Assembly: GCF_018141165.1 (NCBI RefSeq)
Contig: NZ_CP058557.1
Location: 1-64,000, forward strand
DNA length: 64,000 nt
Direction: 5' to 3'
Source of the DNA: Alkaliphilus sp. B6464
GTDB taxonomy: Bacteria > Bacillota > Clostridia > Peptostreptococcales > Natronincolaceae
Below are positions 1 to 64,000 of the stretch, in pieces. Within the stretch, counting starts at the first letter, position 1, and each line of letters opens with the position of its first letter. The translations under genes and the position numbers were made by a program. The notes under the pieces were generated by a model. That model searched no databases. It saw nothing but the letters and a program-made list of their open reading frames with translations, and had not been told where the DNA came from.

Positions 1-153
1 TCCTAAATTTTCTGCTAATTCTTTATTTAGATCTGTACCCATTCCCACTAGTACCTCATTGACAACTTCCATCTGTTTTACTTCTTTGCTAATGAGCATA
101 AGGGCTACAGAATCGTAATAGGTGTTTTTTCTTACTTCAACATTTAAATGCAT
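1..153 (-). CDS. fdrA: FdrA-like acyl-CoA synthetase-family protein, 5' part only
   Basis: Only the first 51 codons are in the window; the rest lies to the left. The N-terminus begins MHLNVEVRKNTYYDSVALML and continues through KEVKQMEVVNEVLVGMGTDL, which I recognise as the start of FdrA (E. coli AllF), a protein of the ATP-grasp/succinyl-CoA synthetase superfamily. In enterobacteria FdrA sits with a DUF1116 protein and a DUF2877 protein and is implicated in oxamate carbamoyltransferase activity of allantoin breakdown. The ATG at 151-153 follows a GGAGAG Shine-Dalgarno and overlaps the stop of the upstream DUF2877 gene by 10 bases, so the two are translationally coupled. Identification rests on a short stretch but the family signature is distinctive. 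Confidence 0.8.
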   Translation of the reverse strand, partial: MHLNVEVRKNTYYDSVALMLISKEVKQMEVVNEVLVGMGTDLNKELAENLG

Positions 154-1112
154 TTTAGTTTTTTACTCTCCTTTCTATTATATAAAGTTAAAATACAGCC
201 TATATAAGCTCCAGCTATTAAATCAGATCCCGATGTTTCTCCAGTCTCAATTACAGAGCATATATTTCTAATTAATTGCTTTTTGTCCTTTTCTGAGAAA
301 AGACTTATCATTAGTTTTCGAATATGATCTGCAACTTTACCCGTTGAAGCAAATTGCAGCATCTCTGAACTCACCTTTGTGGTTCTATAAACAGTCCCAT
401 CTACTATAACTCTATTAATCTTATATACTCTACTAAGATCAAGACCAGAATATTTTCTAGCATATAACATAGAAACCATAAGTCCTGTTAAGAAATCATC
501 AGTAGAAGGTGTTAATCCTGGACCAAAGCCAATAATCTGCTTGGCCATTATGCTAATCCCTTCTATATTTTCTTCTATTAGCAATTCAATGAGTTTTTGA
601 ATTTTTGAGTAAATAAAAGAGCAGTAGTGATTAGTTTGAAGCTCTTCTAATTCTTCATGAGAATCTTGTAAATAGTTGCTAATTTCTAAGAAAATAGGTG
701 CAATACCATTAAAGTTACCTCTATCTACCAACACTCTTTTTAAAAGTTCTATATTTTGAAAAACAATATCTTCTCCTAATCCTTTAAAGTCAAGTATAGG
801 ATTTGGGTCCCATATTTTTGCCTTTGATAGGTCGATTTTCAAATGATCTATTCCTACAGTTATTGCTGTTTCGTTGAGAATAAAAGGTATTCCCTTCTGT
901 AATCCAAAGGAATGAAAATTTTGATCCTCTGGTAGGTTAATAGAAATAGATCTAGGTGTATTGGGGATTTGACTTGATATAATAGTAATTAATAAATCAT
1001 CATCAGTTATAATATTACAGGTTCTATTAAAGACAGAATGTACCGACCCCATGAGTTCTGTTCGCTCTTCTATTAGTTTCTTAGTATTAGCACAAATCCA
1101 TATGGCCCTCAT
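144..1112 (-). CDS. allH: DUF2877 / AllH-like protein, putative oxamate carbamoyltransferase subunit
   Basis: The 322-residue protein carries the DUF2877 hallmark GFGPGLTPSTDDFLTG near residue 195 and a second conserved block SGSDLIAGAYIG near the C-terminus. E. coli AllH (YlbF) belongs to this family and is found with FdrA and a DUF1116 protein; together they are implicated in carbamoyl transfer from oxalurate to give oxamate and carbamoyl phosphate during allantoin use. Here it is followed directly by fdrA (10-base overlap) and lies downstream of pucR and xanthine dehydrogenase genes, which fits a purine-ring degradation locus. The ATG at 1110-1112 is preceded by AAAGGAAA. The other complex partners (DUF1116, carbamate kinase) would be expected just left of the window. 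Confidence 0.8.
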   Translation of the reverse strand: MRAIWICANTKKLIEERTELMGSVHSVFNRTCNIITDDDLLITIISSQIPNTPRSISINLPEDQNFHSFGLQKGIPFILNETAITVGIDHLKIDLSKAKIWDPNPILDFKGLGEDIVFQNIELLKRVLVDRGNFNGIAPIFLEISNYLQDSHEELEELQTNHYCSFIYSKIQKLIELLIEENIEGISIMAKQIIGFGPGLTPSTDDFLTGLMVSMLYARKYSGLDLSRVYKINRVIVDGTVYRTTKVSSEMLQFASTGKVADHIRKLMISLFSEKDKKQLIRNICSVIETGETSGSDLIAGAYIGCILTLYNRKESKKLKCI

Positions 1113-1300
1113 AATTTTCTTTCCTTTACGAATTATTTTATAGCTAGTAATAATAATGATAATCTTTGTTTGTTGTGAACAATCTGTATTTTAATTATAT
1201 TTATTATATTTAGATAATTCGTTGAAAATAGGTGCTTTTCCTTTAGAGAGTTCTTCTAAATATTTCATTGTGTTTTTGTGAAAATTTACTATACCAAGTC
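1113..1300 (-). promoter_or_regulatory. Promoter/operator region of the allH-fdrA genes
   Basis: This AT-rich gap separates pucR from allH. At 1267-1280 it holds the 14-mer ATTGTGTTTTTGTG, found again letter for letter at 3012-3025 upstream of pucR. At 1166-1182 there is a TTGTT-N7-AACAA dyad. Two identical 14-mers at the two promoter-containing gaps flanking the regulator suggest a PucR binding element; that is an inference from position and repetition. Confidence 0.4.
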
Positions 1301-2962
1301 TTACGCTTCTCTAAACATTTCAAAGATTTTAAAAGAAACTTGAAGGTTTAAACGATCATTTGGATTTTCTAAGTTCATTCCTGTAATATCTTTAATTCTC
1401 TGCATTCGATAGACAATTGTATTGTAGTGAGTAAACATTTCCTCTGATACTTTTTTCAAATTGCCTCCATACTGAAAAAACATCTGTAGGGTTTTCACAA
1501 GCTCAGAACTCTTTTCCTTATCGTACACCACAAGTGGCTCTAGGGTATCACGATAAAATTGATGAAGCTCACTTTCCATTTCCTCTAAATGAAAAATACG
1601 ATAAATTCCTAAATCATCAAAATGCATATATTCACTCTTATAATTAACTCCCTTATTTTGAAGAGATCTTGCAGCTTCATTGTAGCTTTTCCACAAATGC
1701 CCTGGCTCTTTATGAAATCGTCCTATCCCGATAGATATAGAAATATCCTTTATTTCTTCGTCAACACTTTTTATAATATCATTTGCAAAACTCATAACCT
1801 CTTTTTTTACTTGGGCACTACTTTTATTAGGGTCCGTTCCATATAATATAATAATTTGATCGCTTTTGTTTCCATAAACAAATTTTGCTTCTTTATTTCT
1901 TGATAAGCGATCTATTATTCGCATAATTTTACTATTTAACTGATATAAGAAGGTTGAATTGTTTAAGGTTTCCTTTACAAAACCTTTAATATTTTTAATG
2001 GAAATTACAAGAGCAGAATATCCTAATCTTCTATCAAAGTCGAAGAGCGCTGCTCGATCAACGGCAAGTTGCTGTCTTTTCTCATCTCTCGATAGAAGAT
2101 CATCAAAAAACTCTACCTTATGCCGACTTTCAATTTCAAATATAGAAATCTTCTTAAGAATATGTAATGCGATAACAGGAATAGAAGATTCAAGAGAAGA
2201 TATTTCGATAGAAGTAAGCTTTTTATTATCTTCCCATATAGCTAAATAACCATAATATCGTTCATCTACATAGATAGGAACCATTATTCTCTTTACTTTA
2301 TGTCCTAATAGCTCATCCTCTACTACAGTCATATTGAGAATAGACTCTTCTAATTTCTCGCCTTTAAGCTTGATCTCAATCTCACACTTTTTTTCCTTAT
2401 TTCCGTGGACTACAACTACATCAAAAATTTCATCCTTAATTGCGACTGTATTTCCAATGGTATGCGAGATACCCGCCAATATTTCTTTAAAACTTCCACC
2501 TCTTAGCATTACACGAATAAGCTCATTATGGATCTCCTCTACTTTCATTAGCATGCTGGTTTGTCTACTGATAATCTCCGTAAGCACTGGCATCATAATG
2601 TCTGTATAAGAAGCTTTATAAGGAATTTCTATAATAGGAAATTTGTATTTATTAGCTGTATTAATAATATCCTCTGGCAATCTTTCAATATATCGTTTCA
2701 TTTTAATTCCAATGCCTACAACTCCCTTTTCCTTCAGCCTAGGAATTAACCTTTTTAGTACAGTTATATCTTCTTTTATCGAAAAGGCTGTAGTAAGCAA
2801 AAACTCTCCTACATGAACCCAATCTACAATGTCAGGCACTTCCATCACATTAATCTGAGTAATCCTTTGCTCTAATCCTCCTTCTCCAGCTAACACCTTT
2901 GCTCCCAGCAAATCTTTTAATAAAATCATTTCCGCTACAGTAATCCCTAATGATTTGTTCAA
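1301..2962 (-). CDS. pucR: PucR-family transcriptional regulator
   Basis: The 553-residue protein has the PucR architecture: an N-terminal purine-catabolism-regulator domain (about residues 8-125, starting ITVAEMILLKDLLGA), a central GGDEF-like region, and a C-terminal PucR-type helix-turn-helix (about 480-545, with NLKKVSEEMFTHYNTIVYRM). Bacillus PucR controls purine transport and degradation genes in response to nitrogen supply and allantoin-type effectors. The TTG start at 2960-2962 is chosen because AGGGGG lies 8 bases upstream and the domain begins immediately after. Its position between the xdh/permease genes and allH-fdrA argues that it controls both sides. Inverted repeats upstream of it (3012-3124) suggest autoregulation. 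Confidence 0.9.
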   Translation of the reverse strand: MNKSLGITVAEMILLKDLLGAKVLAGEGGLEQRITQINVMEVPDIVDWVHVGEFLLTTAFSIKEDITVLKRLIPRLKEKGVVGIGIKMKRYIERLPEDIINTANKYKFPIIEIPYKASYTDIMMPVLTEIISRQTSMLMKVEEIHNELIRVMLRGGSFKEILAGISHTIGNTVAIKDEIFDVVVVHGNKEKKCEIEIKLKGEKLEESILNMTVVEDELLGHKVKRIMVPIYVDERYYGYLAIWEDNKKLTSIEISSLESSIPVIALHILKKISIFEIESRHKVEFFDDLLSRDEKRQQLAVDRAALFDFDRRLGYSALVISIKNIKGFVKETLNNSTFLYQLNSKIMRIIDRLSRNKEAKFVYGNKSDQIIILYGTDPNKSSAQVKKEVMSFANDIIKSVDEEIKDISISIGIGRFHKEPGHLWKSYNEAARSLQNKGVNYKSEYMHFDDLGIYRIFHLEEMESELHQFYRDTLEPLVVYDKEKSSELVKTLQMFFQYGGNLKKVSEEMFTHYNTIVYRMQRIKDITGMNLENPNDRLNLQVSFKIFEMFREA

Positions 2963-3011
2963 GGTGATTTCCCCCTATCGCCAAGTACATATTTTCCGCA
3001 TCTTCTGACTT

Positions 3012-3124
3012 ATTGTGTTTTTGTGGTTTATTAACAATGTTTACTCTCGATTGTCTACTATTTAACATTTATATTTTGTGTATTCTACAAAATAATTTTT
3101 GTTCCTTTGTGAAGTTTTCACAAA
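3012..3124. promoter_or_regulatory. Cluster of dyads upstream of pucR, candidate PucR operators
   Basis: Three elements built on TTTGTG/CACAAA half sites occur here. 3012-3025 is ATTGTGTTTTTGTG, identical to 1267-1280. 3073-3093 is ATTTTGT-N7-ACAAAAT. 3106-3124 is a perfect dyad TTTGTGAA-gtt-TTCACAAA. They lie between 50 and 160 bases upstream of the pucR start. The dyads and repeats are seen directly; binding by PucR is inferred. Confidence 0.45.
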
Positions 3125-3158
3125 AATAATAACGCCTCTATTTTTAATAGGGCGTTAT
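3122..3158 (-). terminator. Rho-independent terminator of the NCS2 permease gene
   Basis: Read on the minus strand, a GC-containing stem built on ATAACGCC and GGCGTTAT, extended by CTATT/AATAG with one bulge, is followed by TATTTTTG. It lies about 25 bases after the permease stop and ends transcription before pucR. Confidence 0.85.
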
Positions 3159-3182
3159 CATCCTTAAGTGGGGTTTTATTAA

Positions 3183-4415
3183 TTATTCCTTTGGTAAAAC
3201 CTTATTTAAAATAATACCTACAATTGCTGCTAAAGCCATGCCTTCTATTGTAAAGCTAACAGCTCCAAGTTTAACTGGTAGTACAGCTCCACCTAAACCT
3301 AATACAAAGATGACTGCTGCAATAATTAAATTTTTAGATGATGTAAAATCAATCTTATTTTCTACTAAGCTTCTTCCACCAACTGATGCAATCATACCAA
3401 ATAAAACTATGGAAATACCACCAACTATAGAAGAAGGTATAGTACTTATAACTGCTCCTAACTTTGGCATAACTCCTAAAATAATAGCAAAACATGCTGC
3501 TATTCTCATAATTACTGGATGATAAATTTTAGTTAAAGCTAATACGCCTGTGTTCTCTGCATAAGTTGTATTTGCTGGTCCACCTAAGAAAGCAGACAAA
3601 GATGTAGCTAATCCATCTCCAAGAAGTGTACGGTGTAGTCCAGGAGATTCAATAAAATCATCTTCAACAGTTGTGCCAACAACCAATATATTACCAATAT
3701 GCTCTACTACAGTAGCTACTGCAATAGGTGCAATAATCATAATACTTTCAAGATTAAATTTAGGAAATGTAAAGTTAGGAAGACCGAATAGAGCTGCTTC
3801 TGTAACAGGCGTAAAATCTATATTTCCTGTTATTGCGGCAAATATATACCCACCTACTAATCCAAATAAAACAGGAAGTACCTGAAAGAAACCTTTTGCA
3901 TAAGTACTTACTCCTATAACTATAAGTAAACTTACTACTGCTAATAGCCAATTTTGGCTAGCCATATCTATTGCAGTAGGAGCAAGCTTTAATCCTATTA
4001 CCATTATAATTGGACCTGTAACAATTGGTGGAAAATATTCTACAATTTTCTCGTGACCAAAGAAATAAACGAGGCCTGCTATTATTACATAGGTAAGACC
4101 TGCAACTACAATTCCACCTTGAACATATGGAATACCATACATTTTAGAAACCATAAGCATCGGTGTTATGAAAGCAAAGGATGAACCTAAAAACACCGGA
4201 ATTTTATTTTTAGTTAAGAAGTGAAATAAAAGAGTTCCTACACCTGCCATAAATAGAGCAACTGAAATATCTATTCCTGTTATTAGTGGAACTAAAACTG
4301 TAGCTCCAAACATGGTGAACGTATGCTGCATTCCAAGTATAATCTTTTTCCCTGTAGGAATGTAATCTCCATCCCTGATTGGCTGGTGCTTTTCAACAAC
4401 CTCTTGTTTACTCAT
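3183..4415 (-). CDS. NCS2 (xanthine/uracil) family permease, UraA-like
   Basis: A 410-residue, very hydrophobic protein with the NCS2 fold, about 14 membrane segments. The family signature around residues 285-300 reads GPANTTYAENTGVLALTKIY, the form found in uracil permeases (Glu before NTGV), whereas typical xanthine and urate carriers have a Gln or other residue there. The start is supported by AGGAGG seven bases upstream. Context with xanthine dehydrogenase genes and pucR suggests a nucleobase used as nitrogen source. Family membership is secure; substrate (uracil, xanthine, hypoxanthine) is not settled by sequence, and context and motif point to different answers. It likely works as a proton symporter in the membrane. 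Confidence 0.9.
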   Translation of the reverse strand: MSKQEVVEKHQPIRDGDYIPTGKKIILGMQHTFTMFGATVLVPLITGIDISVALFMAGVGTLLFHFLTKNKIPVFLGSSFAFITPMLMVSKMYGIPYVQGGIVVAGLTYVIIAGLVYFFGHEKIVEYFPPIVTGPIIMVIGLKLAPTAIDMASQNWLLAVVSLLIVIGVSTYAKGFFQVLPVLFGLVGGYIFAAITGNIDFTPVTEAALFGLPNFTFPKFNLESIMIIAPIAVATVVEHIGNILVVGTTVEDDFIESPGLHRTLLGDGLATSLSAFLGGPANTTYAENTGVLALTKIYHPVIMRIAACFAIILGVMPKLGAVISTIPSSIVGGISIVLFGMIASVGGRSLVENKIDFTSSKNLIIAAVIFVLGLGGAVLPVKLGAVSFTIEGMALAAIVGIILNKVLPKE

Positions 4416-4474
4416 ATAACAACCTCCTCTGTATTTGTCAACACTTTTAACCTAAACCCCACTTGTATTTATTT

Positions 4475-4513
4475 AAACCAACTTGTTGAGGCTTCGACAT
4501 AACAAGTCGGTTT
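4475..4513. other. Long hairpin between xdhA and permease genes
   Basis: AAACCaACTTGTT pairs with AACAAGTcGGTTT around a 13-base loop, 13 bp with one A-C mismatch. There is no good U-run on either side, so it is more likely an RNA stabiliser/processing stem or a protein site than a terminator. It lies between the xdhA stop and the permease start. Confidence 0.5.
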
Positions 4514-4521
4514 AGTAAATC

Positions 4522-6837
4522 TTAGATATTCTTCTCTTTTTCTTTAATGGCATTTAAAACCTTCTCTGCCGTAATTGGTAAAGATTTAATTCTTACCCCT
4601 ATAGCATCGTATACTGCATTTGCGATAGCAGGAGCAGTAGGCACCATACAAGGCTCTGCTACACCCCTAGCCCCGAAAGGTCCAGTTTCTTCTGGATTTT
4701 CTACAAAATTTACAATCATTTCTGGCATATCACCAGCAGTTGGTATTTTATAATCTACAAAAGATGGATTTTTAACTATACCATTTTCAATTACTAGTTC
4801 TTCAAAAATAGCCGATCCAATCCCTTGAATAATTCCACCTTCTACCTGACCTTCAATTAAATTTGGATTTATAACCTTTCCTACATCAAAACATGAAGCT
4901 ACCTTTAAAACGTCAATTTTTCCTGTTTCTTTATCAATTTCAATTTCTACTCCTTGAGTACCATATGTCCAAAAAGCAACTGGCTTTTCGCCTTGCCCAG
5001 TAAATTTATCTGTATTTCTAACATTAGGTGGAATAAATGAACCTCTTCCAATAATAGGTCCATGGATTCCAGAACCATCTGGTAGGGATAATCCTAAAGC
5101 TAGATCTTTAATAGCAATTTTCTTATCTGGATAGATTTTAGATGCCACATATCCATCGACTAATACTAAATCTCGCTTATATATCCCTAGAGCTAGCTGT
5201 GCTAGTTCAAATAACTGTTCTTTTGCATCTTCGCAGGCATTAATAATGGCATTACCTGAACAGTAGGTTATACGGCTAGCAACAGTCTGCCATTCGTATG
5301 GAGTATGGTCCGTATCTCCAGTCTTAATTGTAATCTTATGAGGTGGTATGCTCAATGCTTCTGCTGCAATCTGTGTTAATGCGGTATCAGAACCCTGCCC
5401 AATATCTTGGCCACTTACTAAAAGATGCGCTGTCCCATCTTCATTTAATTTAATAATAGCAGCAGAAGCTACGTCATTCGGCATAGATGGAGCCTTAAAT
5501 CCACAAGCAATACCTTTTCCTCTAACCTTATTAGTTTTACTTGGAGGATTTCTCTTACCCCACTCAATATTTTTAGCTACATCTTCTAAACACTCTAATA
5601 ATCCACATTGCTCAATAATTTCTCCAGTAGCGTTACTTCCTCCTGGCTTTAACCCATTTATTCTTCTAATATCTACTGGATCCATACCAAGTTTTTCTGC
5701 TAATAAATCAATGTTTTGTTCTATAGCAAAATGTATTTCTGACATTCCAAATCCTCTATAAGGTCCTCCAACAGGATGATTTGTATATACACAAATTGAA
5801 TCTGTCCATAGATTAGGAATATCATATGGTCCTGATGAACTATAGCCTCCAGCTCTTACAATGTTTACACCATATTCTGTATAGGCTCCGCCGTCCCATA
5901 CAAAGTTATTTTTAACACCTATGATTTTACCATCTTTATCTACTCCAGTTTTAATGGTTGCGTGCATTCCTTGCCTTACAAAGCTGTTTACAAACTCATC
6001 TTCCCTTGAATAAGTTAATTTTATTGATCTCCCTCTTAGCTTTTTGGCTAATGGAATGATAATACCCTCTAGAGTTGTTCCTGCCTTGCCACCAAATCCA
6101 CCACCAACTGCTGGTGAAAGTACACGAATTTTGTTTAATGGTAAGTCAAAAGCTACAGAAAGTGCCTTACGTACTGCATATGGAGATTGGCAACTAGACC
6201 AAATAGTTAAGCTCCCATCACGATCCATTTGAGCAATGGCACTATGATTTTCAATAGGACTGTGTTGAATATGAGGCACAAAGAAACTATTTTCTACAAT
6301 ATGCTCTGCTTCCTCGAAAGCTTTTTCAACATCTCCCTTTCTTACTCTATAGTGATTACTTATATTTGTACCTGGTTCTGGGAAAAAAATTGGACCATAA
6401 TGATATTCTCCTAAATCTGGATGCACCAAAGGAGCATCTGGCTTTAAAGCTTCAACAGCATTACTTACTACTGGTAATTCTTCATATTCTACATCAATTA
6501 AATCTATTGCCATTTTTGCTATTTCTTTAGTTTCAGCTGCTACGGCCGCTATAGCCTCGCCTCTATAACGAACTTTATCAGTAGCTAAAAAGGTTTTGTC
6601 TTCAAGATAAAGTCCTACTCGATTAGGCACATCCTTGCCTGTAATAACTGCCTTTACTCCTGGCAAAGCCTCTGCCTTACTGGTATCTACTTTTAATAGC
6701 TTGGCATGAGGGTAGGGACTTCGCTTTACATCTGCATATAACATTTTTGGAAGCTTCATATCATCTACATATTTTAATTCTCCTGTAACCTTTTTAATTC
6801 CATCAACGCGATTTACGCTTTTACCAATATATTTCAT
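4522..6837 (-). CDS. xdhA: Xanthine dehydrogenase-type molybdenum-binding subunit
   Basis: A 771-residue molybdopterin-binding large subunit of the xanthine oxidase family. The aldehyde-oxidase a/b hammerhead domain covers about residues 15-120, followed by the two Moco-binding domains. Visible signatures are the cofactor loop VGGGFGGK near residue 255 and GARGVAEPC near residue 735, the latter carrying the catalytic glutamate position. It hydroxylates a purine such as hypoxanthine or xanthine using water as oxygen source. The frame is open from a TTG at 6855, but the ATG at 6835-6837 has AGGGGG seven bases upstream, so I use that. It is the third gene of xdhB-xdhC-xdhA. Exact substrate is inferred from the pucR and permease context; other Mo-hydroxylases look similar. 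Confidence 0.9.
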   Translation of the reverse strand: MKYIGKSVNRVDGIKKVTGELKYVDDMKLPKMLYADVKRSPYPHAKLLKVDTSKAEALPGVKAVITGKDVPNRVGLYLEDKTFLATDKVRYRGEAIAAVAAETKEIAKMAIDLIDVEYEELPVVSNAVEALKPDAPLVHPDLGEYHYGPIFFPEPGTNISNHYRVRKGDVEKAFEEAEHIVENSFFVPHIQHSPIENHSAIAQMDRDGSLTIWSSCQSPYAVRKALSVAFDLPLNKIRVLSPAVGGGFGGKAGTTLEGIIIPLAKKLRGRSIKLTYSREDEFVNSFVRQGMHATIKTGVDKDGKIIGVKNNFVWDGGAYTEYGVNIVRAGGYSSSGPYDIPNLWTDSICVYTNHPVGGPYRGFGMSEIHFAIEQNIDLLAEKLGMDPVDIRRINGLKPGGSNATGEIIEQCGLLECLEDVAKNIEWGKRNPPSKTNKVRGKGIACGFKAPSMPNDVASAAIIKLNEDGTAHLLVSGQDIGQGSDTALTQIAAEALSIPPHKITIKTGDTDHTPYEWQTVASRITYCSGNAIINACEDAKEQLFELAQLALGIYKRDLVLVDGYVASKIYPDKKIAIKDLALGLSLPDGSGIHGPIIGRGSFIPPNVRNTDKFTGQGEKPVAFWTYGTQGVEIEIDKETGKIDVLKVASCFDVGKVINPNLIEGQVEGGIIQGIGSAIFEELVIENGIVKNPSFVDYKIPTAGDMPEMIVNFVENPEETGPFGARGVAEPCMVPTAPAIANAVYDAIGVRIKSLPITAEKVLNAIKEKEKNI

Positions 6838-6857
6838 TATTTTTCCCCCTTTCAATT

Positions 6858-7328
6858 TTATTGCTGATTCTTATTTACTACATCCATTACCGCCTCGATA
6901 ATTTTCTTATATCCTGTACATCTACATAAGTTCCCACTAATAGCTTTTTTTACTTCCGTCTCTGTAGGTGTGGGATTTTTCATTAATAGTGCTTTAGCTG
7001 ACATAATCATACCAGGTGTGCAATACCCACATTGTAGTGCTGCATGGTCTATAAATGATTCTTGTAGTTCATCTAATTCTTCTCCTGTTGATAATCCTTC
7101 AATGGTTATAATTTCTTGGCCATCTGCTTCTACAGCTAACATTAAACATGCGTTTATAGGTCTATTATTTACTAGGACCGTACAGGCTCCACATTCTCCA
7201 GCGCCACAGCCTTCCTTAGCACCAGTTAAATCCAAATCTTCCCGTATCATCTCTAAAAGTGTTTTATGTGGGTCTACACTGATATATACTTGTTCGTTAT
7301 TTAAAATAAAGCTAATATCATATTTCAA
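6858..7328 (-). CDS. xdhC: Xanthine dehydrogenase-type 2Fe-2S subunit
   Basis: A 156-residue iron-sulfur subunit with both expected [2Fe-2S] sites: a plant-ferredoxin-like site with CGAGECGAC near residues 41-49 and the four-Cys C-terminal domain with CGYC near residue 98 and CRC near residue 133. It carries electrons from the molybdenum site of XdhA to the FAD of XdhB. It lies between the other two subunit genes with gaps of about 14 and 20 bases, so it is co-transcribed. Length and motifs match the family with nothing missing. Confidence 0.93.
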   Translation of the reverse strand: MKYDISFILNNEQVYISVDPHKTLLEMIREDLDLTGAKEGCGAGECGACTVLVNNRPINACLMLAVEADGQEIITIEGLSTGEELDELQESFIDHAALQCGYCTPGMIMSAKALLMKNPTPTETEVKKAISGNLCRCTGYKKIIEAVMDVVNKNQQ

Positions 7329-7342
7329 AATTTTCCCCTCCC

Positions 7343-8185
7343 CTACATGATTGTAATTTCTTTTAATCCTCTTGTTACAAGTACCTTAATAATTTCTTGT
7401 CTATATTCCCTAGATGCCCGAATATCCCCTATCGGTGTTGTCTCACTTACAGCAATCTCAGCAGCTTCCTGAATTACTTTCTCTGTTAATTCCTTTCCTA
7501 GAAGGAAAGCTTCTGCCTTTCTTGCGCGGATAGGAGTTGGGGCTACAGATCCTAGGGCAATCCGTATAGAACCGTCTACTTTCACCACAGAAGCACAAAC
7601 TGTAGATAAATCCACTTCATCTCTCCTTGCATGTTTTTGGTAGCTACCGAAAACCTTTTCCCCAAATGCAGGTAGTTTTACGCCTGTAACAATCTCTCCC
7701 TCTTTTAGACAGGTTTTCCTTACCCAAACAAAGAAATCATGAATTGAAATTTCTCGTTGTCCTTCTGGACCAAAAACCTTTACTATAGCATCCATAGCTA
7801 ATAGTGGAGTTGCTGTATCTGCTAAAGGAGATGCATTTGTAATATTTCCTACCATTGTGGCACGGTTTCTTACTTGGCAAGACCCTACTGTATGACTAGC
7901 CTCTGCTAAAACACGATATCTCTCCACTAGATTTCTATTTTGTTCCATTTCATACATAGTTGCACAGGCTCCAATTACTAATCCTTCCTTTTCATCATAG
8001 GTGATTTCTTTTAGTCCATTAATTTCTTTGATATCAATTATAGCCTTAGGTGCACTCAGTCCTTCATGCATTCTTACAATCACATCTGTACCACCATTTA
8101 GTATGTGGCCTTCACCAGCATAACGCAATAATAATTCACTTGCCTCTTGTAAGGACTTGGGTTTAAAATATTCAAATCTCTTCAC
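7343..8185 (-). CDS. xdhB: Xanthine dehydrogenase-type FAD subunit
   Basis: A 280-residue FAD-binding subunit of the CO dehydrogenase/xanthine dehydrogenase medium-chain family. The FAD loops are HILNGGTDVIVRM near residue 32 and VGNITNASPLADTATPLLA near residue 115, both typical. The C-terminal part is the CO-dehydrogenase flavoprotein C domain. The frame could begin at a GTG at 8200, but GGAGGTGG occupies 8191-8198 and ideally serves the GTG at 8183-8185, which starts VKRFEYFKP like other members. It is first in the xdhBCA operon; its promoter should lie in the 8186-8548 gap. Confidence 0.92.
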   Translation of the reverse strand: MKRFEYFKPKSLQEASELLLRYAGEGHILNGGTDVIVRMHEGLSAPKAIIDIKEINGLKEITYDEKEGLVIGACATMYEMEQNRNLVERYRVLAEASHTVGSCQVRNRATMVGNITNASPLADTATPLLAMDAIVKVFGPEGQREISIHDFFVWVRKTCLKEGEIVTGVKLPAFGEKVFGSYQKHARRDEVDLSTVCASVVKVDGSIRIALGSVAPTPIRARKAEAFLLGKELTEKVIQEAAEIAVSETTPIGDIRASREYRQEIIKVLVTRGLKEITIM

Positions 8186-8548
8186 ACTGTCCACCTCCAC
8201 ATATTTTTACTTACTTTTATATAATCCCTAAATTCTTGTTATGTTTTTAACAACAATAAATTTATTTCGTAATTTTTTTTATTTTCTAATTATACAAAAT
8301 TCTATATAAATTTTTAATTACCTTTATAATATTTTACTAATCTTTTTATGGGTTATGGAGTATTTATTAGTTGAAGTTTCACAATGTAGTTATATAAAAC
8401 CTACTATTTAGTACTCTATAGTAATTGGGATTAATACTTAGTAAAGTATTATATGCTACACAAATGTAGTATTAGAAATCAGATTGAGTTTTTAAGTTAT
8501 CAAAGTTCTTGTCTTATGTATAAAGAACAACAAAAATAAATAATAAAT
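8186..8548 (-). promoter_or_regulatory. Upstream region of the xdh operon
   Basis: About 360 bases of very AT-rich, non-coding sequence. It contains a TTGTTA-N6-TAACAA dyad at 8236-8253 about 50 bases before xdhB, a possible operator. I looked for purine-riboswitch core sequences on the minus strand and did not find them. No gene is visible. Confidence 0.4.
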
Positions 8549-8586
8549 AAAATCAGGACCACCCGTATACGGGTGATCCTGATTTT
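8549..8586. terminator. Bidirectional terminator after the MATE gene
   Basis: A near-perfect 19-bp hairpin, AAAATCAGGA..CACCCGTA against its complement with one mismatch, centred at 8567/8568. Because it is flanked by A-runs and T-runs it can act in both directions; the natural client is the MATE gene that ends at 8632. Confidence 0.9.
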
Positions 8587-8631
8587 ATTTAAGAATCAAT
8601 TGAAATTTATATTAATTATATAATCATGTAT

Positions 8632-10044
8632 CTATCTTAATTTTGTGTGTTTCCACTGCCCTGTTCTAAACCTCATGTAAACAAATAACCATCTTACAAG
8701 CTGATCTACAAATACTGCCATCCATGCTCCTGCCAATCCATATCCAAATATATTAACAAATACATGTGCCAGTGCAACTCTAACCAATAATACTCCAAAA
8801 AATGTAGCTATTAAAGGCCAAAAAGTATCTCCTGCGCCTCTTAATCCCCCTGCTAATATGAGCTGAGATGACTGAAAAGGTTGAACTAAGGCTATTATTT
8901 TTAACGCAACGGAGGCGCTTTGTATAATCTCTGGATCATTTGAATATAATCCCACAAGCTGTGGTCCAAAGAAAAAGAATATTATAGCCATAAAAGTAGA
9001 TATCATGGATCCTATTCTCCGGGTTTCCTTTGCATAATTTTCAGCCTGTGAAAGTTCGTTAGTTCCCAATGCTCTACCTACTAACGATGAGGCTGCTATT
9101 CCAAATGCTTGACCTGGTTGGAGGGAAAGGTTCAATATGCTTAGTGATATTTGATGCGCTGCATAAACAACAGTTCCAAGTCCTGCAACTATTTTTACAA
9201 ACAAAAGCACACCTGTTCTTAAAACTAACTGTTCTAATGACGCAGGTACACCTATCCTCACTAGATTGTATATAATGTCTTTATCAAATTTAAAGGGCTT
9301 TCTTATATTAAGTTTAATAATACTTTTTCCTTTTATAATATAGATAAATAAAAATACACTTGCAATAACATTAGATATAGCAGTGGATATCCCTGCTCCA
9401 GTAACACCAAGTTTAGGCAGTCCTAAAAGACCATATATAAGAATTGCATTACCAATAACATTTAAAAAATTTGCCTTTAGATTTATCTTCATAGGTGTTT
9501 TGGTTTCACCGATCCCCCGGAGTGCCGCAGATACAGACATATTAAATGATTGGAATATAAACCCTACCATAACAACTTTAAAATAATTTCTCCCCACATG
9601 TAAAGCATCAGCTTGTGCACCCATAAAGTTCATAATAGAATCTGTAAAAACTATTCCTAATATAGATAGAGGTATTGCTAGCATTAGCAGACTTAATAAT
9701 ATTACATGCTTTAAAGTAGTTTCTATTCTTTCATTCTGATTAGCTCCTAGGTACCGAGCAATCATCGCTGTTGCTCCTACATTTAACGCCTGGACAAGAG
9801 ATATACCTATAAATAAAGGTTGATTAGTTATACCTACGGCAGCAACTGAAGCTGCTGCTAATGAGCTATCGCCTATTCTTCCAAGCATCATCATATCTAT
9901 CATACCAAAAAGTGATCCCAACAGAAGCTCTATAAGAACAGGCCATGCAATATTAATAACATCAGCTCTTGTAGGGTCTTTTAACCACTCAAATAATTTA
10001 GCTTTTCTTCCATCTTTTTTATATTTTGAATCAGTCATTATCAT
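8632..10044 (-). CDS. MATE family efflux transporter
   Basis: A 470-residue integral membrane protein with the twelve-helix, two-repeat layout of MATE (DinF/NorM) exporters. Typical elements are WPVLIELLLGSLFGMIDMMM in helix 1, the inter-helix FIGISLVQALNVGATAMIAR segment, and the repeat-two equivalent RIGVPASLEQLVLRTGVLLF near residue 265. It would extrude cationic drugs or metabolites with Na+ or H+ entry. It stands alone between the xdh operon and a VTT protein, with its own terminator. Start at TTG/ATG cluster around MIMTD; either of the first two Met codons is possible. No substrate can be named. Confidence 0.9.
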   Translation of the reverse strand: MIMTDSKYKKDGRKAKLFEWLKDPTRADVINIAWPVLIELLLGSLFGMIDMMMLGRIGDSSLAAASVAAVGITNQPLFIGISLVQALNVGATAMIARYLGANQNERIETTLKHVILLSLLMLAIPLSILGIVFTDSIMNFMGAQADALHVGRNYFKVVMVGFIFQSFNMSVSAALRGIGETKTPMKINLKANFLNVIGNAILIYGLLGLPKLGVTGAGISTAISNVIASVFLFIYIIKGKSIIKLNIRKPFKFDKDIIYNLVRIGVPASLEQLVLRTGVLLFVKIVAGLGTVVYAAHQISLSILNLSLQPGQAFGIAASSLVGRALGTNELSQAENYAKETRRIGSMISTFMAIIFFFFGPQLVGLYSNDPEIIQSASVALKIIALVQPFQSSQLILAGGLRGAGDTFWPLIATFFGVLLVRVALAHVFVNIFGYGLAGAWMAVFVDQLVRWLFVYMRFRTGQWKHTKLR

Positions 10045-10188
10045 TCTTCTTTCTATAATAATTTAGGCACACTAAATATTATAGCATAATACTGTTTAAA
10101 TATTATAATTTGTGAGCCGCTTATTCAGCCATTAAGTTAATAAATGGAACTATATCTTGAAATATCTAGTTTATTCTATATATATCTT

Positions 10189-10902
10189 CTAATTCTCTTT
10201 GTTCCTTCTTAATTTCATATGAATAATATCCATTAATTTGTCTTCAATTTTATCACCGTATTTTTGTATAAGAATAAATAATAATATTACTAGTAAAACA
10301 ATACTTATCCAACCCCACCATGGAATTGTAATATTTGTAGCACCTACTACTGATGAAACCAGAAGTCCCCATGGCCTCGTCAACAATATGATTGCAAAAA
10401 ATCTATTACATTTTATTTTACTAAGTCCTGCTAAAAAGCAAATAGAATCATCAGGAAAAAATGGCAATAGAAACATAGCTATTAATAGCATTTCACTTTT
10501 TGATTCTACAAGTTGTCCATACTTATCTGCAATTTTGGTGCTAACAAACTTATCTGTAAGTGGCTTTCCAAATTTTCTTGAAATAATAAATACTAACATA
10601 GATCCTAAAATTACTGCAAGTGTACTTGTAATAAATGTCTTCCATATGCCAAATACTATTCCTCCTGCAGCTGTACTTATATTGCTAGGTATCGGTGCAA
10701 TGACAACAGACATGAATTGTATTATAAAAAAGATAATAATAGCCTTGTTACCAAATCCATCTATGTATGTTTTAAATGATTCAATGGAAGTCATAATATC
10801 CATAATTCCACTAGATGTAACATATATAATAATTCCTGTTAATGCTCCGATGATGATTAATAAGCAACAGACGAGCATAATCTTATCCTTCGTATTATTC
10901 AC
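10189..10902 (-). CDS. TVP38/TMEM64 (VTT domain) membrane protein
   Basis: A 237-residue membrane protein with an N-terminal anchor (residues 8-28), then the VTT/DedA-like core at about 60-185 with FIIQFMSVVIAPIPSNIS and the re-entrant GGIVFGIWKTFI loop, and a final helix near 195-215. VTT proteins are related to the DedA family and are linked to lipid scrambling or membrane homeostasis; direct function in bacteria is poorly defined. No operon partner is visible. The C-terminus is lysine and arginine rich and probably cytoplasmic. Confidence 0.85.
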   Translation of the reverse strand: MNNTKDKIMLVCCLLIIIGALTGIIIYVTSSGIMDIMTSIESFKTYIDGFGNKAIIIFFIIQFMSVVIAPIPSNISTAAGGIVFGIWKTFITSTLAVILGSMLVFIISRKFGKPLTDKFVSTKIADKYGQLVESKSEMLLIAMFLLPFFPDDSICFLAGLSKIKCNRFFAIILLTRPWGLLVSSVVGATNITIPWWGWISIVLLVILLFILIQKYGDKIEDKLMDIIHMKLRRNKEN

Positions 10903-11187
10903 AGATATACCTCAACTTTCTCCAATTTATTTACTATGAAACTATTCATTATAAAGCTTTTCAACAGTATAAAACAAACTTTATTTTTAAATCTTGCAGT
11001 ATATAATATTAATTATATAGCATATACTTTAAATTGCTTTTAACTATTTATAAACTTTTTCTTAAGGTTATCATTAACTTTGCTTAATTTCATAAAAAAG
11101 CTATACAATAGATTTTTTTACTTATATCTAAGTTTGCTATTGGATTCCCATTTTAATTATTAATATACTCATAAAAAATGCGAAGGT
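10903..11187. other. AT-rich intergenic stretch, nothing recognised
   Basis: Strongly A+T-rich sequence upstream of the VTT gene. It should hold that gene's promoter, but I see no clear -35/-10 pair, hairpin or coding remnant. Confidence 0.5.
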
Positions 11188-11376
11188 TTATTTAAACAAA
11201 AATCCCTCAAATGATAATTTGAGGGATAATAAAAACACCGCCACATAAGCTGAATAATTGCCAAGGTAAGTATTGACTTTTCCGCCTTCTATCTCAGTTA
11301 CCTTATTGGTAACTTGTATAAAAAATATCTGTCATGTGATATGATGATGACGGTTCCTTTACACTCTAATAGAATC
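11188..11376 (-). pseudogene. Relic of an ABC-F ATPase C-terminal segment
   Basis: On the minus strand the frame from 11376 reads ILLECKGTVIIISHDRYFLY, the Walker-B/H-loop end of the second ATPase of an ABC-F protein (SHDRYFL). It then needs a one-base shift near 11315 to continue VTNKVTEIEGGKVNTYLGNY, the standard ABC-F continuation. Everything upstream of this segment is missing, so this is the last sixty or so codons of a deleted gene. ABC-F proteins protect ribosomes or confer antibiotic resistance. Confidence 0.85.
11202..11227 (-). terminator. Terminator hairpin
   Basis: ATCCCTCAAAT/ATTTGAGGGAT, 11 bp with a short loop, followed on the minus strand by TTTTTG. It probably served the ABC-F gene whose relic precedes it. 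A similar CCCTCAAAT stem occurs at 15988-16013. Confidence 0.8.
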
Positions 11377-11456
11377 TTACCTAAAAGAACACTGTACTAG
11401 AAATTATTATCTATGAATATAAAACTACAAAAGCAAGTAAACATTCAAAAAGATTT

Positions 11457-11996
11457 TCAACTTATTTTAGGATATTCACTTTGAAGAATCCCCATATGAA
11501 TAATATCATGCCATTTTCCTTCCCGAAAAATGCTTTCACGAGATCTTCCTTCATGTTTAAATCCTATCTTTTCATATAGCCTAATAGCTTTATTATTAAA
11601 TGAAAACACCCTTAACAATATCCTATGAAGATTCATTTCGAGGAAGCTATAATCAAGAATCAACTTCATTGTTTCTGTTCCATAGCCTTTCCCCCAAAAA
11701 TTTTTATCTCCAATATCAATAATGCATTCAGCATTACGATTTTTGTAGTCAATATTAACCAATGAAGTAATTCCTATAGGCCTACTCGACTCCTTTTCCA
11801 CTATGATATAACTCTTTGAAAATTGAGAACCTAAAATAACTTGATTAACAAATTCTCTTGTCTCATCAAAATGATAGATATCTAAAAATGGAGCAGTAGA
11901 TTTCATAACCTCTACGTCGTTTCTCCATGTATGGTACAGTTCTACATCCTCTGATGTCATTTTTCTTAAAATAATTCTAGAAGATTCAAATAACAT
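11457..11996 (-). CDS. GNAT N-acetyltransferase, RimJ/RimL type
   Basis: A 179-residue single-domain acetyltransferase of the Acetyltransf_3 group. The acetyl-CoA pyrophosphate loop is visible as FWGKGYGTETMKLIL around residue 95, and the late strand-helix RLYEKIGFKHEGRSRE near residue 140 is typical. Relatives acetylate ribosomal protein N-termini, amino acids or antibiotics, so the substrate is unknown. It lies 12 bases after a TetR-family gene in the same direction and is probably co-transcribed with it and controlled by it. Confidence 0.85.
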   Translation of the reverse strand: MLFESSRIILRKMTSEDVELYHTWRNDVEVMKSTAPFLDIYHFDETREFVNQVILGSQFSKSYIIVEKESSRPIGITSLVNIDYKNRNAECIIDIGDKNFWGKGYGTETMKLILDYSFLEMNLHRILLRVFSFNNKAIRLYEKIGFKHEGRSRESIFREGKWHDIIHMGILQSEYPKIS

Positions 11997-12008
11997 AAAA
12001 ACACCCCT

Positions 12009-12632
12009 TTATTTTTCTATAATTGGGCAAAGCATTTTTTCTAATGTGAAAAGTAAAATATCAATTTGTTCATTTACCTTTGTCACTTCTACACCTAAAT
12101 TAAATGTATCTAGCATTAACCCATCTAAAAATGAAATAAGGTACAAGGCTATTGATTTAGAAGGCATACAAGGCTTAAATTCTTTTCTTTCAGTCCCTAA
12201 TTCAATAAACTCTTTTATTGAGTCAGCTAATTTCTGGTACCTCTCTACTAAATAAGGGTTACTTTTTTTATTTCCTCCACGATATGTTGTTAGAAAAAAT
12301 TCTGTCTTGCAAAGCAAAAGAGATTGATTAATTGATTTAATATTTTTTTGTTGTAGCTGAACCCAACCTGTTAACTGCTGCCAAAAGGAATACTGGGCAT
12401 CTTTTTCAAAAAGATGTATATCGATTTCATCTTCAAATTTAAGAAGTTCCTCAAAAATATGTTGAATATTGTTGAAGTAAGAATACAAAGCACCTCTAGA
12501 TACTCCTGCTTCATCCATAATATCTTGCATTGTTGTTTGTACATATCCTTTTCGTATAAACACTCTTTTTGCAGCCTCAAGTAGTTCTTTCTTTTTTTCA
12601 TTTTTATATTGATCACTTACTTTTGGGGCCAT
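12009..12632 (-). CDS. TetR-family transcriptional regulator
   Basis: A 207-residue repressor. The N-terminal helix-turn-helix (about residues 15-60) has the usual TetR pattern with GYVQTTMQDIMDEAGVSRGA followed by LYSYFNN. The C-terminal ligand domain resembles the YfiR/BetI-like type but is not diagnostic. The ATG at 12630-12632 has AGGAGG seven bases upstream. It precedes a GNAT gene at a 12-base gap. A strong double dyad at 12715-12769, just upstream, is its likely autoregulatory operator. Confidence 0.9.
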   Translation of the reverse strand: MAPKVSDQYKNEKKKELLEAAKRVFIRKGYVQTTMQDIMDEAGVSRGALYSYFNNIQHIFEELLKFEDEIDIHLFEKDAQYSFWQQLTGWVQLQQKNIKSINQSLLLCKTEFFLTTYRGGNKKSNPYLVERYQKLADSIKEFIELGTERKEFKPCMPSKSIALYLISFLDGLMLDTFNLGVEVTKVNEQIDILLFTLEKMLCPIIEK

Positions 12633-12715
12633 AATGGTTTCCTCCTATTTTATACCAGTACTCTAATAGATAATAATTTTAAAGTGCTATTTAAATTTAT
12701 TGGCTTCATATATAA

Positions 12716-12769
12716 AAAAAGACATCGATGTCGTTTTGATTTTATTATAAACGACATCAATGTCTTTTT
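12716..12769. promoter_or_regulatory. Paired palindromes, candidate TetR-regulator operator
   Basis: 12721-12732 is the perfect palindrome GACATCGATGTC. 12753-12764 is GACATCAATGTC, the same site with one change, 32 bases away (about three helical turns). The two also form one large inverted repeat, AAAAAGACATCGATGTCGTTT against AAACGACATCAATGTCTTTTT. It sits 85-140 bases upstream of the TetR gene. Confidence 0.7.
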
Positions 12770-13056
12770 CAATGTTTTTTTCATCCATGTTCAATCAATC
12801 CTGTAAATAGCATGAGGTATTTGGGTAGAATCTTGGAATTCTTTCTGATTTAATATCATCAAAGTGTATGTTTTATGCAAATATTTTACTAATATATAGA
12901 ATTATTTTTTAGAAATTGAGCAATATCAGAATAGTCTAAAAGAAAGTCTATTGAAACAGATAAGTTCAATGATTTTATCGTTATCCATCAACAGATACAA
13001 TACTGAATTGCTGTTTGCACATACTCTAGCCACTTTCTTACAGAGATAATTTTAAT
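12770..13056. other. Intergenic stretch without recognisable gene
   Basis: The minus strand has short open pieces but no start with a ribosome site and no family I recognise. It may be eroded coding DNA. Confidence 0.4.
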
Positions 13057-13611
13057 CTATGGCTTATTCTCCTTATAATCAATTTTCGTACTATATACAG
13101 TTTCAAAAACCATTTTCTTATAATAATGAAACAAGACTTCTTCTACAGGATTCGGATAGGTCATGTTTTTCACCAGCAGCGGTTCTTGTCCCGCTTGCAG
13201 TGCTGGCTGGAGATAATCAAACTGATTTAGATGAAACCCCATCCTTTCATAAAATTTAATCCGTCTGTAGGCAATCTCCGTTGTGGGCGGTTCTACCTCC
13301 AAAAATACAGGTTTCATAGCATAGGAAAGATACTCTTTCAGCATTTTTTCGCCTAGACCATCGCCACGGTATGCAGAATCCACTGCAAAATGTTCAATAA
13401 AGTTAATATCATCGAATTCCCACACCGCAAGAAAAGCAATGATTATTTCCTGTTGCTTTTGTATATACAGCTTATAATAACGATCATTCATCAGCTGGCG
13501 TTGCCCTTCGTAGCTACGCATTTCACTGGGCGGGAAAGCGGCATGCATAATTTCATAAATTCTTGGAAAATCGATCTTTTCAGCTAAGATCCAGTTATGT
13601 TGTGTACTCAT
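13057..13611 (-). CDS. GNAT N-acetyltransferase
   Basis: A 184-residue acetyltransferase. The acetyl-CoA binding segment is FAVDSAYRGDGLGEKMLKEY near residue 80, and RRIKFYERMGFHLN near residue 118 is the usual later element. The frame is open further upstream to 13653, but GGAGGAAG precedes the ATG at 13609-13611, which starts MSTQHNWILAEK, so this start is preferred. G+C is clearly above its neighbours in places (28 of 60 bases at 13501-13560), hinting at acquisition by transfer. Substrate unknown. It stands alone. Confidence 0.85.
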   Translation of the reverse strand: MSTQHNWILAEKIDFPRIYEIMHAAFPPSEMRSYEGQRQLMNDRYYKLYIQKQQEIIIAFLAVWEFDDINFIEHFAVDSAYRGDGLGEKMLKEYLSYAMKPVFLEVEPPTTEIAYRRIKFYERMGFHLNQFDYLQPALQAGQEPLLVKNMTYPNPVEEVLFHYYKKMVFETVYSTKIDYKENKP

Positions 13612-13653
13612 AGACTTCCTCCAAAATAGATTTTTTGTCGCACCCCGCATCAC

Positions 13654-14023
13654 CTTAGCTCTTCTATTCTCACAGATATAAAAAAGTGTTGTAGGTGAGA
13701 GCGGGATATGATGAGTTTTTATTCATCAAGTTTAAATTCATTTGCAAGGTCTTTACTTATTATTTCCTTATGAATATATATAACACTTAAATATCAATTG
13801 CCAACTTTTGCAAAAATTTATCTCTCTTCAATTGACTGCTGTTAATTCGAATTCTTCAAGAATATATTTATCGTTCAATTCATAAAAAACACTTCTATAT
13901 TCTTTGGTACAGTCTAAAATTAAATCATTTTCATTCATATCTATCACCTAATTAATATTAGACATGCACACCTATGTATGTGTCAATGGTAATTTATAGA
14001 TATTAAATACTTTTTACCGGGAA
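13654..14023 (-). other. Gap with a decayed small ORF
   Basis: On the minus strand 13828-13938 could encode a 36-residue peptide starting MNENDLILDCTKEYRSVFYE, with AGGTGA upstream of the ATG. The frame after its stop continues in pieces down to about 13715 (YIHKEIISKDLANEFKLDE), suggesting a once longer small gene broken by stops. I do not recognise it. Confidence 0.35.
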
Positions 14024-14300
14024 CTAACGATTTTTATAACACAGGACTATAACTCCGTTATCAATATAGTATTCTTCAAGCTTTAATTTTATAGTAGGAT
14101 CGTTTCCCAAAAACAATGGTCTACCTTTTCCTAAAACAGTCGGGATAATACCTATAATAAATTCATCAATTACGTCTGCTTTGATAAAGCTATCTATAAG
14201 AATGCCACCACCAAATAAGAAAATATCTTTGCCCTCTTTTTTCTTTTCATCAAGAATAACTCTGCAAATATCACCATTAATAAAATTAATATTTCATATA
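14024..14300 (-). pseudogene. 5'-truncated RibD-C/dihydrofolate-reductase-like gene
   Basis: The minus strand reads a clean C-terminal half of a RibD-C/YwjB-type reductase: GKDIFLFGGGILIDSFIKAD, then DEFIIGIIPTVLGKGRPLFL, ending at TAG 14024-14026. A stop precedes the segment and no N-terminal NADPH/folate half is present, so the first hundred or so residues are lost. It abuts an opposite-strand MocR relic at about 14300, marking a rearrangement junction. Confidence 0.85.
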
Positions 14301-14329
14301 TGGAACACCCAAAGGCTTACCATCTCTAG

Positions 14330-14645
14330 TATCTGTAAACAACTAAAAACTCAAAGAATTCCAACAGTAGGCATCAAAACAGATTATTCTGAAATAAATC
14401 TTGAAGAATTAGAACGTATCTTTAAAGAAATCGATATAAAGTTTTTTTATATAATGCCAAGATACCATAATCCTTTAGGTTATTCCTTATCACAAAAAGA
14501 TAAACAAGAAATTTTGAAACTAGCTGATAAATATGATGTTTATATTGTTTAGGATGATTTTTTAGCAGATTATGAAACTGATTCTAAAGCAAACCCTATT
14601 TATTCATATGATTACCAATCTCGTGTAATTTAATTGAATACTCAT
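14330..14645 (+). pseudogene. Fragment of a MocR-type (GntR/aminotransferase) regulator
   Basis: The plus strand encodes an internal slice of a PLP aminotransferase-fold domain: EELERIFKEIDIKFFYIMPR, then YHNPLGYSLSQKDKQEILKL and ADKYDVYIV. After an in-frame TAG at 14550-14552 the same frame continues DDFLADYETDSKANPIYSY and reaches TAA at 14631. The combination of ADKYDVYIV-x-DDF matches MocR/PdxR-type regulators. Both ends are missing, so it is a dead fragment. Confidence 0.8.
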
Positions 14646-14669
14646 TTTGGGGCACCATTATTCTCCACT

Positions 14670-14699
14670 AAAAAAGCTGTCACATCTGTGTCAGCTTTA
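14670..14699. terminator. Short bidirectional hairpin
   Basis: AAAGCTGTCAC and GTGTCAGCTTT form an 11-bp stem with one T-T mismatch around a 4-base loop, flanked by A and T runs. It lies between relics and the hydrolase gene and could end transcription from either side. Confidence 0.6.
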
Positions 14700-14905
14700 T
14701 AAACTAAAAAATTTTCGCATCTTTAATTGATATGACCTCCTCTCATCAATAGAATAGCAAAGATTCGTTATGACTATCCGACATTTCCTGCAGAGGCACT
14801 ATCTCAACTCAATTATGCTAAGTTGGCTTCCTAATTTAACCATCTATGTGTATTCTTTTTGTACAAAACTTATGTAGTAAACTATATTTAACGAAATCTC
14901 TTATA

Positions 14906-15817
14906 CTATGATATATGTTTGTCCAGCCAATCCAGCACGTCATTATATACTTCCTGTCTGTTGGATTCGTTAAGCATCTCATGCCGCTTACCGGGATATA
15001 GCTTGAGTTGTGCGTCATGTCCGGTCGCCACCAGGGCATCATAAACTTCCCTTGGCCCCTTACCATAATTGCCCACAGGATCATCATCACCGGCAAGTAA
15101 ATAGAGGGGTAAATCCTTTGGTACCTTCGCCGCCCAATCGGACGAATTTATTTCCATCAATCCGGAACACATATCGTAATAGCCCGCCGCAGTAAATTCA
15201 AAACCACAGTATTCATCTTCCTCATAGGCGATACACACTTCGTCCACCGTGGAAAGCCATGCGAAATTATTCACTGGGTTAGAAATACGTTTATTATAGT
15301 TGCCTGTCCCCAGTTTATCCAGGAATTTCCCCCGTGATTTCGGCCCCTTTAACTTCTTTTGTATTATAGCCAGCATACGGCCAAAACGAAGTCCCCCATT
15401 ATACCCCATAGTCCCGGCCAGCACACAACCAGTCAGCCCGCCATTACGTATAATGTAAGACCGGGACAAAAAAGACCCCATGCTATGTCCCATTAGAAAG
15501 ACCGGCAGTCCCTGATATTGCTCGGAAACCTCGTCCATCAGATTCTTCATATCCTGTACCACATGTTCCCAGCCGTCCTTATCTGAAAAATGCCCCTTTG
15601 TTCTGGCGTAGGGACCGTGTCCTGCATGATCGTTCATACATATCACATATCCGTGTTCCGCCATAAAACAGGCGAAATCATCATACCGTGCGCTGTGCTC
15701 GGCCATTCCGTGTGCTATCTGCAAAACAGCACGTTTTTCCTCACCCACCCACAGCCGTGAGAAGATTTTTCCATCACCGCTGCTGGCAGATCTCATCCAT
15801 TGCTTTTTCTCAACCAT
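14906..15817 (-). CDS. Alpha/beta hydrolase (lysophospholipase/monoacylglycerol-lipase-like)
   Basis: A 303-residue Hydrolase_4 (serine aminopeptidase S33) protein. The oxyanion HGMAEHSARY segment is near residue 36, the nucleophile elbow GHSMG near residue 109, the catalytic Asp lies in LAGDDDPVGNYG and the His in PGKRHEML. Relatives cleave monoacylglycerols or lysophospholipids. No signal peptide is seen. The striking feature is base composition: 36 of 60 bases are G or C at 15001-15060, against about one third in flanking genes, so it was probably acquired from a higher-GC donor. It stands alone with pseudogene fragments to its left. Confidence 0.92.
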   Translation of the reverse strand: MVEKKQWMRSASSGDGKIFSRLWVGEEKRAVLQIAHGMAEHSARYDDFACFMAEHGYVICMNDHAGHGPYARTKGHFSDKDGWEHVVQDMKNLMDEVSEQYQGLPVFLMGHSMGSFLSRSYIIRNGGLTGCVLAGTMGYNGGLRFGRMLAIIQKKLKGPKSRGKFLDKLGTGNYNKRISNPVNNFAWLSTVDEVCIAYEEDEYCGFEFTAAGYYDMCSGLMEINSSDWAAKVPKDLPLYLLAGDDDPVGNYGKGPREVYDALVATGHDAQLKLYPGKRHEMLNESNRQEVYNDVLDWLDKHIS

Positions 15818-16129
15818 GCCAAAACCTCCTCGTCACATAGACATAGATTTTAGGGACGGGAACTTTTATAAGATGGAAACTCCCGTCATTCTAACTGATA
15901 TAATAACAAATTATAATTCACACTTCAACCTCCAAGAGTATTGTTTTTCCACTGTACCAGTATATTTGATAGTGTTTTTATATAAAAAATTCCCTCAAAT
16001 TATAATCTGAGGGAACATAAAATACACTTCAAATTTTATTTTCTTCCGATATGTTAATCACCGATAAACCCAAATAGTTCAGAAAATCACACAATTTATT
16101 TAGTTTTATAATATCATTATTACCATGTA
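15818..16129. other. Gap before the methyltransferase operon, with a terminator stem
   Basis: Contains the stem TTCCCTCAAAT-N4-ATCTGAGGGAA at 15988-16013. Otherwise no gene-like signal is visible. The hairpin is a plausible terminator of the corrinoid methyltransferase operon ending at 16130. Confidence 0.6.
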
Positions 16130-17203
16130 TTATTCCTGACTATTTAATAAATCTAAGTCTATCGGATACTTCCCATACCTACGTCCTGCCTCCATAAACA
16201 TTTCTATCTGTTCAATAGGTGTATTCATTGGAATTTGACATCCGGTACTGAGTATATACCCTTTTGGTGAATCATATCCTTTCCTAATGGACTCCTTTAC
16301 AGCTTTGTTTATATCAGCTCTGCTGCCTAAGTAAACTGCATCTACAGGAGGCACATTTCCTGTAATAACTACTTTATCACCCATCATTTCCTTTGCATCA
16401 TCCAGGTCCTCTTCATTGTCAATGCTAAAATTAGAAATTCCTGCATTAACAACATCCTGCCATAGTTTTTTGCTTTTCCCGCATATATGTATTCCAGGGG
16501 CACTGCCAGTGGTTTCTTTAATTTTATTGATATTCATTTGAAGATAGGGCAGTGAAAATTCTCTAAACAGCTTTGGACTTATAATACTGGTAGAGGACAT
16601 AGGATCTGCAAATCCAATGGATAAGCCTAGCTTGGCTACCTCCTCAATATACCTATTATTAGATTCAGCTACTATCTCCATTAAAGTATGTACCTTTTCT
16701 GGATATTTTATCATCCATCTTAACATATTCTCTGTACCAACTACAGATGCCGCCACACTGAAGGGCCCAGACATGGCAGCTCCAACATCTACATCCTTTA
16801 TCAGTGCATCTCTAGTCAGCTTAAGAGCCTTGAGCAGTATAGGCAGTTTACCATCCTTTAATGGATTAACCACCTTTAAACTTTCTATTTCTTCTACAGA
16901 TTTAACAGCTGGGTCTAAAAGATACGAAATATTATAGTCCGGATATGCTACTTTAGAGCCCATAGCTTCTGCCATACCCCGAAGGCTTGTAGAAATACCT
17001 ACACTGTCATGGCGCAACCTTTTAAATAATGCAATTTCCAGTTCAGCCATAAGCTCAGCTGAATGGTAGTAATCACTTGCCTTTATGCCAAGAAATGGAA
17101 CCATAGTTACGCCCATGTCTGGAACACAAATCACCCTGTCAATTTCCTCTCCTCGACTAAAAGCATCCATTCTTTCCCTTGGAGTCATTTCTTCCTTAAT
17201 CAC
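16130..17203 (-). CDS. UroD-superfamily (MtaA-like) methyltransferase
   Basis: A 357-residue TIM-barrel protein of the uroporphyrinogen decarboxylase/MtaA/CmuA superfamily. Its zinc-site signature is intact: IHICGKSKKLW near residue 238 and the later Cys in LSTGCQIP near residue 322. Such proteins move methyl groups between a corrinoid protein and a thiol or pterin acceptor, or from substrate to corrinoid. It is the last gene of a five-gene operon containing a corrinoid protein, so true UroD activity in heme synthesis is unlikely. Which methyl transfer it does (MT1 or MT2) cannot be told from sequence alone. Confidence 0.85.
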   Translation of the reverse strand: MIKEEMTPRERMDAFSRGEEIDRVICVPDMGVTMVPFLGIKASDYYHSAELMAELEIALFKRLRHDSVGISTSLRGMAEAMGSKVAYPDYNISYLLDPAVKSVEEIESLKVVNPLKDGKLPILLKALKLTRDALIKDVDVGAAMSGPFSVAASVVGTENMLRWMIKYPEKVHTLMEIVAESNNRYIEEVAKLGLSIGFADPMSSTSIISPKLFREFSLPYLQMNINKIKETTGSAPGIHICGKSKKLWQDVVNAGISNFSIDNEEDLDDAKEMMGDKVVITGNVPPVDAVYLGSRADINKAVKESIRKGYDSPKGYILSTGCQIPMNTPIEQIEMFMEAGRRYGKYPIDLDLLNSQE

Positions 17204-17265
17204 TTAAAACACACTCCCCTCTATTAATATTTAAACGGTCTTAAGCTACAGCAATGAAGATTAAT

Positions 17266-19050
17266 TTACGGAAACACAAGGCATTTAGCAAATAACTCTT
17301 CATAGCATTCAGAAGCTCCAAGTTCTATATAATCTATTTCCTTTGCTAAGACTTCCATTTCTTTTCTTACATCAATAGACATTAAGGCCATATAGGCTCC
17401 AGTCTTTGAAGAGTTACCTACATATACTAATTTATTTCTTACTTCTTCAGGCAATATTCCTACTCCTATTAGACTATCAGCTGGTAGATGAGCACCAAAT
17501 TGTCCTGCTATCATAACGCTATCCAACTGTTGGATTTCAATATTTGCCTGCTTCAGCAATGCATAAAAGCCAGATAGTATAGCGCCCTTGGCTAGTTGTA
17601 CTTGACGAAGGTCCCCTTGTGTAATCAGCAATTCTTTAGAGGCTTCAGCTAAAATAAATTCACGTTTTATACCATTCAATTTAAGCATATTATAGCGATA
17701 GTCAGCTTCATCCAGCCCATCTAGCTTTATAAAGGCACCACTCTTTTTCACAATACCTGTTTGCAGAAGCTCCCTCACGGCTGCCAAAATACCACTCCCA
17801 CATATTCCAATGGCTTCCTGATCTCCTATAACTTTAAGTTTAATACCTTCTTCTGTAATCCTTACATCTTCAATAGCACCCTCTGCCGCTCTCATACCTG
17901 AACTAATATTCATTCCCTCCAAAGCTGGCCCAGCGGCACAGGAGCAGGATAACAATTTGCCATTACTTGATAAAATTATTTCACCATTAGTTCCTATATC
18001 TACAAATAAAACATTTTCTTTTAATTTATGTAGCTGACAAATATATGCACCAGCCACAATATCAGCACCAATATATGCTGAAACGGAGGGAAGACAATAT
18101 AAGATAGCATTTTCTCCAACCATCAAGCCAATTTCTTCAGCCCGTAAAGTTTTTGATTTTATGAATGCAGGAGAATAGGGAGCCTTGCCAATGGATGCTG
18201 CCTCGATCCCCAGGAGAAAGTGAAGCATGGTGGTGTTCCCTGCAGCAGAGATTTCATAAATATTTTCCCTGTCTATTCCTGCTTGGGTGCTTATATCCCC
18301 TATCATTTCATTTAATACGGCAACTATCTCCTGCTGAAGCTTTTCCCCAGCCTCCATTGGATGTTCTATGACATATGTAATTCTCGTTAAAACATCCAGT
18401 CCATATTTTTTTTGAGGGTTAAGCCTTGAAGCTATTGCCAGTTCTTCCCCTGTTATTATATCGATTAGGGCTGCAACAATAGTTGTGGTCCCAATATCAA
18501 TTGCCACTCCATAAAGGCGGTCAGTTGTATCACCTATCTCAATACCAATTAGTTCTTCATCGTACAGTATACCGGTAACCTTTCCGTAAGAGGCATCCAG
18601 CTGATGCAATAATCTCCAGCTGATGCCTTCAATTCCAAAGGCTTCCCTTAAAGAATCCTCATAGGCTATTTGCCTGCCAAGAGTGGGCTTTTCAACCTCT
18701 CTGAGAACCTTTTTAATTGCAGGCTTAAAGTTAAATCCGGGCATATAGCCCTTTGTAAGTATCTCATGTCTTCCTTCCATTTGCAGAAGCTCTATAGTTA
18801 TATCCTTCTGAGGAACTACAAAACAGGAAAGCCTGATACCGTCAGCAATTTCCTCCTGCTTCAAAAGCTTACCTTCTGTTTCTGACATTTGAGGAAGCTC
18901 ACCCTCAAGTAATCTTATCTTGCATTTTCCACAGGAGCCCTTTCCATTGCAAGGATTGTCAATAAATATATCCTTCTCTATTAAAAGCTGCATTAAATCC
19001 TTATTCGGTATATACTCGATATTCTTATTATAAATTGATATTTTAGGCAT
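17266..19050 (-). CDS. RACo-like corrinoid-protein reductive activator (ASKHA, 2Fe-2S)
   Basis: A 594-residue protein. Residues 1-95 form a [2Fe-2S] ferredoxin domain with CNGKGSCGKC near residue 34 and the last Cys in RLSC near 75. The remainder is the ASKHA ATPase core of the RACo/RamA-like reactivators, with IDIGTTTIVAALID near 184 and LFVDIGTNGEIIL near 347. These enzymes use ATP to return inactive cob(II)alamin in a corrinoid protein to cob(I)alamin. It lies between two UroD-type methyltransferases and downstream of a corrinoid protein, so its client is evident. Confidence 0.9.
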   Translation of the reverse strand: MPKISIYNKNIEYIPNKDLMQLLIEKDIFIDNPCNGKGSCGKCKIRLLEGELPQMSETEGKLLKQEEIADGIRLSCFVVPQKDITIELLQMEGRHEILTKGYMPGFNFKPAIKKVLREVEKPTLGRQIAYEDSLREAFGIEGISWRLLHQLDASYGKVTGILYDEELIGIEIGDTTDRLYGVAIDIGTTTIVAALIDIITGEELAIASRLNPQKKYGLDVLTRITYVIEHPMEAGEKLQQEIVAVLNEMIGDISTQAGIDRENIYEISAAGNTTMLHFLLGIEAASIGKAPYSPAFIKSKTLRAEEIGLMVGENAILYCLPSVSAYIGADIVAGAYICQLHKLKENVLFVDIGTNGEIILSSNGKLLSCSCAAGPALEGMNISSGMRAAEGAIEDVRITEEGIKLKVIGDQEAIGICGSGILAAVRELLQTGIVKKSGAFIKLDGLDEADYRYNMLKLNGIKREFILAEASKELLITQGDLRQVQLAKGAILSGFYALLKQANIEIQQLDSVMIAGQFGAHLPADSLIGVGILPEEVRNKLVYVGNSSKTGAYMALMSIDVRKEMEVLAKEIDYIELGASECYEELFAKCLVFP

Positions 19051-19056
19051 CTATTA

Positions 19057-20073
19057 TTACAGCTCCTTTGTTAAAACCTCCAACATTGACTTTACATTTT
19101 TTAATGGCGACTTCATCCCCAACCCACATGCCGGCGATATTATATTGGCTCCGTCCTTAGCACATTTTTTTGTCAGTTCTGCAATTCTTCCAGGCTCTCC
19201 AAATTCAATAGTATATGTACTAACATTACCCATTAGCAGTCTATCTGGCAGGTTTTCCTTTGCTTCCTTCATGCTGACTATAGAATCAAAGCTTAAGACA
19301 TCACTTTTAAGCTTATTTACCTCAGCATAAGCATTCTTCATTTGACCGCATATATGCACAATCGTCGAGATTCCTGCTCTTTTCACACTATCAATAATTT
19401 TATTTATATAAGCTACAGTAAATTCATCAAATAGCTTGGGCCCTAAGATTTCCCCCGTGCCACTGGGGTCGGAAATTGCTATAATATCCGCACCAGCCTC
19501 TATTTGTTCTTCAGCAAAGGCTATTAGCTGGTCAGTGATAAAAGCCATAAATTCATGGGCTTCCTTATTAGATTTTCTTAGCTCCTTATAAAGGGCCACA
19601 GGTTCCATTATGGAGCTGGCTGTGCTGATAGGTCCTGTTATATTGCCTATAATCGGCACATTGCTGTCCTTTGTCCTCAGAAGCTTAATTGCATCTAAAA
19701 CTACCTTTACCCTTCCCTGTTTATGGTTTATTGGATAAATATGTCTCCATTCCTTAACAGAACTAATTGTATATTCAATGACATGAGGCTCGAAAATGCT
19801 TGTCCCCATGTCAACCCCAGCTCCAAACTCCTCTGCCTCAATGGTCATGCAAAAGGGTACACCATAGTTTTCAAAGCATCCTGCTTCATAAACTGCGGCT
19901 GCTAAATCAGCCATCATTTCAGAATTCATATGGGCCTCCGGAAGGCCTATCCCCACATCTTCGATTAGCTCCATAGTTACCATATTCATCATACCGCCTG
20001 GGCATATGCATGGTGGTCTGTCAACCTCTTCTCTGTTGAGGACCTTCTTTAATCTCTCCTTTGGCGATAGCAT
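19057..20073 (-). CDS. UroD-superfamily (MtaA-like) methyltransferase
   Basis: A 338-residue member of the MtaA/UroD superfamily starting LSPKERLKKVLNREEVDRPP, the usual N-terminal helix. The zinc motif is IVHICGQMKNAY near residue 238 with the third ligand in SPACGLGMKSP near residue 315, so the metal site looks complete. GNITGPISTASSIM near 145 is also typical. It lies 6 bases from the reactivator gene and 17 from the corrinoid protein gene. Likely the methyl transferase partner of the neighbouring corrinoid protein. Confidence 0.87.
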   Translation of the reverse strand: MLSPKERLKKVLNREEVDRPPCICPGGMMNMVTMELIEDVGIGLPEAHMNSEMMADLAAAVYEAGCFENYGVPFCMTIEAEEFGAGVDMGTSIFEPHVIEYTISSVKEWRHIYPINHKQGRVKVVLDAIKLLRTKDSNVPIIGNITGPISTASSIMEPVALYKELRKSNKEAHEFMAFITDQLIAFAEEQIEAGADIIAISDPSGTGEILGPKLFDEFTVAYINKIIDSVKRAGISTIVHICGQMKNAYAEVNKLKSDVLSFDSIVSMKEAKENLPDRLLMGNVSTYTIEFGEPGRIAELTKKCAKDGANIISPACGLGMKSPLKNVKSMLEVLTKEL

Positions 20074-20090
20074 AAAAATACACTCCTTTG

Positions 20091-20750
20091 CTATGCTATA
20101 TTAAGCAGATTTTTTAGTAATTTAACGGCTTCAACTGCATTGGAAGAATAACCGTCTGCACCTATTGTGTCTGCAAATTTTTTTGAAATTGGCCCTCCGC
20201 CTATTACTACCTTTACCTGTTCTCTGATTCCAGCCTCTTTCAATAGGGCTACAACCGTCCCCATTCCCGACATAGTTGTTGTCATCAGGGTTGACAGACA
20301 TACAAAGGAAGCATTAACAGCTATAGCCTTATCTACAAAGTTCTGCAAGGGAACATCCCTGCCTAAATCATGCATTTCAAAGCCAGCTGTTTCCAGCATA
20401 ATTTTAACCAGATTTTTACCTATATCATGGGTATCACCCTCAACTACTCCTATCACACCCTTTGGCCTTTCTTTATTCAGCTCACTTGCCGGGAGATGTG
20501 GTCTTAGTATCGACAAACCTTCGTACATTGCATCTGAGCAAAGCAATATATCCGTAACGAAGTATTCCTCCTCTTCATACAATTGATCTGCCCGATTCAT
20601 GCCATCAACAAGGCCGTCCATAATACCTTCAAAGGCCGGGTATCCTGCTTTAATATACTCATTGCAGGCTTCAATAACCTCTTCCTCCTCCATGTTAACT
20701 ACACCATCAGATAATTTTTTTAATAAGCTCTCCTTTAATATTGCCATCAT
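20091..20750 (-). CDS. Corrinoid protein (MtbC/MttC-like)
   Basis: A B12-binding methyl-carrier protein of about 219 residues. An N-terminal cap of four helices (residues 1-85) precedes the Rossmann-like cobalamin domain. The lower-ligand signature GDTHDIGKNLVKIML near residue 104 supplies the His that coordinates cobalt, and VVIGGGPISKKFAD near 180 is the second conserved loop. It accepts a methyl group from a substrate and passes it to an acceptor methyltransferase. GGAG at 20756-20759 serves the ATG at 20750 (or the next ATG at 20747) rather than the GTG further out. Central member of this operon. Confidence 0.93.
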   Translation of the reverse strand: MMAILKESLLKKLSDGVVNMEEEEVIEACNEYIKAGYPAFEGIMDGLVDGMNRADQLYEEEEYFVTDILLCSDAMYEGLSILRPHLPASELNKERPKGVIGVVEGDTHDIGKNLVKIMLETAGFEMHDLGRDVPLQNFVDKAIAVNASFVCLSTLMTTTMSGMGTVVALLKEAGIREQVKVVIGGGPISKKFADTIGADGYSSNAVEAVKLLKNLLNIA

Positions 20751-20807
20751 TTTCACTCCATTCTACATAGAAGCTATTTTTTAATTTTCAGGATAACTAT
20801 AAATATA

Positions 20808-21677
20808 TCAAAGTAAATCAATAGCTTTTATAATGCCGTTTTTCAATTCAAAGCCCTTATTTTTAACGCACATCTGCCCAGTAAATTTGGCCTTGCCAAT
20901 AATCCTTTTACAGCCCTCTGAATACCCTACAGCTTCTCCTAAATCTATATCCCTCCAGACGGCTTTTTCTGTTCCTAGTAATGCAAAGGCGGTTTTGGGG
21001 CAAAGCAGCATAATTGCTTTATCCTTTAGGACAGCTTCAACCCTTTTAAATAAAGGATAAGTGAACCTCTCCACCACCTCTTCAGAAAGCTTGGGCCCCA
21101 ATATATTTAGGCCCCCGATGGAATCGCCATAGCTTATCATATTGACCCCTGATTTTTGAGCCTCCTCTATAAAGCCTAATATTTCTTTTTGTAGCTTTTC
21201 AAATATCTTCTGCATAACTTCTGGCTGTTTCTTTAATATTTTAAAAAGGTATCTAGCATCCATCAAAGTATTTAAAATTGTAAAAGGTCCTGAAACATAT
21301 AAAATTACATCCTCGCCCTTTTCTCTTAAATACCTACAAGCTTTCAGAACCCCTGCAATCCGTCCCTTTGAAAAATCTATTTCTGGCAGCTTTAAAAGTT
21401 CTTCGGCAGTAGTGCATATGTACTCCTTAGCCCTTGGGCCAATATTTTCATCTCCATAATTTATAATTCCTCCCAGAGCCTCTGCCTCAAGGGTATGACA
21501 AAAAGGAAGCTCACAAAATTCGGCATTATCACGTTTCTTTATAGCAATAGCCAGCTTTGCCATAGCTTCCCATTCTTTATAGGCCTCTGGAAACTTTAAA
21601 TTTATATTTTCTGTAACTATGGTGCCAACACCTTCAAAATAGTCATAGGTGCACTGAAAATCAATAATTTTGCTCAT
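20808..21677 (-). CDS. Divergent UroD-superfamily methyltransferase-like protein
   Basis: A 289-residue protein, about 50 residues shorter than its two paralogues in the operon. It aligns by eye with them (CELPFCHTLEAEALGG corresponds to PFCMTIEAEEFGAG in the 338-residue protein). The canonical HxC zinc motif is not kept: the equivalent reads IMLLCPKTAF, with Leu in place of His, while a later Cys occurs in GQMCVKNKG. It may bind zinc differently, be a substrate-binding MT1 of new type, or be non-catalytic. It is the first gene of the operon. Confidence 0.75.
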   Translation of the reverse strand: MSKIIDFQCTYDYFEGVGTIVTENINLKFPEAYKEWEAMAKLAIAIKKRDNAEFCELPFCHTLEAEALGGIINYGDENIGPRAKEYICTTAEELLKLPEIDFSKGRIAGVLKACRYLREKGEDVILYVSGPFTILNTLMDARYLFKILKKQPEVMQKIFEKLQKEILGFIEEAQKSGVNMISYGDSIGGLNILGPKLSEEVVERFTYPLFKRVEAVLKDKAIMLLCPKTAFALLGTEKAVWRDIDLGEAVGYSEGCKRIIGKAKFTGQMCVKNKGFELKNGIIKAIDLL

Positions 21678-21941
21678 ATTAATCTCCTCAAGTCATTTTA
21701 AAATGGCTAAAGCTTATAAAATATCTAAACCCTAACCACACTAGATAATAATTTAATTATTGTTGATTAGGCTTTAAGGCTTGTATTTTTTTCCATTGTA
21801 CATTATTATTTTATCATCTTAAGAATTTTCCTTCTAATAGATGTTTTCTATTGAAAAATTAGATGTTATAGATATTGCATATAGATTCAAAATCACTGAA
21901 TTTCATGGGAATTATACAGAAAAAATAAAGAAGTCTAAAAA

Positions 21942-21968
21942 AATACCAATGTATACAACATTGGTATT
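21942..21968 (-). terminator. Terminator of the J-domain protein gene
   Basis: AATACCAATG pairs with CATTGGTATT around a 7-base loop, and on the minus strand the stem is followed by TTTTTTTAG. It lies 44 bases after the stop of the J-domain gene. The rest of the 21678-22011 gap (334 bases) is AT-rich without visible genes and includes the promoter side of the methyltransferase operon. Confidence 0.85.
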
Positions 21969-22011
21969 ATATTTGTTATGAAATTCTATAAATCTTTCTG
22001 TAACTTATGTC

Positions 22012-22791
22012 TTATATATTTTTATATCGTTGTATATTATCATCACTTAAAAACTCATAGGCAGCAGTAATCTCTTGAAACCTCTTTGTCGCATCTGGAA
22101 GCTTACTCAAATCTGGATGATATTCCTTTGCCTTTCTTCTATAAGCACTTTTTATTTGCTGTTTATCTGCATCATATGATACACCTAAAACATCACAGCT
22201 TCTTTCATACTTATTTTTAAAGTCAACAGTGGGATTTACATAGCCTTGACCATATGATCCCTGGCTTCCATAACCGCCATAGCCTCCCTGCCCTCTTTGA
22301 TAGTTTTGTTGATACCATTGTTGCTTAAACCTTTCTTCCCATTGTCTTTGCTGTTCATAATAACGGCGCTGTTCTTCTCTAATCCTTTCCTCTTCAGCTC
22401 TTTTGTAAGCCTCTTTATAATGGTTAAAAGCTTTATATTTATATTTTTCCTCATCCATAAGGTAATTAGCAGTATTAAATAAAAATTCCGTTATAATATA
22501 TTTTTGATATTTTAAGTAAGATGCTAATTTACCCCCAAGCATTAAAAATCCAAGCAAGATCGATATAGTTGAAAATCCAATAGGATTTGCCAATATTCTA
22601 AAGCCTAAATTAGCAAACAACAAGAAAAGCAAACAGCCACCCATACTTGCTATCACTAAACAGCCTTTGAAAAATTTTCCTGTGTATAACACTATGTTCT
22701 CTATCAAATGTATCAAACTATCAATTATTGCAGAAATCACCTTAGCTGTTCCATATAAAATTTTACCTGAAATCTTCTTAATTATCTTCAT
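22012..22791 (-). CDS. Membrane-anchored DnaJ-domain protein
   Basis: A 259-residue protein with two membrane segments near residues 42-62 and 71-92, a charged coiled-coil-like stretch, a low-complexity linker rich in Gln, Tyr and Gly (about 135-185, including [16 protein letters not shown]), and a C-terminal J domain (about 195-259) with the HPD tripeptide in [11 protein letters not shown] domains stimulate Hsp70 ATPase, so this would recruit DnaK to the membrane. It is not the canonical DnaJ, since the J domain is C-terminal and no zinc-finger or substrate domains exist. A zinc-ribbon membrane protein lies just upstream on the same strand. Confidence 0.88.
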
Positions 22792-22841
22792 CTACAGTTA
22801 TTTTCTCCTTATCGTATTCAGTTTTATCAAAAGCTACCTGA

Positions 22842-23234
22842 CTATGTATTCTTAATAAACTTATCTTTACACTTTGGGCATGTAATCTTGATTTTCCCTT
22901 TGCCCTTCGGAACCCTCACCATGGTCTTGCACTTGCTACACTTATAATATTTGTGAGTCTTTGAGCCTTTAATACGGCTTTGGACTTTTTTAAGCCTAGA
23001 GTAAATAGGACTTATAAATATTGCAAACTTATAATTCTCCTTACTGCGTTTTCTTACATCCTTCGAGAGTGCTCTATATCCAGCTGCAAATAACGGAATA
23101 TAGCCTACAGTACTTAATGCTGCTATTCCAGCAAGCTGGCCTATCAATGTTAAAACTAATGACAGCACAAGTAAATAAATAGAGAGCTGATCTCCTCCAT
23201 ATCTCCCCAGCATAAACTTTCTTAACCAATTCAT
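22842..23234 (-). CDS. Zinc-ribbon membrane protein of unknown function
   Basis: About 130 residues. Two hydrophobic segments occupy roughly residues 17-60, followed by a basic stretch and a C-terminal zinc ribbon with CSKC near residue 97 and CPKC near residue 119. I prefer the ATG at 23232-23234, which gives MNWLRKFMLGRYGGD and sits about 9 bases from AGGGG; upstream GTG and ATG codons are also possible. It lies 50 bases before the membrane J-domain gene and the two were probably made together. The biochemical role is unknown; similar small proteins accompany J-domain membrane proteins in clostridia, which I state from memory. Confidence 0.75.
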   Translation of the reverse strand: MNWLRKFMLGRYGGDQLSIYLLVLSLVLTLIGQLAGIAALSTVGYIPLFAAGYRALSKDVRKRSKENYKFAIFISPIYSRLKKVQSRIKGSKTHKYYKCSKCKTMVRVPKGKGKIKITCPKCKDKFIKNT

Positions 23235-23646
23235 CGCCATCACCCCTAGTAAATATTAAGTTTTATATCTTGTAGTGTATCATAGAATGATTATGCCATA
23301 ATATAATCCCACTAACCCTTTTAATAATTATATATTTTAAAATGCTATATCTCAAGTATGAAAACTGCCATCATATGAAAACAAAGGTATCAAGATTTCT
23401 CATCTCAATGCCTTTGAATTTTCTTTATCTAATTTCTGTACTATCTGAGATGCAGGATATACCCATAATCTGTTGTACTCATCAATAATCATTTGATATT
23501 ACAAATCACCAAGTCCATGTTCTGGGAAAAGTGACAATAAGTCAACTATGAGAGAATGTTCACAGGATATTTTGATTCAATTTTCTCTTGCAGATTCTTG
23601 ATTGTATCTTTCGGTTGGATATAACGGTGCAAGCCACTTTTCGCTC
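23235..23646. other. Gap between valS and the zinc-ribbon gene
   Basis: About 410 bases. The minus strand holds a short open piece, IIDEYNRLWVYPASQIVQKL at about 23410-23500, flanked by stops and without start signals. This may be a decayed gene tail, not recognised. No hairpin terminator for valS was evident. Confidence 0.35.
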
Positions 23647-26013
23647 TTATTGAATTATTTTTATTTCCTTAGCTCTGCAACAAGCCCTAATATCACGAAT
23701 GGTTTGTTTAAACATCTCAACATATTTGATATCGGATTTAATAACAACCTCATCTATTTCTGCTTTCATTGATAAAGCATTCTCAGACTTATACTTTCTT
23801 GCATCAGCGATAATGTCCTTTAGCTTCTCTCCAAAAAGAATAATCTCATCGTCAATAGGTTTTTCAGCTTCCCAATACAACTTGTGTAAAGAAATACTAT
23901 TCTCATTCTGTCTAAAGAATTCTTGATAAATATATTCGGTGATATGTGGAACGTAAATAGCGTATAACTTTAATATATTAAGCATGCAATAATATAGGGC
24001 ATATTGTGCTGATTGTCGCTCTTTATATCCATGTATTTCGGGTTGATATAGACGATCTTTAACAATCTCAAGATAATAGTCACATAGATCCTTCCAGAAG
24101 AAATCATCAATTTCATGTCGGGCTGGTCCTATTTCATATTGGTCAAGGAGCTGTCTTGCATTAATAGTAGTTTGTTTACATCTCTCGATTATCCACCTGT
24201 CTACAGGCATTAGATCCACATCAGCATTGAGGTTAATGTCCTGTAAATGATATATTGAAAATTTAAATGCATTCCATAGCTTTGTGATAAATCTCTTGGC
24301 TATACCTAATTCATCAATTGAGAAAAATGTGTCTGTTCCAAGTTTCGAATTAGCAGCCCAATATCTTATAACATCAGCAGACTGGTTTTCAATAAGCAAT
24401 TTTGGTGATACCTCAGAGTTGCTCTTTGATTTGCTAATTTTCTCTCCTTTTTTAGCAAGAACAAAACCACAAACCATTATATCCTTCCAAGGAATTTGGC
24501 CCGTATGGTAAAGACTTTTAACTATAGTATAAAATGCCCATGTACGTATAATTTCATGAGCCTGTGTCCTCAAACTCATTGGTAAAACTTTATTTGAAAT
24601 ATCATTTTTTTCGCCCCATTTTGCATTTATCTGAGGAGTAACTGATGAAGTAGCCCATGTATCAAAAACCGAACTCTCAGGCACAAATTCTTCACACCCG
24701 CAATAACAGGGCTTGTTAGGTTTTGTTTCAAGAGGATTTATAGGCAACATCTCTTCATCTGCAATTATAACCTTACCACAATTTTTGCAATACCATATTG
24801 GGAAAGGAACACCAAAGTAACGCTGACGGGAGATACACCAGTCCCACTTAAGATTTTCAACCCATAATACGTATCTGTTTTTCATATATTCTGGATACCA
24901 ATTGATTTCATCAGCAGCTTTTAAAAATAGCTCTTTATTAGTAAGAATATCAATATACCACTGTTTTGACGGCAAAATCTCAATTTCCTTTCCGCAACGT
25001 TCGTGTACAGCAACAGTATGTGTGATACTTTTTGACCCTAAAAGAAATCCATTTTCTGAAAGTAGGCTAATAATCCGTTTCCGAGCTACTAAGACCTTTA
25101 ATCCTCCGATTAGCGGAACACTTTCGTCTATTGTACCATCAGGTAGAATAACTTTCCGATAGGGCAGTTTGTGAGTCTCATACCATTCCACATCAGTGCT
25201 GTCACTAAAGGTCGCACACATAACTACACCTGTTCCTTTATCAATATCAACCTTATCATCTGTCAATATAGGAATTTCATAGTCATATAAAGGAACAATA
25301 GCATTTTTTCCAATATATCTTTTATATCTATCATCCTCTGGGTTTACAAATAGACAAACACAACCATATAGTAATTCAGGTCTTGTTGTAGCTACTACTA
25401 ATCCTTCTTCACCTATCTTAAATTTAACGTAATTAAAGGTAGTGTCCTTTTCAATAGACTCCAACTCTGCCTGGGCTATTGAAGTTTTACATTCAGTACA
25501 CCATAAAACTGGCGACTCCTTCATATATGCCTTTCCATCTTTCAAAAGTTTGATAAATGATTTTTGTGATATTCGCTGAACCATAGGGTTAATGGTTTCA
25601 TATTGAAGCGACCAGTCAACCGAGAAACCCAAAGACTGCCATAAATCTTTAAACTCTTTTTCGTATTTTGCAGAGGTTGTAATGCACCTTTTAATAAATT
25701 CGCTTCTCAGAAGGTCTTTTGCAATAATACCCTCCTCTTTTTCAACAAGCCTTTCTGTTGGTAATCCGTTGTCATCAAAACCAAAAGGATAAAAAACATT
25801 ATAGCCCTGCATTCGTTTGAAACGTGCTATCATTTCTGCCTGTGTATAAGAAAATATGTGTCCAATGTGCAGGCTACCACTAATAGTAGGTGGCGGCGTA
25901 TCAATAGAATAGATTTCATTTTGACTATCAACGTCAAAACTATAGATACTATTCTCTTTCCAAAAATTTTGCATCTCTTTTTCTACTTGCTTAAAGTCAT
26001 AGTTTTTCTGCAT
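23647..26013 (-). CDS. valS: Valyl-tRNA synthetase, short archaeal-like type
   Basis: A 788-residue class I synthetase. The HIGH motif is SGSLHIGHIFS near residue 34 and the KMSKS equivalent is GEKISKSKSN near residue 515. A zinc-binding insertion with CKNCGKVI and CYCGCEEF is present. It lacks the long C-terminal coiled coil of usual bacterial ValS (about 880 residues), which marks the shorter archaeal-type branch found in some clostridia. The ATG at 26011-26013 follows AGGAGG by seven bases. A T-box leader with a GTA (valine) specifier upstream independently supports the amino-acid assignment. A second canonical valS may exist elsewhere in the genome. Confidence 0.9.
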   Translation of the reverse strand: MQKNYDFKQVEKEMQNFWKENSIYSFDVDSQNEIYSIDTPPPTISGSLHIGHIFSYTQAEMIARFKRMQGYNVFYPFGFDDNGLPTERLVEKEEGIIAKDLLRSEFIKRCITTSAKYEKEFKDLWQSLGFSVDWSLQYETINPMVQRISQKSFIKLLKDGKAYMKESPVLWCTECKTSIAQAELESIEKDTTFNYVKFKIGEEGLVVATTRPELLYGCVCLFVNPEDDRYKRYIGKNAIVPLYDYEIPILTDDKVDIDKGTGVVMCATFSDSTDVEWYETHKLPYRKVILPDGTIDESVPLIGGLKVLVARKRIISLLSENGFLLGSKSITHTVAVHERCGKEIEILPSKQWYIDILTNKELFLKAADEINWYPEYMKNRYVLWVENLKWDWCISRQRYFGVPFPIWYCKNCGKVIIADEEMLPINPLETKPNKPCYCGCEEFVPESSVFDTWATSSVTPQINAKWGEKNDISNKVLPMSLRTQAHEIIRTWAFYTIVKSLYHTGQIPWKDIMVCGFVLAKKGEKISKSKSNSEVSPKLLIENQSADVIRYWAANSKLGTDTFFSIDELGIAKRFITKLWNAFKFSIYHLQDINLNADVDLMPVDRWIIERCKQTTINARQLLDQYEIGPARHEIDDFFWKDLCDYYLEIVKDRLYQPEIHGYKERQSAQYALYYCMLNILKLYAIYVPHITEYIYQEFFRQNENSISLHKLYWEAEKPIDDEIILFGEKLKDIIADARKYKSENALSMKAEIDEVVIKSDIKYVEMFKQTIRDIRACCRAKEIKIIQ

Positions 26014-26044
26014 GGTAATACCTCCTAAAATTTTACGAACACAA

Positions 26045-26345
26045 AACAAAAAGTCCGCCTAAAGCTTTCTAATGTTTAGCTTAGGGCGAACTGTATGCGT
26101 CCGTGGTACCACCTATATTCAGATATGACTATCTGCACTCTGCCAATACGGGATAGATTCATATTTAAATCATCCGATATTGCTTTCCTTTTAACGGTGG
26201 AAATTTCCGTTGAAGCCTACTAAGATTATATCTTTTCAGTTCACAGCTCAAAGGCTACTTCCATACTTCCGTCACGAAGATTTTCACCAACCATCTTCTC
26301 TCTATGCTTCGGGTGAGTATGTACTCCTCCTCGTCAACGCCATTT
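26045..26345 (-). promoter_or_regulatory. T-box riboswitch leader of valS
   Basis: On the minus strand the leader shows the stem I AG-bulge/GGTG loop (AGAGAG..GGTTGGTGAAAA, 26282-26307), a specifier region with GGAAGTAGCC whose GTA at 26256-26258 reads valine, and the T-box GGTGGTACCACGG at 26101-26113. The terminator stem follows at 26052-26092 (AGTTCGCCCTAAGC against GCTTTAGGCGGACT) and ends in TTTTTG. Uncharged tRNA-Val would stabilise the antiterminator and switch valS on. Confidence 0.9.
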
Positions 26346-26466
26346 TGTTCGTGTTCGTTTATATTATGATATTCTATTATGCTCAAAAAGTCAATATTTA
26401 TGTTGCTATTTTTTGAAAATTCAGGATTAAATTAGTATCAATACATCCAACAAAAACTCACACGTC

Positions 26467-27489
26467 CTAAATTATCGGAAATAGTAGTTGTATTGTAAAA
26501 CCCTTTCCGTACTCAGACTCAACCTCAATTTCAATCTGTAATTCATCGCATAATTTCTTTACAAGGTACAGTCCTATTCCAGTAGACTGGCTTCGATTAG
26601 AATTATCTCCTGTAAATCCTTTGTCAAAAATGAAAGGAAGATCAGAATTCAACACTCCAATACCATTATCAGAGATTCTTAAATAATACCTATTCTCCAC
26701 ACTATCAAGACCAGTTTTTAGCCAGATAAAGCTCTCGATTTCTTCGTTGGAGTATTTCACTGCATTAACCAATATTTGTGTAAAAATAAACTGGAGTGTC
26801 TTTTTATCCGATATAATCGGGACATCTTCCACCTGAGAAATAACTGTAACTTCTTTTTCATCAAGTAATGCTTGGAGCTCCAACCGTACATCTTCACAGC
26901 AAAGATTCAACGAGACTCTCTCTAAGCGATAGTCAACATGCGATGCCTGTAATCTTGCATAAAATAGTATCTGTTCAACATCATCACTGATATTAATTCT
27001 TGCATGCTCAAGTCTTTGATACACCAGCTTCGACATTTCTTCTTTACGATTTTCCAAAACAAACGTTGCTAAAGAAATAGGTGTCTTTATCTCATGGACC
27101 CAACTTTCAATAAACTCTTCATAGTTTAGGGATTGCAGTTTGGCATCATCTAATTGATCATTTTGCATCCGCAATTTATTAGCTAGATAATTCACTTCTT
27201 CTTTACGCGAATCACCAATTGATTCTATCAATCGACATTCATGCTCCAGTGAGGGTTCTCGAAGAAAATCATAGAATGCTTTGTTCTGTTTTGCCTGCTT
27301 TTTCCAGACAAGTAACATACCAAAGACAATGCTAATTACAGAAAAAATAACCATGATACCAACTAGAAGCCTGAATGTTTCTGGATACGCTAACCACGCC
27401 AGAAAAAGGAAAAAAACATCACTTATACAAAGAAGTAATATCCAAGAACGTGATTCGTTTAAAATATTAATCCAATCCTTTGGCTTCAT
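26467..27489 (-). CDS. BceS-like intramembrane-sensing histidine kinase
   Basis: A 340-residue kinase with two membrane helices at about 15-33 and 38-60 separated by only a few residues, so there is no extracellular sensor domain. The H-box is SWVHEIKTPISLA near residue 130, then the ATPase motifs ITQILVNAVKYS, DNGIGV and STGIGLYLVKKL. This layout is that of BceS kinases, which sense through the partner BceAB transporter. The gene overlaps the regulator gene by 4 bases, giving tight coupling. Confidence 0.9.
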   Translation of the reverse strand: MKPKDWINILNESRSWILLLCISDVFFLFLAWLAYPETFRLLVGIMVIFSVISIVFGMLLVWKKQAKQNKAFYDFLREPSLEHECRLIESIGDSRKEEVNYLANKLRMQNDQLDDAKLQSLNYEEFIESWVHEIKTPISLATFVLENRKEEMSKLVYQRLEHARINISDDVEQILFYARLQASHVDYRLERVSLNLCCEDVRLELQALLDEKEVTVISQVEDVPIISDKKTLQFIFTQILVNAVKYSNEEIESFIWLKTGLDSVENRYYLRISDNGIGVLNSDLPFIFDKGFTGDNSNRSQSTGIGLYLVKKLCDELQIEIEVESEYGKGFTIQLLFPII

Positions 27490-28163
27490 TCGCAGTCACC
27501 TCTTATTAATTGATAACCAATTCCTCTTACCGTCTTGATTCGGCTAGACAATCCAACCTCATCAAGTGTCTTACGTAATCTGGTCATATTTACTTGTAAT
27601 ATGTTCTCATCAACATAGTCACTACTTCCCCACAGCAGGCTAAAAAGTTCCTCTTTTTTTACTACAGAAGGAGCAGCTTTTATCAAGGCTTTAATAATAA
27701 TTCCTTCATTATCCGATAATGAAATAGAATCCTCACCAACATATAATACATTTGCATTCTCATCTAACTGAAAATCCCCAACATCTAGTAGAACACGCAT
27801 ATTTGCATAGAGATGAATTAACTTTTGAATTCTAGTAATCAGACGTTCAGGATGACACGGTTTCGTTAAGTAATCATCTGCACCTAAATCTAATGCATGC
27901 AACTCATCACGAAGTTGATTGCGTGAGGTCAACACCAAAATAGGGCCTATTCCTCTAGCCTTAAGCGTCCGACAAATATCGAATCCAGAAAGCTTGGGCA
28001 AATTCAAGTCTAATACAATTAGTGAAGGAGAAGCCGATGCAATATCTTCCAAAGCGGTATCGAAAGAAGAGATACACTCTACAGAGTATCCCTCTTTCTC
28101 TAATATATTTTGTAACTCGTCACGTAGAAAGATATCGTCCTCAACAATGACTATCTTTTCCAC
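27486..28163 (-). CDS. BceR-like OmpR-family response regulator
   Basis: A receiver domain (residues 1-115) with the acidic pair VEDD, phospho-accepting Asp in VLDLNLPKLSG and the Lys in LTKPCHPE, followed by an OmpR/PhoB winged helix ending RIKTVRGIGYQL. AGGAGGT at 28170-28176 directs the GTG at 28161-28163, giving VEKIVIVEDD; the TTG further out would overlap the ribosome site. It is cotranscribed with the kinase and the transporter, the standard arrangement of Bce peptide-antibiotic response modules. Its probable binding dyad lies upstream of the ATPase gene. Confidence 0.92.
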   Translation of the reverse strand: MEKIVIVEDDIFLRDELQNILEKEGYSVECISSFDTALEDIASASPSLIVLDLNLPKLSGFDICRTLKARGIGPILVLTSRNQLRDELHALDLGADDYLTKPCHPERLITRIQKLIHLYANMRVLLDVGDFQLDENANVLYVGEDSISLSDNEGIIIKALIKAAPSVVKKEELFSLLWGSSDYVDENILQVNMTRLRKTLDEVGLSSRIKTVRGIGYQLIRGDCE

Positions 28164-28177
28164 TTTTCCACCTCCTA

Positions 28178-30232
28178 TCAAGCCTCTTTTAATTGCTTAA
28201 TTTCTTCATCACTCTTCCTCTGGATCATCCATATATAGCAAAGCTCAAAAACAATAAAGATAATAAGTGCAATTCCTACCAGAAAAATAATAGTGCTACT
28301 GTTTGATGTCTTTGGAATAACCCTGAAAGCTTCTAACATAGACCAAATACCAAAAATTGAACTAATCAACGCTACAGCAATCACCAAACCAAAATACCAC
28401 CATATTTGTATCCTCGCCGATGAACATAAGGATTTAACACTTGCCCCCAACATAGATAATGTAGAATACCTATGTCTTGTGCTTCTTTGCTGCATAAGAA
28501 ACTTCAATCCTAACACCGTGTTTGCGATGATAAGGAACATCACACCTAAATAAAGTGTCGTATAACTTCCTGCGACTATATAAAACAACTGTCTTCCCAT
28601 GCTGGCAAGATAGCTTTCATAGTTTAAGCCAGATGTATTGAGTAACTCATCTACTTGATACATGGCTTGCATCAGACCTTTTTCGCGAACAAAATCAGAG
28701 TCTAGAACCATATTCCAGCAGAATGGTTCTTCAGAATTTCCAATCAACGCATTGTACATATCATCGCGAACAATTAAAGCATGCATAAGAGTGATAGCTC
28801 GATCTGCAACAAGATTGCTTGTATATAGCGTCGATATTAATTCATATTGTTTTTCACCGATATAAATTGTTGGATTAGTTTCCAATACTTTAATTAATAT
28901 ATCATGAGAGAATGAAAACCCACCATTAGAATACATTGCTACTTCATTATCTCCTAATGAAATGGGAGGTTTATTGCTAGATTCAAGTAGCGCATTATAA
29001 CTTGTAAGCGAAATTAAATAAGGACTGTCTTCATAGGATAAATTGTTTAATAGACTTTCTTTTTCTTCTGAATTTTTTTCTTTTGAAACCACTTCTTCTA
29101 ATCCTGCCCAAGAAAAAGTGTGTGCAACAGTATTTTCAGGCATATCTTTATAAGGTGTCCTTAAATTACCAAGTTTCATAGGATAATAATCCTTTACATA
29201 AGGCTTCAATTTATCAGATGTCAGTACAGAAACAACTTCTTTTTCTGATCCTTTAAAAGTGAAATCTACGGTTCTGCCTGATGCTTCACCTCGATTTAAA
29301 GTTGTAGAAATACCAAAAGCGAAACAAACCATAGCTGAAAGAATTAAGAGTGATGATATAGCAAGAGAACTCCATTGATGTAGAACATTCTCTTGAAGTT
29401 GCCTTCCTGTAAATATAAATAATCCAGTAGATGAGCTACTTTTACGTCTTATCCATCGTCCAATGAAACTCCCCAATCCACGAAATAGCATAAAAGTTCC
29501 ACTGATTCCTACAAAGACTATTAATACAAACACTAAAGCATCCAGAGTACGCAAATATAAAATTGCCAATACATAAGCTGCACATAGCAAAACTACTCCA
29601 AGTAGCAAATTAAACCAGCCCCATACAGGTGAAAGAATTCTTTGCAATTTTTCCTTCTGTTCATTCATCAAATCCACAGGTTCCTTCTTGCTCATTCCTA
29701 AGCTAAGAATAAACACAGCTAATAGTTGCACCATAATAAAACCAAATACCGTTAATCCTAGACCCGCCCAAGAGATACGAAACTGATGACCAATGATGCC
29801 CATCCCAATAAGTTTAGAAGTTGTCAGACTAATTAGTTCTGTCAAAAATAAGGAAATTGGAATTCCAATGAGCAAAGCGACTAAACCATTCCACAATGTT
29901 TCCCCCATAATCATTGCGAACAACCTGCTTCGTTTCATCCCCATCATCAAATAGATTCCAAATTCATGACTACGACGTTGTAATTGGTATCTGTTAGCAA
30001 AATAAACCAGGAAAAATACGAAGAACAGTGATACGGCATAGAGCACTGGAATCATTAACAAAAGCTTAGCTACCGCATGGCTCTCAACCGTCTTTAGATA
30101 CACCATAACATCCTGTTCGCCAAGGGAAAGGATGACATAAAAAGCAACAATAGAAATAACTAGTGAGGCAAAATAAACCCCATTTTCTTTTCGGATCTTA
30201 CGACTATTCCGTTTAATGAAATCAAAGAACAT
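28178..30232 (-). CDS. BceB-like ABC transporter permease
   Basis: A 684-residue FtsX-type permease with about ten membrane helices and a large extracytoplasmic domain of some 200 residues (about 325-535) between helices 7 and 8. That domain is the distinguishing feature of BceB proteins and binds or senses lipid II-peptide complexes. The N-terminus MFFDFIKRNSRKIRKENGVY is typical. It overlaps the ATPase gene by 11 bases. Likely role is removal of antimicrobial peptides such as bacitracin from their targets; the specific inducer cannot be predicted. Confidence 0.9.
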   Translation of the reverse strand: MFFDFIKRNSRKIRKENGVYFASLVISIVAFYVILSLGEQDVMVYLKTVESHAVAKLLLMIPVLYAVSLFFVFFLVYFANRYQLQRRSHEFGIYLMMGMKRSRLFAMIMGETLWNGLVALLIGIPISLFLTELISLTTSKLIGMGIIGHQFRISWAGLGLTVFGFIMVQLLAVFILSLGMSKKEPVDLMNEQKEKLQRILSPVWGWFNLLLGVVLLCAAYVLAILYLRTLDALVFVLIVFVGISGTFMLFRGLGSFIGRWIRRKSSSSTGLFIFTGRQLQENVLHQWSSLAISSLLILSAMVCFAFGISTTLNRGEASGRTVDFTFKGSEKEVVSVLTSDKLKPYVKDYYPMKLGNLRTPYKDMPENTVAHTFSWAGLEEVVSKEKNSEEKESLLNNLSYEDSPYLISLTSYNALLESSNKPPISLGDNEVAMYSNGGFSFSHDILIKVLETNPTIYIGEKQYELISTLYTSNLVADRAITLMHALIVRDDMYNALIGNSEEPFCWNMVLDSDFVREKGLMQAMYQVDELLNTSGLNYESYLASMGRQLFYIVAGSYTTLYLGVMFLIIANTVLGLKFLMQQRSTRHRYSTLSMLGASVKSLCSSARIQIWWYFGLVIAVALISSIFGIWSMLEAFRVIPKTSNSSTIIFLVGIALIIFIVFELCYIWMIQRKSDEEIKQLKEA

Positions 30233-31004
30233 TGGCGCTGCCTCCTCCCAACTGTGCCATAACAGTTAAGATACGTTCATAAAATGAATTCTTAGTTTCT
30301 CCAGGCACTTTCTTTCGAAGCTCATGAAAAATCACACCATCTTGGATAAATAAGATTCTTGAGCAAAAGCTTGCTGCATTGGCATCGTGAGTAACCATCA
30401 AAATCGTGGTCCCATCTGTCTGATTGGTAGAAGATAGTTTTTCCATCAAGATTTTTGCATTTTTCGAATCTAGGGCACCGGTTGGCTCATCTGCTAATAC
30501 AATGCTTGGATTCGAAATTAATGATCTTGCTGCTGCAACTCTCTGCTTCTGACCTCCTGACATTTGAGATGGAAATTTATTTAATACCTCCTCAATATCA
30601 AATTGCTTCGCTAATTTTCGAAGTTGTTCTTCTTCATTTTTTGGATTCTCTCCATGTATCGACAAAGGCAAAACGATATTTTCTCTCGCAGTTAGGTTAT
30701 CTAATAGCTCAAATTCTTGAAATAAATATCCAATTTTACTCCCTCGATATTCTGCTAGCTGAGATCCTCTGAATGAAGAAATATTTTGTCCTTCTAATAA
30801 GACTTGTCCCGATGTTGGTTTAAGCATAGTTGCAATGCAGTTAAGCAATGTCGTCTTGCCCGACCCACTTGCACCCATGATTCCAAGAAACTCTCCTGGA
30901 AAAACATCAAAAGTAATTCCCTTTAATGCGACGGTTTCACTTTGTCCCTCACCATATATCTTATATACTTCCTGAACCCGAAGCAACTTATCTGAAATTT
31001 TCAT
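30222..31004 (-). CDS. BceA-like ABC transporter ATPase
   Basis: A 260-residue ATPase of the MacB/LolD/BceA group. Walker A is GASGSGKTT near residue 43, the signature is MSGGQKQRVAAARS near residue 146, Walker B IVLADEPTGAL near residue 168, and the H-loop THD near 205. It powers the BceB permease encoded immediately downstream. It is the first gene of a four-gene module with permease, regulator and kinase. The start is supported by AGGAGG upstream. Confidence 0.93.
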   Translation of the reverse strand: MKISDKLLRVQEVYKIYGEGQSETVALKGITFDVFPGEFLGIMGASGSGKTTLLNCIATMLKPTSGQVLLEGQNISSFRGSQLAEYRGSKIGYLFQEFELLDNLTARENIVLPLSIHGENPKNEEEQLRKLAKQFDIEEVLNKFPSQMSGGQKQRVAAARSLISNPSIVLADEPTGALDSKNAKILMEKLSSTNQTDGTTILMVTHDANAASFCSRILFIQDGVIFHELRKKVPGETKNSFYERILTVMAQLGGGSANVL

Positions 31005-31051
31005 ATCATATCCTCCCTATACTTTTTCTATTAATACTATATAATGAAAAT

Positions 31052-31089
31052 TTACCAATTAACACTTACAGTTGTTGTAAGGTTGGTAA
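31052..31089. promoter_or_regulatory. Nested dyad upstream of bceA-like gene, candidate BceR site
   Basis: An inner perfect dyad CTTACA-N5-TGTAAG at 31065-31081 sits inside an outer pair TTACCAA/TTGGTAA (31052-31058 and 31083-31089). BceR-type regulators are known to bind TTACA/TGTAA inverted repeats with a short spacer, usually four bases. Here the spacer is five. It lies 50-85 bases before the ATPase start. Confidence 0.6.
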
Positions 31090-31309
31090 TTAGAGGAATA
31101 TATACGCAAAATTCACTTTTTCATCTTATAACACGTGATTTACCCTATGTCATCTATATTTTGCATAAAGATGACCATCCTAGTAATTGTTTTATTTTCT
31201 TTATTATAAATCATAACTAATCCCCCTATATAATCTTATTTTTTCTTCTATTAGTCCTCTAAAGAATTAATTCAAAGAAATTAGTTACTGTTTGATTTAC
31301 TGGTACTTT

Positions 31310-31605
31310 TTACCTTAAAGTTGTAGTTTGTGTATTTCCTTGATTATCAATAAAGTCAATATCTATAATTCTAGATTTTGGACCGCATTTTGATTTTGGT
31401 AATGTTCTAAAAGGTATTCTGTTTCCAGCCTGTAATCCTTGTAGATTAAATGTTGCTGCATTATATACCTTATCTACAATATGCATTCACCAACTACATC
31501 ATCTAAAGAACCGTCAAAGAAGTAACCTGTATTGGCAATATAGTATGGTTCATCTATCTGTAAAAAATACAATATATTAGTATCGTTTTCATAGTTACAT
31601 TATAT
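31310..31605 (-). pseudogene. Frameshifted relic of an unidentified small protein gene
   Basis: The minus strand reads DEPYYIANTGYFFDGSLDDV in one frame, then after a shift near 31485 continues YNAATFNLQGLQAGNRIPFR and KSRIIDIDFIDNQGNTQTTT before a stop at 31310. The two pieces look like one protein with a lost base and no surviving start. I do not recognise the family. It lies next to sporulation-type micro-genes. The rest of the 31005-31726 gap is non-coding. Confidence 0.6.
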
Positions 31606-31683
31606 GTGAAATAAATAAATTAAAGAGTAGGTTCCCCAGCCCTATCACATAGCCTATTTCAATTTAAAAATACATAAAAAACA

Positions 31684-31706
31684 GGGTAAAGCCTAAGCTC
31701 TACCCT
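31684..31706 (-). terminator. Short hairpin after the 66-residue gene
   Basis: GGGTAaagcctaagcTCTACCC gives a weak stem (AGGGTA/TACCCT) repeated in variant form 381 bases further on. It may be a terminator, with T-rich DNA after it on the minus strand. Confidence 0.4.
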
Positions 31707-31726
31707 AATTCTGTTAGTCTATCTAT

Positions 31727-31927
31727 TTAGTTAAAGAAAAAACCACGTCCGCATGAACAAAATAGTACAACAAGTAATAGGAAGAAGAAAAGTAAACTAT
31801 CTCCTGATTCTACAAAAATACCACAGTTACAGAAAATTATAACCAAGATCAGGAAGAAGAAAAGCATACTACTTTGATTTCCAAAAAATCCACCAAAGCA
31901 TCCACCTTTTTTAGCAATTTCAGACAT
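31727..31927 (-). CDS. Small hydrophobic duplicated-helix protein, probably sporulation-linked
   Basis: A 66-residue protein beginning MSEIAKKGGCFGGFFGNQSS. It then has two very similar hydrophobic units, MLFFFLILVIIFCNCG and LLFFFLLLVVLFCSCG, each ending in a Cys-x-Cys-Gly. It recalls the small Gly/Phe/Cys-rich YjcZ-like proteins of spore formers. A ribosome site AGGTAGGTG precedes the ATG. A sigma-K-like promoter is found about 80 bases upstream. A shorter paralogue is encoded at 32108-32239. Function unknown; mother-cell expression and a spore-envelope location are inferred. Confidence 0.75.
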   Translation of the reverse strand: MSEIAKKGGCFGGFFGNQSSMLFFFLILVIIFCNCGIFVESGDSLLFFFLLLVVLFCSCGRGFFFN

Positions 31928-32010
31928 ATATCACACCTACCTTTTTTTATTTTAAGTACTGCTAAATACACAACCTAATTTATCTTTTAGGAGTATATTT
32001 AGTTGTAATA

Positions 32011-32037
32011 TATATTATGAAATTTCGTATAAACTGT
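32011..32037 (-). promoter_or_regulatory. Sigma-K-like promoter of the 66-residue gene
   Basis: On the minus strand AC, 16 bases, then CATAATATA, which fits the sigma-K pattern AC-N16/17-CATANNNTA. The same arrangement with identical spacing precedes the neighbouring paralogue, which makes chance less likely. Confidence 0.65.
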
Positions 32038-32107
32038 TCTATATTTTATGTTGAAAATAAAAAAGGATAAAGCCTAAGCTCTACCCTAATTATGTTAATC
32101 TATCTAT

Positions 32108-32239
32108 TTAATTCCAGAAAAATCCGCCTCCACATACACAACATAATATAATAATTATAAAGATGAAGAAAATGAAATTACCTCCGAAAAGACCACCAAA
32201 ACCTCCATTGCATCCTTTATTTTCAACAATTCCGCTCAT
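32108..32239 (-). CDS. 43-residue hydrophobic Gly/Phe/Cys protein, paralogue of the 66-residue one
   Basis: The minus strand encodes MSGIVENKGCNGGFGGLFGG, a single hydrophobic helix rich in Phe and Ile, and the end CCVCGGGFFWN. AAAGGGTAGGTGTAAT precedes the ATG. The gene and its flanks duplicate the preceding locus: the sequence TAAAGCCTAAGCTCTACCCT recurs after both stops (31687 and 32068) and the same sigma-K-like promoter precedes both. It is too short for most gene finders but the duplication and shared signals support it. Function unknown, probably spore-associated. Confidence 0.7.
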   Translation of the reverse strand: MSGIVENKGCNGGFGGLFGGNFIFFIFIIIILCCVCGGGFFWN

Positions 32240-32325
32240 GTATTACACCTACCCTTTCAAATTTTAAATTTTACTAAATGCACAACTCTTTTCTTTTTGT
32301 TTTGGAATTATTAGTAGTTGTAATA

Positions 32326-32352
32326 TATATTATGAAATTGCATATAAACTGT
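32326..32352 (-). promoter_or_regulatory. Sigma-K-like promoter of the 43-residue gene
   Basis: AC, 16 bases, CATAATATA on the minus strand, identical in layout to 32011-32037. About 85 bases separate it from the start codon. Confidence 0.65.
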
Positions 32353-32429
32353 GCTATATTTCATGTTGAAAAGGACTAAATTTCTTTAACTCTTTTTACT
32401 CCATTTATGTAAAATCTAAAATGCACTAA

Positions 32430-33899
32430 TTAGTGCATTTTTATGTCTAAGACATTTATATATTCTAGTTTTGGATCAGAGTTACCTTGTATATGGCACT
32501 TTTGTTCCTTTAATTCCTTTAAGTAATCAATGATTTCTTTTGTTATTACCTCACCCATACATATTATAGGTATTCCAGGAGGATATGCCATAATCACTTC
32601 CCCAGAAATCATTCCAATAGCCTTTTCTAATTCTATGGATTTCTTGGGACTGTAGAAGGCCTCACGAGGATAAAATCTAGTTTCTGTGAAGTTAGGAATA
32701 GGAATATTGTTTTTAAAGGACTTTCCACTATTTTTTAAAGAAATATCCCTTAGTGCAAATATCAACTTTTCTAAATCTTCTCTTCTATCCCCTAAGCTTA
32801 TTATGTTAAGAATATTGTATATATCTGCAAGCTCGATTTGTATGTTATATTCATCCCTTAGTTTATTCTCCATCTCAAAGCCTGTATACCCGAGATTTGC
32901 TACATTTATTCCTAGTTTTGTATCATCAAAATCAAAGCATCCTGGACTTCCAACAAGCTCCTGACCAAAGGCATAGACATTACAGATTTTATTTATTTCC
33001 TCTCTAGCCCAATTAGAGAGTTCAAGTATATTAGAAAGCATGGCCTTACCATTTACTACAAGTTGTTTACGTGCTATATCCAAGGAACACATTAGAAGAT
33101 ATGATGCACTAGATGTGTGAATTAGGTCTAACACTTTTCGAACCCTATCCTTAGATATCCTTGAACTATTTAGTAAAAGTATTGAACTTTGAGTTAAGGA
33201 ACCACCGGTTTTATGAACACTGGAAGCGCTCATATCAGCTCCAGCCGCCATAGCAGTCAAAGGAAAATCTCGGTGAAAATACATATGAGCACCATGGGCT
33301 TCATCAACTAATACAGCCATATTATTTCTATGAGCTAGCTTAACTATTTCACCTATATTCGATGCGTAACCATAGTAGGTTGGATTGATTATAAAAACAG
33401 CTTTAGCATTGGGATGTTCTTCTATAGCCTTTGATATGCTTTCAGTAGTAACTCCCATTGCAACACCAAGCTGTTTATTTATTTCTGGTTGAACATATAC
33501 TGGCTTAGCACCACTTAGTATAAGTCCAGACAAAGTTGACCGATGAGCATTTCTCGGAATGATGATTTCATCTCCAGGATCACAGGTGCTTAATATCATG
33601 GCTTGAACCCCCGAAGTTGTTCCATTAACCAAAAAAAATGCTTCATCTGATCCAAATGCGTCAGCATAAAGCTTCTCTGACTCTAGAATAACTCCCGACG
33701 GATTATTAAAATAGTCTAAATCATTCATTCCATTTACATCCATTTTTAAGGCCATTTCTCCAATGTAATCTCTTAGCTCTAGGATACCCCGTCCCTGCTT
33801 ATGACCAGGCACATGAAAAGGAGTTGGCTGGTCATCTATATATTTTTTTAATGCATCAAATAAAGGTGTTCTATTTTGATTTAATTTCAAAACATACAT
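32430..33899 (-). CDS. Orn/Lys/Arg decarboxylase-family PLP enzyme
   Basis: A 489-residue fold-type I PLP enzyme of the short Orn/Lys/Arg decarboxylase group (B. subtilis SpeA/YaaO type). It starts with TPLFDALKKYIDDQPTPFHV-PGHKQG, has the cofactor region DEAHGAH near residue 207 and the Schiff-base lysine in SVHKTGGSLTQ near residue 240. Members decarboxylate arginine or lysine to make agmatine or cadaverine. The ATG at 33897-33899 touches the ribosome site GGAG, so the TTG at 33888-33890, nine bases away, may be the real start. It stands alone. Substrate is not determinable here. Confidence 0.88.
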   Translation of the reverse strand: MYVLKLNQNRTPLFDALKKYIDDQPTPFHVPGHKQGRGILELRDYIGEMALKMDVNGMNDLDYFNNPSGVILESEKLYADAFGSDEAFFLVNGTTSGVQAMILSTCDPGDEIIIPRNAHRSTLSGLILSGAKPVYVQPEINKQLGVAMGVTTESISKAIEEHPNAKAVFIINPTYYGYASNIGEIVKLAHRNNMAVLVDEAHGAHMYFHRDFPLTAMAAGADMSASSVHKTGGSLTQSSILLLNSSRISKDRVRKVLDLIHTSSASYLLMCSLDIARKQLVVNGKAMLSNILELSNWAREEINKICNVYAFGQELVGSPGCFDFDDTKLGINVANLGYTGFEMENKLRDEYNIQIELADIYNILNIISLGDRREDLEKLIFALRDISLKNSGKSFKNNIPIPNFTETRFYPREAFYSPKKSIELEKAIGMISGEVIMAYPPGIPIICMGEVITKEIIDYLKELKEQKCHIQGNSDPKLEYINVLDIKMH

Positions 33900-34087
33900 C
33901 TCCTTTTAATTGTCATATAAAATTCCTACATTTATATGATATTCCAACTAAGCTGAAATGGTGAATAATTCATCATATCCACAGAAAAGTTATTTACTGG
34001 TTACAAGGATTGTTTAAATACTAATAGTTCTTTACTATAGCAAAGAATCAGAAGATATTCTTAACTGCAAATAATCTAGTAATAAAA

Positions 34088-35323
34088 CTATCTATTTTTG
34101 GTTAAAGATAAATTTGTACTAACAAACAAATATATTATATAAACCAATATCAACATGGAGTTCAATATAAATATACTCTGAGAAGATAAAATTTGAATAA
34201 AAATATAAGTATAAAATGATCCAAAAAGTTTACCAAAATTATTTATAATATCATTAATACTTATTACTCTTGCCATATAGTCTTCTTGAGAAACAATCTG
34301 AAGTTGTGAATTTAAAAGTATTTCAAAAAGACCAAGTGCAGTGCCTTCTAAAAACTGTAGAACTACAATTAAAATTAAATTACTTACATTACCATAGCAA
34401 AACCAAATAATAGCTACTGATAAGAAGCATATATAAATAGAAGTAGTTATCCTTCTATTTATTTGTCTACTAAATAATATGGATAATGACATGGCAATAA
34501 GTCTTGCCCCATAAAATACGGACATCATGATTCCCCACGACTTGCTTGATACCTTTAAAAAATCAAAGGCAAAGCTGTAAAAAGTCATGTTTACAGATGC
34601 TGTTCCTAAGGCTAATGCTGTTCCCATGAAAACCAAAAATTTAATTCTAGGGGTGTTATTAAAATAGGTAAATCCAGTAATAATGCCTTCATATATTTTT
34701 TCTTTTGTTTTTTTTCCTTTAGCTTTTAAAAAAATATACTTTTTATTAGTTTTTATAAAAATAATAAGCAGTGCAGACATAAAAAAAGTTAAGCTATTTA
34801 TGTAGAAAATAGTCTTTATACCTAAAAAATTAATAATAAAGCCCGCTAATAGTGGTCCTATTACAAAGGTTAGTCCTGATATACCACTTATTATAGAATT
34901 ACCAATCATAAATTCATTATTTTTCAGTAGGCATGACATAAGCTTTTTTCTAGAAGGATTATATAGAATTTCTATAGACGACAACAATAACATCAGGCAA
35001 TAAATCGACCAGATTTCTTCACTCAATACAAATAGTATTGCTACTAGACCCCTAAATACATCTAAAAAAATTAAAACATATTTTTCATTAAGTCTATCTC
35101 CTAAGCTTCCCGCAAATGGCGATAAAAATAAACTACAAATTGGAGTAGAAATTATAGCAAATCCTGCCGATAGACCATTACCAGAAATATTAACTAAAAG
35201 AGTAGTAATTGCAATAAACTGAAAAGCATCTCCAAGATTTGAGATGCCTTGACTTATAGAAAAAATAAAAAATGAATAATTACTACATAATAATTTATGT
35301 GAAGTGTCTAATTTCCTAGTCAT
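34088..35323 (-). CDS. MFS transporter, putative efflux
   Basis: A 411-residue protein with about twelve hydrophobic helices and the MFS motif between helices 2 and 3, GSLGDRLNEKYVL near residue 78. It resembles the MefA/enterobactin-exporter-like branch of the superfamily (long helices, ISQGISNLGDAFQFIAI near the N-terminus). Exported compound unknown. No neighbour is obviously linked. The start ATG at 35321-35323 follows AAGGAG. Confidence 0.85.
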   Translation of the reverse strand: MTRKLDTSHKLLCSNYSFFIFSISQGISNLGDAFQFIAITTLLVNISGNGLSAGFAIISTPICSLFLSPFAGSLGDRLNEKYVLIFLDVFRGLVAILFVLSEEIWSIYCLMLLLSSIEILYNPSRKKLMSCLLKNNEFMIGNSIISGISGLTFVIGPLLAGFIINFLGIKTIFYINSLTFFMSALLIIFIKTNKKYIFLKAKGKKTKEKIYEGIITGFTYFNNTPRIKFLVFMGTALALGTASVNMTFYSFAFDFLKVSSKSWGIMMSVFYGARLIAMSLSILFSRQINRRITTSIYICFLSVAIIWFCYGNVSNLILIVVLQFLEGTALGLFEILLNSQLQIVSQEDYMARVISINDIINNFGKLFGSFYTYIFIQILSSQSIFILNSMLILVYIIYLFVSTNLSLTKNR

Positions 35324-35394
35324 AAATACAACTCCTTATATAATAATTATACTTATTGTTATTATATAAGGAGTTAAAATATGATGCTCTGTAG

Positions 35395-36348
35395 TTAATT
35401 TTTTTCAAATATATGGGGCATTGGTTTATAAATGCTCTTACCAAGATGTTTCTTTTCCTCTGTCCCGTCTTCTTTAATTATAGTAATCCATGACTCTACA
35501 GCCCCGCCATCCATTCCTTCTGAAACTATTTTTTCAGTTCCCTTTGGAAGATCAGGATTGATATTGTATGTCTTTGGAGCTTCACTTATATATAGAGTTT
35601 CATGATTCCACCTTATTTCAGGTGGTTTTTCATTGCCGTAAAAAGCAATATAAAGAATGTTATCAATTCCCATTGACCATATTAATATAGGTGAATCAGT
35701 ATTGTTTCTAAATCTAATATCTTTAGCCCCATAAGCTACAGTGGCATCTTGGCCATAGGGAACATAGGGAACCGGCATACCATGATTATGTCTTTCTACA
35801 ATCTCTAAATTACTTAAAATTGCCACGTTATAAAGAGTTGAAGCAATTTTACATACTCCACCTCCAACTGTAGTAGTTACCTTCCCCCCAATATATGTGG
35901 GACCTTCTTTATATCCATTAGGCTCTGTATAGGGACCAATACTTTGATTTTGAGAAAAAATCTCGCCAGGCTTAATTACCTTTCCTGAAAGTGACTTAGC
36001 TGCAAGATGAACATTATATTCTTCCCCAGGCAATGGATCGAGCAAAATTGTACGAAATCCACCCATTAATACAGGTGTATTATACTTACTTAATGCTTCT
36101 TGGAAGTTAAGATCATCTTCCCAAGGTAAGACGGATATTGGACCAGAATTAGTTTTTGCACTTAATTTAATATTCTTATTAGTATCATTTGTACTAGTAC
36201 CTTTTTGGGGAGTGTATCTCACTGTATGCTGCGATCCTATATTTTCATTTTCTGTATTATTTATATCACTAATATTTTCTGAACTACATGAAATAGAGGT
36301 AATGCTTATAAGGATAATTAAAAAAAATATATATATTTTTTTTCTCAC
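35395..36348 (-). CDS. VanW-family lipoprotein
   Basis: A 317-residue protein. The N-terminal signal ends in a lipobox (SITSISC near residue 21), so it is probably anchored to the outer face of the membrane. Residues about 70-290 form the VanW domain with GEIFSQNQSIGPYT and TTVGGGVCKIASTLYNVA, the most conserved part. VanW domains occur in glycopeptide-resistance clusters and in many spore formers, but their activity is not established. The GTG start at 36346-36348 is placed by AGGAGGTG upstream. Other resistance genes are not near. Confidence 0.9.
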   Translation of the reverse strand: MRKKIYIFFLIILISITSISCSSENISDINNTENENIGSQHTVRYTPQKGTSTNDTNKNIKLSAKTNSGPISVLPWEDDLNFQEALSKYNTPVLMGGFRTILLDPLPGEEYNVHLAAKSLSGKVIKPGEIFSQNQSIGPYTEPNGYKEGPTYIGGKVTTTVGGGVCKIASTLYNVAILSNLEIVERHNHGMPVPYVPYGQDATVAYGAKDIRFRNNTDSPILIWSMGIDNILYIAFYGNEKPPEIRWNHETLYISEAPKTYNINPDLPKGTEKIVSEGMDGGAVESWITIIKEDGTEEKKHLGKSIYKPMPHIFEKN

Positions 36349-36532
36349 AGAAACACCTCCTTATAATATTTTGTATAATATGAGGCTCCAATATTCAGGT
36401 TAATTAAGGAAAGTAGCTTACATTGACTTAATCTAAGGTAATCTATTTTGTTATAAATAATAAATATTAAGCATAGAGTTAATAAGAAAGCTAAACAAAC
36501 TATGGAAGTACTTAATCTAGGAGGAGTAATTG

Positions 36533-36946
36533 ATGACAATATTACTATCACTCATTGGCATGATTTGCTGGGGAATTGCACCTATTCTTGCAAAAATTGG
36601 ATTAAAAGCCATGAATCCCATAACTGGTCTAGCATTAAGAAGCTTTATAACTACGGTAATAATTACTTTGTATATAAATATAGATAGCAACGTTGTAAAA
36701 CTTAAAGATATAACTTTTTATGGATTACTATTTATTGGGCTAGAAGCTGTTTTTTCAACTATAGTTGGTGATATAGCGTATTATGCAGCAATAAAAAAAG
36801 GAAATGTATCTTTAGTTACTATGATTATGTCAGCCTCTCCAGTAGTGACTTTATTTGGTGCAATGTATTTGCTTGGAGAACAAATTACCATAACAAAAAT
36901 AATTGGAGTACTTCTAGTAATATTAGGGATAATACTTATAGCATAA
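36533..36946 (+). CDS. Small EamA/EmrE-type membrane transporter
   Basis: A 137-residue protein with about four to five helices covering one EamA repeat, including ISLIGMICWGIAPILAK-like N-terminus and LLGEQITITKIIGVLLVILG at the C-terminus. Half-size EamA proteins act as dimers and export small metabolites or drugs. AGGAGGAG at 36519-36526 favours the ATG at 36533 over the TTG at 36530. It is divergent from vanW, with both promoters in the 36349-36532 gap. Substrate unknown. Confidence 0.85.
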   Translation: MTILLSLIGMICWGIAPILAKIGLKAMNPITGLALRSFITTVIITLYINIDSNVVKLKDITFYGLLFIGLEAVFSTIVGDIAYYAAIKKGNVSLVTMIMSASPVVTLFGAMYLLGEQITITKIIGVLLVILGIILIA

Positions 36947-36962
36947 GTCCTATGATAAAATT

Positions 36963-37004
36963 AAAAGCAAATTAATGGTACTTAATCCATCAATTTGCCT
37001 TTTT
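36963..37004. terminator. Bidirectional terminator between EamA gene and eutQ
   Basis: AAAAGCAAATTAATGG pairs with CCATCAATTTGCCTTTT with one bulge and one mismatch. T-runs are on both sides, so it can stop the plus-strand EamA transcript and the minus-strand eut operon. Confidence 0.8.
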
Positions 37005-37008
37005 AGAA

Positions 37009-37467
37009 TTATGATTGCCAATCAGCCGGATAAGTCACATAGATAAAACTTGCCTTTCCTTCAACTGAAAACTGGATACTTGAACCACTTGGAATCAAAA
37101 TCAATTCTCCTGCATTGGCAGTTATGCGACGTCCATCTATGATAATAGTTAGAGTTCCTTCAATAATATAATCTATTTCATCATATCCTAAAGTCCAATC
37201 GAAGGTGGTATCTTCCATTACCATTAGGCCACAACCCAATCTAGGACTTTCAGTAAGTGACACTAAATCCTTCGTATACACTTTATGATTAGGGTTACCT
37301 GTGTCCAATCGATCTTCTTCACTTACAGAAAACAATGGCAAGGAAATCGACATTATACCACTAGGGTCAACATGCCTTTTTGAAGAATCATCTAACTTAT
37401 TACTGTATTCTTCCATTATAATACTACGAACTAACTTTTCAATCTCTGATCTGCCTATATTCAACAT
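37009..37467 (-). CDS. eutQ: EutQ, cupin-type acetate kinase of ethanolamine utilisation
   Basis: A 152-residue cupin: after an N-terminal helix the beta-barrel shows FDWTLGYDEIDYIIEGTLTI and NAGELILIPSGSSIQFSVEG. EutQ is reported to have acetate kinase activity and converts acetyl phosphate to acetate inside the metabolosome. It is the last gene of the eut operon, 32 bases after eutH. The N-terminal stretch MLNIGRSEIEKLVRSIIMEE resembles a shell-targeting amphipathic helix. Confidence 0.9.
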   Translation of the reverse strand: MLNIGRSEIEKLVRSIIMEEYSNKLDDSSKRHVDPSGIMSISLPLFSVSEEDRLDTGNPNHKVYTKDLVSLTESPRLGCGLMVMEDTTFDWTLGYDEIDYIIEGTLTIIIDGRRITANAGELILIPSGSSIQFSVEGKASFIYVTYPADWQS

Positions 37468-37499
37468 CTTACCTCCATTCGTACTTAAATCCTACAGTA

Positions 37500-38591
37500 T
37501 TAGCTTTGTTCAATCCTAAATACACGTTTAGATAGAAATATGGCAACAAGAATGGCAGAAATACCACCGACTAGCTTACCAATAATCATTGGAGTAATCA
37601 ATTCTGGCGCAACCCCAGCTGTAAATCCTAAATGGTCACCAAATGTAAAGGATGCTGAAACTGCAAAGGCAATATTAATCACCTTTCCACGTTTATCCAT
37701 GTCCTTTACTGTTTGAAACATGGCGATGTTGTTAGCAAGAGATGCAATTAGACCCGCTGCTGCAATATCATTCATTCCTAACAAGTGACCTAGTTTCATC
37801 AATGGTTTATTGAATATCTTTGTGATCAAGAAAACCAATCCATAAGCACCAGCTAAAGTAATGGCAATACCACCAACTGTTTGAAATCCAACTTCAAGTG
37901 TATCTTGATTTTCAAATATTTTAATACCTAATAGTAAGTCTAACCCACCAATTGCCAGCCCAATGGCTGCAACAGCCACTATAATTTTCCCAAATATATT
38001 GAACCCTTTAATCATTCCCTCAGGGACTTTAAATAGTCCAATTGAAATTAAAATTGCTACAGCTATTATAGGTATTAGGTTCATAAAGACTTTAACTATT
38101 GGTATACCCATCACAATTCCTGCAACTAATGCTCCAATTGGAATAGTCGCAATCCCACATAATACTCCTTGTGCTAAATACTTTGTATCTTCCTTGCTGA
38201 TAATGCCTAATCCAACTGGGATTGTAAATACAATTGTCGCCCCCAGCATAGCTCCTAAAATACCACCTGAGAAAAGCGTAATTAGTGGATCTGTAGTCAT
38301 TTGTTGTGCTAAGAAAAATCCCCCCATATCATTTGCTAATAGAGTTCCTGCAAACATTGCTGGATCTGCTCCTAACAATTTATATAATGGAACCACTATA
38401 GGACTTAACCAATCTGATAACTTGGGTGCTATAACGATTATACCAGCCATTGAAAGTGCTAAAGCACCCATTGCTAGTATTCCTTCTTCAAATCGCTGGC
38501 CTAAACCAGTTTTATCACCAAGTGAACGGTCGATTGCACCTATGACCATTATAATTGCCATAACCCAAATTATTATTTCATTTATACTCAT
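37500..38591 (-). CDS. eutH: EutH, ethanolamine permease
   Basis: A 363-residue membrane protein with about ten helices that matches the EutH family, for example MSINEIIIWVMAIIMVIGAI at the start and MGGFFLAQQMTTDP near residue 98. EutH facilitates entry of protonated ethanolamine when external levels are low. It lies in the distal, non-shell part of the operon between eutN and eutQ. Length and helices are normal. Confidence 0.92.
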   Translation of the reverse strand: MSINEIIIWVMAIIMVIGAIDRSLGDKTGLGQRFEEGILAMGALALSMAGIIVIAPKLSDWLSPIVVPLYKLLGADPAMFAGTLLANDMGGFFLAQQMTTDPLITLFSGGILGAMLGATIVFTIPVGLGIISKEDTKYLAQGVLCGIATIPIGALVAGIVMGIPIVKVFMNLIPIIAVAILISIGLFKVPEGMIKGFNIFGKIIVAVAAIGLAIGGLDLLLGIKIFENQDTLEVGFQTVGGIAITLAGAYGLVFLITKIFNKPLMKLGHLLGMNDIAAAGLIASLANNIAMFQTVKDMDKRGKVINIAFAVSASFTFGDHLGFTAGVAPELITPMIIGKLVGGISAILVAIFLSKRVFRIEQS

Positions 38592-38629
38592 TCATTTCAC
38601 TCCATTCTATTTATAAATAGCAGCTTTTA

Positions 38630-38902
38630 TCATTTCTTTGGATAGTCCACAGTGTCTATAATACCGACAATAACCATATCAACAGGAATATTTTTACCAT
38701 CAAAAGATAGACGACCAGAGCTACCAGTGGTAATCAGTACCGATTCCCCAATGCCAGCACCTACGTGGTCAACTGCAACAACTAGAGCAGGATCAGCCTC
38801 TTGTTCGTTTAGTTGTTTTTCAATGAGTAGAAATTTTAAACCATTTAACTTTTCATCCTTGCGAGTAGCCCATAAGCTACCAACAACTTTTCCAATGAAC
38901 AT
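38630..38902 (-). CDS. eutN: EutN/CcmL pentameric BMC vertex protein
   Basis: A 90-residue single-domain protein of the EutN/CcmL family: MFIGKVVGSLWATRKDEKLN at the start, AVDHVGAGIGESVLITTGSS in the middle and VGIIDTVDYPKK at the end. These pentamers cap the twelve vertices of the shell. It follows the eut hypothetical gene by 13 bases. Confidence 0.95.
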   Translation of the reverse strand: MFIGKVVGSLWATRKDEKLNGLKFLLIEKQLNEQEADPALVVAVDHVGAGIGESVLITTGSSGRLSFDGKNIPVDMVIVGIIDTVDYPKK

Positions 38903-38915
38903 AGTATGCTCCTTT

Positions 38916-39533
38916 CTATACTATCTGAACACCTAAATCACGCATATAATCTCTAGCCAATGCTGTAATAATAGTGTTCTTATCTGCTTCAAAGATATCT
39001 CCTGCCTGTAAGTTCAGTTTTCGCACTTTTGCTATGGTAAGAAGCTCCTTCTTATCACTTTTATGAATTACATCTTTTACTTCTTTATTTATAGTTTCAT
39101 TTATCTTTTCAAAATTCTTTAATGGAAGTATAGAAGCACCGTACCTTACCAATTGGTTTTTATGATTCTCAAGGACTTGTAGCAATGCTCGTGGAGCCAC
39201 ATGCCGACTTGCCTGAAGCTCCATTCCTTCTTCTAAAAAAATAGCTTCTTTCTTATTCAATAAACGCTCCCAAATAATTACTTCATCTTCTGTTTGAGGA
39301 AGTCCTAGTGCTATGCGATTCATATTTAAAATAGACAGCTCAGTAACGATTACTATATCTGTATCTGATTTATCTTTAACTGACACTATTTCATAGCCTC
39401 TTTTTTCATAGTAAGTTCGAATACTTGAATATTCTTTCCCTAAAAATACAACTGTCTTCCTAGGTTCTTCCTTCTGTAAACGTTGTATAACAATATCTGT
39501 GATTTTTTGCACTAATACTTCAATATTGTCCAT
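38916..39533 (-). CDS. Conserved eut-cluster protein (TIGR02536-like)
   Basis: A 205-residue protein that I match to the uncharacterised family found in firmicute eut operons between pduL and eutN. The first 20 residues, MDNIEVLVQKITDIVIQ.., form an amphipathic helix like BMC encapsulation peptides, followed by a Rossmann-like half with VVFLGKEYSSIRTYYEKRGY. It may be a luminal enzyme, but its activity is not known. The spacing to pduL is 5 bases. Confidence 0.7.
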   Translation of the reverse strand: MDNIEVLVQKITDIVIQRLQKEEPRKTVVFLGKEYSSIRTYYEKRGYEIVSVKDKSDTDIVIVTELSILNMNRIALGLPQTEDEVIIWERLLNKKEAIFLEEGMELQASRHVAPRALLQVLENHKNQLVRYGASILPLKNFEKINETINKEVKDVIHKSDKKELLTIAKVRKLNLQAGDIFEADKNTIITALARDYMRDLGVQIV

Positions 39534-39538
39534 CTATA

Positions 39539-40174
39539 TCACCTCTTAACAATACGCCCTCGTACACCTTTCTTATGGCCACAAGCATTTGCTTCATCGT
39601 AATCAATGTGCATAGAAGTCTCAAACTTTGGACTTACTCTCACTATAACATCATCAAATATAAGTGGTCTTTCACTAAACACTTGAACGGATACCCTCTC
39701 TTGATCTTTGACATCTAACCTTTCGGCATCTATATCTTTTACATGAATATGGCGTTTTGCAACTATGACACCTCTATCTAATACAAAAGACTTAGAGCCA
39801 TTCATCACAATAATTCCTGGAGTGTTTTCAATATTTCCACTTAATTGGACTGGCGCATTTACACCTAGTGAACGTGCGTCTGTTAATGAAACCTCCACTT
39901 GACAGTTTTTTCGCTCTGGCCCAAGAATTATAACATTGTGAATAGTGCCCTTAGGTCCTTTAATACTCACTCGTTCTTCTGATGCAAATTCGCCTGGCTG
40001 TGATAAATATTTCGATGGGTGTAATTGATAACCCTTTCCAAAGAGGGAATCTATTGCCTCTCGATTTAGATGGATATGGCGTCCACTTGCTTCAATTTCA
40101 AAAGTTTGATCCATTACTTCGTGTATACGAGAGACAACTGCATCCACGATTGTATCAATATTATTTTTAGTCAT
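39539..40174 (-). CDS. pduL: PduL-type phosphotransacylase (EutD role)
   Basis: A 211-residue protein with two duplicated beta-barrel units of the PduL family and zinc-ligand motifs SGRHIHL near residue 30 and AKRHIH near residue 138. It converts acetyl-CoA to acetyl phosphate, recycling CoA inside the compartment, and replaces the unrelated Pta-like EutD of enterobacteria. The N-terminal helix NIDTIVDAVVSRIHEVM is a likely encapsulation peptide. It is 10 bases after the eutT-like gene. Confidence 0.93.
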   Translation of the reverse strand: MTKNNIDTIVDAVVSRIHEVMDQTFEIEASGRHIHLNREAIDSLFGKGYQLHPSKYLSQPGEFASEERVSIKGPKGTIHNVIILGPERKNCQVEVSLTDARSLGVNAPVQLSGNIENTPGIIVMNGSKSFVLDRGVIVAKRHIHVKDIDAERLDVKDQERVSVQVFSERPLIFDDVIVRVSPKFETSMHIDYDEANACGHKKGVRGRIVKR

Positions 40175-40184
40175 ATTTCCACCC

Positions 40185-40922
40185 CTATTCTATTGAATTT
40201 TCTTTTGACTGCACCATCAAAATCCAACAATAATCCTTTAAAATAGTCACTATTGAAATGCAATTTATATAATCTTCAAATGCCAGAATCTCTTTCATTT
40301 CTTTAACAATAAAATGTTCTAGTTCTTGTAAATATGCATGTAACTCAAATAAAGCTATAACACATTCTTCATCTTTATAGGTTGGAATAAAGGAACCTTC
40401 TGGATATAGACTGGCAATGTATGGCTTTTTGTCTTCCAACAACTTTTCAATTTCCTGTACTAGATCTAACTTGTCTGAAGCTAAAATCTTCACTGATATT
40501 GTCTTGACTACCATTAAGATAGTATTTAAAGCTTCTATTAACTCCATCTTCCCCATATGGTGACTTTTCTTTTGTAGGGTCAAAATATGGCTTATTATAA
40601 TATCAATTTTAATTTTAAATTGATAAGTTAAGTGACTTTTCCATATTTCCTGTCCTTTTCCATTATTATACATTAAAATTTCTTGGATATTCTTTACATT
40701 CTTGGATTCACTTACTTTCAACTGGGTCATTGGGAAGGTTGCTTCTTCATTCTTAGTCTCTGGTTCTTCTGGTATTTCCATATATTCAATAATAATATCC
40801 TTTAAATATTCTTTTGCAGAAGGGGTAATTACAGTCCCAGGTTCTAAAACTAAGAATTTTGTTTCTTTTAATTTCGTCGTACGGAGTAGTTTTTTTATTT
40901 TACTTTCCGTTAAAATAGCCAT
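40185..40922 (-). CDS. eutT: EutT-like protein, putative cobalamin adenosyltransferase
   Basis: A 245-residue protein. The N-terminal 50 residues (AILTESKIKKLLRT..., GTVITPSAKEYLKD) match the start of EutT, and the helical remainder fits a cobalamin-adenosyltransferase-like bundle. The CCxxC metal motif of enterobacterial EutT is absent; the only Cys residues are isolated and near the C-terminus. Because the operon also carries a full PduO-type enzyme, this copy may be a divergent or non-catalytic version. It is first after a mid-operon terminator. Confidence 0.65.
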   Translation of the reverse strand: MAILTESKIKKLLRTTKLKETKFLVLEPGTVITPSAKEYLKDIIIEYMEIPEEPETKNEEATFPMTQLKVSESKNVKNIQEILMYNNGKGQEIWKSHLTYQFKIKIDIIISHILTLQKKSHHMGKMELIEALNTILMVVKTISVKILASDKLDLVQEIEKLLEDKKPYIASLYPEGSFIPTYKDEECVIALFELHAYLQELEHFIVKEMKEILAFEDYINCISIVTILKDYCWILMVQSKENSIE

Positions 40923-40948
40923 TAGTATTCACTTCCCCTCGATAAAGA

Positions 40949-40990
40949 AAAGGCTGGGCATAAGCTTTTATTATGCCTCAGCCTCACTTT
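40949..40990 (-). terminator. Mid-operon terminator between eutM and eutT-like gene
   Basis: AGGCTGaGGCATAA and TTATGCCcAGCCT form a 12-bp stem with one mismatch, followed on the minus strand by TTTTCTTT. It is well formed and would reduce expression of eutT-pduL-eutN-eutH-eutQ relative to the shell genes unless bypassed. Confidence 0.8.
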
Positions 40991-41035
40991 TTATCTTCCA
41001 ACTTTAAGCGTTCATCATGAGTGTTCGAAGCCTGA

Positions 41036-41326
41036 TTATGATTGGGTATCGTATTTTGGTAGGATGACATCTACTTCCATATGTGGACGTGGTATTACAT
41101 GAACAGATACTAATTCACCAACTGCTTCTGCTGCTGCTCCTCCAGCATCTGTTGCAGCTTTAACAGCTCCCACGTCTCCACGAACCATAACTGTTACTAG
41201 TCCGCCGCCTACTTGTTCTTTTCCAATTAATGTTACATTTGCTGCTTTAACCATTGCATCTGCTGCCTCTATTGCTGCTACCAATCCTTTTGTTTCAATC
41301 ATACCTAATGCGTTTGTATTGGCCAT
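41036..41326 (-). CDS. eutM: EutM, hexameric BMC shell protein
   Basis: A 96-residue canonical BMC-domain protein: [20 protein letters not shown], then [20 protein letters not shown] and the C-terminal SVHVIPRPH. EutM is normally the most abundant shell tile; the hexamer pore lets small metabolites pass. It follows eutE by 65 bases with AGGAGG before the start. The 3' end overlaps the start of an intergenic repeat also seen near eutL. Confidence 0.96.
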
Positions 41327-41391
41327 TATAATTTCCTCCTAGATTTTTTATATTTTTATTTTTTTATCAATGTTATTGTGTTGCTCCTTAC

Positions 41392-42870
41392 TTACTTTAA
41401 CGTTTGTAGAACACGTTCAACGAGCAAATCTACTAATTGATCCTTACTAAGTCCCAAGTGTTCAACAGCTATAGCACTAACTTCTTCAAATATATCTTCT
41501 CCACGTATTTCATCTAATGTCCTAACGCCATAAACGACCCGGCGAAGATTAAATAAATTCTGTGGGCCAACATTGTCGGAAGTTGAACTTCCTCCTACAG
41601 CTCCACAACCTAGTGTCAAGGCAGGCATAAGGTTTGTAGTTGCTCCTATCCCACCTAATGTAGCTGAACAGTTTATTAGTAGTCGTGAAACTGGCACTTT
41701 TAAGGCGAATTCTTCTGTAATTCTTGTGTTTGTTGTGTGAATGACCATGGTGTGTCCTGCGCCTTCAAAGTTTAAAATCTTGATACTTAAATCGCGAGCT
41801 TCTTCCCAAGTGTTTACCGTATAAAAAGCTAAAATTGGTGATAGTTTTTCCCTTGAATAAGGTGCAAGATTACCAACACGTGTTTCTTCAGCAATAAGAA
41901 CTTTTGCATCTTCTGGTACAGAAATACCAGCTAATTCAGCAACAACCCGTGCACTCCTTCCAACGATCTTAGGATTCATTGTACCGTTTGGTCGTAGAAT
42001 ATACTTTTCAAGTTTTAGGGCATCTTCTTTTGATAAAAAATAACCACCCTGTTTCTTGAATTCTGAAATCACTTTTTCTCTACTGACTTCTTCAACAATA
42101 ATAGATTGTTCAGATGCACAAACTGTACCATTATCAAATGTCTTAGATTCAAGAATAAGCTCAACTGCTTTCGGGATATCTGCACTACGTTCTATAAATG
42201 CAGGTCCATTACCCGGTCCAACTCCAATTGCTGGTCTTCCAGAGGAATATGCTGCACGAACCATTGCAGACCCACCAGTAGCAAGAATTAAGTCTGTATT
42301 TTCATTTTTCATTAATTCATTTGTTGCCTGCATTGTAACTGTTGTAATTACACTAATAGCACCATCTGGTAAGCCAACATTTTTTCCTGCTTCATTTATA
42401 ATGCGAACTGTTTCCTTGATACAATTTAATGCACTTGGATGAGGTGAAAATACAATAGCATTTCCTGCCTTAATGCTTATTAGTGCTTTGTAGATAACTG
42501 TTGATGTGGGATTTGTTGAAGGAATAAGACCTGCAACCACTCCAACTGGAACAGCCACTTCCATATATTTAGCTTGTATATTATTTTTGATTATACCAAC
42601 TGTCTTCATATCTTTAATTGCATTTAATAAATCTCTTGATGCAAAGGCATTTTTAAGGACTTTATCTTGCCATCTTCCAAATCCTGTTTCTTCTTGTGCC
42701 ATTTTAGCTAGTTTCACACGATTGTCAAAAGCTGCCTTTGCTATAGCCTTGCAAATGGTGTCGATTTGTTCTTGAGATAACTTGGCTATTTCTTTTTGTG
42801 CTTCTTGTGCTCTCTTCAGTAAATCCCTAGTTTCTTGAACTGAAACAAGGTCTTTATCTATCAATCCCAT
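41392..42870 (-). CDS. eutE: EutE, CoA-acylating acetaldehyde dehydrogenase
   Basis: A 492-residue aldehyde dehydrogenase of the acylating type. The catalytic Cys lies in GTVCASEQS near residue 248, and the NAD loop region reads ATGGSAMVRAAYSS near residue 203. It oxidises acetaldehyde with CoA to acetyl-CoA. The N-terminal helix LVSVQETRDLLKRAQEAQK is the expected shell-targeting peptide. The start abuts the stop of the BMC-SAP gene (1-base overlap), so both are translated together. Confidence 0.95.
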   Translation of the reverse strand: MGLIDKDLVSVQETRDLLKRAQEAQKEIAKLSQEQIDTICKAIAKAAFDNRVKLAKMAQEETGFGRWQDKVLKNAFASRDLLNAIKDMKTVGIIKNNIQAKYMEVAVPVGVVAGLIPSTNPTSTVIYKALISIKAGNAIVFSPHPSALNCIKETVRIINEAGKNVGLPDGAISVITTVTMQATNELMKNENTDLILATGGSAMVRAAYSSGRPAIGVGPGNGPAFIERSADIPKAVELILESKTFDNGTVCASEQSIIVEEVSREKVISEFKKQGGYFLSKEDALKLEKYILRPNGTMNPKIVGRSARVVAELAGISVPEDAKVLIAEETRVGNLAPYSREKLSPILAFYTVNTWEEARDLSIKILNFEGAGHTMVIHTTNTRITEEFALKVPVSRLLINCSATLGGIGATTNLMPALTLGCGAVGGSSTSDNVGPQNLFNLRRVVYGVRTLDEIRGEDIFEEVSAIAVEHLGLSKDQLVDLLVERVLQTLK

Positions 42871-43487
42871 TAATGCTCAACTCCTTTATCCAGCAACGCT
42901 TCAATAAGCACTGCTTTATTAGCAGATTTAATTTCTGATTTCTTTATGGTAGAAAGATTTAATTTATATGCAAGTGAACGTAAATCGGCCACTTTCATTT
43001 TCTCTAGTTGTCTTTTATCAAAGGATGAATCTACAATTGTATCTACTCCATGTTCCAAATTTTCCTCTAAAATTTCTTTTGATTCATTCAAAGGTACGAG
43101 TAAAGCATTCTTTTTTTCTTCCACTATTTCATCTTTCTCTGTTTCTTCTATGATGGGTTGATTTGATTTCTTTGAGTCCGGAGGATTATCTTCCTTTTTA
43201 CCAAATGATTTCATCAACATCTGCTCAACTTGGTCATCCAAACGCGGGATAACATGGCTACTAATTAGACTATTCTTATTTGCCAAAGCAACTTCACCTG
43301 CCTCAACCGCTGCTTTTACTGCCGCAATATCTCCAATAATATGAATTGTTGTCAATCCTCCACGGATTGCTTCTCCTCCAAGTAAAGTTACATTTGCCGC
43401 CTTTGCAGCTGCATCTGCTGCTAGGATTGCACCTAACTTTCCATGTACTTCAATTAAACCTAATGCCTTAGCCACATTAACCACCAC
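42870..43487 (-). CDS. BMC shell protein with C-terminal SAP-like domain (EutK-like)
   Basis: A 205-residue two-part protein. Residues 1-85 are a BMC domain (ALGLIEVHGKLGAILAADAA, GEAIRGGLTTIHIIGD). An acidic, low-complexity linker spans about 95-155. The last 45 residues, with LEKMKVADLRSLAYKLNL then KANKAVLIEALLD-like spacing, fit a SAP or Rho-N-like helix-extension-helix used for nucleic-acid binding. E. coli EutK has a different, winged-helix tail, so the analogy is in layout. It overlaps eutE by one base and eutL by none. Confidence 0.85.
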   Translation of the reverse strand: MVVNVAKALGLIEVHGKLGAILAADAAAKAANVTLLGGEAIRGGLTTIHIIGDIAAVKAAVEAGEVALANKNSLISSHVIPRLDDQVEQMLMKSFGKKEDNPPDSKKSNQPIIEETEKDEIVEEKKNALLVPLNESKEILEENLEHGVDTIVDSSFDKRQLEKMKVADLRSLAYKLNLSTIKKSEIKSANKAVLIEALLDKGVEH

Positions 43488-44141
43488 CTAATAACTGGTT
43501 GGGTTATCTGCAACGGCTTCCACAGCTTTAGCAAATGCTTCACATGCTGCTTTACAAGCAGATTGTGATCCTGTTAGTAATGCTCCTGCAAAGTTTGTTT
43601 CAGTTGGTGGTCCATAAAATACATTCATTTTTACATCAGCAGATTTCAAAGCCGTATCAATAGCTACAATTGCTTCAAGTGGTGGTGCTATTAAATACGC
43701 AATGGCTTCTCCTTCTTTAACATTTGCTCCTTTTGAAAGATAAGAACCTGTTCTCGATACAGAATGAGCAAAATAAATTATTGAATTATCATCATTTGCA
43801 CTATAAAAGCTAGCTTCATTTTCTATTACCTCAATAGCACGATCTAGACCACTTCGTATCTCTGCCGGACTTGGACCTGCTAAGATTCCAATAACTTCTC
43901 CTACTAATTTTGTAGAAGCATTAGCAGCTCCAGCATACATACTTCTTGCATATACAACTGCTACATCTGATGCCTTCGTTGCTTCATCTAATGCTACATA
44001 TGTTACATCATCGGAATCAGCTGTTATAATCCCTAAACTTTTTTGGTTTGGTGCTAATTTTAATTCCTTTGCCAATCCATCATCAACATTTGGAATGATT
44101 TTTACACTTAGAACATTTGCACCTAATCGTTCATTCTTCAT
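43488..44141 (-). CDS. eutL: EutL, tandem-BMC trimeric shell protein
   Basis: A 217-residue protein with two permuted BMC repeats; MKNERLGANVLSVKIIPNVD starts it and NVFYGPPTETNFAGALLTGS falls in the second repeat. EutL trimers have a gated central pore and are thought to admit cofactors such as B12. It lies directly before the BMC-SAP gene. Length equals that of other EutL proteins. Confidence 0.95.
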   Translation of the reverse strand: MKNERLGANVLSVKIIPNVDDGLAKELKLAPNQKSLGIITADSDDVTYVALDEATKASDVAVVYARSMYAGAANASTKLVGEVIGILAGPSPAEIRSGLDRAIEVIENEASFYSANDDNSIIYFAHSVSRTGSYLSKGANVKEGEAIAYLIAPPLEAIVAIDTALKSADVKMNVFYGPPTETNFAGALLTGSQSACKAACEAFAKAVEAVADNPTSY

Positions 44142-44251
44142 TAGGAAACCTCCTTTTTAAATCAGGCAGTTTTTATTTTGAGCACTTGAAACTTTAAGCT
44201 TTATCTAGAGTTGAGTGCGACATAAAGTTTGTGAGCCTAAGCGAACAAATT

Positions 44252-45157
44252 TTATTTTTCTTTCAAATCTAACCCAGACGCTTTATTATCTAACATTCTC
44301 TTGATAATTTCAGCAATATATGCTCCTGCTTCTACTGCTGGGGTTCCTTGTCTGTGAATATTGGAAACTACCGTCCTTCTAGCCTCTGGCATACCAATAG
44401 TTGGTTTATAAGCTATATATGCACTCATAGATTCTGATGTAACAAGGCCTGGTCTTTCTCCGATTAAAAGACAGACCACATCAGCTCCTGTTGCTTCACC
44501 AATTTGGTCCATAGCTGGTACGCGACAATGTTTTATAAAAACAACCTGTCCAAAGTCAAGTCCAAATACCTTGAGTCCTTGTTGTAAAGAAGGTACAATA
44601 TCTTTAATATTTGCCTCTATTGCTGCTGAACTTAAACCATCACCAACGATAACTTGTACTTTCTGATTTGGTTTCACAGCCTTTTTTATTGCATTTATTA
44701 CTTCATTTGAAAACCTACGGCCTAAATCTGGACGTGTAAGATATTCATCTTTATCCTTGCATTCAGTAGCAACCTCTACAAATCCAAGTTCCTTAACTAG
44801 ATCTTCATTAACATAAGAGAATACAGCATCCTGGGCAGCAGCATGGTCAGCACGAAATCGAAGACTAGGTTCTGTCATATATCTTGGACCTGCCCTCCAC
44901 AATCCTAAGCGAGCTGGTGTATAGGATTTCATTTTTAAATAACCTTCTTTATCTACTGGATCTGGTACTAAAAATTGCTTCCGAATATCTACTTCTGTAA
45001 TATCTGGTATAAATCCCTCTTCAACTTCCTGGGGCTTAGTAGATTGCATTGTGCCTACAGTTGCTTTTGTGGTTGAACCATTTATAACTGGTGATACTTC
45101 ATCTACCATTTCATTTAAAATTGATTTAATCATTTCTTTTAAGCCTAATTCATCCAT
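44252..45157 (-). CDS. eutC: EutC, ethanolamine ammonia-lyase small subunit
   Basis: A 301-residue small subunit. Conserved segments include [19 protein letters not shown] near residue 140, [16 protein letters not shown] near 170 and [20 protein letters not shown] near 232, which shape the B12 cleft. The N-terminal 20 residues ([19 protein letters not shown]) form a targeting helix. Pairs with EutB encoded 24 bases upstream to deaminate ethanolamine to acetaldehyde and ammonia. Confidence 0.96.
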
Positions 45158-45181
45158 TGGTTATCCTCCTCTTAGAAATAT

Positions 45182-46549
45182 TTAATGCTTCAAGAATACA
45201 GATGCATCACCAGCTTTAGAAGTTAAACGTCCATTTTCACTGAATCCCATTTTTTCTAACCATTGGTCAAATTCTTTTATTGTCCGCTTATTTAATAACT
45301 GTCTAATTGATGCACCCTCATGGTACCCTGTGGTTTGATAATTCAACATGACATCATCACCACTTGGAATAGACATAATAAAGTTTACACCAGCTACTGC
45401 AAGTAAAACCGTTAAGTTTTCAGCATCATTTTGATCAGCCTTCATATGGTTGGTGTAACAAACATCACAACCCATGGAAATACCAGTTAACTTACCCATA
45501 AAATGATCCTCTAGACCTGCACGAATAACTTGTTTAGAGTCATACAGATATTCTGGCCCAATAAATCCAACAACTGTATTAACAAGGAATGGATCAAAAT
45601 ATTTTGCAAATCCATAACATCTAGCTTCCATAGTCAGTTGATCTACACCATGATGAGCATCGGAAGAAAGCTCTGAACCTTGACCTGTCTCAAAGTACAT
45701 AACATTTGGACCTACTGCCGTACCCAACTTCAAAGCCATGTCCCTTGCTTCTGAAAGCATCTTTGCAGAAATCCCAAAAGCTGTATTTCCTTTTTCAGAT
45801 CCTGCAATAGATTGGAATACCAATCCTGTTGGAGCCCCTTGCGCCATTGCTTCCATCTGAGTAGCTACATGAGCTAAAACAACATGTTGTGTTGGTATTT
45901 CCCACTCATTAATGAAATCATTAAATTTATGAAGAATACGCTTTACACTTTCTGTTGTATCATCTACTGGATTTAGACCTATTACTGCATCTCCAGATCC
46001 CATAGATAGACCTTCCATAACTGAAGCCATGATACCATCAACATTATCAGTAGGATGATTTGGTTGTAGACGGGTTGAAAAAGTTCCTGGAAGACCAATT
46101 GTAGTATTAGCAGTCTTAGTTATTGTAATCTTTTGAGCGCCTACTATTAAGTCTAAGTTGGACATAATTTTGGTAACTGCTGCTACCATTTCAGCAGTTA
46201 GACCATTTGATATACGGTGAATGTCATAGTTTGTCGTATTGCTACTTAAAATCCATTCTCTTAATTCAGCTACTGTCCAATTTTTAATCTTTTCATAAGT
46301 TTTAAGATTAACATTATCAATAATAATGCGTGTTACCTCATCCTTTTCATATGGTACTGCAGGGTTGTTAAATAAATCTGAAAGCGTTAATTGTGATAGA
46401 ACAACCTTAGCTGCAACTCTTTCTTCAGCGCTATCTGCCGCAACTCCAGCTAAATTATCCCCGGATTTTTCTTCATTAGCCTTTCCCATAACTTCCATTA
46501 CAGACGAAAATTGATAGGTTTTTCCAAAAAGCTTTGTCTTTAAAATCAT
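45182..46549 (-). CDS. eutB: EutB, ethanolamine ammonia-lyase large subunit
   Basis: A 455-residue TIM-barrel catalytic subunit, the length of the E. coli protein. Signature stretches include NHPTDNVDGIMASVMEGLSM near residue 180, GLNPVDD near 207 and MYFETGQGSELSSDAHHGVD near 295. It holds adenosylcobalamin with EutC and generates the substrate radical. The gene sits between eutA and eutC with short gaps and an AGGAGG site. Confidence 0.97.
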   Translation of the reverse strand: MILKTKLFGKTYQFSSVMEVMGKANEEKSGDNLAGVAADSAEERVAAKVVLSQLTLSDLFNNPAVPYEKDEVTRIIIDNVNLKTYEKIKNWTVAELREWILSSNTTNYDIHRISNGLTAEMVAAVTKIMSNLDLIVGAQKITITKTANTTIGLPGTFSTRLQPNHPTDNVDGIMASVMEGLSMGSGDAVIGLNPVDDTTESVKRILHKFNDFINEWEIPTQHVVLAHVATQMEAMAQGAPTGLVFQSIAGSEKGNTAFGISAKMLSEARDMALKLGTAVGPNVMYFETGQGSELSSDAHHGVDQLTMEARCYGFAKYFDPFLVNTVVGFIGPEYLYDSKQVIRAGLEDHFMGKLTGISMGCDVCYTNHMKADQNDAENLTVLLAVAGVNFIMSIPSGDDVMLNYQTTGYHEGASIRQLLNKRTIKEFDQWLEKMGFSENGRLTSKAGDASVFLKH

Positions 46550-46569
46550 TGTACATCCTCCTTTTATCT

Positions 46570-48000
46570 TTAACTAAATACTAATGTCTTTACTACTACT
46601 GGTAAAACAGAACCTTCTGCAATCGGCTTTCCAATATCGATATAGTCTCCATTACGTACATGAACATTATCTATACATACAAATGGATAATCTTTAGGAA
46701 GATGTGCATAAAGGCTATGACCCAGTGCCTTTGCCATATCCTCTTTCACTATAATAACAAGTGGCAATTTCTCCTTAATCAACAAATCTAAACCCTTTAT
46801 TATTTCTTTCGCCAAACCTTGAATAAATTGGAAGGATGGGCTATGTACACCTTCTACACCCAATCCAATAATTTGCACTTCTCCATCTACCATAAACCAT
46901 TTTACTTTTTCTTGAATAATATCCCCTAAATTCCCACAATTATTCACACTTTCATCATCTTTGGATAGCTGTAAGATGGGGATATTCTTAAGTGGAAGTA
47001 TATCTTCTTTATAGGTGATTGTACTCCCAGAAACATCAGTGGTATGTGATCCTGCTCCTACTACAGTTGCACGAATGGTTTCTACAGTTGGAATCACCTT
47101 AAGGGCTGTCATAAGAAGTGAATCACTTATTCTCTTACCTAATAAAACTCCAATATCGCCATATGCAAAGGGATTTTGTAAACTTTCTTTTGTAATGCCA
47201 TCTGCTACGCCACCTGAAAATGAAATACATTTAATTTGAAGCTTTGTGTTCAATGGTTTGTTGGTTATCAACAAGTCAAAATAAGGACTCCTTTTGCCTA
47301 ATCCAATGCTGTTTTCCAATACCTGTACAAATATATCTAAAAGTTTATCTAATTCCTTAAGATTTATCTTTTCGTTTAAGTGAATATCTAAAGCTTCTCT
47401 TTTGATGATTTCCTTCACTTTTGGGGAAATATAACGAATAATTTCACTGGTATCCACCTTTATCAAGCGACCCCCAATATCAAAGCAAGCCGTATCCTCA
47501 ATATCCCCATCGTTAAATACTACTAGGTTTGTTGTCCCGCCTCCAATATCAAGGTTTACCGCCGTCGTGTGTTGGCTTTCAGAATAGGAATAAGTCCCTG
47601 CTCCTTTACCAGCGATAATGCTCTCTAAATCGGGACCAGCTGTTGCCACAACAAAATCTCCAGCAAAACCACTTAAAGCTTTAGCGACTGTCTGGGCATT
47701 TTCCTTTCGGACTGTTTCCCCAGTTATAATGATTGCCCCAGTATGAATATCTGATTTTGTAATACCTGCTCTTTTGTATTGCTGCTCTACAAATGCCTTT
47801 ATACCATCGGAATCTATTAGATTGTTTTCTAATATAGGAGTAAAGATAATATCACTCTTAAATATCACCTTTTTATCCGTAATGGAAACCCTTGGAATTG
47901 TAAAAACTGATGCCATATTTTCAATTGAAAGTTCTGACAAAATTAATTGTGTTGTTGATGTTCCAATATCAATACCAACGCTTAATAAAGTTTCTGACAT
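46570..48000 (-). CDS. eutA: EutA, ethanolamine ammonia-lyase reactivating ATPase
   Basis: A 476-residue actin-fold (ASKHA) protein with phosphate loops GIDIGTSTTQLILSEL near residue 8 and NLDIGGGTTNLVVF near residue 148. EutA exchanges damaged cobalamin for fresh coenzyme in EutBC using ATP. It starts behind AAAGGGAG and follows a 153-base leader carrying a candidate EutV-dependent antiterminator, so the catalytic genes may be induced separately from the genes before it. Confidence 0.95.
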   Translation of the reverse strand: MSETLLSVGIDIGTSTTQLILSELSIENMASVFTIPRVSITDKKVIFKSDIIFTPILENNLIDSDGIKAFVEQQYKRAGITKSDIHTGAIIITGETVRKENAQTVAKALSGFAGDFVVATAGPDLESIIAGKGAGTYSYSESQHTTAVNLDIGGGTTNLVVFNDGDIEDTACFDIGGRLIKVDTSEIIRYISPKVKEIIKREALDIHLNEKINLKELDKLLDIFVQVLENSIGLGKRSPYFDLLITNKPLNTKLQIKCISFSGGVADGITKESLQNPFAYGDIGVLLGKRISDSLLMTALKVIPTVETIRATVVGAGSHTTDVSGSTITYKEDILPLKNIPILQLSKDDESVNNCGNLGDIIQEKVKWFMVDGEVQIIGLGVEGVHSPSFQFIQGLAKEIIKGLDLLIKEKLPLVIIVKEDMAKALGHSLYAHLPKDYPFVCIDNVHVRNGDYIDIGKPIAEGSVLPVVVKTLVFS

Positions 48001-48042
48001 CTTATCTACTCCCTTTAAATATGTTGAATATTTTAAAACTTT

Positions 48043-48127
48043 TTAAAAAAATAAACGCTTAATAAAAGGTCCATAATTGTCCCCCTATTAAGCGCCTTTG
48101 CTTTTATCTATGACCTTGTTGTCATAG
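48043..48127 (-). promoter_or_regulatory. Candidate EutV-type (ANTAR) antiterminator plus terminator
   Basis: On the minus strand hairpin P1 (48108-48127) is CTATGAC-AACAAG-GTCATAG. P2 (48090-48103) is AAGC-AAAGGC-GCTT. The 3' arm of P2 is also the 5' arm of a terminator, GCGCTTAATA..TATTAAGCGT (48054-48095), followed by a run of seven T. Two hairpins with six-base loops, the second overlapping a terminator, is the known EutV target design (AGCAANGRRGCUY). Each loop departs from that consensus by one base. Confidence 0.65.
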
Positions 48128-48153
48128 TTTATATATTAATTTTTAAATGTAAT

Positions 48154-48498
48154 TTAAGTGCTAGATAAAGGTACAACAGTAAAATCTAAAAGACTTTCCA
48201 TGGTTTCTAAAATATTTTCTAAAGCAATCTTAACCGAGGAAACATCCCCTATTATAACCACCGCACCTGAAAACCTGTCAACAAAACCAATTTCTATTTC
48301 AGCTGCTTTTATTGCTATATCAACAGCGATAATTGATGCTTCACTTGGTGTTATAGTTAAAATGCCGACTGCTTCATTTCCAGATTGCACTATACCCATC
48401 TTTTGATACAGTTCTGAATCAGCTTTTGCAATAACATGTGCAACGGTGATTTGTTTACCAGGAACATATTCCTGTATAATTCTCTCGCTTACCTCCAA
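48154..48498 (-). CDS. eutS: EutS, BMC shell protein (copy 1)
   Basis: A 114-residue circularly permuted BMC protein: EYVPGKQITVAHVIAKAD near the start and GILTITPSEASIIAVDIAIK in the middle. EutS hexamers have a characteristic bent shape and help form shell edges. It is 24 bases after eutG and is followed by the antiterminator element. It is about as long as, but clearly different from, the second copy at 50751. Confidence 0.94.
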   Translation of the reverse strand: MEVSERIIQEYVPGKQITVAHVIAKADSELYQKMGIVQSGNEAVGILTITPSEASIIAVDIAIKAAEIEIGFVDRFSGAVVIIGDVSSVKIALENILETMESLLDFTVVPLSST

Positions 48499-48522
48499 GT
48501 AATCACCTCATTTAATCAAAAC

Positions 48523-49662
48523 TTATATAAATGATTTCCTTAGAATACTAATTACATCCTCTTTAGTTGAGGCAATAGGGTTTGTTGCTGTACAACGATC
48601 TGCAAGAGCAGCTTCTGCTATTACATTTTTATCTGATTCAAATTGTTCCTTGCTAACCCCCCATTCAGAAAGACTCTTTGGAATGGAAAGTCTCTTTTGA
48701 AGTGCAAGGATTGCATTTACTAAACTTCGTACACCTATTTGTGCGTTTCCAGCATTTAATCCTAAGAATTTAGCGATTTCTGCATACCGATTTGCAACAG
48801 GGTTGGTATTCTTACTATAATTTCCTTCAATAACCCCTGTATTATAGCGAATAACATTTGGTAATAAGATACCATTTATTCTTCCATGCGGAATATGCCA
48901 ACGTGCTCCTGCTGCATGTGCTATACCATGGTTTAACCCTAATGAAGCTATGTTAAAGGCCATTCCAGCCATTGTTGATGCCATATGCATTTTTTCACGT
49001 GCTTCTTTATCATTTCCATCTTTATAAGCTCTATCTAGATAAGTGAATACATAGCGAATAGCTTTTTCACTTAAAGCATCAGAGATATCATTGGCATTAG
49101 TGGAAACATAAGCTTCAATAGCGTGAGTAAGAACATCAATACCCGTATCAGCAGTTTGCTTAGGTGGTAAACCTGCAACAAGACCAGCATCTAAAATAGC
49201 TTCATCTGGCAATATTTCATCCGTAATCAATGGATATTTTATTCCCTTTTCATCATCGGTGATAATCGAGAAATTCGTAACCTCTGAACCCGTTCCACTT
49301 GTTGTAGGAATAGTGACAAATCGTATCCCACTAAATCTATCAGTCAATTTACCAAAATAAAGCATAGCTTTTGCTGCATCTATAGCAGAGCCACCACCTA
49401 TTGCTAATAAAATTGTAGCTGGAAAACCCTTACTATATTCTAACCCAGCAACAATGTTGTCAATTGGGGGATCTGGAATAACTTCAGAAAACACCATTAT
49501 TTCTGTGCTGCTATCAATATAGTTTCTAATATGTGAAAGTAACTCTGATGAAGCAATAAAAGAATCTGTTACTATCAAAATCTTTTCATTCTTGAAATCT
49601 GATAATCTCTTTAGGCTTTCTGTACCAATATATAATGTTGTTCCAAATCTTATTTCTTGCAT
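48523..49662 (-). CDS. eutG: EutG, iron-type alcohol dehydrogenase
   Basis: A 379-residue class III (iron-dependent) alcohol dehydrogenase. The NAD loop is AIGGGSAIDAAKAM near residue 87 and the metal ligands are in DVLTHAIEAYVS near 186, HGIAHAAGARWHIPHGR near 250. It reduces acetaldehyde to ethanol and regenerates NAD+ for EutE within the compartment. It lies between the adenosyltransferase and eutS1 genes. Confidence 0.93.
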   Translation of the reverse strand: MQEIRFGTTLYIGTESLKRLSDFKNEKILIVTDSFIASSELLSHIRNYIDSSTEIMVFSEVIPDPPIDNIVAGLEYSKGFPATILLAIGGGSAIDAAKAMLYFGKLTDRFSGIRFVTIPTTSGTGSEVTNFSIITDDEKGIKYPLITDEILPDEAILDAGLVAGLPPKQTADTGIDVLTHAIEAYVSTNANDISDALSEKAIRYVFTYLDRAYKDGNDKEAREKMHMASTMAGMAFNIASLGLNHGIAHAAGARWHIPHGRINGILLPNVIRYNTGVIEGNYSKNTNPVANRYAEIAKFLGLNAGNAQIGVRSLVNAILALQKRLSIPKSLSEWGVSKEQFESDKNVIAEAALADRCTATNPIASTKEDVISILRKSFI

Positions 49663-49709
49663 AGCATACTACCCCTTCCTAACAAAAAAGTCATAGGTAT
49701 TCCTAGTTA

Positions 49710-50288
49710 TTATAAATCTTCTTTTTTCAAATCTATATGGAATACCTTTCCACTTCTTTCATAAAGCACATCTTCTATGCCTTCATTTGCATTTGCAACA
49801 CGTGCTATTGAAAAAAAGTAATCTGATAAGCGATTAACAAATATCAAAACTTCTTCATTCATATCATTAGTCCATTGGAACGTTACTATCTCTCTTTCTG
49901 CTCTCCTGGCAATTGTTCTACAAATATGCAAAATACTTGCTGCTTGTGAACCACCTGGCAAAATAAAAGACTCCACTTCTTGAGGAATACCTGCATGGGC
50001 GTCAATGCACTTTTCAATCCACTCTGTCAAAGCAGATGTAACTCGGTACGTTCCTTTTCCCGCTGGCGTTGCCAAATCGTTGCCACAATCAAATAAATAC
50101 TGTTGGATCTGTGTTAATTCATTCTTCAAAGAATCATTGTTCTTTATAAGTGTAATAGCATATCCTACAAAACTATTTAATTCATCAATAGTTCCATATG
50201 CTTTTATACGTTCACTATCTTTTGCTAATTGAATACCACCGATTATCTTAGTATACCCTTTATCACCAGTTCTAGTATAAATTTGCAA
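49710..50288 (-). CDS. PduO-type cob(I)alamin adenosyltransferase
   Basis: A 192-residue helical-bundle enzyme. The ATP motif is YTRTGDKGYTKIIGG at residues 4-18 and the cobalamin-site segment is CRTIARRAEREIV near residue 130, both complete. It makes adenosylcobalamin for ethanolamine ammonia-lyase. The class is that of PduO rather than EutT, so in this operon it is the more convincing supplier of coenzyme. It lies 6 bases after eutP. Confidence 0.93.
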   Translation of the reverse strand: MQIYTRTGDKGYTKIIGGIQLAKDSERIKAYGTIDELNSFVGYAITLIKNNDSLKNELTQIQQYLFDCGNDLATPAGKGTYRVTSALTEWIEKCIDAHAGIPQEVESFILPGGSQAASILHICRTIARRAEREIVTFQWTNDMNEEVLIFVNRLSDYFFSIARVANANEGIEDVLYERSGKVFHIDLKKEDL

Positions 50289-50293
50289 ATTTA

Positions 50294-50734
50294 TTACTCC
50301 TCCTCCTTAGAAAGATAGGCTATCAACTCTGCTACTCCTTCATCTTCAACAGCAGAGAGACGAAAATTTTTCTCAACACCTGCTAATTCTAATCTTTTCT
50401 CAGCATTTATAATAGCTTCTTGATTTGGTGCTAGATCTATCTTTGTAATAATACCTATACATGGTTTCGTAAAATTTTGTGCAAAATAGGGTGAAAATGT
50501 CTGGCCTAATTCCGTCACGCTACAAACGAATCCAATGATATCTGAACTAGCAGCCATCATTTGTAAAGCGCTATAGAATCTTCTATGCAAGACAAACTCA
50601 CCCGGTGTATCAATCATCTGAGAATAGAACTCTACTGATTGGGTTTTTTTATATTTAATGCTCTCTCCTTGAATCCTTTGGCAAAGGGTGGTTTTCCCAC
50701 TTCCAACTGATCCAATCAACATAATTTTTTTCAT
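50294..50734 (-). CDS. eutP: EutP/PduV-type small GTPase-like protein
   Basis: A 146-residue P-loop protein: Walker A GSVGSGKTTL near residue 7, the DTPGEF switch near residue 45 and ITKIDLA near residue 95 as guanine-specificity motif. EutP has been linked to acetate kinase activity and PduV to shell positioning, so the role is not settled. It is 17 bases after eutS2. Confidence 0.92.
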   Translation of the reverse strand: MKKIMLIGSVGSGKTTLCQRIQGESIKYKKTQSVEFYSQMIDTPGEFVLHRRFYSALQMMAASSDIIGFVCSVTELGQTFSPYFAQNFTKPCIGIITKIDLAPNQEAIINAEKRLELAGVEKNFRLSAVEDEGVAELIAYLSKEEE

Positions 50735-50750
50735 TTTCTATACCCACCTA

Positions 50751-51095
50751 TTATGTTCTTGTTATTTTGGGGACAGAAAACTGCATAAGTTCTCTTAAAG
50801 AAATAACAACCTGTTCCATAGCAGATTGTACAGCTGACACATCCCCTAAGATAAATACAGACCCACTGAACCTATCAACAAATCCTATTTTAATAGGTGC
50901 AGTCTTTTTAGCTATATCCACAGCGATGATTGCAACCTCTGGTGGGGTTATGGTTAAAATACCAATTGCACGATACCTTTCATGATTCAAGCCTAATTTT
51001 TCAAAGATTCGATCATCTGGATTTGCTATAATATGCGCTAATGTCACTTGTTTACCTGGTACTGATTCAAATATCTTTCTTTCTAATATATCCAT
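50751..51095 (-). CDS. eutS: EutS, BMC shell protein (copy 2), first gene of the operon
   Basis: A 114-residue permuted BMC protein beginning MDILERKIFESVPGKQVTLA with GILTITPPEVAIIAVDIAKK in the middle. The frame opens at 51125, but the ATG at 51093-51095 gives the same length as copy 1 and conserves the N-terminus, so it is preferred although the ribosome site (GGGGAA) is modest. It is the promoter-proximal gene of the eut operon. Confidence 0.9.
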   Translation of the reverse strand: MDILERKIFESVPGKQVTLAHIIANPDDRIFEKLGLNHERYRAIGILTITPPEVAIIAVDIAKKTAPIKIGFVDRFSGSVFILGDVSAVQSAMEQVVISLRELMQFSVPKITRT

Positions 51096-51284
51096 ATATT
51101 TCCCCATTTCATAATAAAAGCACAATACACATTATTTATACGTTCTTTGCTTTATAATGTCAGTATAAGTATTTACTTTATAAACAAATTTTAATCACTT
51201 AGAATTTGTTTTAGTTTTTTATAGGCTATCTTCTTTTCTTCTAATTTTTCTGATGAAATTTCGAGTATTTAATCTTATCTACAA
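51096..51284 (-). promoter_or_regulatory. Upstream region of the eut operon
   Basis: A divergent promoter region shared with spoVB. On the minus strand ACATTAT at about 51157 and ATAATGT at about 51134 could close a hairpin whose loop contains AAAGCAAAGAAC, reminiscent of one EutV half-site. No terminator follows it, so its meaning is uncertain. Confidence 0.35.
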
Positions 51285-51318
51285 GAATATATATAGTTAC
51301 GTGTCCTGTGCATACAGT
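51285..51318 (+). promoter_or_regulatory. Sigma-E-like promoter of spoVB
   Basis: GAATATATATA followed after about 16 bases by GCATACAGT, close to the sigma-E -35 (ATATT-like) and -10 (CATACANT) elements. spoVB is a sigma-E gene in Bacillus, which agrees. The start codon is 24 bases downstream of the -10. Confidence 0.65.
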
Positions 51319-51341
51319 GTGAATATCGGCGAGGTGATGAT

Positions 51342-52886
51342 TTGAAAAAGAATAGTTTTGTTTATGGATCTATTTTATTGACATTGGTTAATTTTTTTAT
51401 TCGATTTATTGGATTTAGCTATGATATATTGCTATCAAAGCTTATAGGAGCTGAAGGCATTGGTTTATTTCAAATGATAATGCCTGTTCTTATGATTTTT
51501 CTTATTATTACCACTGCCGGTATCCCTACAGCTGTCTCCAAGTTAATCGCAGAATATAATTCTAAAAATAACTATGATGCTGTTAGAAAAACTTATAAAG
51601 TGGCTCTATTATTTACCTTAGCCCTATCCATAGGGCTTAGTTTGATCCTTATTTCATTTAGTAGATTTATTGCTTTGAAGATATTTAGAAATCAAGATGC
51701 CTTACGCTATATTTATTTTCTTCCTCCGGCCATGGTTTTGATTTCTATGACATCTGTTATCAGAGGCTATTATTATGGGTTGAAAATGATGGGTACTGCC
51801 AGTATTTCTGAAATTGTTGAACACGTTACGCGATTTATTATTGTTATAGGCTTGCTGTATTATATTTACCCATTAGATCCTATTCAAGGAGCCTTCATTG
51901 CCATTTGCGGGATTAGCATAGGTGAGTTTTTTGACTTGATATGGCTGCTTTTCATACAAACCCGCTTCACTAAAAGACTCCCATATGTGATCCCTACTCC
52001 AATCAAGATGACCAAACTATTATGGCAAATAATAACTATATCAGCTCCATTGACCATATCGGGACTTTTTAATGTTATTCTGCAATTTGTTAATGCCATC
52101 TTAATACCCCATAGGCTTATGGCTTCAGGATATACAAACAGTGAAGCCATTGCAACCTTTGGAAGAGTCATGGGCATGGCTATGCCCTTAACGTATCTTC
52201 CATATTTCGTTACATCCGCCCTCGTCATCAATATTATTCCCAACTTGTCTGAACAGGTTTTTCTGAAAAATTATAAGTCTGCTAGAAATACTATCCATCT
52301 TGCTGTAAAAATCACCCTATTAGTGTCTATCCCTTTAACTGCACTATATGTTTTTTTTGCAAAACCGTTGGCAGTTTATCTATATAGTGATCCAAAGGCC
52401 AGCCAAGCAATACATATGATGGGTTTTTGTACTGTTTTCCTCGCCATTCAGCATACCTTTTCAGGGATCTTACATGGTCTAGGAAAACAAAAAAACACTA
52501 CTATTCATCGAATAATTGGTATGAATCTTCAGTCTGCTGCTATTTATTACCTTGTAGGCAATCCAACATATGGCATTTATGGGTATTTTATAGGATTTTT
52601 CTTATGTACATTATCCATTTGTATATTGGATTTTTATATTTTATGGAAAATGACCAAAATTAAATTCAAATATGCAGATTTACTTATAAAGCCTTTTTTT
52701 GCTGCTATTTTGATGATATTCTTAATTTTTATGACACAGCAATGGTTACTTTCAATAAATTTTCACCCTTCCGTCAGTTTTGTTTATAGTCTTATCATTG
52801 GCGGCCTAGGTTATATATTCGTCCTCTTAACTACAAAGGTAATCCCAAGGAATTTATTGCATATGTTATTCCGAATAGATGGATAA
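51342..52886 (+). CDS. spoVB: Stage V sporulation protein B (MOP/MVF-family flippase)
   Basis: A 514-residue membrane protein with about 14 helices of the MOP exporter superfamily. The N-terminal half (FIRFIGFSYDILLSKLIGAE then GLFQMIMPVLMI) and RGYYYGLKMMGTASISEIVE near residue 145 match SpoVB. It is thought to flip lipid-linked peptidoglycan precursors for the spore cortex. TTG start with GAGGTGA seven bases upstream. Preceded by a sigma-E-like promoter and followed by its own terminator. Confidence 0.9.
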   Translation: MKKNSFVYGSILLTLVNFFIRFIGFSYDILLSKLIGAEGIGLFQMIMPVLMIFLIITTAGIPTAVSKLIAEYNSKNNYDAVRKTYKVALLFTLALSIGLSLILISFSRFIALKIFRNQDALRYIYFLPPAMVLISMTSVIRGYYYGLKMMGTASISEIVEHVTRFIIVIGLLYYIYPLDPIQGAFIAICGISIGEFFDLIWLLFIQTRFTKRLPYVIPTPIKMTKLLWQIITISAPLTISGLFNVILQFVNAILIPHRLMASGYTNSEAIATFGRVMGMAMPLTYLPYFVTSALVINIIPNLSEQVFLKNYKSARNTIHLAVKITLLVSIPLTALYVFFAKPLAVYLYSDPKASQAIHMMGFCTVFLAIQHTFSGILHGLGKQKNTTIHRIIGMNLQSAAIYYLVGNPTYGIYGYFIGFFLCTLSICILDFYILWKMTKIKFKYADLLIKPFFAAILMIFLIFMTQQWLLSINFHPSVSFVYSLIIGGLGYIFVLLTTKVIPRNLLHMLFRIDG

Positions 52887-52972
52887 ATTACCCTCCATGG
52901 GGCACCCATGAAAATTGTCTCTGTTGCTACAAATATCACTGAAACCATATTTGCCTTAGATCAAGGGTAAAA

Positions 52973-53012
52973 ACAAAGTCCCCTAAACACTCGTCTAGGG
53001 GACTTTGTATAT
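52973..53012 (+). terminator. Terminator of spoVB
   Basis: ACAAAGTCCCCTA pairs perfectly with TAGGGGACTTTGT around a 10-base loop. It lies 85 bases after the spoVB stop and also faces the nitroreductase gene end. Confidence 0.88.
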
Positions 53013-53097
53013 ATTATTAATTTTTATCTGAGTTGCATGAGTGATGTTAAATAAGAATTTTTTTATGAAGTACCATTTTTGATTTATATGTTTATTA

Positions 53098-53631
53098 TTA
53101 CCAAGATTCATAATGTACTATATCTTTTAAATTCTTTCTTGGCCGAGGTCTAGGAGTCTCATTAGGATAACCAACTGTTATAACCCCAACTACATATTTA
53201 TCAGAAGGTATATTTAAAACTGGCCTAATTTCTTCTTGCGTAAACTCTGCAACCCAGCAAGCTCCTAATCCTAAATTATTCGCTTGAAGAAGCATATATC
53301 CTACTGAAATTGCTGTATCTCTAATTATTCGTTTTACTTCAACATGTGGACTATTATCATCAATAGAAATATCTTCTTTTATTCTACACCTCACATCTGC
53401 AATACATATAATAAAAACAGGAGCTGTTAGCATCCATTTTTGATTATGTGAAGCTTCCATTATTTTTTGCATCATTTCTTTAGATTTTACTACTATATAA
53501 TTCCAAGGTTGTGTGTTATTACCTGATGGAGCTAATCTTGCACTTTCAAGTATTTCAGTAATTTTTTCATTTTCAACTGGCTTATCAATATACTTTCTTA
53601 TGCTTCTACGCATTTCAATTTCTTTAATCAT
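53098..53631 (-). CDS. Nitroreductase-family FMN oxidoreductase
   Basis: A 178-residue nitroreductase. FMN-contact segments are RRSIRKYIDKPV near residue 6, SARLAPSGNNTQPWNYIVVK near residue 30 and LGLGACWVAEF near residue 125. It uses NAD(P)H to reduce nitro compounds or quinones; the true substrate is unknown. The frame opens at a TTG at 53652, but AAGGAG is nine bases from the ATG at 53629-53631, so that start is used. Confidence 0.88.
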   Translation of the reverse strand: MIKEIEMRRSIRKYIDKPVENEKITEILESARLAPSGNNTQPWNYIVVKSKEMMQKIMEASHNQKWMLTAPVFIICIADVRCRIKEDISIDDNSPHVEVKRIIRDTAISVGYMLLQANNLGLGACWVAEFTQEEIRPVLNIPSDKYVVGVITVGYPNETPRPRPRKNLKDIVHYESW

Positions 53632-53707
53632 ACATTTGTTCTCCTTATCCAAAATATTTTAGTACATTTTATCTTACAATCGTGTCTTATCACCTAAATT
53701 AAATTAT

Positions 53708-54965
53708 ATAACTTGAGTTGTGCAGTAAAATAGCACAAAATGGATTGGCACATTAGCCAATAATTACATTTCCTGAAAATGGCAAAATAAAAGCATAAGA
53801 TGACCAAATATGATAATTTTAATTTGCCGAAAAACAATCACAAGGGGGTCATAAAACTTTATCTGCTATTTATAACAAAATTACTTGTAACAGAAACAGA
53901 TCTAATGCTTCTAGGTTTTTATCAGAGTATTCATGGAACAATGGATATGTTGATGATGTAAGGATTGAGACATCACTATCAACTATCCGTAAGAATATTG
54001 ACTCTAAAGCTGTAGGTTTTCTAATTGTAGATGATACTTTGAGTAAAAAAGATAAGTCTACAAAGAAAATCGAAGGCTTAGACTTTCATAATTCTCACAC
54101 TGATAGTAACAGGCCAATGTAGTCTCACTGTGTAGTAAGTTCTCATTATCATATATCAGAATACTCTATACCGCTTAACTACAAGCCTTACCTAAGAAAA
54201 GAGTTTTTAGGAAAAAAGTAGCTAAGTTCTTTAGGAACAAACAAGAGCTTGCAATGGATTTAATCGATGAATTTGTTACTGTTACTGATGTTAACTATCT
54301 TTTAATTGACTCTTGGTATATATCAGCAAAAGTAATGTTACACGCATTAAGTAAGGGGTATCACACCATTGGTAGGATCAAATCCAACAGAGTAATATAT
54401 CCAGCTGGAATTAAAACAAATCTATCTAATTTCGCTAAGCTAATAAGTAAGTCCAAAACCTACCCGGTTACAGTAGGTGAAGATACTTACTATATCTATA
54501 AATATGAGGGAACGACTCAAAAAATGCAGTTATTTTATTTAGCTGGAATAAAAAAGATTTATCTGACCGACCTGTGTTTATAATATCCACAGATATAGCT
54601 CTTGATAATTCTACAATTATTAAGTACTACCAAAATCGTTGGAATATAGAAGTAAGTTATAGATATCATAAAACCTCTTTAGTCTTTGATGAATATCAGG
54701 TCCAATCACTAAAATCTATAAAACGATTTTGGAGTATGGAATTTATGACTTACACATTTTTAGAGTTATTCAGAGTTTCAAATAAGAAGACATTCAAATT
54801 TAAAACTCTTGGAGATGTCATAGGGCATTTTCGCAATAAGTATTTGGTTAATATTGCTAGCATTGCCTACTATTGTGGCAAAAACAATATGGATAAAGTT
54901 ACAATGTTTAGTAAATTAGGTCTTGCTGGATAAAATTTTCCTTTTTACTGCACAAGCCTAGTTAT
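53708..54965 (+). mobile_element. Degenerate DDE insertion sequence with terminal inverted repeats
   Basis: A perfect 13-base inverted repeat TTGTGCAGTAAAA / TTTTACTGCACAA occupies 53718-53730 and 54943-54955. Outside it ATAACT (53708-53713) and AGTTAT (54960-54965) extend the match to 20 of 23. Between them lies a broken transposase. Size about 1.26 kb. A target duplication was not obvious. The right end coincides with the stop codon of the anti-sigma gene. Confidence 0.8.
53850..54932 (+). pseudogene. Broken IS transposase (IS4/IS701-like)
   Basis: Pieces in shifted frames add up to one DDE transposase: VGFLIVDDTLSKKDKSTKKI with the first Asp, an in-frame TAG near 54119, a frameshift near 54215, then YLLIDSWYISAKVMLHALSK with the second Asp, another shift near 54560, and finally KYYQNRWNIEVSYRYHKTSL with the Glu. 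At least two frameshifts and one stop make it inactive. The DDT/SWY/NRW-IE pattern resembles the IS701 and IS4 groups; I do not assign a family firmly. Confidence 0.85.
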
Positions 54966-55861
54966 TTAAATTTATTTCTTTTATGCTCCATAATTATATT
55001 AAAAGCAAAAAGAAAAACAATATATAAAGGTATCATGACCAATAGTATAGCATAAAAGTCCCGTGTTGCCGAATATGATATAGTGGTAAATCCCTTAATT
55101 AAAAGATGCCCTAAAATATATGATATAGGTAAAAATATAATTTTTCTTGTAGCATTTGTTATCCTTTTATATCTACGAAATATAGCTAGTATTAATATAC
55201 ATAGAGTAGTTAATGTTATGGCAATTAATAAATAGTATGCTAAAAACAGTCTTGGTAATGTAACCAATCCTCCGCTAGGATGTTGATCTTTGCCGTATAT
55301 TAGACTATCTGAATTACCATCAGTGGTGTAATAATATACAGCATCTATAGGCTCACCATTGGGATTTAAGATTGCAATATTTGAGGTGATTTTGCTAATA
55401 TTTCTATTCCAAATATTATTCCATGTACTTATATGGTATACATTGCCCTCACCCCTTTGCGAGGGATATACATTAATATCATATCCTGATACTTCGTCAT
55501 TGAATAAAGCAAGTATTGTTCCATTATCACTTTCAACGAAAGATACTAAACCTTCCTTATAGAGAAGGTACTCTGGTGCAGTTAAAAAAGCTATTGCAAC
55601 AAAACAAATTATAAGAGTAATCATAATGGAAGAAAGAATTGCTTGTAATCTTTTTTGGCGTATGGTTGATTTTATCTTTTTAAGGGGAGATATATCTATA
55701 TCTATTGGTGGAGTTTCATGTGATTTCATTGCATCTAACTCTTTTTTACACTCATTACATGAAATAAGATGTTCTTCCACAACAGTACATGAATCATAAC
55801 TGGCAAGATTTTCAACATATAAAGGTAAAATATCTTTAATAACATTACAGGTTGCTTTCAT
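54962..55861 (-). CDS. Zinc-finger anti-sigma factor, membrane-anchored
   Basis: About 299 residues. The N-terminal cytoplasmic domain has the anti-sigma zinc motif HLISCNECKKEL near residue 33, a membrane helix near 75-98, an extracytoplasmic domain of about 100 residues, then three helices at the C-terminus. GGAGGA precedes the ATG at 55859-55861, giving MKATCNVIKDILPLYVE; the gene overlaps the sigma gene by 17 bases. It should hold the ECF sigma factor inactive until a signal. The stop codon lies inside the outer end of the neighbouring insertion sequence, so the native C-terminus may have been longer. Confidence 0.85.
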   Translation of the reverse strand: MKATCNVIKDILPLYVENLASYDSCTVVEEHLISCNECKKELDAMKSHETPPIDIDISPLKKIKSTIRQKRLQAILSSIMITLIICFVAIAFLTAPEYLLYKEGLVSFVESDNGTILALFNDEVSGYDINVYPSQRGEGNVYHISTWNNIWNRNISKITSNIAILNPNGEPIDAVYYYTTDGNSDSLIYGKDQHPSGGLVTLPRLFLAYYLLIAITLTTLCILILAIFRRYKRITNATRKIIFLPISYILGHLLIKGFTTISYSATRDFYAILLVMIPLYIVFLFAFNIIMEHKRNKFK

Positions 55862-56342
55862 ATACATCCTCCATTTCATCTTTGATTTTATTCCTAGCTC
55901 GGTGATAAGTAACGCAGGCCCAATTATCTGTTTTCCTGAATAAATCTCCTATTTGTTTATAGCTCAGTTCTCCAAAAAACCTCAAATAAAATACCTCTTT
56001 ATATGGTTCTTGTAGATTATGTAGGATTTCATTAATTTTCATGGTTTCCTCTGATACGGATACTATTTTTTCTATATCAGTATAATCTTTTTCTTCCGGT
56101 ATAGTATCTGTTATAATAATTTTTTTGTTCTTCCGTAAATAGGATGAATAATAGTTTTTTGCTATTTGACATAGCCATACACGGATATCACAATCCCCTC
56201 TAAAATTTTCCAAAGATTTTATTGCCTTTATAAATGTTTCAGAAGTAATATCCTCTGCTATATGTCTATCTTTAGATAAACTATATGCAAATAAAAAAAT
56301 GTCTTTGAAATAATTATTGTAAATTTCTTGGAATTCCGTCAC
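55845..56342 (-). CDS. ECF RNA polymerase sigma factor
   Basis: A 165-residue sigma-70 family member with only regions 2 and 4. Region 2 has SKDRHIAEDITSETFIKAIK near residue 23, and region 4 has LPYKEVFYLRFFGELSYKQI-like sequence (EPYKEVFYLRFFGELSYKQI) near residue 118. It overlaps the gene for a zinc-finger anti-sigma factor by 17 bases, the standard pairing. Regulon unknown; closest by feel to SigV/SigM-type cell-envelope stress factors, which is only a guess. Confidence 0.9.
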   Translation of the reverse strand: MTEFQEIYNNYFKDIFLFAYSLSKDRHIAEDITSETFIKAIKSLENFRGDCDIRVWLCQIAKNYYSSYLRKNKKIIITDTIPEEKDYTDIEKIVSVSEETMKINEILHNLQEPYKEVFYLRFFGELSYKQIGDLFRKTDNWACVTYHRARNKIKDEMEDVYESNL

Positions 56343-56742
56343 GTTTTCACCTCCTACTTATAAGACGCTTTAGATTAGATTATCTTACAATATTTTTTAA
56401 TAAATCCTAAAGCTGAATACAACTTTGAGATTTTAAGTAGTGTTAATCTATTTCAACATGCCACATCATATAGCCCTTATATAATAAACAGCGAATCGGA
56501 GCCAGGCACTTACATATTAACTTATTGAATATCGTGATAAAGCCATTAGTATATAATGAATAATGCATATGTTGTACAAAATCGTACTTTTTATTAGTAT
56601 TTAATTGTAAGATAACTATATAATATATTTTCGCGTACACAATATATCCCCCTTATAAAAATTCCCCTAAACCTATGGTCTAAGGGAATATAACACACAC
56701 CTACATATTCAATTATAATGCCACGAGCCCAGCTATTTCATC
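56343..56742. other. Intergenic stretch with a CCCCTAAA hairpin
   Basis: The main feature is ATTCCCCTAAA..TCTAAGGGAAT at 56664-56688, a terminator-like stem. An open frame on the minus strand (65 codons) has no ribosome site or recognisable family. Upstream of the ECF sigma gene some promoter must exist but none is evident. Confidence 0.45.
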
Positions 56743-56830
56743 CTATTCCTTCTCTATCAACACAACCGTCTCAACATGCCTTGAGTAGACAAAAATGATT
56801 TCACTTTAAGCTGGTATCCCCCTGGCGTAA
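56743..56830 (-). repeat. RlmD/RumA-like 3'-tail relic, copy 1
   Basis: Minus strand reads SEIIFVYSRHVETVVLIEKE then stop, with a stop also just before it. HVETVVL is the C-terminal signature of 23S rRNA m5U methyltransferases of the RlmD/RumA type. Related copies are at 61674-61764 and 63284-63360. The shared core is ATCATT.TTGTC..CTCAAGGCATGT.GAGAC. Confidence 0.65.
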
Positions 56831-56889
56831 TTCAAAGAATTAATTAATTCTAATAATTGGTATAATGAAAAATTCATTCAATTGTTTCA

Positions 56890-57627
56890 TTAAAGATTTA
56901 TAGTTCCATTAATTGAAATAGTCGCTTTTCCCCCAACTTTGATAGTCGGATTAGTTTTTCCTGCAATAATCTTTATTGTAAGTTCTCCCGGTCTTCCAGC
57001 TGCATGTCCTTGGGCAATTGTAAATTCATGGTCTGTTTTTGGGTCTAAAATATTTTCCAATACTAAGTATCCTGCTAACGCACCATTCGCTGCTCCTGTA
57101 ACCGGATCCTCAGCAATTCCGATTGCTGGTGCAAAATCTCTTGTATATATTTTATATCGTTCATCAAAACTATTAAAACTAAATAAATGTGTAGTAATAA
57201 CATCCAATTTAAGATTTAAATCTTTTAATTCTTCTAATATCGGTACTGATGCGTCAATTGCTTTACTGTTCTTTACCGGAATTAATAAGTGCCAATTTCC
57301 TGTATATGCTAACCTGATCGGATATTTATCATCGATGTCCATTGGATTAATCCCGACTACACGACAGATTTCTTCCTTATCCACCTCAAATTGTTTTGTT
57401 TTAGGTGCAACTTGAGTCATCACAACACTATTTAGTTTGTTTTCTTGCATAGACCATTCAACCGGAACAATACCAATATTTGTTTTCAATCTAATTTGTG
57501 AGGCCTTTTCCATCCAGCCATACTCCATTGCCATAACCCATGACAGGCCTACCGTAGCATGACCGCAAAAATCAACCTCGCTGCTTGGTGTAAAATAACG
57601 CACCACATAATCATAATTTTCGTCATT
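56890..57627 (-). pseudogene. PhzF-family protein, 5'-truncated
   Basis: About 245 codons of a PhzF (phenazine biosynthesis-like, diaminopimelate-epimerase fold) isomerase. DVRYFTPSSEVDFCGHATVG-like sequence (VVRYFTPSSEVDFCGHATVG) and EDPVTGAANGALAGYL near the end are typical. Normal members have about 50 more N-terminal residues, including the catalytic Glu in the SETAF motif; those are missing. The homology begins near 57627, where the DNA passes out of frame into the LysR fragment. A GTG at 57606 could restart translation, but the product would lack the catalytic residue. Confidence 0.85.
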
Positions 57628-58205
57628 ATCCTATCTTTTCTTCTTAAAAAAACAAGCGGATTCTGATTATACGCTTTAGGCAGTTCATAAATAAAAAATG
57701 AGTTAGACTTACTGTATTTCTCCGCTAAAGACCGTATTGTAATCGAAAAACCCAAACCCAATTCAACAGAAGCAAAAATCCCGTCCCAAGTGCCAACTTG
57801 AATTGACCTTGGTAATTGAATATTCTCGAATTGAACCCACTGTTCAAATTTTCTTTTATAGATACATTTTTGCGATACTACAATCAAATCATTTTTACAA
57901 ATCAATTCTAACTTTCGAGGATCTGGCAATTGTTGACCTGTAATTAAAACAAGTTCATCGTCTATACAAATTTCATGAACAAGTTCATTATTTTTTATAG
58001 GGCCATCTACAAAGGAATTAGTCAGTACTACTCCTCGACTGTTTCTGACAAATAAATCTACTTCCAATTCATGTTCCAATTGATTGATTCTAGCTGTCAC
58101 GTTCGATTGTGCATAATTCAGGTGTTCTGCAGCCTTAGTAATATTTCCAAAAGAGGCTACTGTTTTAAATATTGCTAAATCTTTTATATCCATGTCACAC
58201 CTCAT
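57549..58205 (-). pseudogene. LysR-family regulator with internal deletion and lost C-terminus
   Basis: The N-terminal helix-turn-helix is normal (MDIKDLAIFKTVASFGNITK, AAEHLNYAQSNVTARINQLE). At about residue 60 the text jumps from RGVVLTNS straight to FVDGPIKNNELVHEICIDDE, skipping about 75 residues of the usual linker and first effector subdomain. After YNQNPLVFLRRKD the frame runs into PhzF sequence read out of frame. The open frame is therefore intact only by chance. The DNA-binding part could still be made. Confidence 0.85.
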
Positions 58206-58325
58206 TGAAATACAAATTATTTAATAGTTCATCCCAAAACCTGCTAACTATAAGCAGTTCTAATTACTCTTTTTTCAGAAACTTTACCGTTATTTTTAAA
58301 ATAGCAATTCTTAGACTTCTTAACA

Positions 58326-58623
58326 TTATTCTTTTCTTGATTTAACACACAAATTCTGCTCTGTTTCCTTATTTTTTATGCAAAAGGCATTTTGCTTGTC
58401 GAATTTTTTACATTCCTTATCCCTTTGCCCACTTTTACAGCAGCCTTGTTTTTCCATTACCGATAAGCATTGCTCAGGTGAGAGCATGTAATCCATTTGA
58501 TCGATTACCAATGACAGGTAGTGGATTATTACCGCCTGGGTCTTTAAAATCGATTTTAGATATTATCTCCTCCGATATCCTTTCTTCAATCATAGCTTGC
58601 TTTATCTTCTTTATATCCGGCAT
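58326..58623 (-). pseudogene. Frameshifted small Cys-rich protein gene
   Basis: Starting at the ATG 58621-58623, preceded by GAGGAG, the frame reads MPDIKKIKQAMIEERISEEI then shifts near 58510. The second frame continues VIDQMDYMLSPEQCLSVMEK and QGCCKSGQRDKECKKFDKQN to a stop at 58326. Joined, this gives a protein of about 98 residues with a Cys-rich second half (CC, C, C). I recall clostridial proteins with the QGCCKSG-RDK motif but not a function. The start overlaps the 3' end of the chimeric gene upstream, so the two were coupled. Confidence 0.65.
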
Positions 58624-59146
58624 TATAGAACTCCTCTTTTTCTTTTACTGTACGCAGTTTAACAGGTACAAATATGTCAAGCTGCTTATATCCAAGTCCA
58701 CGGTTCATTTTCTCGCCTACAATCATATGGCACATTGCCCTGTGTCCTTCACGCTCGTCAAGTTCAAATCCACCATTGTCAATCCAAGCTTTAATTCCGG
58801 TATATACCCTGCCACTGATATCATCATCACCACCGATAGATACTGTATTTGCGTACAGACCACCTTCAAACTCAATTATTTCGTAGCCGTTTGTATCTTT
58901 TTCTGTTATCCAGTCTTCAACGGCAAACAGGCAAATAGCCACATTCCTCTGCCATCCAGTTGAACTTACCACATCTTTCTCATTTGTCAAACATGTTTTG
59001 TAGATGAATACTAATTTGTGTGGGTCAATAGTTCCATCTTCTTCAACTCTACCCACTATGACTTTTTCAACAATACTTTCAAATACATATCTATCAAATT
59101 TATCTAGTATTTGATTCTGCTCTAAAGTCTTCCTAAAATCTTTCAA
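58586..59146 (-). CDS. Chimeric ORF: serine-recombinase tail fused to GyrI-like domain
   Basis: A 186-residue open frame with two unrelated parts. Residues 1-51 (ILDKFDRYVFESIVEKVIVG then DPHKLVFIYKT) match the C-terminal end of large serine recombinases. Residues about 60-186 (VAICLFAVEDWI, FEGGLYANTVSIGGDDD, VYTGIKAWIDNGGFELDERE and GLGYKQLDIFVPVKL) match GyrI-like effector-binding proteins. The natural GyrI-like start is gone, so the frame seems to have been made by a deletion or insertion. Whether it is translated is unknown; the start at 59146 has no strong ribosome site. Confidence 0.75.
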   Translation of the reverse strand: MKDFRKTLEQNQILDKFDRYVFESIVEKVIVGRVEEDGTIDPHKLVFIYKTCLTNEKDVVSSTGWQRNVAICLFAVEDWITEKDTNGYEIIEFEGGLYANTVSIGGDDDISGRVYTGIKAWIDNGGFELDEREGHRAMCHMIVGEKMNRGLGYKQLDIFVPVKLRTVKEKEEFYNAGYKEDKASYD

Positions 59147-59196
59147 TCTTCTTTTTACAAGCCATCAATATCAGTCCAGAATTATTCAATGATTCG

Positions 59197-60183
59197 CTAT
59201 TCTAAATTTTCAAACATCGGTTCAATATACTCTTTAATAAGTTCTATTCTATCCTTGACCTTTGGCACAAAAAGAGAAGCAATAGAAACTACCATTTTTT
59301 TCTTTGTATTGACATAAATAATATTTCCTCCATCTCCCATAGCTGCATAGCCATGCTCTTTATCATTACTAATCCACCACAAATATCCATATGGCAGATT
59401 GAGTTTTTCCCATCGGCTATGTTCCTTTGTACTCTCGTCTATCCATCTTGTTGATACAATTTGTTTTCCATTCCACATTCCCCCATCTAAGTATAATTGA
59501 CCTATTTTTGCCATATCCGTAGGAGAGAGAGTAAGACCCCATCCTCCTGTATTTACTCCAGTTGAGTCAGCAACCCAGCCGCTGATATTTTTAGCTTTAT
59601 TAAATGCGAGTTGTTCCTCTTTACTATGAAAAATCACATTGCTCTCAACAGTAATTCCCAGTGGCGAGAATAAATTTTCTGTTGCGAAATCAAATACAGA
59701 TTGCCCAGTTGCTTTTACAAGAATGCCCGACAAAATATCTGGTCCTATGAGGGGAGTGTATCTAAATTTCCCTATCTGCCCCCTACCTCCTAATAAATCA
59801 AGTGTAAATTTTACCCAGTCATCACTCGTGAAATACTTTATGTAGGGTGCAAACTTATATTTATACGGGGCCGTCATTGTCAGCAAATTCTTAAGTGTAA
59901 CATTCTGTATTGTTTTTTCTCTTCTTTTAACTATGTAATCTGGGAAAAAATCCGATACTTTCTGGTTGATACTTTTGATGTACCCTTTGTCCGTGGCAAT
60001 CCCAATCAATATGGAAATAATACTTTTTGTTACTGAATAAACATGGATTCGGCTAGTAGCAGTGCAATCATTAAAGTAATTTTCATATAGTGTTTTACCG
60101 TCTTTTAGTACAACCATGCCTGCAATATTGCTATAATCATTGTTTATTTTCTTTTCCAACTCTGTCACTTTTTCTTGATTCAT
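59197..60183 (-). CDS. Serine hydrolase of the beta-lactamase/penicillin-binding fold
   Basis: A 328-residue class C-like hydrolase. The nucleophile motif is SVTKSI near residue 50 (S-x-x-K), with a Tyr-containing middle motif in RYTPLIGPDILSGI near 143 and a later GDGGNIIYV near 284 in place of the KTG box. There is no signal peptide, so it is cytoplasmic. Such proteins are often esterases or peptidases rather than true beta-lactamases. It lies between the chimeric ORF and a MerR regulator on the same strand and may be controlled by it. Confidence 0.88.
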   Translation of the reverse strand: MNQEKVTELEKKINNDYSNIAGMVVLKDGKTLYENYFNDCTATSRIHVYSVTKSIISILIGIATDKGYIKSINQKVSDFFPDYIVKRREKTIQNVTLKNLLTMTAPYKYKFAPYIKYFTSDDWVKFTLDLLGGRGQIGKFRYTPLIGPDILSGILVKATGQSVFDFATENLFSPLGITVESNVIFHSKEEQLAFNKAKNISGWVADSTGVNTGGWGLTLSPTDMAKIGQLYLDGGMWNGKQIVSTRWIDESTKEHSRWEKLNLPYGYLWWISNDKEHGYAAMGDGGNIIYVNTKKKMVVSIASLFVPKVKDRIELIKEYIEPMFENLE

Positions 60184-60275
60184 ATAAATTTCTCCTTTAT
60201 CATTTATTGTCTTTTTAGCTCAATCGTCTTTTCTTAGTTCATACTGTGAAAGTTGAGTAGTCTTGGTTTCTTGGT

Positions 60276-61109
60276 CTAAATATTTGACGCTTTCTTTTTA
60301 ACAGGATAATAAATTTCAGTTATAAGTTCACTTTCTTTTGAAACTTGAGAAGGGTCAGTTACATATACTTCATAAAGGGCGTTGTTACATTCATAGCCTT
60401 CTTTTTCTGCCCATTCGCGTTGTTTAGTGTATACAGAAGATAGATTAGAATAAGAGCCATACAGAACTGTTTTTAAGCATAGTCCTGGGTAAAAATCTCT
60501 TGTACCTGTAACATACTCTTTTACCGGAATAGCAAATTCAGTATCTAAACCAAATAGACTAAATTCTTCACTGTGAAAAAGCACCATTGGTGGAGCAAGT
60601 ATAGTTAATTTGTCATCTTGAATTTTCTTAAATAATTTACTAAAGCAATTACCATATTCTTCAGCAAATTCGTATTCATGAACCATTTTTCGAAAAGATA
60701 GAAGATACATCTTTGGTACTTCTACAAGTTGAACATCAATACTTTCCAGATATGACATAATTGATTTGCCTTGTTTCAAATTTGATATATCATTATTTAA
60801 TTGGTCTAAAGTTTTTTTAAATTCCTGTACTTGTTTCTCAATTTCTTTTTTCTTTTTGGTAAGTGCTAAGTAAAGTTTTTCGTCCAGTAATTCTTCTGAT
60901 TTGAGGATTGTTTTAATTTCCTCTAAAGAAAAATTGTATGATTTTAGGCGGTTGATAAATAACATCGTTTCTAATTGTTCAACAGAATAATATCTATAAC
61001 CATTTTCAGGGTTGATTTCAACAGGTAGAATTAGATCTATTTCAGCATAATAACGAAGGGTCTTTGTAGACACTTTACATATATTTGAAAACTCTCCAAT
61101 AGATAACAT
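60276..61109 (-). CDS. MerR-family regulator with GyrI-like effector domain
   Basis: A 277-residue protein. Residues 1-70 are the MerR winged helix (LSIGEFSNICKVSTKTLRYY, AEIDLILPVEINPENGYRYY), followed by a coiled coil at about 80-115 and a GyrI/effector-binding domain at about 125-270. BltR/BmrR-type regulators have this layout and sense cationic drugs. The promoter upstream (61150-61180) has a 19-base spacer with a palindrome, the MerR activator design, so it is self-controlled. Confidence 0.92.
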   Translation of the reverse strand: MLSIGEFSNICKVSTKTLRYYAEIDLILPVEINPENGYRYYSVEQLETMLFINRLKSYNFSLEEIKTILKSEELLDEKLYLALTKKKKEIEKQVQEFKKTLDQLNNDISNLKQGKSIMSYLESIDVQLVEVPKMYLLSFRKMVHEYEFAEEYGNCFSKLFKKIQDDKLTILAPPMVLFHSEEFSLFGLDTEFAIPVKEYVTGTRDFYPGLCLKTVLYGSYSNLSSVYTKQREWAEKEGYECNNALYEVYVTDPSQVSKESELITEIYYPVKKKASNI

Positions 61110-61149
61110 AGATTATCCTCCTTTCAGTGTATCCTATACGCTTACCTTT

Positions 61150-61180
61150 ATCTTACACCTTACCCTAAGGGTAAAGTCAA
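61150..61180 (-). promoter_or_regulatory. MerR-type promoter with 19-base spacer
   Basis: On the minus strand -35 TTGACT, a 19-base spacer holding the perfect palindrome TTACCCTAAGGGTAA (61160-61174), then -10 TAAGAT. The over-long spacer with a dyad is the hallmark of promoters activated by MerR proteins. It is 41 bases from the MerR start codon. Confidence 0.88.
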
Positions 61181-61197
61181 TATAATAAATAAGACTT

Positions 61198-61416
61198 ACT
61201 TGTATTGGTATAATCATAATAAGCAATCTTAGATAGCTTATCCTTTCTAGCGTCAACATAGGTTTCTGGAATATAACCAGCTCCACTGGTAGTAAAGATT
61301 CCAGACCCGGTACAAGTTCACTTACAAAACAGCAGAGCCAGAACCTATAAAGGTTGTAATCACAGTAATCAGTGCAAGAAGTCCACTTACAATTTTTTGT
61401 GTAATTTTGTTTTCAT
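61198..61416 (-). pseudogene. Relic of a secreted protein gene, possibly from a conjugative element
   Basis: From the ATG at 61414-61416 the minus strand encodes MKTKLHKK, then in a shifted frame IVSGLLALITVITTFIGSGS (a signal peptide), a stop, and then GAGYIPETYVDARKDKLSKI-AYYDYT. Several disruptions are needed to join them. Exported proteins with this start are common in Tn916/Tn1549-like conjugative elements, which is a recollection and not proof. Confidence 0.5.
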
Positions 61417-61456
61417 AGTCATTTCTTCTCACTCTATATTTAATTTGGGGTACAAA

Positions 61457-61487
61457 AAAAGACGCTTCCTTTTACAGAAACGTCTAA
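61457..61487 (-). terminator. Terminator-like hairpin
   Basis: AGACGTTTC and GAAGCGTCT flank a short loop and seven T follow on the minus strand. It would stop transcripts coming from the arginase-family gene region. Confidence 0.7.
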
Positions 61488-61673
61488 TATTTTCTAGGTA
61501 AAATAATATCATTTACCTAACTATTCTATTTCCATTTGTTGTGTTTCCACACTCTAAGTCTATAACCACCGAAACATTTATATAGTCTCGAATCTCCTTA
61601 TTTCGTATTTTATCACCCTCACTTGTGAATAACACATGTTTGAAAAAGTACCTAAAATTAAGGATTTTCAGCC

Positions 61674-61764
61674 TTAGTGTCTTTGTAACAACACTACAGT
61701 CTCGACATGCCTTGAGGTGACAATAATGATGTCGTGTAAAAACACTAGTCCCTTGGCAGAACTG
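61674..61764 (-). repeat. RlmD/RumA-like 3'-tail relic, copy 2
   Basis: The minus strand reads LAKGLVFLHDIIIVTSRHVE then TVVLLQRH and a stop. It is the longest and cleanest of three copies (others 56743-56830, 63284-63360). It begins immediately after the arginase-family gene stop at 61765. Confidence 0.65.
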
Positions 61765-62622
61765 TTAATTTCTTATTGCATCTGCGACTAACTCAATTAA
61801 CTTTAAAGCCTGACTCCCATCAATATCATATAAACCAAAAAATTCAGTAATCTCTATTCCTATCACCCTAGAATCAGTAAGAATTTCTCTTAAAAGGGTT
61901 TTTACTTCTTCAATAGAAAGACCTTCTTCACTAGGTGAGTAAACAGCATACATTTCTTTTTTTGCAATAGCATCTAAATCCAAGTGTATTAATATACTAC
62001 TATCTTCTGGAATACTATCAAGTACTTTTTTTGCTATTAACTCTATTCCTTTCTCCCTAATTTCCCATAGACTATGCATAGTAACATCTTTATTAATTTC
62101 AGTCTCTTGTTGATAACCTAAAATTGTAACGTTGCTACCACTAAATCCATTCAACGTATTAAAAAAATGATTAGATTCTAAAAGAAACCATAATCCAGAA
62201 CCTGCAGCACCTATACATCAGTCTGATGATGGTTTGTATACATCAATATGAGCATCAATTACAACAAGGTGAGTTTTATCCCCATATCTCCTATGTACGC
62301 TTTGCATTGTACCTGCCACAATACTGCAATCGCCACCTAAAATCAGAACTAAGTCATCATTCTCAAACCAATTTTCTGACTGTTTATATATTTCTCCCCA
62401 TACAATACGTGGTCCCGGCCAATTTCTAATAGGCGGAATATTATGTCTTGGTATATAGCTAGGGATATTCACGTCCCCAAGATCTAAAACTTCAATTCCT
62501 TGTTTCTCGAATAATTCAATTATACCTGCTTGTCTAAGAATTTTAGGAGTCATTTCTGTTCCTGTGTATAATCCTCCAGAATTACTAGGTACCCCAGCTA
62601 ACTTTATTTTCAATAATATCAT
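61765..62622 (-). pseudogene. Arginase/agmatinase-family gene interrupted by in-frame TGA
   Basis: The frame from 62622 encodes a ureohydrolase-fold protein: KLAGVPSNSGGLYTGTEMTP, LILGGDCSIVAGTMQS (usual GGDH is GGDC here), VIDAHIDVYKPSSD, then TGA at 62218-62220. The same frame continues CIGAAGSGLWFLLESNHFFN, DLDAIAKKEM with the second metal pair, and TEFFGLYDIDGSQALKLIEL to TAA. Joined length is 285 codons, normal for the family. No frameshift is involved, just one stop. A readthrough or selenocysteine reading cannot be excluded but no SECIS-like stem is evident. Confidence 0.8.
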
Positions 62623-62645
62623 CCTTTCATCCTAATTATTGAATT

Positions 62646-62783
62646 TCAACATTTATCATAGATAAATTTCCTACTTAGGTGGGCATTTAAAATATCCTGA
62701 CAGTTAAATCTTCCTTCAGTGTCATGTAGATAAATTTTCTCTTTTTCTTTAGGACTTATATGATTTGTAGAGTTATCTTTCAT
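62646..62783 (-). CDS. Small ORF of 45 residues, uncertain
   Basis: The minus strand encodes MKDNSTNHISPKEKEKIYLH then DTEGRFNCQDILNAHLSRKF and a short end, behind AAAGGA with five bases spacing. It lies just upstream of the arginase-family gene. The composition looks protein-like, but I do not recognise it; it may be the start of a lost longer gene. Confidence 0.35.
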   Translation of the reverse strand: MKDNSTNHISPKEKEKIYLHDTEGRFNCQDILNAHLSRKFIYDKC

Positions 62784-63283
62784 TTTTTCCTTTAAATGTT
62801 TTCCATTTTAAGATTTCAATTACACTAATCTTCTTATTTTAAAGTACATTAGCTGTCTTCGTTCAATTATCCTTAGTTACATCAATTTTATTACATATAA
62901 ATCTACTAATTCAATTTACCTGACAAGAAAATTATACCACGTTTTCTATATTATCCTAAGGGATTTCTGTTTTAATACCGTATTATTCAGCTTTAAAAGA
63001 GCATTGTTCATATTTTAAATCTTAATCTCTTATTTCAAATTTTCTGATCATAATAACCCTCCTCTAAAAATAGATTTTCTTCACTAAACACAGAGGAGTA
63101 ATAATTCATTTTTAGGCTCTCAAAACCCCGACTTTCATAAAGCACCCCTATGTCATCTATGTTTTTGCTGTTTTTCAACCCTAAACAGATGACATTTTCA
63201 ATCTAATTCTAACTCATTTTTACCCCTGAAACCATAATATATTGTGTTCAAAGTGCTCTATTTATCGTTTTGACCACAATGCG
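62784..63283. other. Gap with a decayed open frame
   Basis: On the minus strand 63035-63210 is open without a convincing start and reads GVLYESRGFESLKMNYYSSV then FSEENLFLEEGYYDQKI to a stop. It looks like the end of a gene whose beginning is lost. The rest is AT-rich without signals. Confidence 0.35.
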
Positions 63284-63360
63284 TTATCTCATTATCATAC
63301 ACTCCACATTCCTTGAGAGTATAATAATGATGTCATTTGGACCTGATTATTCCTTGGTGG
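63284..63360 (-). repeat. RlmD/RumA-like 3'-tail relic, copy 3
   Basis: The minus strand reads NDIIIILSRNVECMIMR then stop, parallel to HDIIIVTSRHVETVVLLQRH of copy 2. This is the most eroded copy. The remainder of the gap up to 63633 is non-coding. Confidence 0.55.
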
Positions 63361-63633
63361 TTGTATATATTCAAAATATAAAACATCTTTGCTGTATTAA
63401 GATACTCTTTATAGAATATCTTAATTATCCTTTAACTTTATCCCTAATATACCCCACAGCTCCATTACTGAAGTTTGTCTTATTGTTTAAGGCTATATCC
63501 TTTGACCAAACAATAATTAATTATATGATTTAAAAATTCTGTTCCTTTATAAGTATCAAAAGTCTATTACAAAGAATATTTATTAGGATTGGGGTTAATA
63601 TATAAATATAAAAAGCCATATAAGGAGTATGCT

Positions 63634-64000
63634 ATGACAAAGGAAATCATGGAGATAGTTTTTAGAAGTTTCTGTGCTTATATTATTCTATTAATCTTAG
63701 GTAGAATAATCGGAAGAAAATTGATATCGAGGATAACATTATTTGATTTTATAGTTGGAGTTCTTCTTGGATCTACTGCAGTAAGAATAGCTTTGGGTTC
63801 AAAAGAATCACCATTTTTAGCTACAATTTCAGTAATTGTTATTACTATATTGGTCGTTATTACAGATTATATAAATATTAAAAGTATTAATTTTAGGAAA
63901 TTAGTTAATGGCAAGCCAATCATGCTTGTGAGTAATGGTAAGCTATTAGATTATAATCTAAAAAAAGCAAGAGTTACTATAAATGAATTATTGGCACAAT
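63634..64000 (+). CDS. DUF421 (YetF-like) membrane protein, 3' end outside window
   Basis: The plus strand from the ATG at 63634 encodes at least 122 residues: MTKEIMEIVFRSFCAYIILL, then GRIIGRKLISRITLFDFIVG, VLLGSTAVRIALGSKE and further membrane helices, then GKPIMLVSNGKLLDYNLKKA and RVTINELLAQ. This is the three-helix plus soluble-domain start of the DUF421/YetF family. Members are found in spore formers; function is not established. AAGGAG at 63622-63627 serves the start. The gene runs off the window. Confidence 0.88.
   Translation, partial: MTKEIMEIVFRSFCAYIILLILGRIIGRKLISRITLFDFIVGVLLGSTAVRIALGSKESPFLATISVIVITILVVITDYINIKSINFRKLVNGKPIMLVSNGKLLDYNLKKARVTINELLAQ

Follow-up and report, generated by a model that had tools for sequence, protein, structure and literature searches.

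A five-gene operon of Alkaliphilus sp. B6464 can be assigned, with a probability that we put at about two in three, to the type 1 mlp gene clusters. The window, that is the whole stretch of DNA analysed, covers positions 1 to 64,000 of contig NZ_CP058557.1. We propose that one UroD-type protein (E) demethylates a methyl-selenium or methyl-sulfur compound onto a corrinoid protein (B), that C passes the methyl group to a thiol, that D reactivates B, and that A is a divergent partner. Clusters of this type combine several Mlps with one corrinoid and one Ram protein, contain no H4folate methyltransferase, and have been proposed to demethylate methyl-selenium compounds or to salvage methionine (Kountz & Balskus preprint, PMC10418091). 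They span more than 100 genera of anaerobes, with an assay reported for one of their proteins only (PMC10418091). The sequence-only reading had taken the operon for an orphan pathway with an unknown methyl donor. We place it instead in a known, barely characterised system, for which a methyl-selenium or methyl-sulfur donor has been proposed (PMC10418091); the fate of the methyl group and the odd protein A raise questions.

The genes run in one direction on the − strand from 21677 to 16130, separated by gaps of 51 (A–B), 17 (B–C), 6 (C–D) and 62 bp (D–E), and every open reading frame was recovered at the coordinates given here:

20808–21677, − strand: A, 289 aa, UroD-fold protein, Mlp1-like (Pfam URO-D, 1.6e-24)
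20091–20756, − strand: B, 221 aa, corrinoid protein (Pfam B12-binding and B12-binding_2; DTHDIG motif in the sequence)
19057–20073, − strand: C, 338 aa, MtaA-like methyltransferase, Mlp3-like (URO-D, 2e-79; His-Cys-Cys intact)
17266–19050, − strand: D, 594 aa, RACo/Ram-type ATP-dependent reductive activase, predicted to act on B (Fer2, RACo middle and RACo C-terminal domains)
16130–17203, − strand: E, 357 aa, UroD-type methyltransferase, Mlp2-like by tree position (URO-D, 1.7e-83; His-Cys-Cys intact)
15989–16016, − strand: terminator-like hairpin of 12 pairs after E (consensus match only), a possible 3′ boundary of the operon
21942–21968, − strand: terminator-like hairpin of 11 pairs that lies between A and its upstream neighbour (consensus match only) and may separate the operon from that gene

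Open reading frames and Pfam matches thus confirmed the gene content described earlier: two UroD/MtaA-type proteins with an intact zinc motif, a third that lacks the histidine, a corrinoid protein and a RACo/Ram activase, whose RACo linker domain scored below its Pfam cut-off. C matched the PRK06252 model with 424 bits (cut-off 244). The best-scoring model for E was MtaA/CmuA, at 190 bits and below its cut-off of 235. Identity to a Methanosarcina mazei MtaA fragment was 32.6% for C, 27.1% for E and 22.9% for A; C and E are above, and A is below, the 25% identity to MtaA used as a threshold in the preprint (PMC10418091). Aligned with the same protein, the zinc motif reads H-C-C in C and E and L-C-gap in A. 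H-C-C was present in 36/36 C rows and 49/49 E rows (rows ≥ 250 aa, the window among them). A, C and E are the only URO-D matches, and B the only B12-binding_2 match, in the whole genome. MttB (PF06253) had no match genome-wide, which extends its absence from the locus and bears out the earlier view that the operon needs a UroD-type MT1.

To place the three UroD-type proteins, we built a quick tree, with SH-aLRT support only, in which each UroD-type row had 250 aa or more. The program flagged long branches, including that of MtaA. Two heme-synthesis UroD (HemE) rows split off with a support of 100, and A, C and E all lay outside them. TIGR01464 scores of 29, 82 and 86 bits against a cut-off of 303 likewise rejected a role in heme synthesis. 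A, C and MtaA formed one clade (98) with E outside, C having no support as a single clade. This agrees with the published Mlp topology (PMC10418091), a comparison made with ClMlp1–3 themselves outside the tree, so that the putative orthology of A, C and E to Mlp1, Mlp3 and Mlp2 is based on topology and gene content. The aberrant A had been considered a possible starter of the pathway. This is not supported, since the preprint's assay concerned the Mlp2 lineage (PMC10418091) and it is E that occupies the Mlp2-like position. E itself fell in a sub-branch of 29 rows. The other branch holds 13 rows, seven of which occupy the slot between A and B, the Mlp2 slot of Clostridium ljungdahlii, and the assayed Mlp2 lineage may therefore be absent from the operon.

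The operon shares with the type 1 cluster of C. ljungdahlii three UroD-like (SCMT-like) proteins, one corrinoid protein and one Ram/RACE protein in one direction, the lack of a folate methyltransferase, an E-type protein outside the MtaA/C/A clade, altered zinc ligands in some Mlp1 proteins and a selenocysteine trait in the genome (PMC10418091). There is no divergent gene between the five genes, all gaps are below 2 kb, no tetrahydrofolate methylase lies within 20 kb (PF00809 has no match genome-wide), and the His-Cys-Cys site expected of Mlp2 and Mlp3 is found in E and C. The gene order differs: A-B-C-D-E here, Mlp1-Mlp2-corrinoid-Mlp3-Ram in C. ljungdahlii (PMC10418091), with the Mlp2 slot empty and E at the operon end instead. 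A related combination, UroD-type proteins plus a corrinoid protein for methyl-selenide use, is found in SdmABC of Methanococcus voltae and MMJJ_01650-70 of M. maripaludis (PMC10418091 and the passages of PMC11097638 on these genes); those are archaeal, and in these accounts only parts of the cluster were studied.

From these likenesses we infer the following scheme. Using its His-Cys-Cys zinc site, a UroD-type methyltransferase, most likely E, would demethylate methylselenol, dimethylselenide or a related methyl-selenium or methyl-sulfur compound, and the methyl group would land on Co(I) of B. C would take it over from B and methylate a thiol, for instance sulfide or homocysteine, and D would re-reduce B with ATP after oxidation to Co(II). 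The selenide set free would feed selenocysteine synthesis. A would be a divergent UroD-fold partner with one zinc cysteine kept and another invariant cysteine; its role may lie in the handling of metal or selenium, or it may act on yet another methyl-selenium or methyl-sulfur compound. In vitro, ClMlp2 moved the methyl group of methylcobalamin to selenide, and deletion of sdmC abolished the use of dimethylselenide by M. voltae, as told in the same preprint, which also links the His-Cys-Cys ligand set to sulfur and selenium (PMC10418091). The M. maripaludis counterpart rose 5.6–7.8 log2-fold under selenium depletion, according to the passages of PMC11097638 on it.

The genome carries selA (E = 9e-189) and tRNA-Sec (70 bits, above the gathering threshold). 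Among 393 genomes of the same order, selA (E ≤ 1e-3) was present in 52/53 with a C homologue of at least 50% identity and in 203/340 others (Fisher p = 6e-10). The single selA-less genome among the 53 is 63% complete. Removal of the ten weakest selA matches, which we guessed to be below cut-off, gave 51/53 and 194/340. The genomes are related and the p values therefore optimistic; a milder test by genus gave 23/23 and 91/135 (p = 2.7e-4). SelA is common in the order regardless (255/393), and C homologues below 50% identity showed no link (5/9). No clear selenium gene was seen among the neighbour genes examined, which cover part of the neighbourhood.

Where the methyl group goes is constrained by whole-genome searches. 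No match was found for Pterin_bind (PF00809), MTHFR or MetE, which were detected in 13, 11 and 10, respectively, of 14 control genomes. Folate is therefore unlikely as the acceptor, and with MttB lacking as well, the methyl group probably leaves to a thiol. An MttB-type or a folate-linked demethylase system was rejected for this genome on the absence of PF06253 and PF00809 matches. The soluble CoM methyltransferases MtaA, MtbA and MtsA share the fold of A, but A lacks two of the zinc ligands; to our knowledge, CoM is not expected as an acceptor in this bacterium.

Salvage of methionine, in which a methyl group from methylthioadenosine-derived or other methyl-sulfur compounds would pass via B to homocysteine, invokes the same cluster type and has been proposed for about 10% of such clusters (PMC10418091). 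It would fit the lack of MetE, MTHFR and Pterin_bind matches, with the genome's one stand-alone homocysteine-methyltransferase-type protein (PF02574, 8.9e-58, 287 aa) as a possible partner. We consider it unlikely, as the preprint connects such salvage with genomes lacking selenium traits (PMC10418091), whereas selA and tRNA-Sec are present here, and no methionine or sulfur gene was seen among the neighbour genes examined. Very improbable, in our estimate, is C1 catabolism of halomethanes or methoxylated aromatics (mec, cmu, cdm or O-demethylase type), with the resemblance to the mlp clusters arising by chance. The mec cassette for dichloromethane does contain three UroD-superfamily proteins, including MecI of 288 aa, as well as a corrinoid protein and reactivators (the latter in most strains), and the best model of E is MtaA/CmuA, if below cut-off. 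But the passages of PMC9768040 on this cassette also describe two-component regulators, of which this operon has none, and a hand-over of the methyl group to folate in such bacterial systems, with MecF as a putative MT2 with a pterin-binding site; Pterin_bind had no match here. Intact H-C-C sites, by the argument of the preprint (PMC10418091), favour sulfur or selenium, and the selA link of C homologues also speaks for the type 1 mlp assignment.

The leucine that replaces the zinc histidine of A (Leu224) was noted earlier; our alignment adds that the third ligand, a cysteine, is also absent. To see how general this is, we assembled 44 loci: the window, three named loci and, out of a further 68 genomes matching A, stretches of 40 that were hand-picked along the match ranking and thus not random. 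Three (L053, L055, L056) were excluded because the open reading frames picked lacked A despite a genome match. The histidine was absent in 24 of the 41 members counted and the third ligand in 40/41, whereas Cys226 (21000–21002) and Cys270 (20868–20870) were invariant in all 41. The leucine is thus, from this alignment, a clade-wide feature and not a local lesion. Family lengths of 274–331 aa, bar two proteins fused to CobW (595 and 600 aa; n = 41, window included), a dN/dS of 0.144 relative to a congeneric genome, and an open frame of 294 codons, five more than the 289 of the ORF, rule out a decayed gene. A search of a plasmid collection gave a single 2.6-Mb record of Acetoanaerobium noterae, unannotated in that collection, which was excluded from the family counts (L085).

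The predicted model of A (pLDDT < 50 at residues 1–8, 12–17, 79–82 and 188–191) has the same fold as MtaA. In VIA-align, HemE (Z 17.0) and MtaA (Z 16.8) tied, and the fold is therefore uninformative on function. Cys270 sits just after strand 265–267 and may be a substitute metal ligand. Its alignment to MtaA is in conflict: phmmer pairs the preceding GQ with GN of MtaA, and MAFFT puts Cys270 elsewhere.

A CobW-type GTPase was encoded immediately upstream of, or fused to, the A homologue in 17/41 loci (blastp match to the L004 protein, E ≤ 1e-4; Pfam run for the L004 and L050 proteins), which suggests an unusual metal site in the A family. None adjoins or is fused to A in this operon. The genome gave three partial matches of 20–24 bits in frames of 325–491 aa, taken for other P-loop proteins, and a requirement for CobW as a partner is not supported here. 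CobW is unnamed in the main text of the preprint (PMC10418091). According to the passages of Haas 2009 (PMC2770081) on COG0523 subfamily 13, CobW genes adjoin corrinoid methyltransferase genes, for example in M. maripaludis and C. botulinum, as in the relatives of A; the fusions to the Mlp1-like gene, and the overlaps with it, that we observed among the loci are not mentioned in those passages.

Could A be a substrate-specific MT1 with a non-zinc or cysteine-only site? Its conservation under purifying selection and its presence in 57/62 genomes with C are in line with this, and a zinc-free UroD-type MT1, CdmB, is described in the passages of PMC13222342 on it. We consider it improbable, since Mlp1 is often missing from such clusters (PMC10418091) and the two genes do part: at cut-offs of 1e-20 (A) and 1e-60 (C), on which these counts depend, C occurred without A in 5/62 genomes, all five with C at 40–45% identity, and A without C in 12/69. 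Four loci (L058, L060, L061, L064) have A and none of B, C and D. A tie of lone A to methionine synthase, considered for the large neighbouring ORFs of L058, L060 and L061, was rejected; these match DNA polymerase I, SbcC-like and S-layer families. More tentatively than the cluster assignment itself, A could be a new UroD-fold metalloprotein in which a cysteine site (Cys226, Cys270, perhaps Cys9/Cys60) takes the place of the lost histidine and third cysteine; in many species a dedicated and sometimes fused CobW GTPase would supply the metal, and the protein would have a role in methyl-selenium metabolism.

If this is true, the methyl group must exit the corrinoid protein to a thiol in a cell without the folate methyl branch. 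A genome in which our searches gave no folate-methyl family match, and no URO-D or B12-binding_2 match outside the operon, offers a clean setting in which to trace its fate, and with the invariant cysteine pair and the CobW tie, what the neglected Mlp1 does becomes open to testing.

The operon is probably a further example of a kind of system already known, the type 1 mlp gene cluster. The sequence-only reading had described five genes for UroD-type, corrinoid and activase proteins, and gene calls and Pfam matches bore this out. In order of transcription they are:

A, 289 aa, minus strand, first: URO-D
B, 221 aa, minus strand, second: B12-binding corrinoid protein
C, 338 aa, minus strand, third: URO-D
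D, 594 aa, minus strand, fourth: RACo-type activase
E, 357 aa, minus strand, fifth: URO-D

The gaps A–B, B–C, C–D and D–E measure 51, 17, 6 and 62 bp. Predicted terminator-like hairpins, weak evidence alone (6 sites versus 4.0 in shuffles), lie 5' of A and 3' of E. Only C passed an NCBIfam cut-off (PRK06252, 424 bits versus 244); A, B, D and E fell short even with their best-scoring models.

The gene content tested for a type 1 mlp cluster was found in the window. In the described system, Mlp2 of Clostridium ljungdahlii transfers methyl from methylcobalamin to selenide, the Mlp zinc ligands are His-Cys-Cys with several Mlp1 excepted, and 87% of the species carrying the cluster have the selenocysteine trait (PMC10418091). 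The Methanococcus maripaludis counterpart is up on selenium depletion (PMC11097638). We built a quick tree, without bootstrap and with long branches flagged, of 126 UroD-type proteins from 44 loci, MtaA and two HemE; reference ClMlp sequences were absent. A, C and MtaA grouped together as a clade (SH-aLRT 98) that excluded E, and the HemE pair split off (SH-aLRT 100), a topology like that of the preprint (PMC10418091). Grouping with heme-synthesis UroD, which would have told against the earlier proposal, was thus checked: A, C and E stand apart from HemE. C as a single clade was unsupported.

The window E falls within a 29-row branch. The other E-type branch has 13 rows, 7 of them located between A and B, the position of Mlp2 in C. 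ljungdahlii. By this placement the window may lack the Mlp2 lineage that has been assayed, and the exact methyl donor may differ. One locus (L045) carries two E, one per branch; gene order and lengths are shared by Acetoanaerobium noterae, in which a CobW gene overlaps A by 4 nt.

A had been singled out for lacking the zinc His. This held, and the alignment showed that the third zinc ligand is missing too. On that alignment the Leu of A is a clade-wide feature, since the His is missing in 24 of 41 members (replaced by Leu in 18, by Ile in 2, and by Ser, Phe, Tyr or Val in a single member each) and 40/41 show a gap at the third-ligand position; the single exception looks like an alignment effect. 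A decayed gene is ruled out by kept length (274–331 aa among the 41 members including the window, plus two fusions), low dN/dS (0.144 against one same-genus genome, with 0.069–0.197 for the operon neighbours) and invariant residues (Cys226, Cys270, Asp185, Arg82 and Gly267 in 41/41). An AlphaFold2 model from four input sequences (pLDDT 81, pTM 0.82) gave Methanosarcina mazei MtaA as top Foldseek match (3e-12), with UroD next. Cys226 follows strand 222–225 and Cys270 follows strand 265–267; strand ends such as these are where the active sites of TIM barrels are located.

A CobW-type GTPase lies immediately upstream of A in 15/41 loci, is fused to it in 2/41 and lies elsewhere within the locus in 3/41; 21/41, the window included, have none. 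The 17 adjoining or fused A comprise 11 His-less and 6 His-bearing proteins. CobW (COG0523) proteins are regarded as putative metal chaperones, so A may be a client for metal even where the His is lost; CobW genes near corrinoid methyltransferases are already known (both from PMC2770081). In the two fusions, at L050:7080-8867 and at L051, CobW and an Mlp1-like protein share one ORF. No such fusion was found in the parts of the literature searched, though it may have been published before. The mec cassette also includes a 288-aa UroD-superfamily protein (PMC9768040). At the cut-offs used, 12 of 69 genomes carried A without C, so A may serve uses outside the cluster. Divergent A homologues occur at L058, L060, L061 and L064, loci without B, C or D.

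The host genome contains selA and, ≈ 7 kb away, a tRNA-Sec above the gathering score (the other 31 matches fell below it; 5/14 controls scored above). A C homologue (E ≤ 1e-60) was found in 62, and selA in 255, of the 393 genomes of the order. selA was present in 52/53 genomes with a C homologue of at least 50% identity versus 203/340 without one, in 5/9 with a homologue below 50%, and, by genus, in 23/23 versus 91/135, figures inflated by relatedness. This co-occurrence at ≥ 50% identity backs a putative methyl-selenium role for this kind of cluster. An HGD-D family protein near the cluster (L004:2404-3576; L005:8194-9342, the latter by sequence reading) is perhaps the dicubane-type protein linked to selenium metabolism in PMC10418091.

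Elsewhere the window contains:

41392-49662: ethanolamine utilisation locus, which encodes EutA, EutB and EutC together with two BMC shell proteins and dehydrogenases of the aldehyde and Fe-alcohol types
1301-6855: PucR-type purine regulator and molybdopterin-binding xanthine/aldehyde oxidase-like subunit
26079-26346: T-box leader upstream of an 800-aa protein (23647-26049)

The ethanolamine locus is a second B12-dependent system. The oxidase-like subunit could be a selenium-dependent molybdenum hydroxylase. The 800-aa protein, named by sequence reading, we take to resemble valyl-tRNA synthetase.

The genome, whose completeness is rated at 100%, spans 3.86 Mb in two contigs; it had URO-D matches in A, C and E only and a B12-binding_2 match in B only. 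Searches for MTTB, Pterin_bind, the MetE C-terminal domain and MTHFR gave no match, and were positive in 1, 13, 10 and 11 of 14 control genomes, respectively; the claim that no MttB-type MT1 is present therefore extends genome-wide. From these empty searches the host seems to be without the methyl-folate branch, MetH and MetE, and is possibly a folate and methionine auxotroph. One PF02574 protein (287 aa) was found. If B is methylated, its methyl group should be removed by one of the three URO-D proteins (A, C, E) or by the PF02574 protein, and a thiol would be the simplest reading of the acceptor. The possible metal site of A is one point of interest of the operon; the question of the methyl acceptor, forced by the host genome, is the second.
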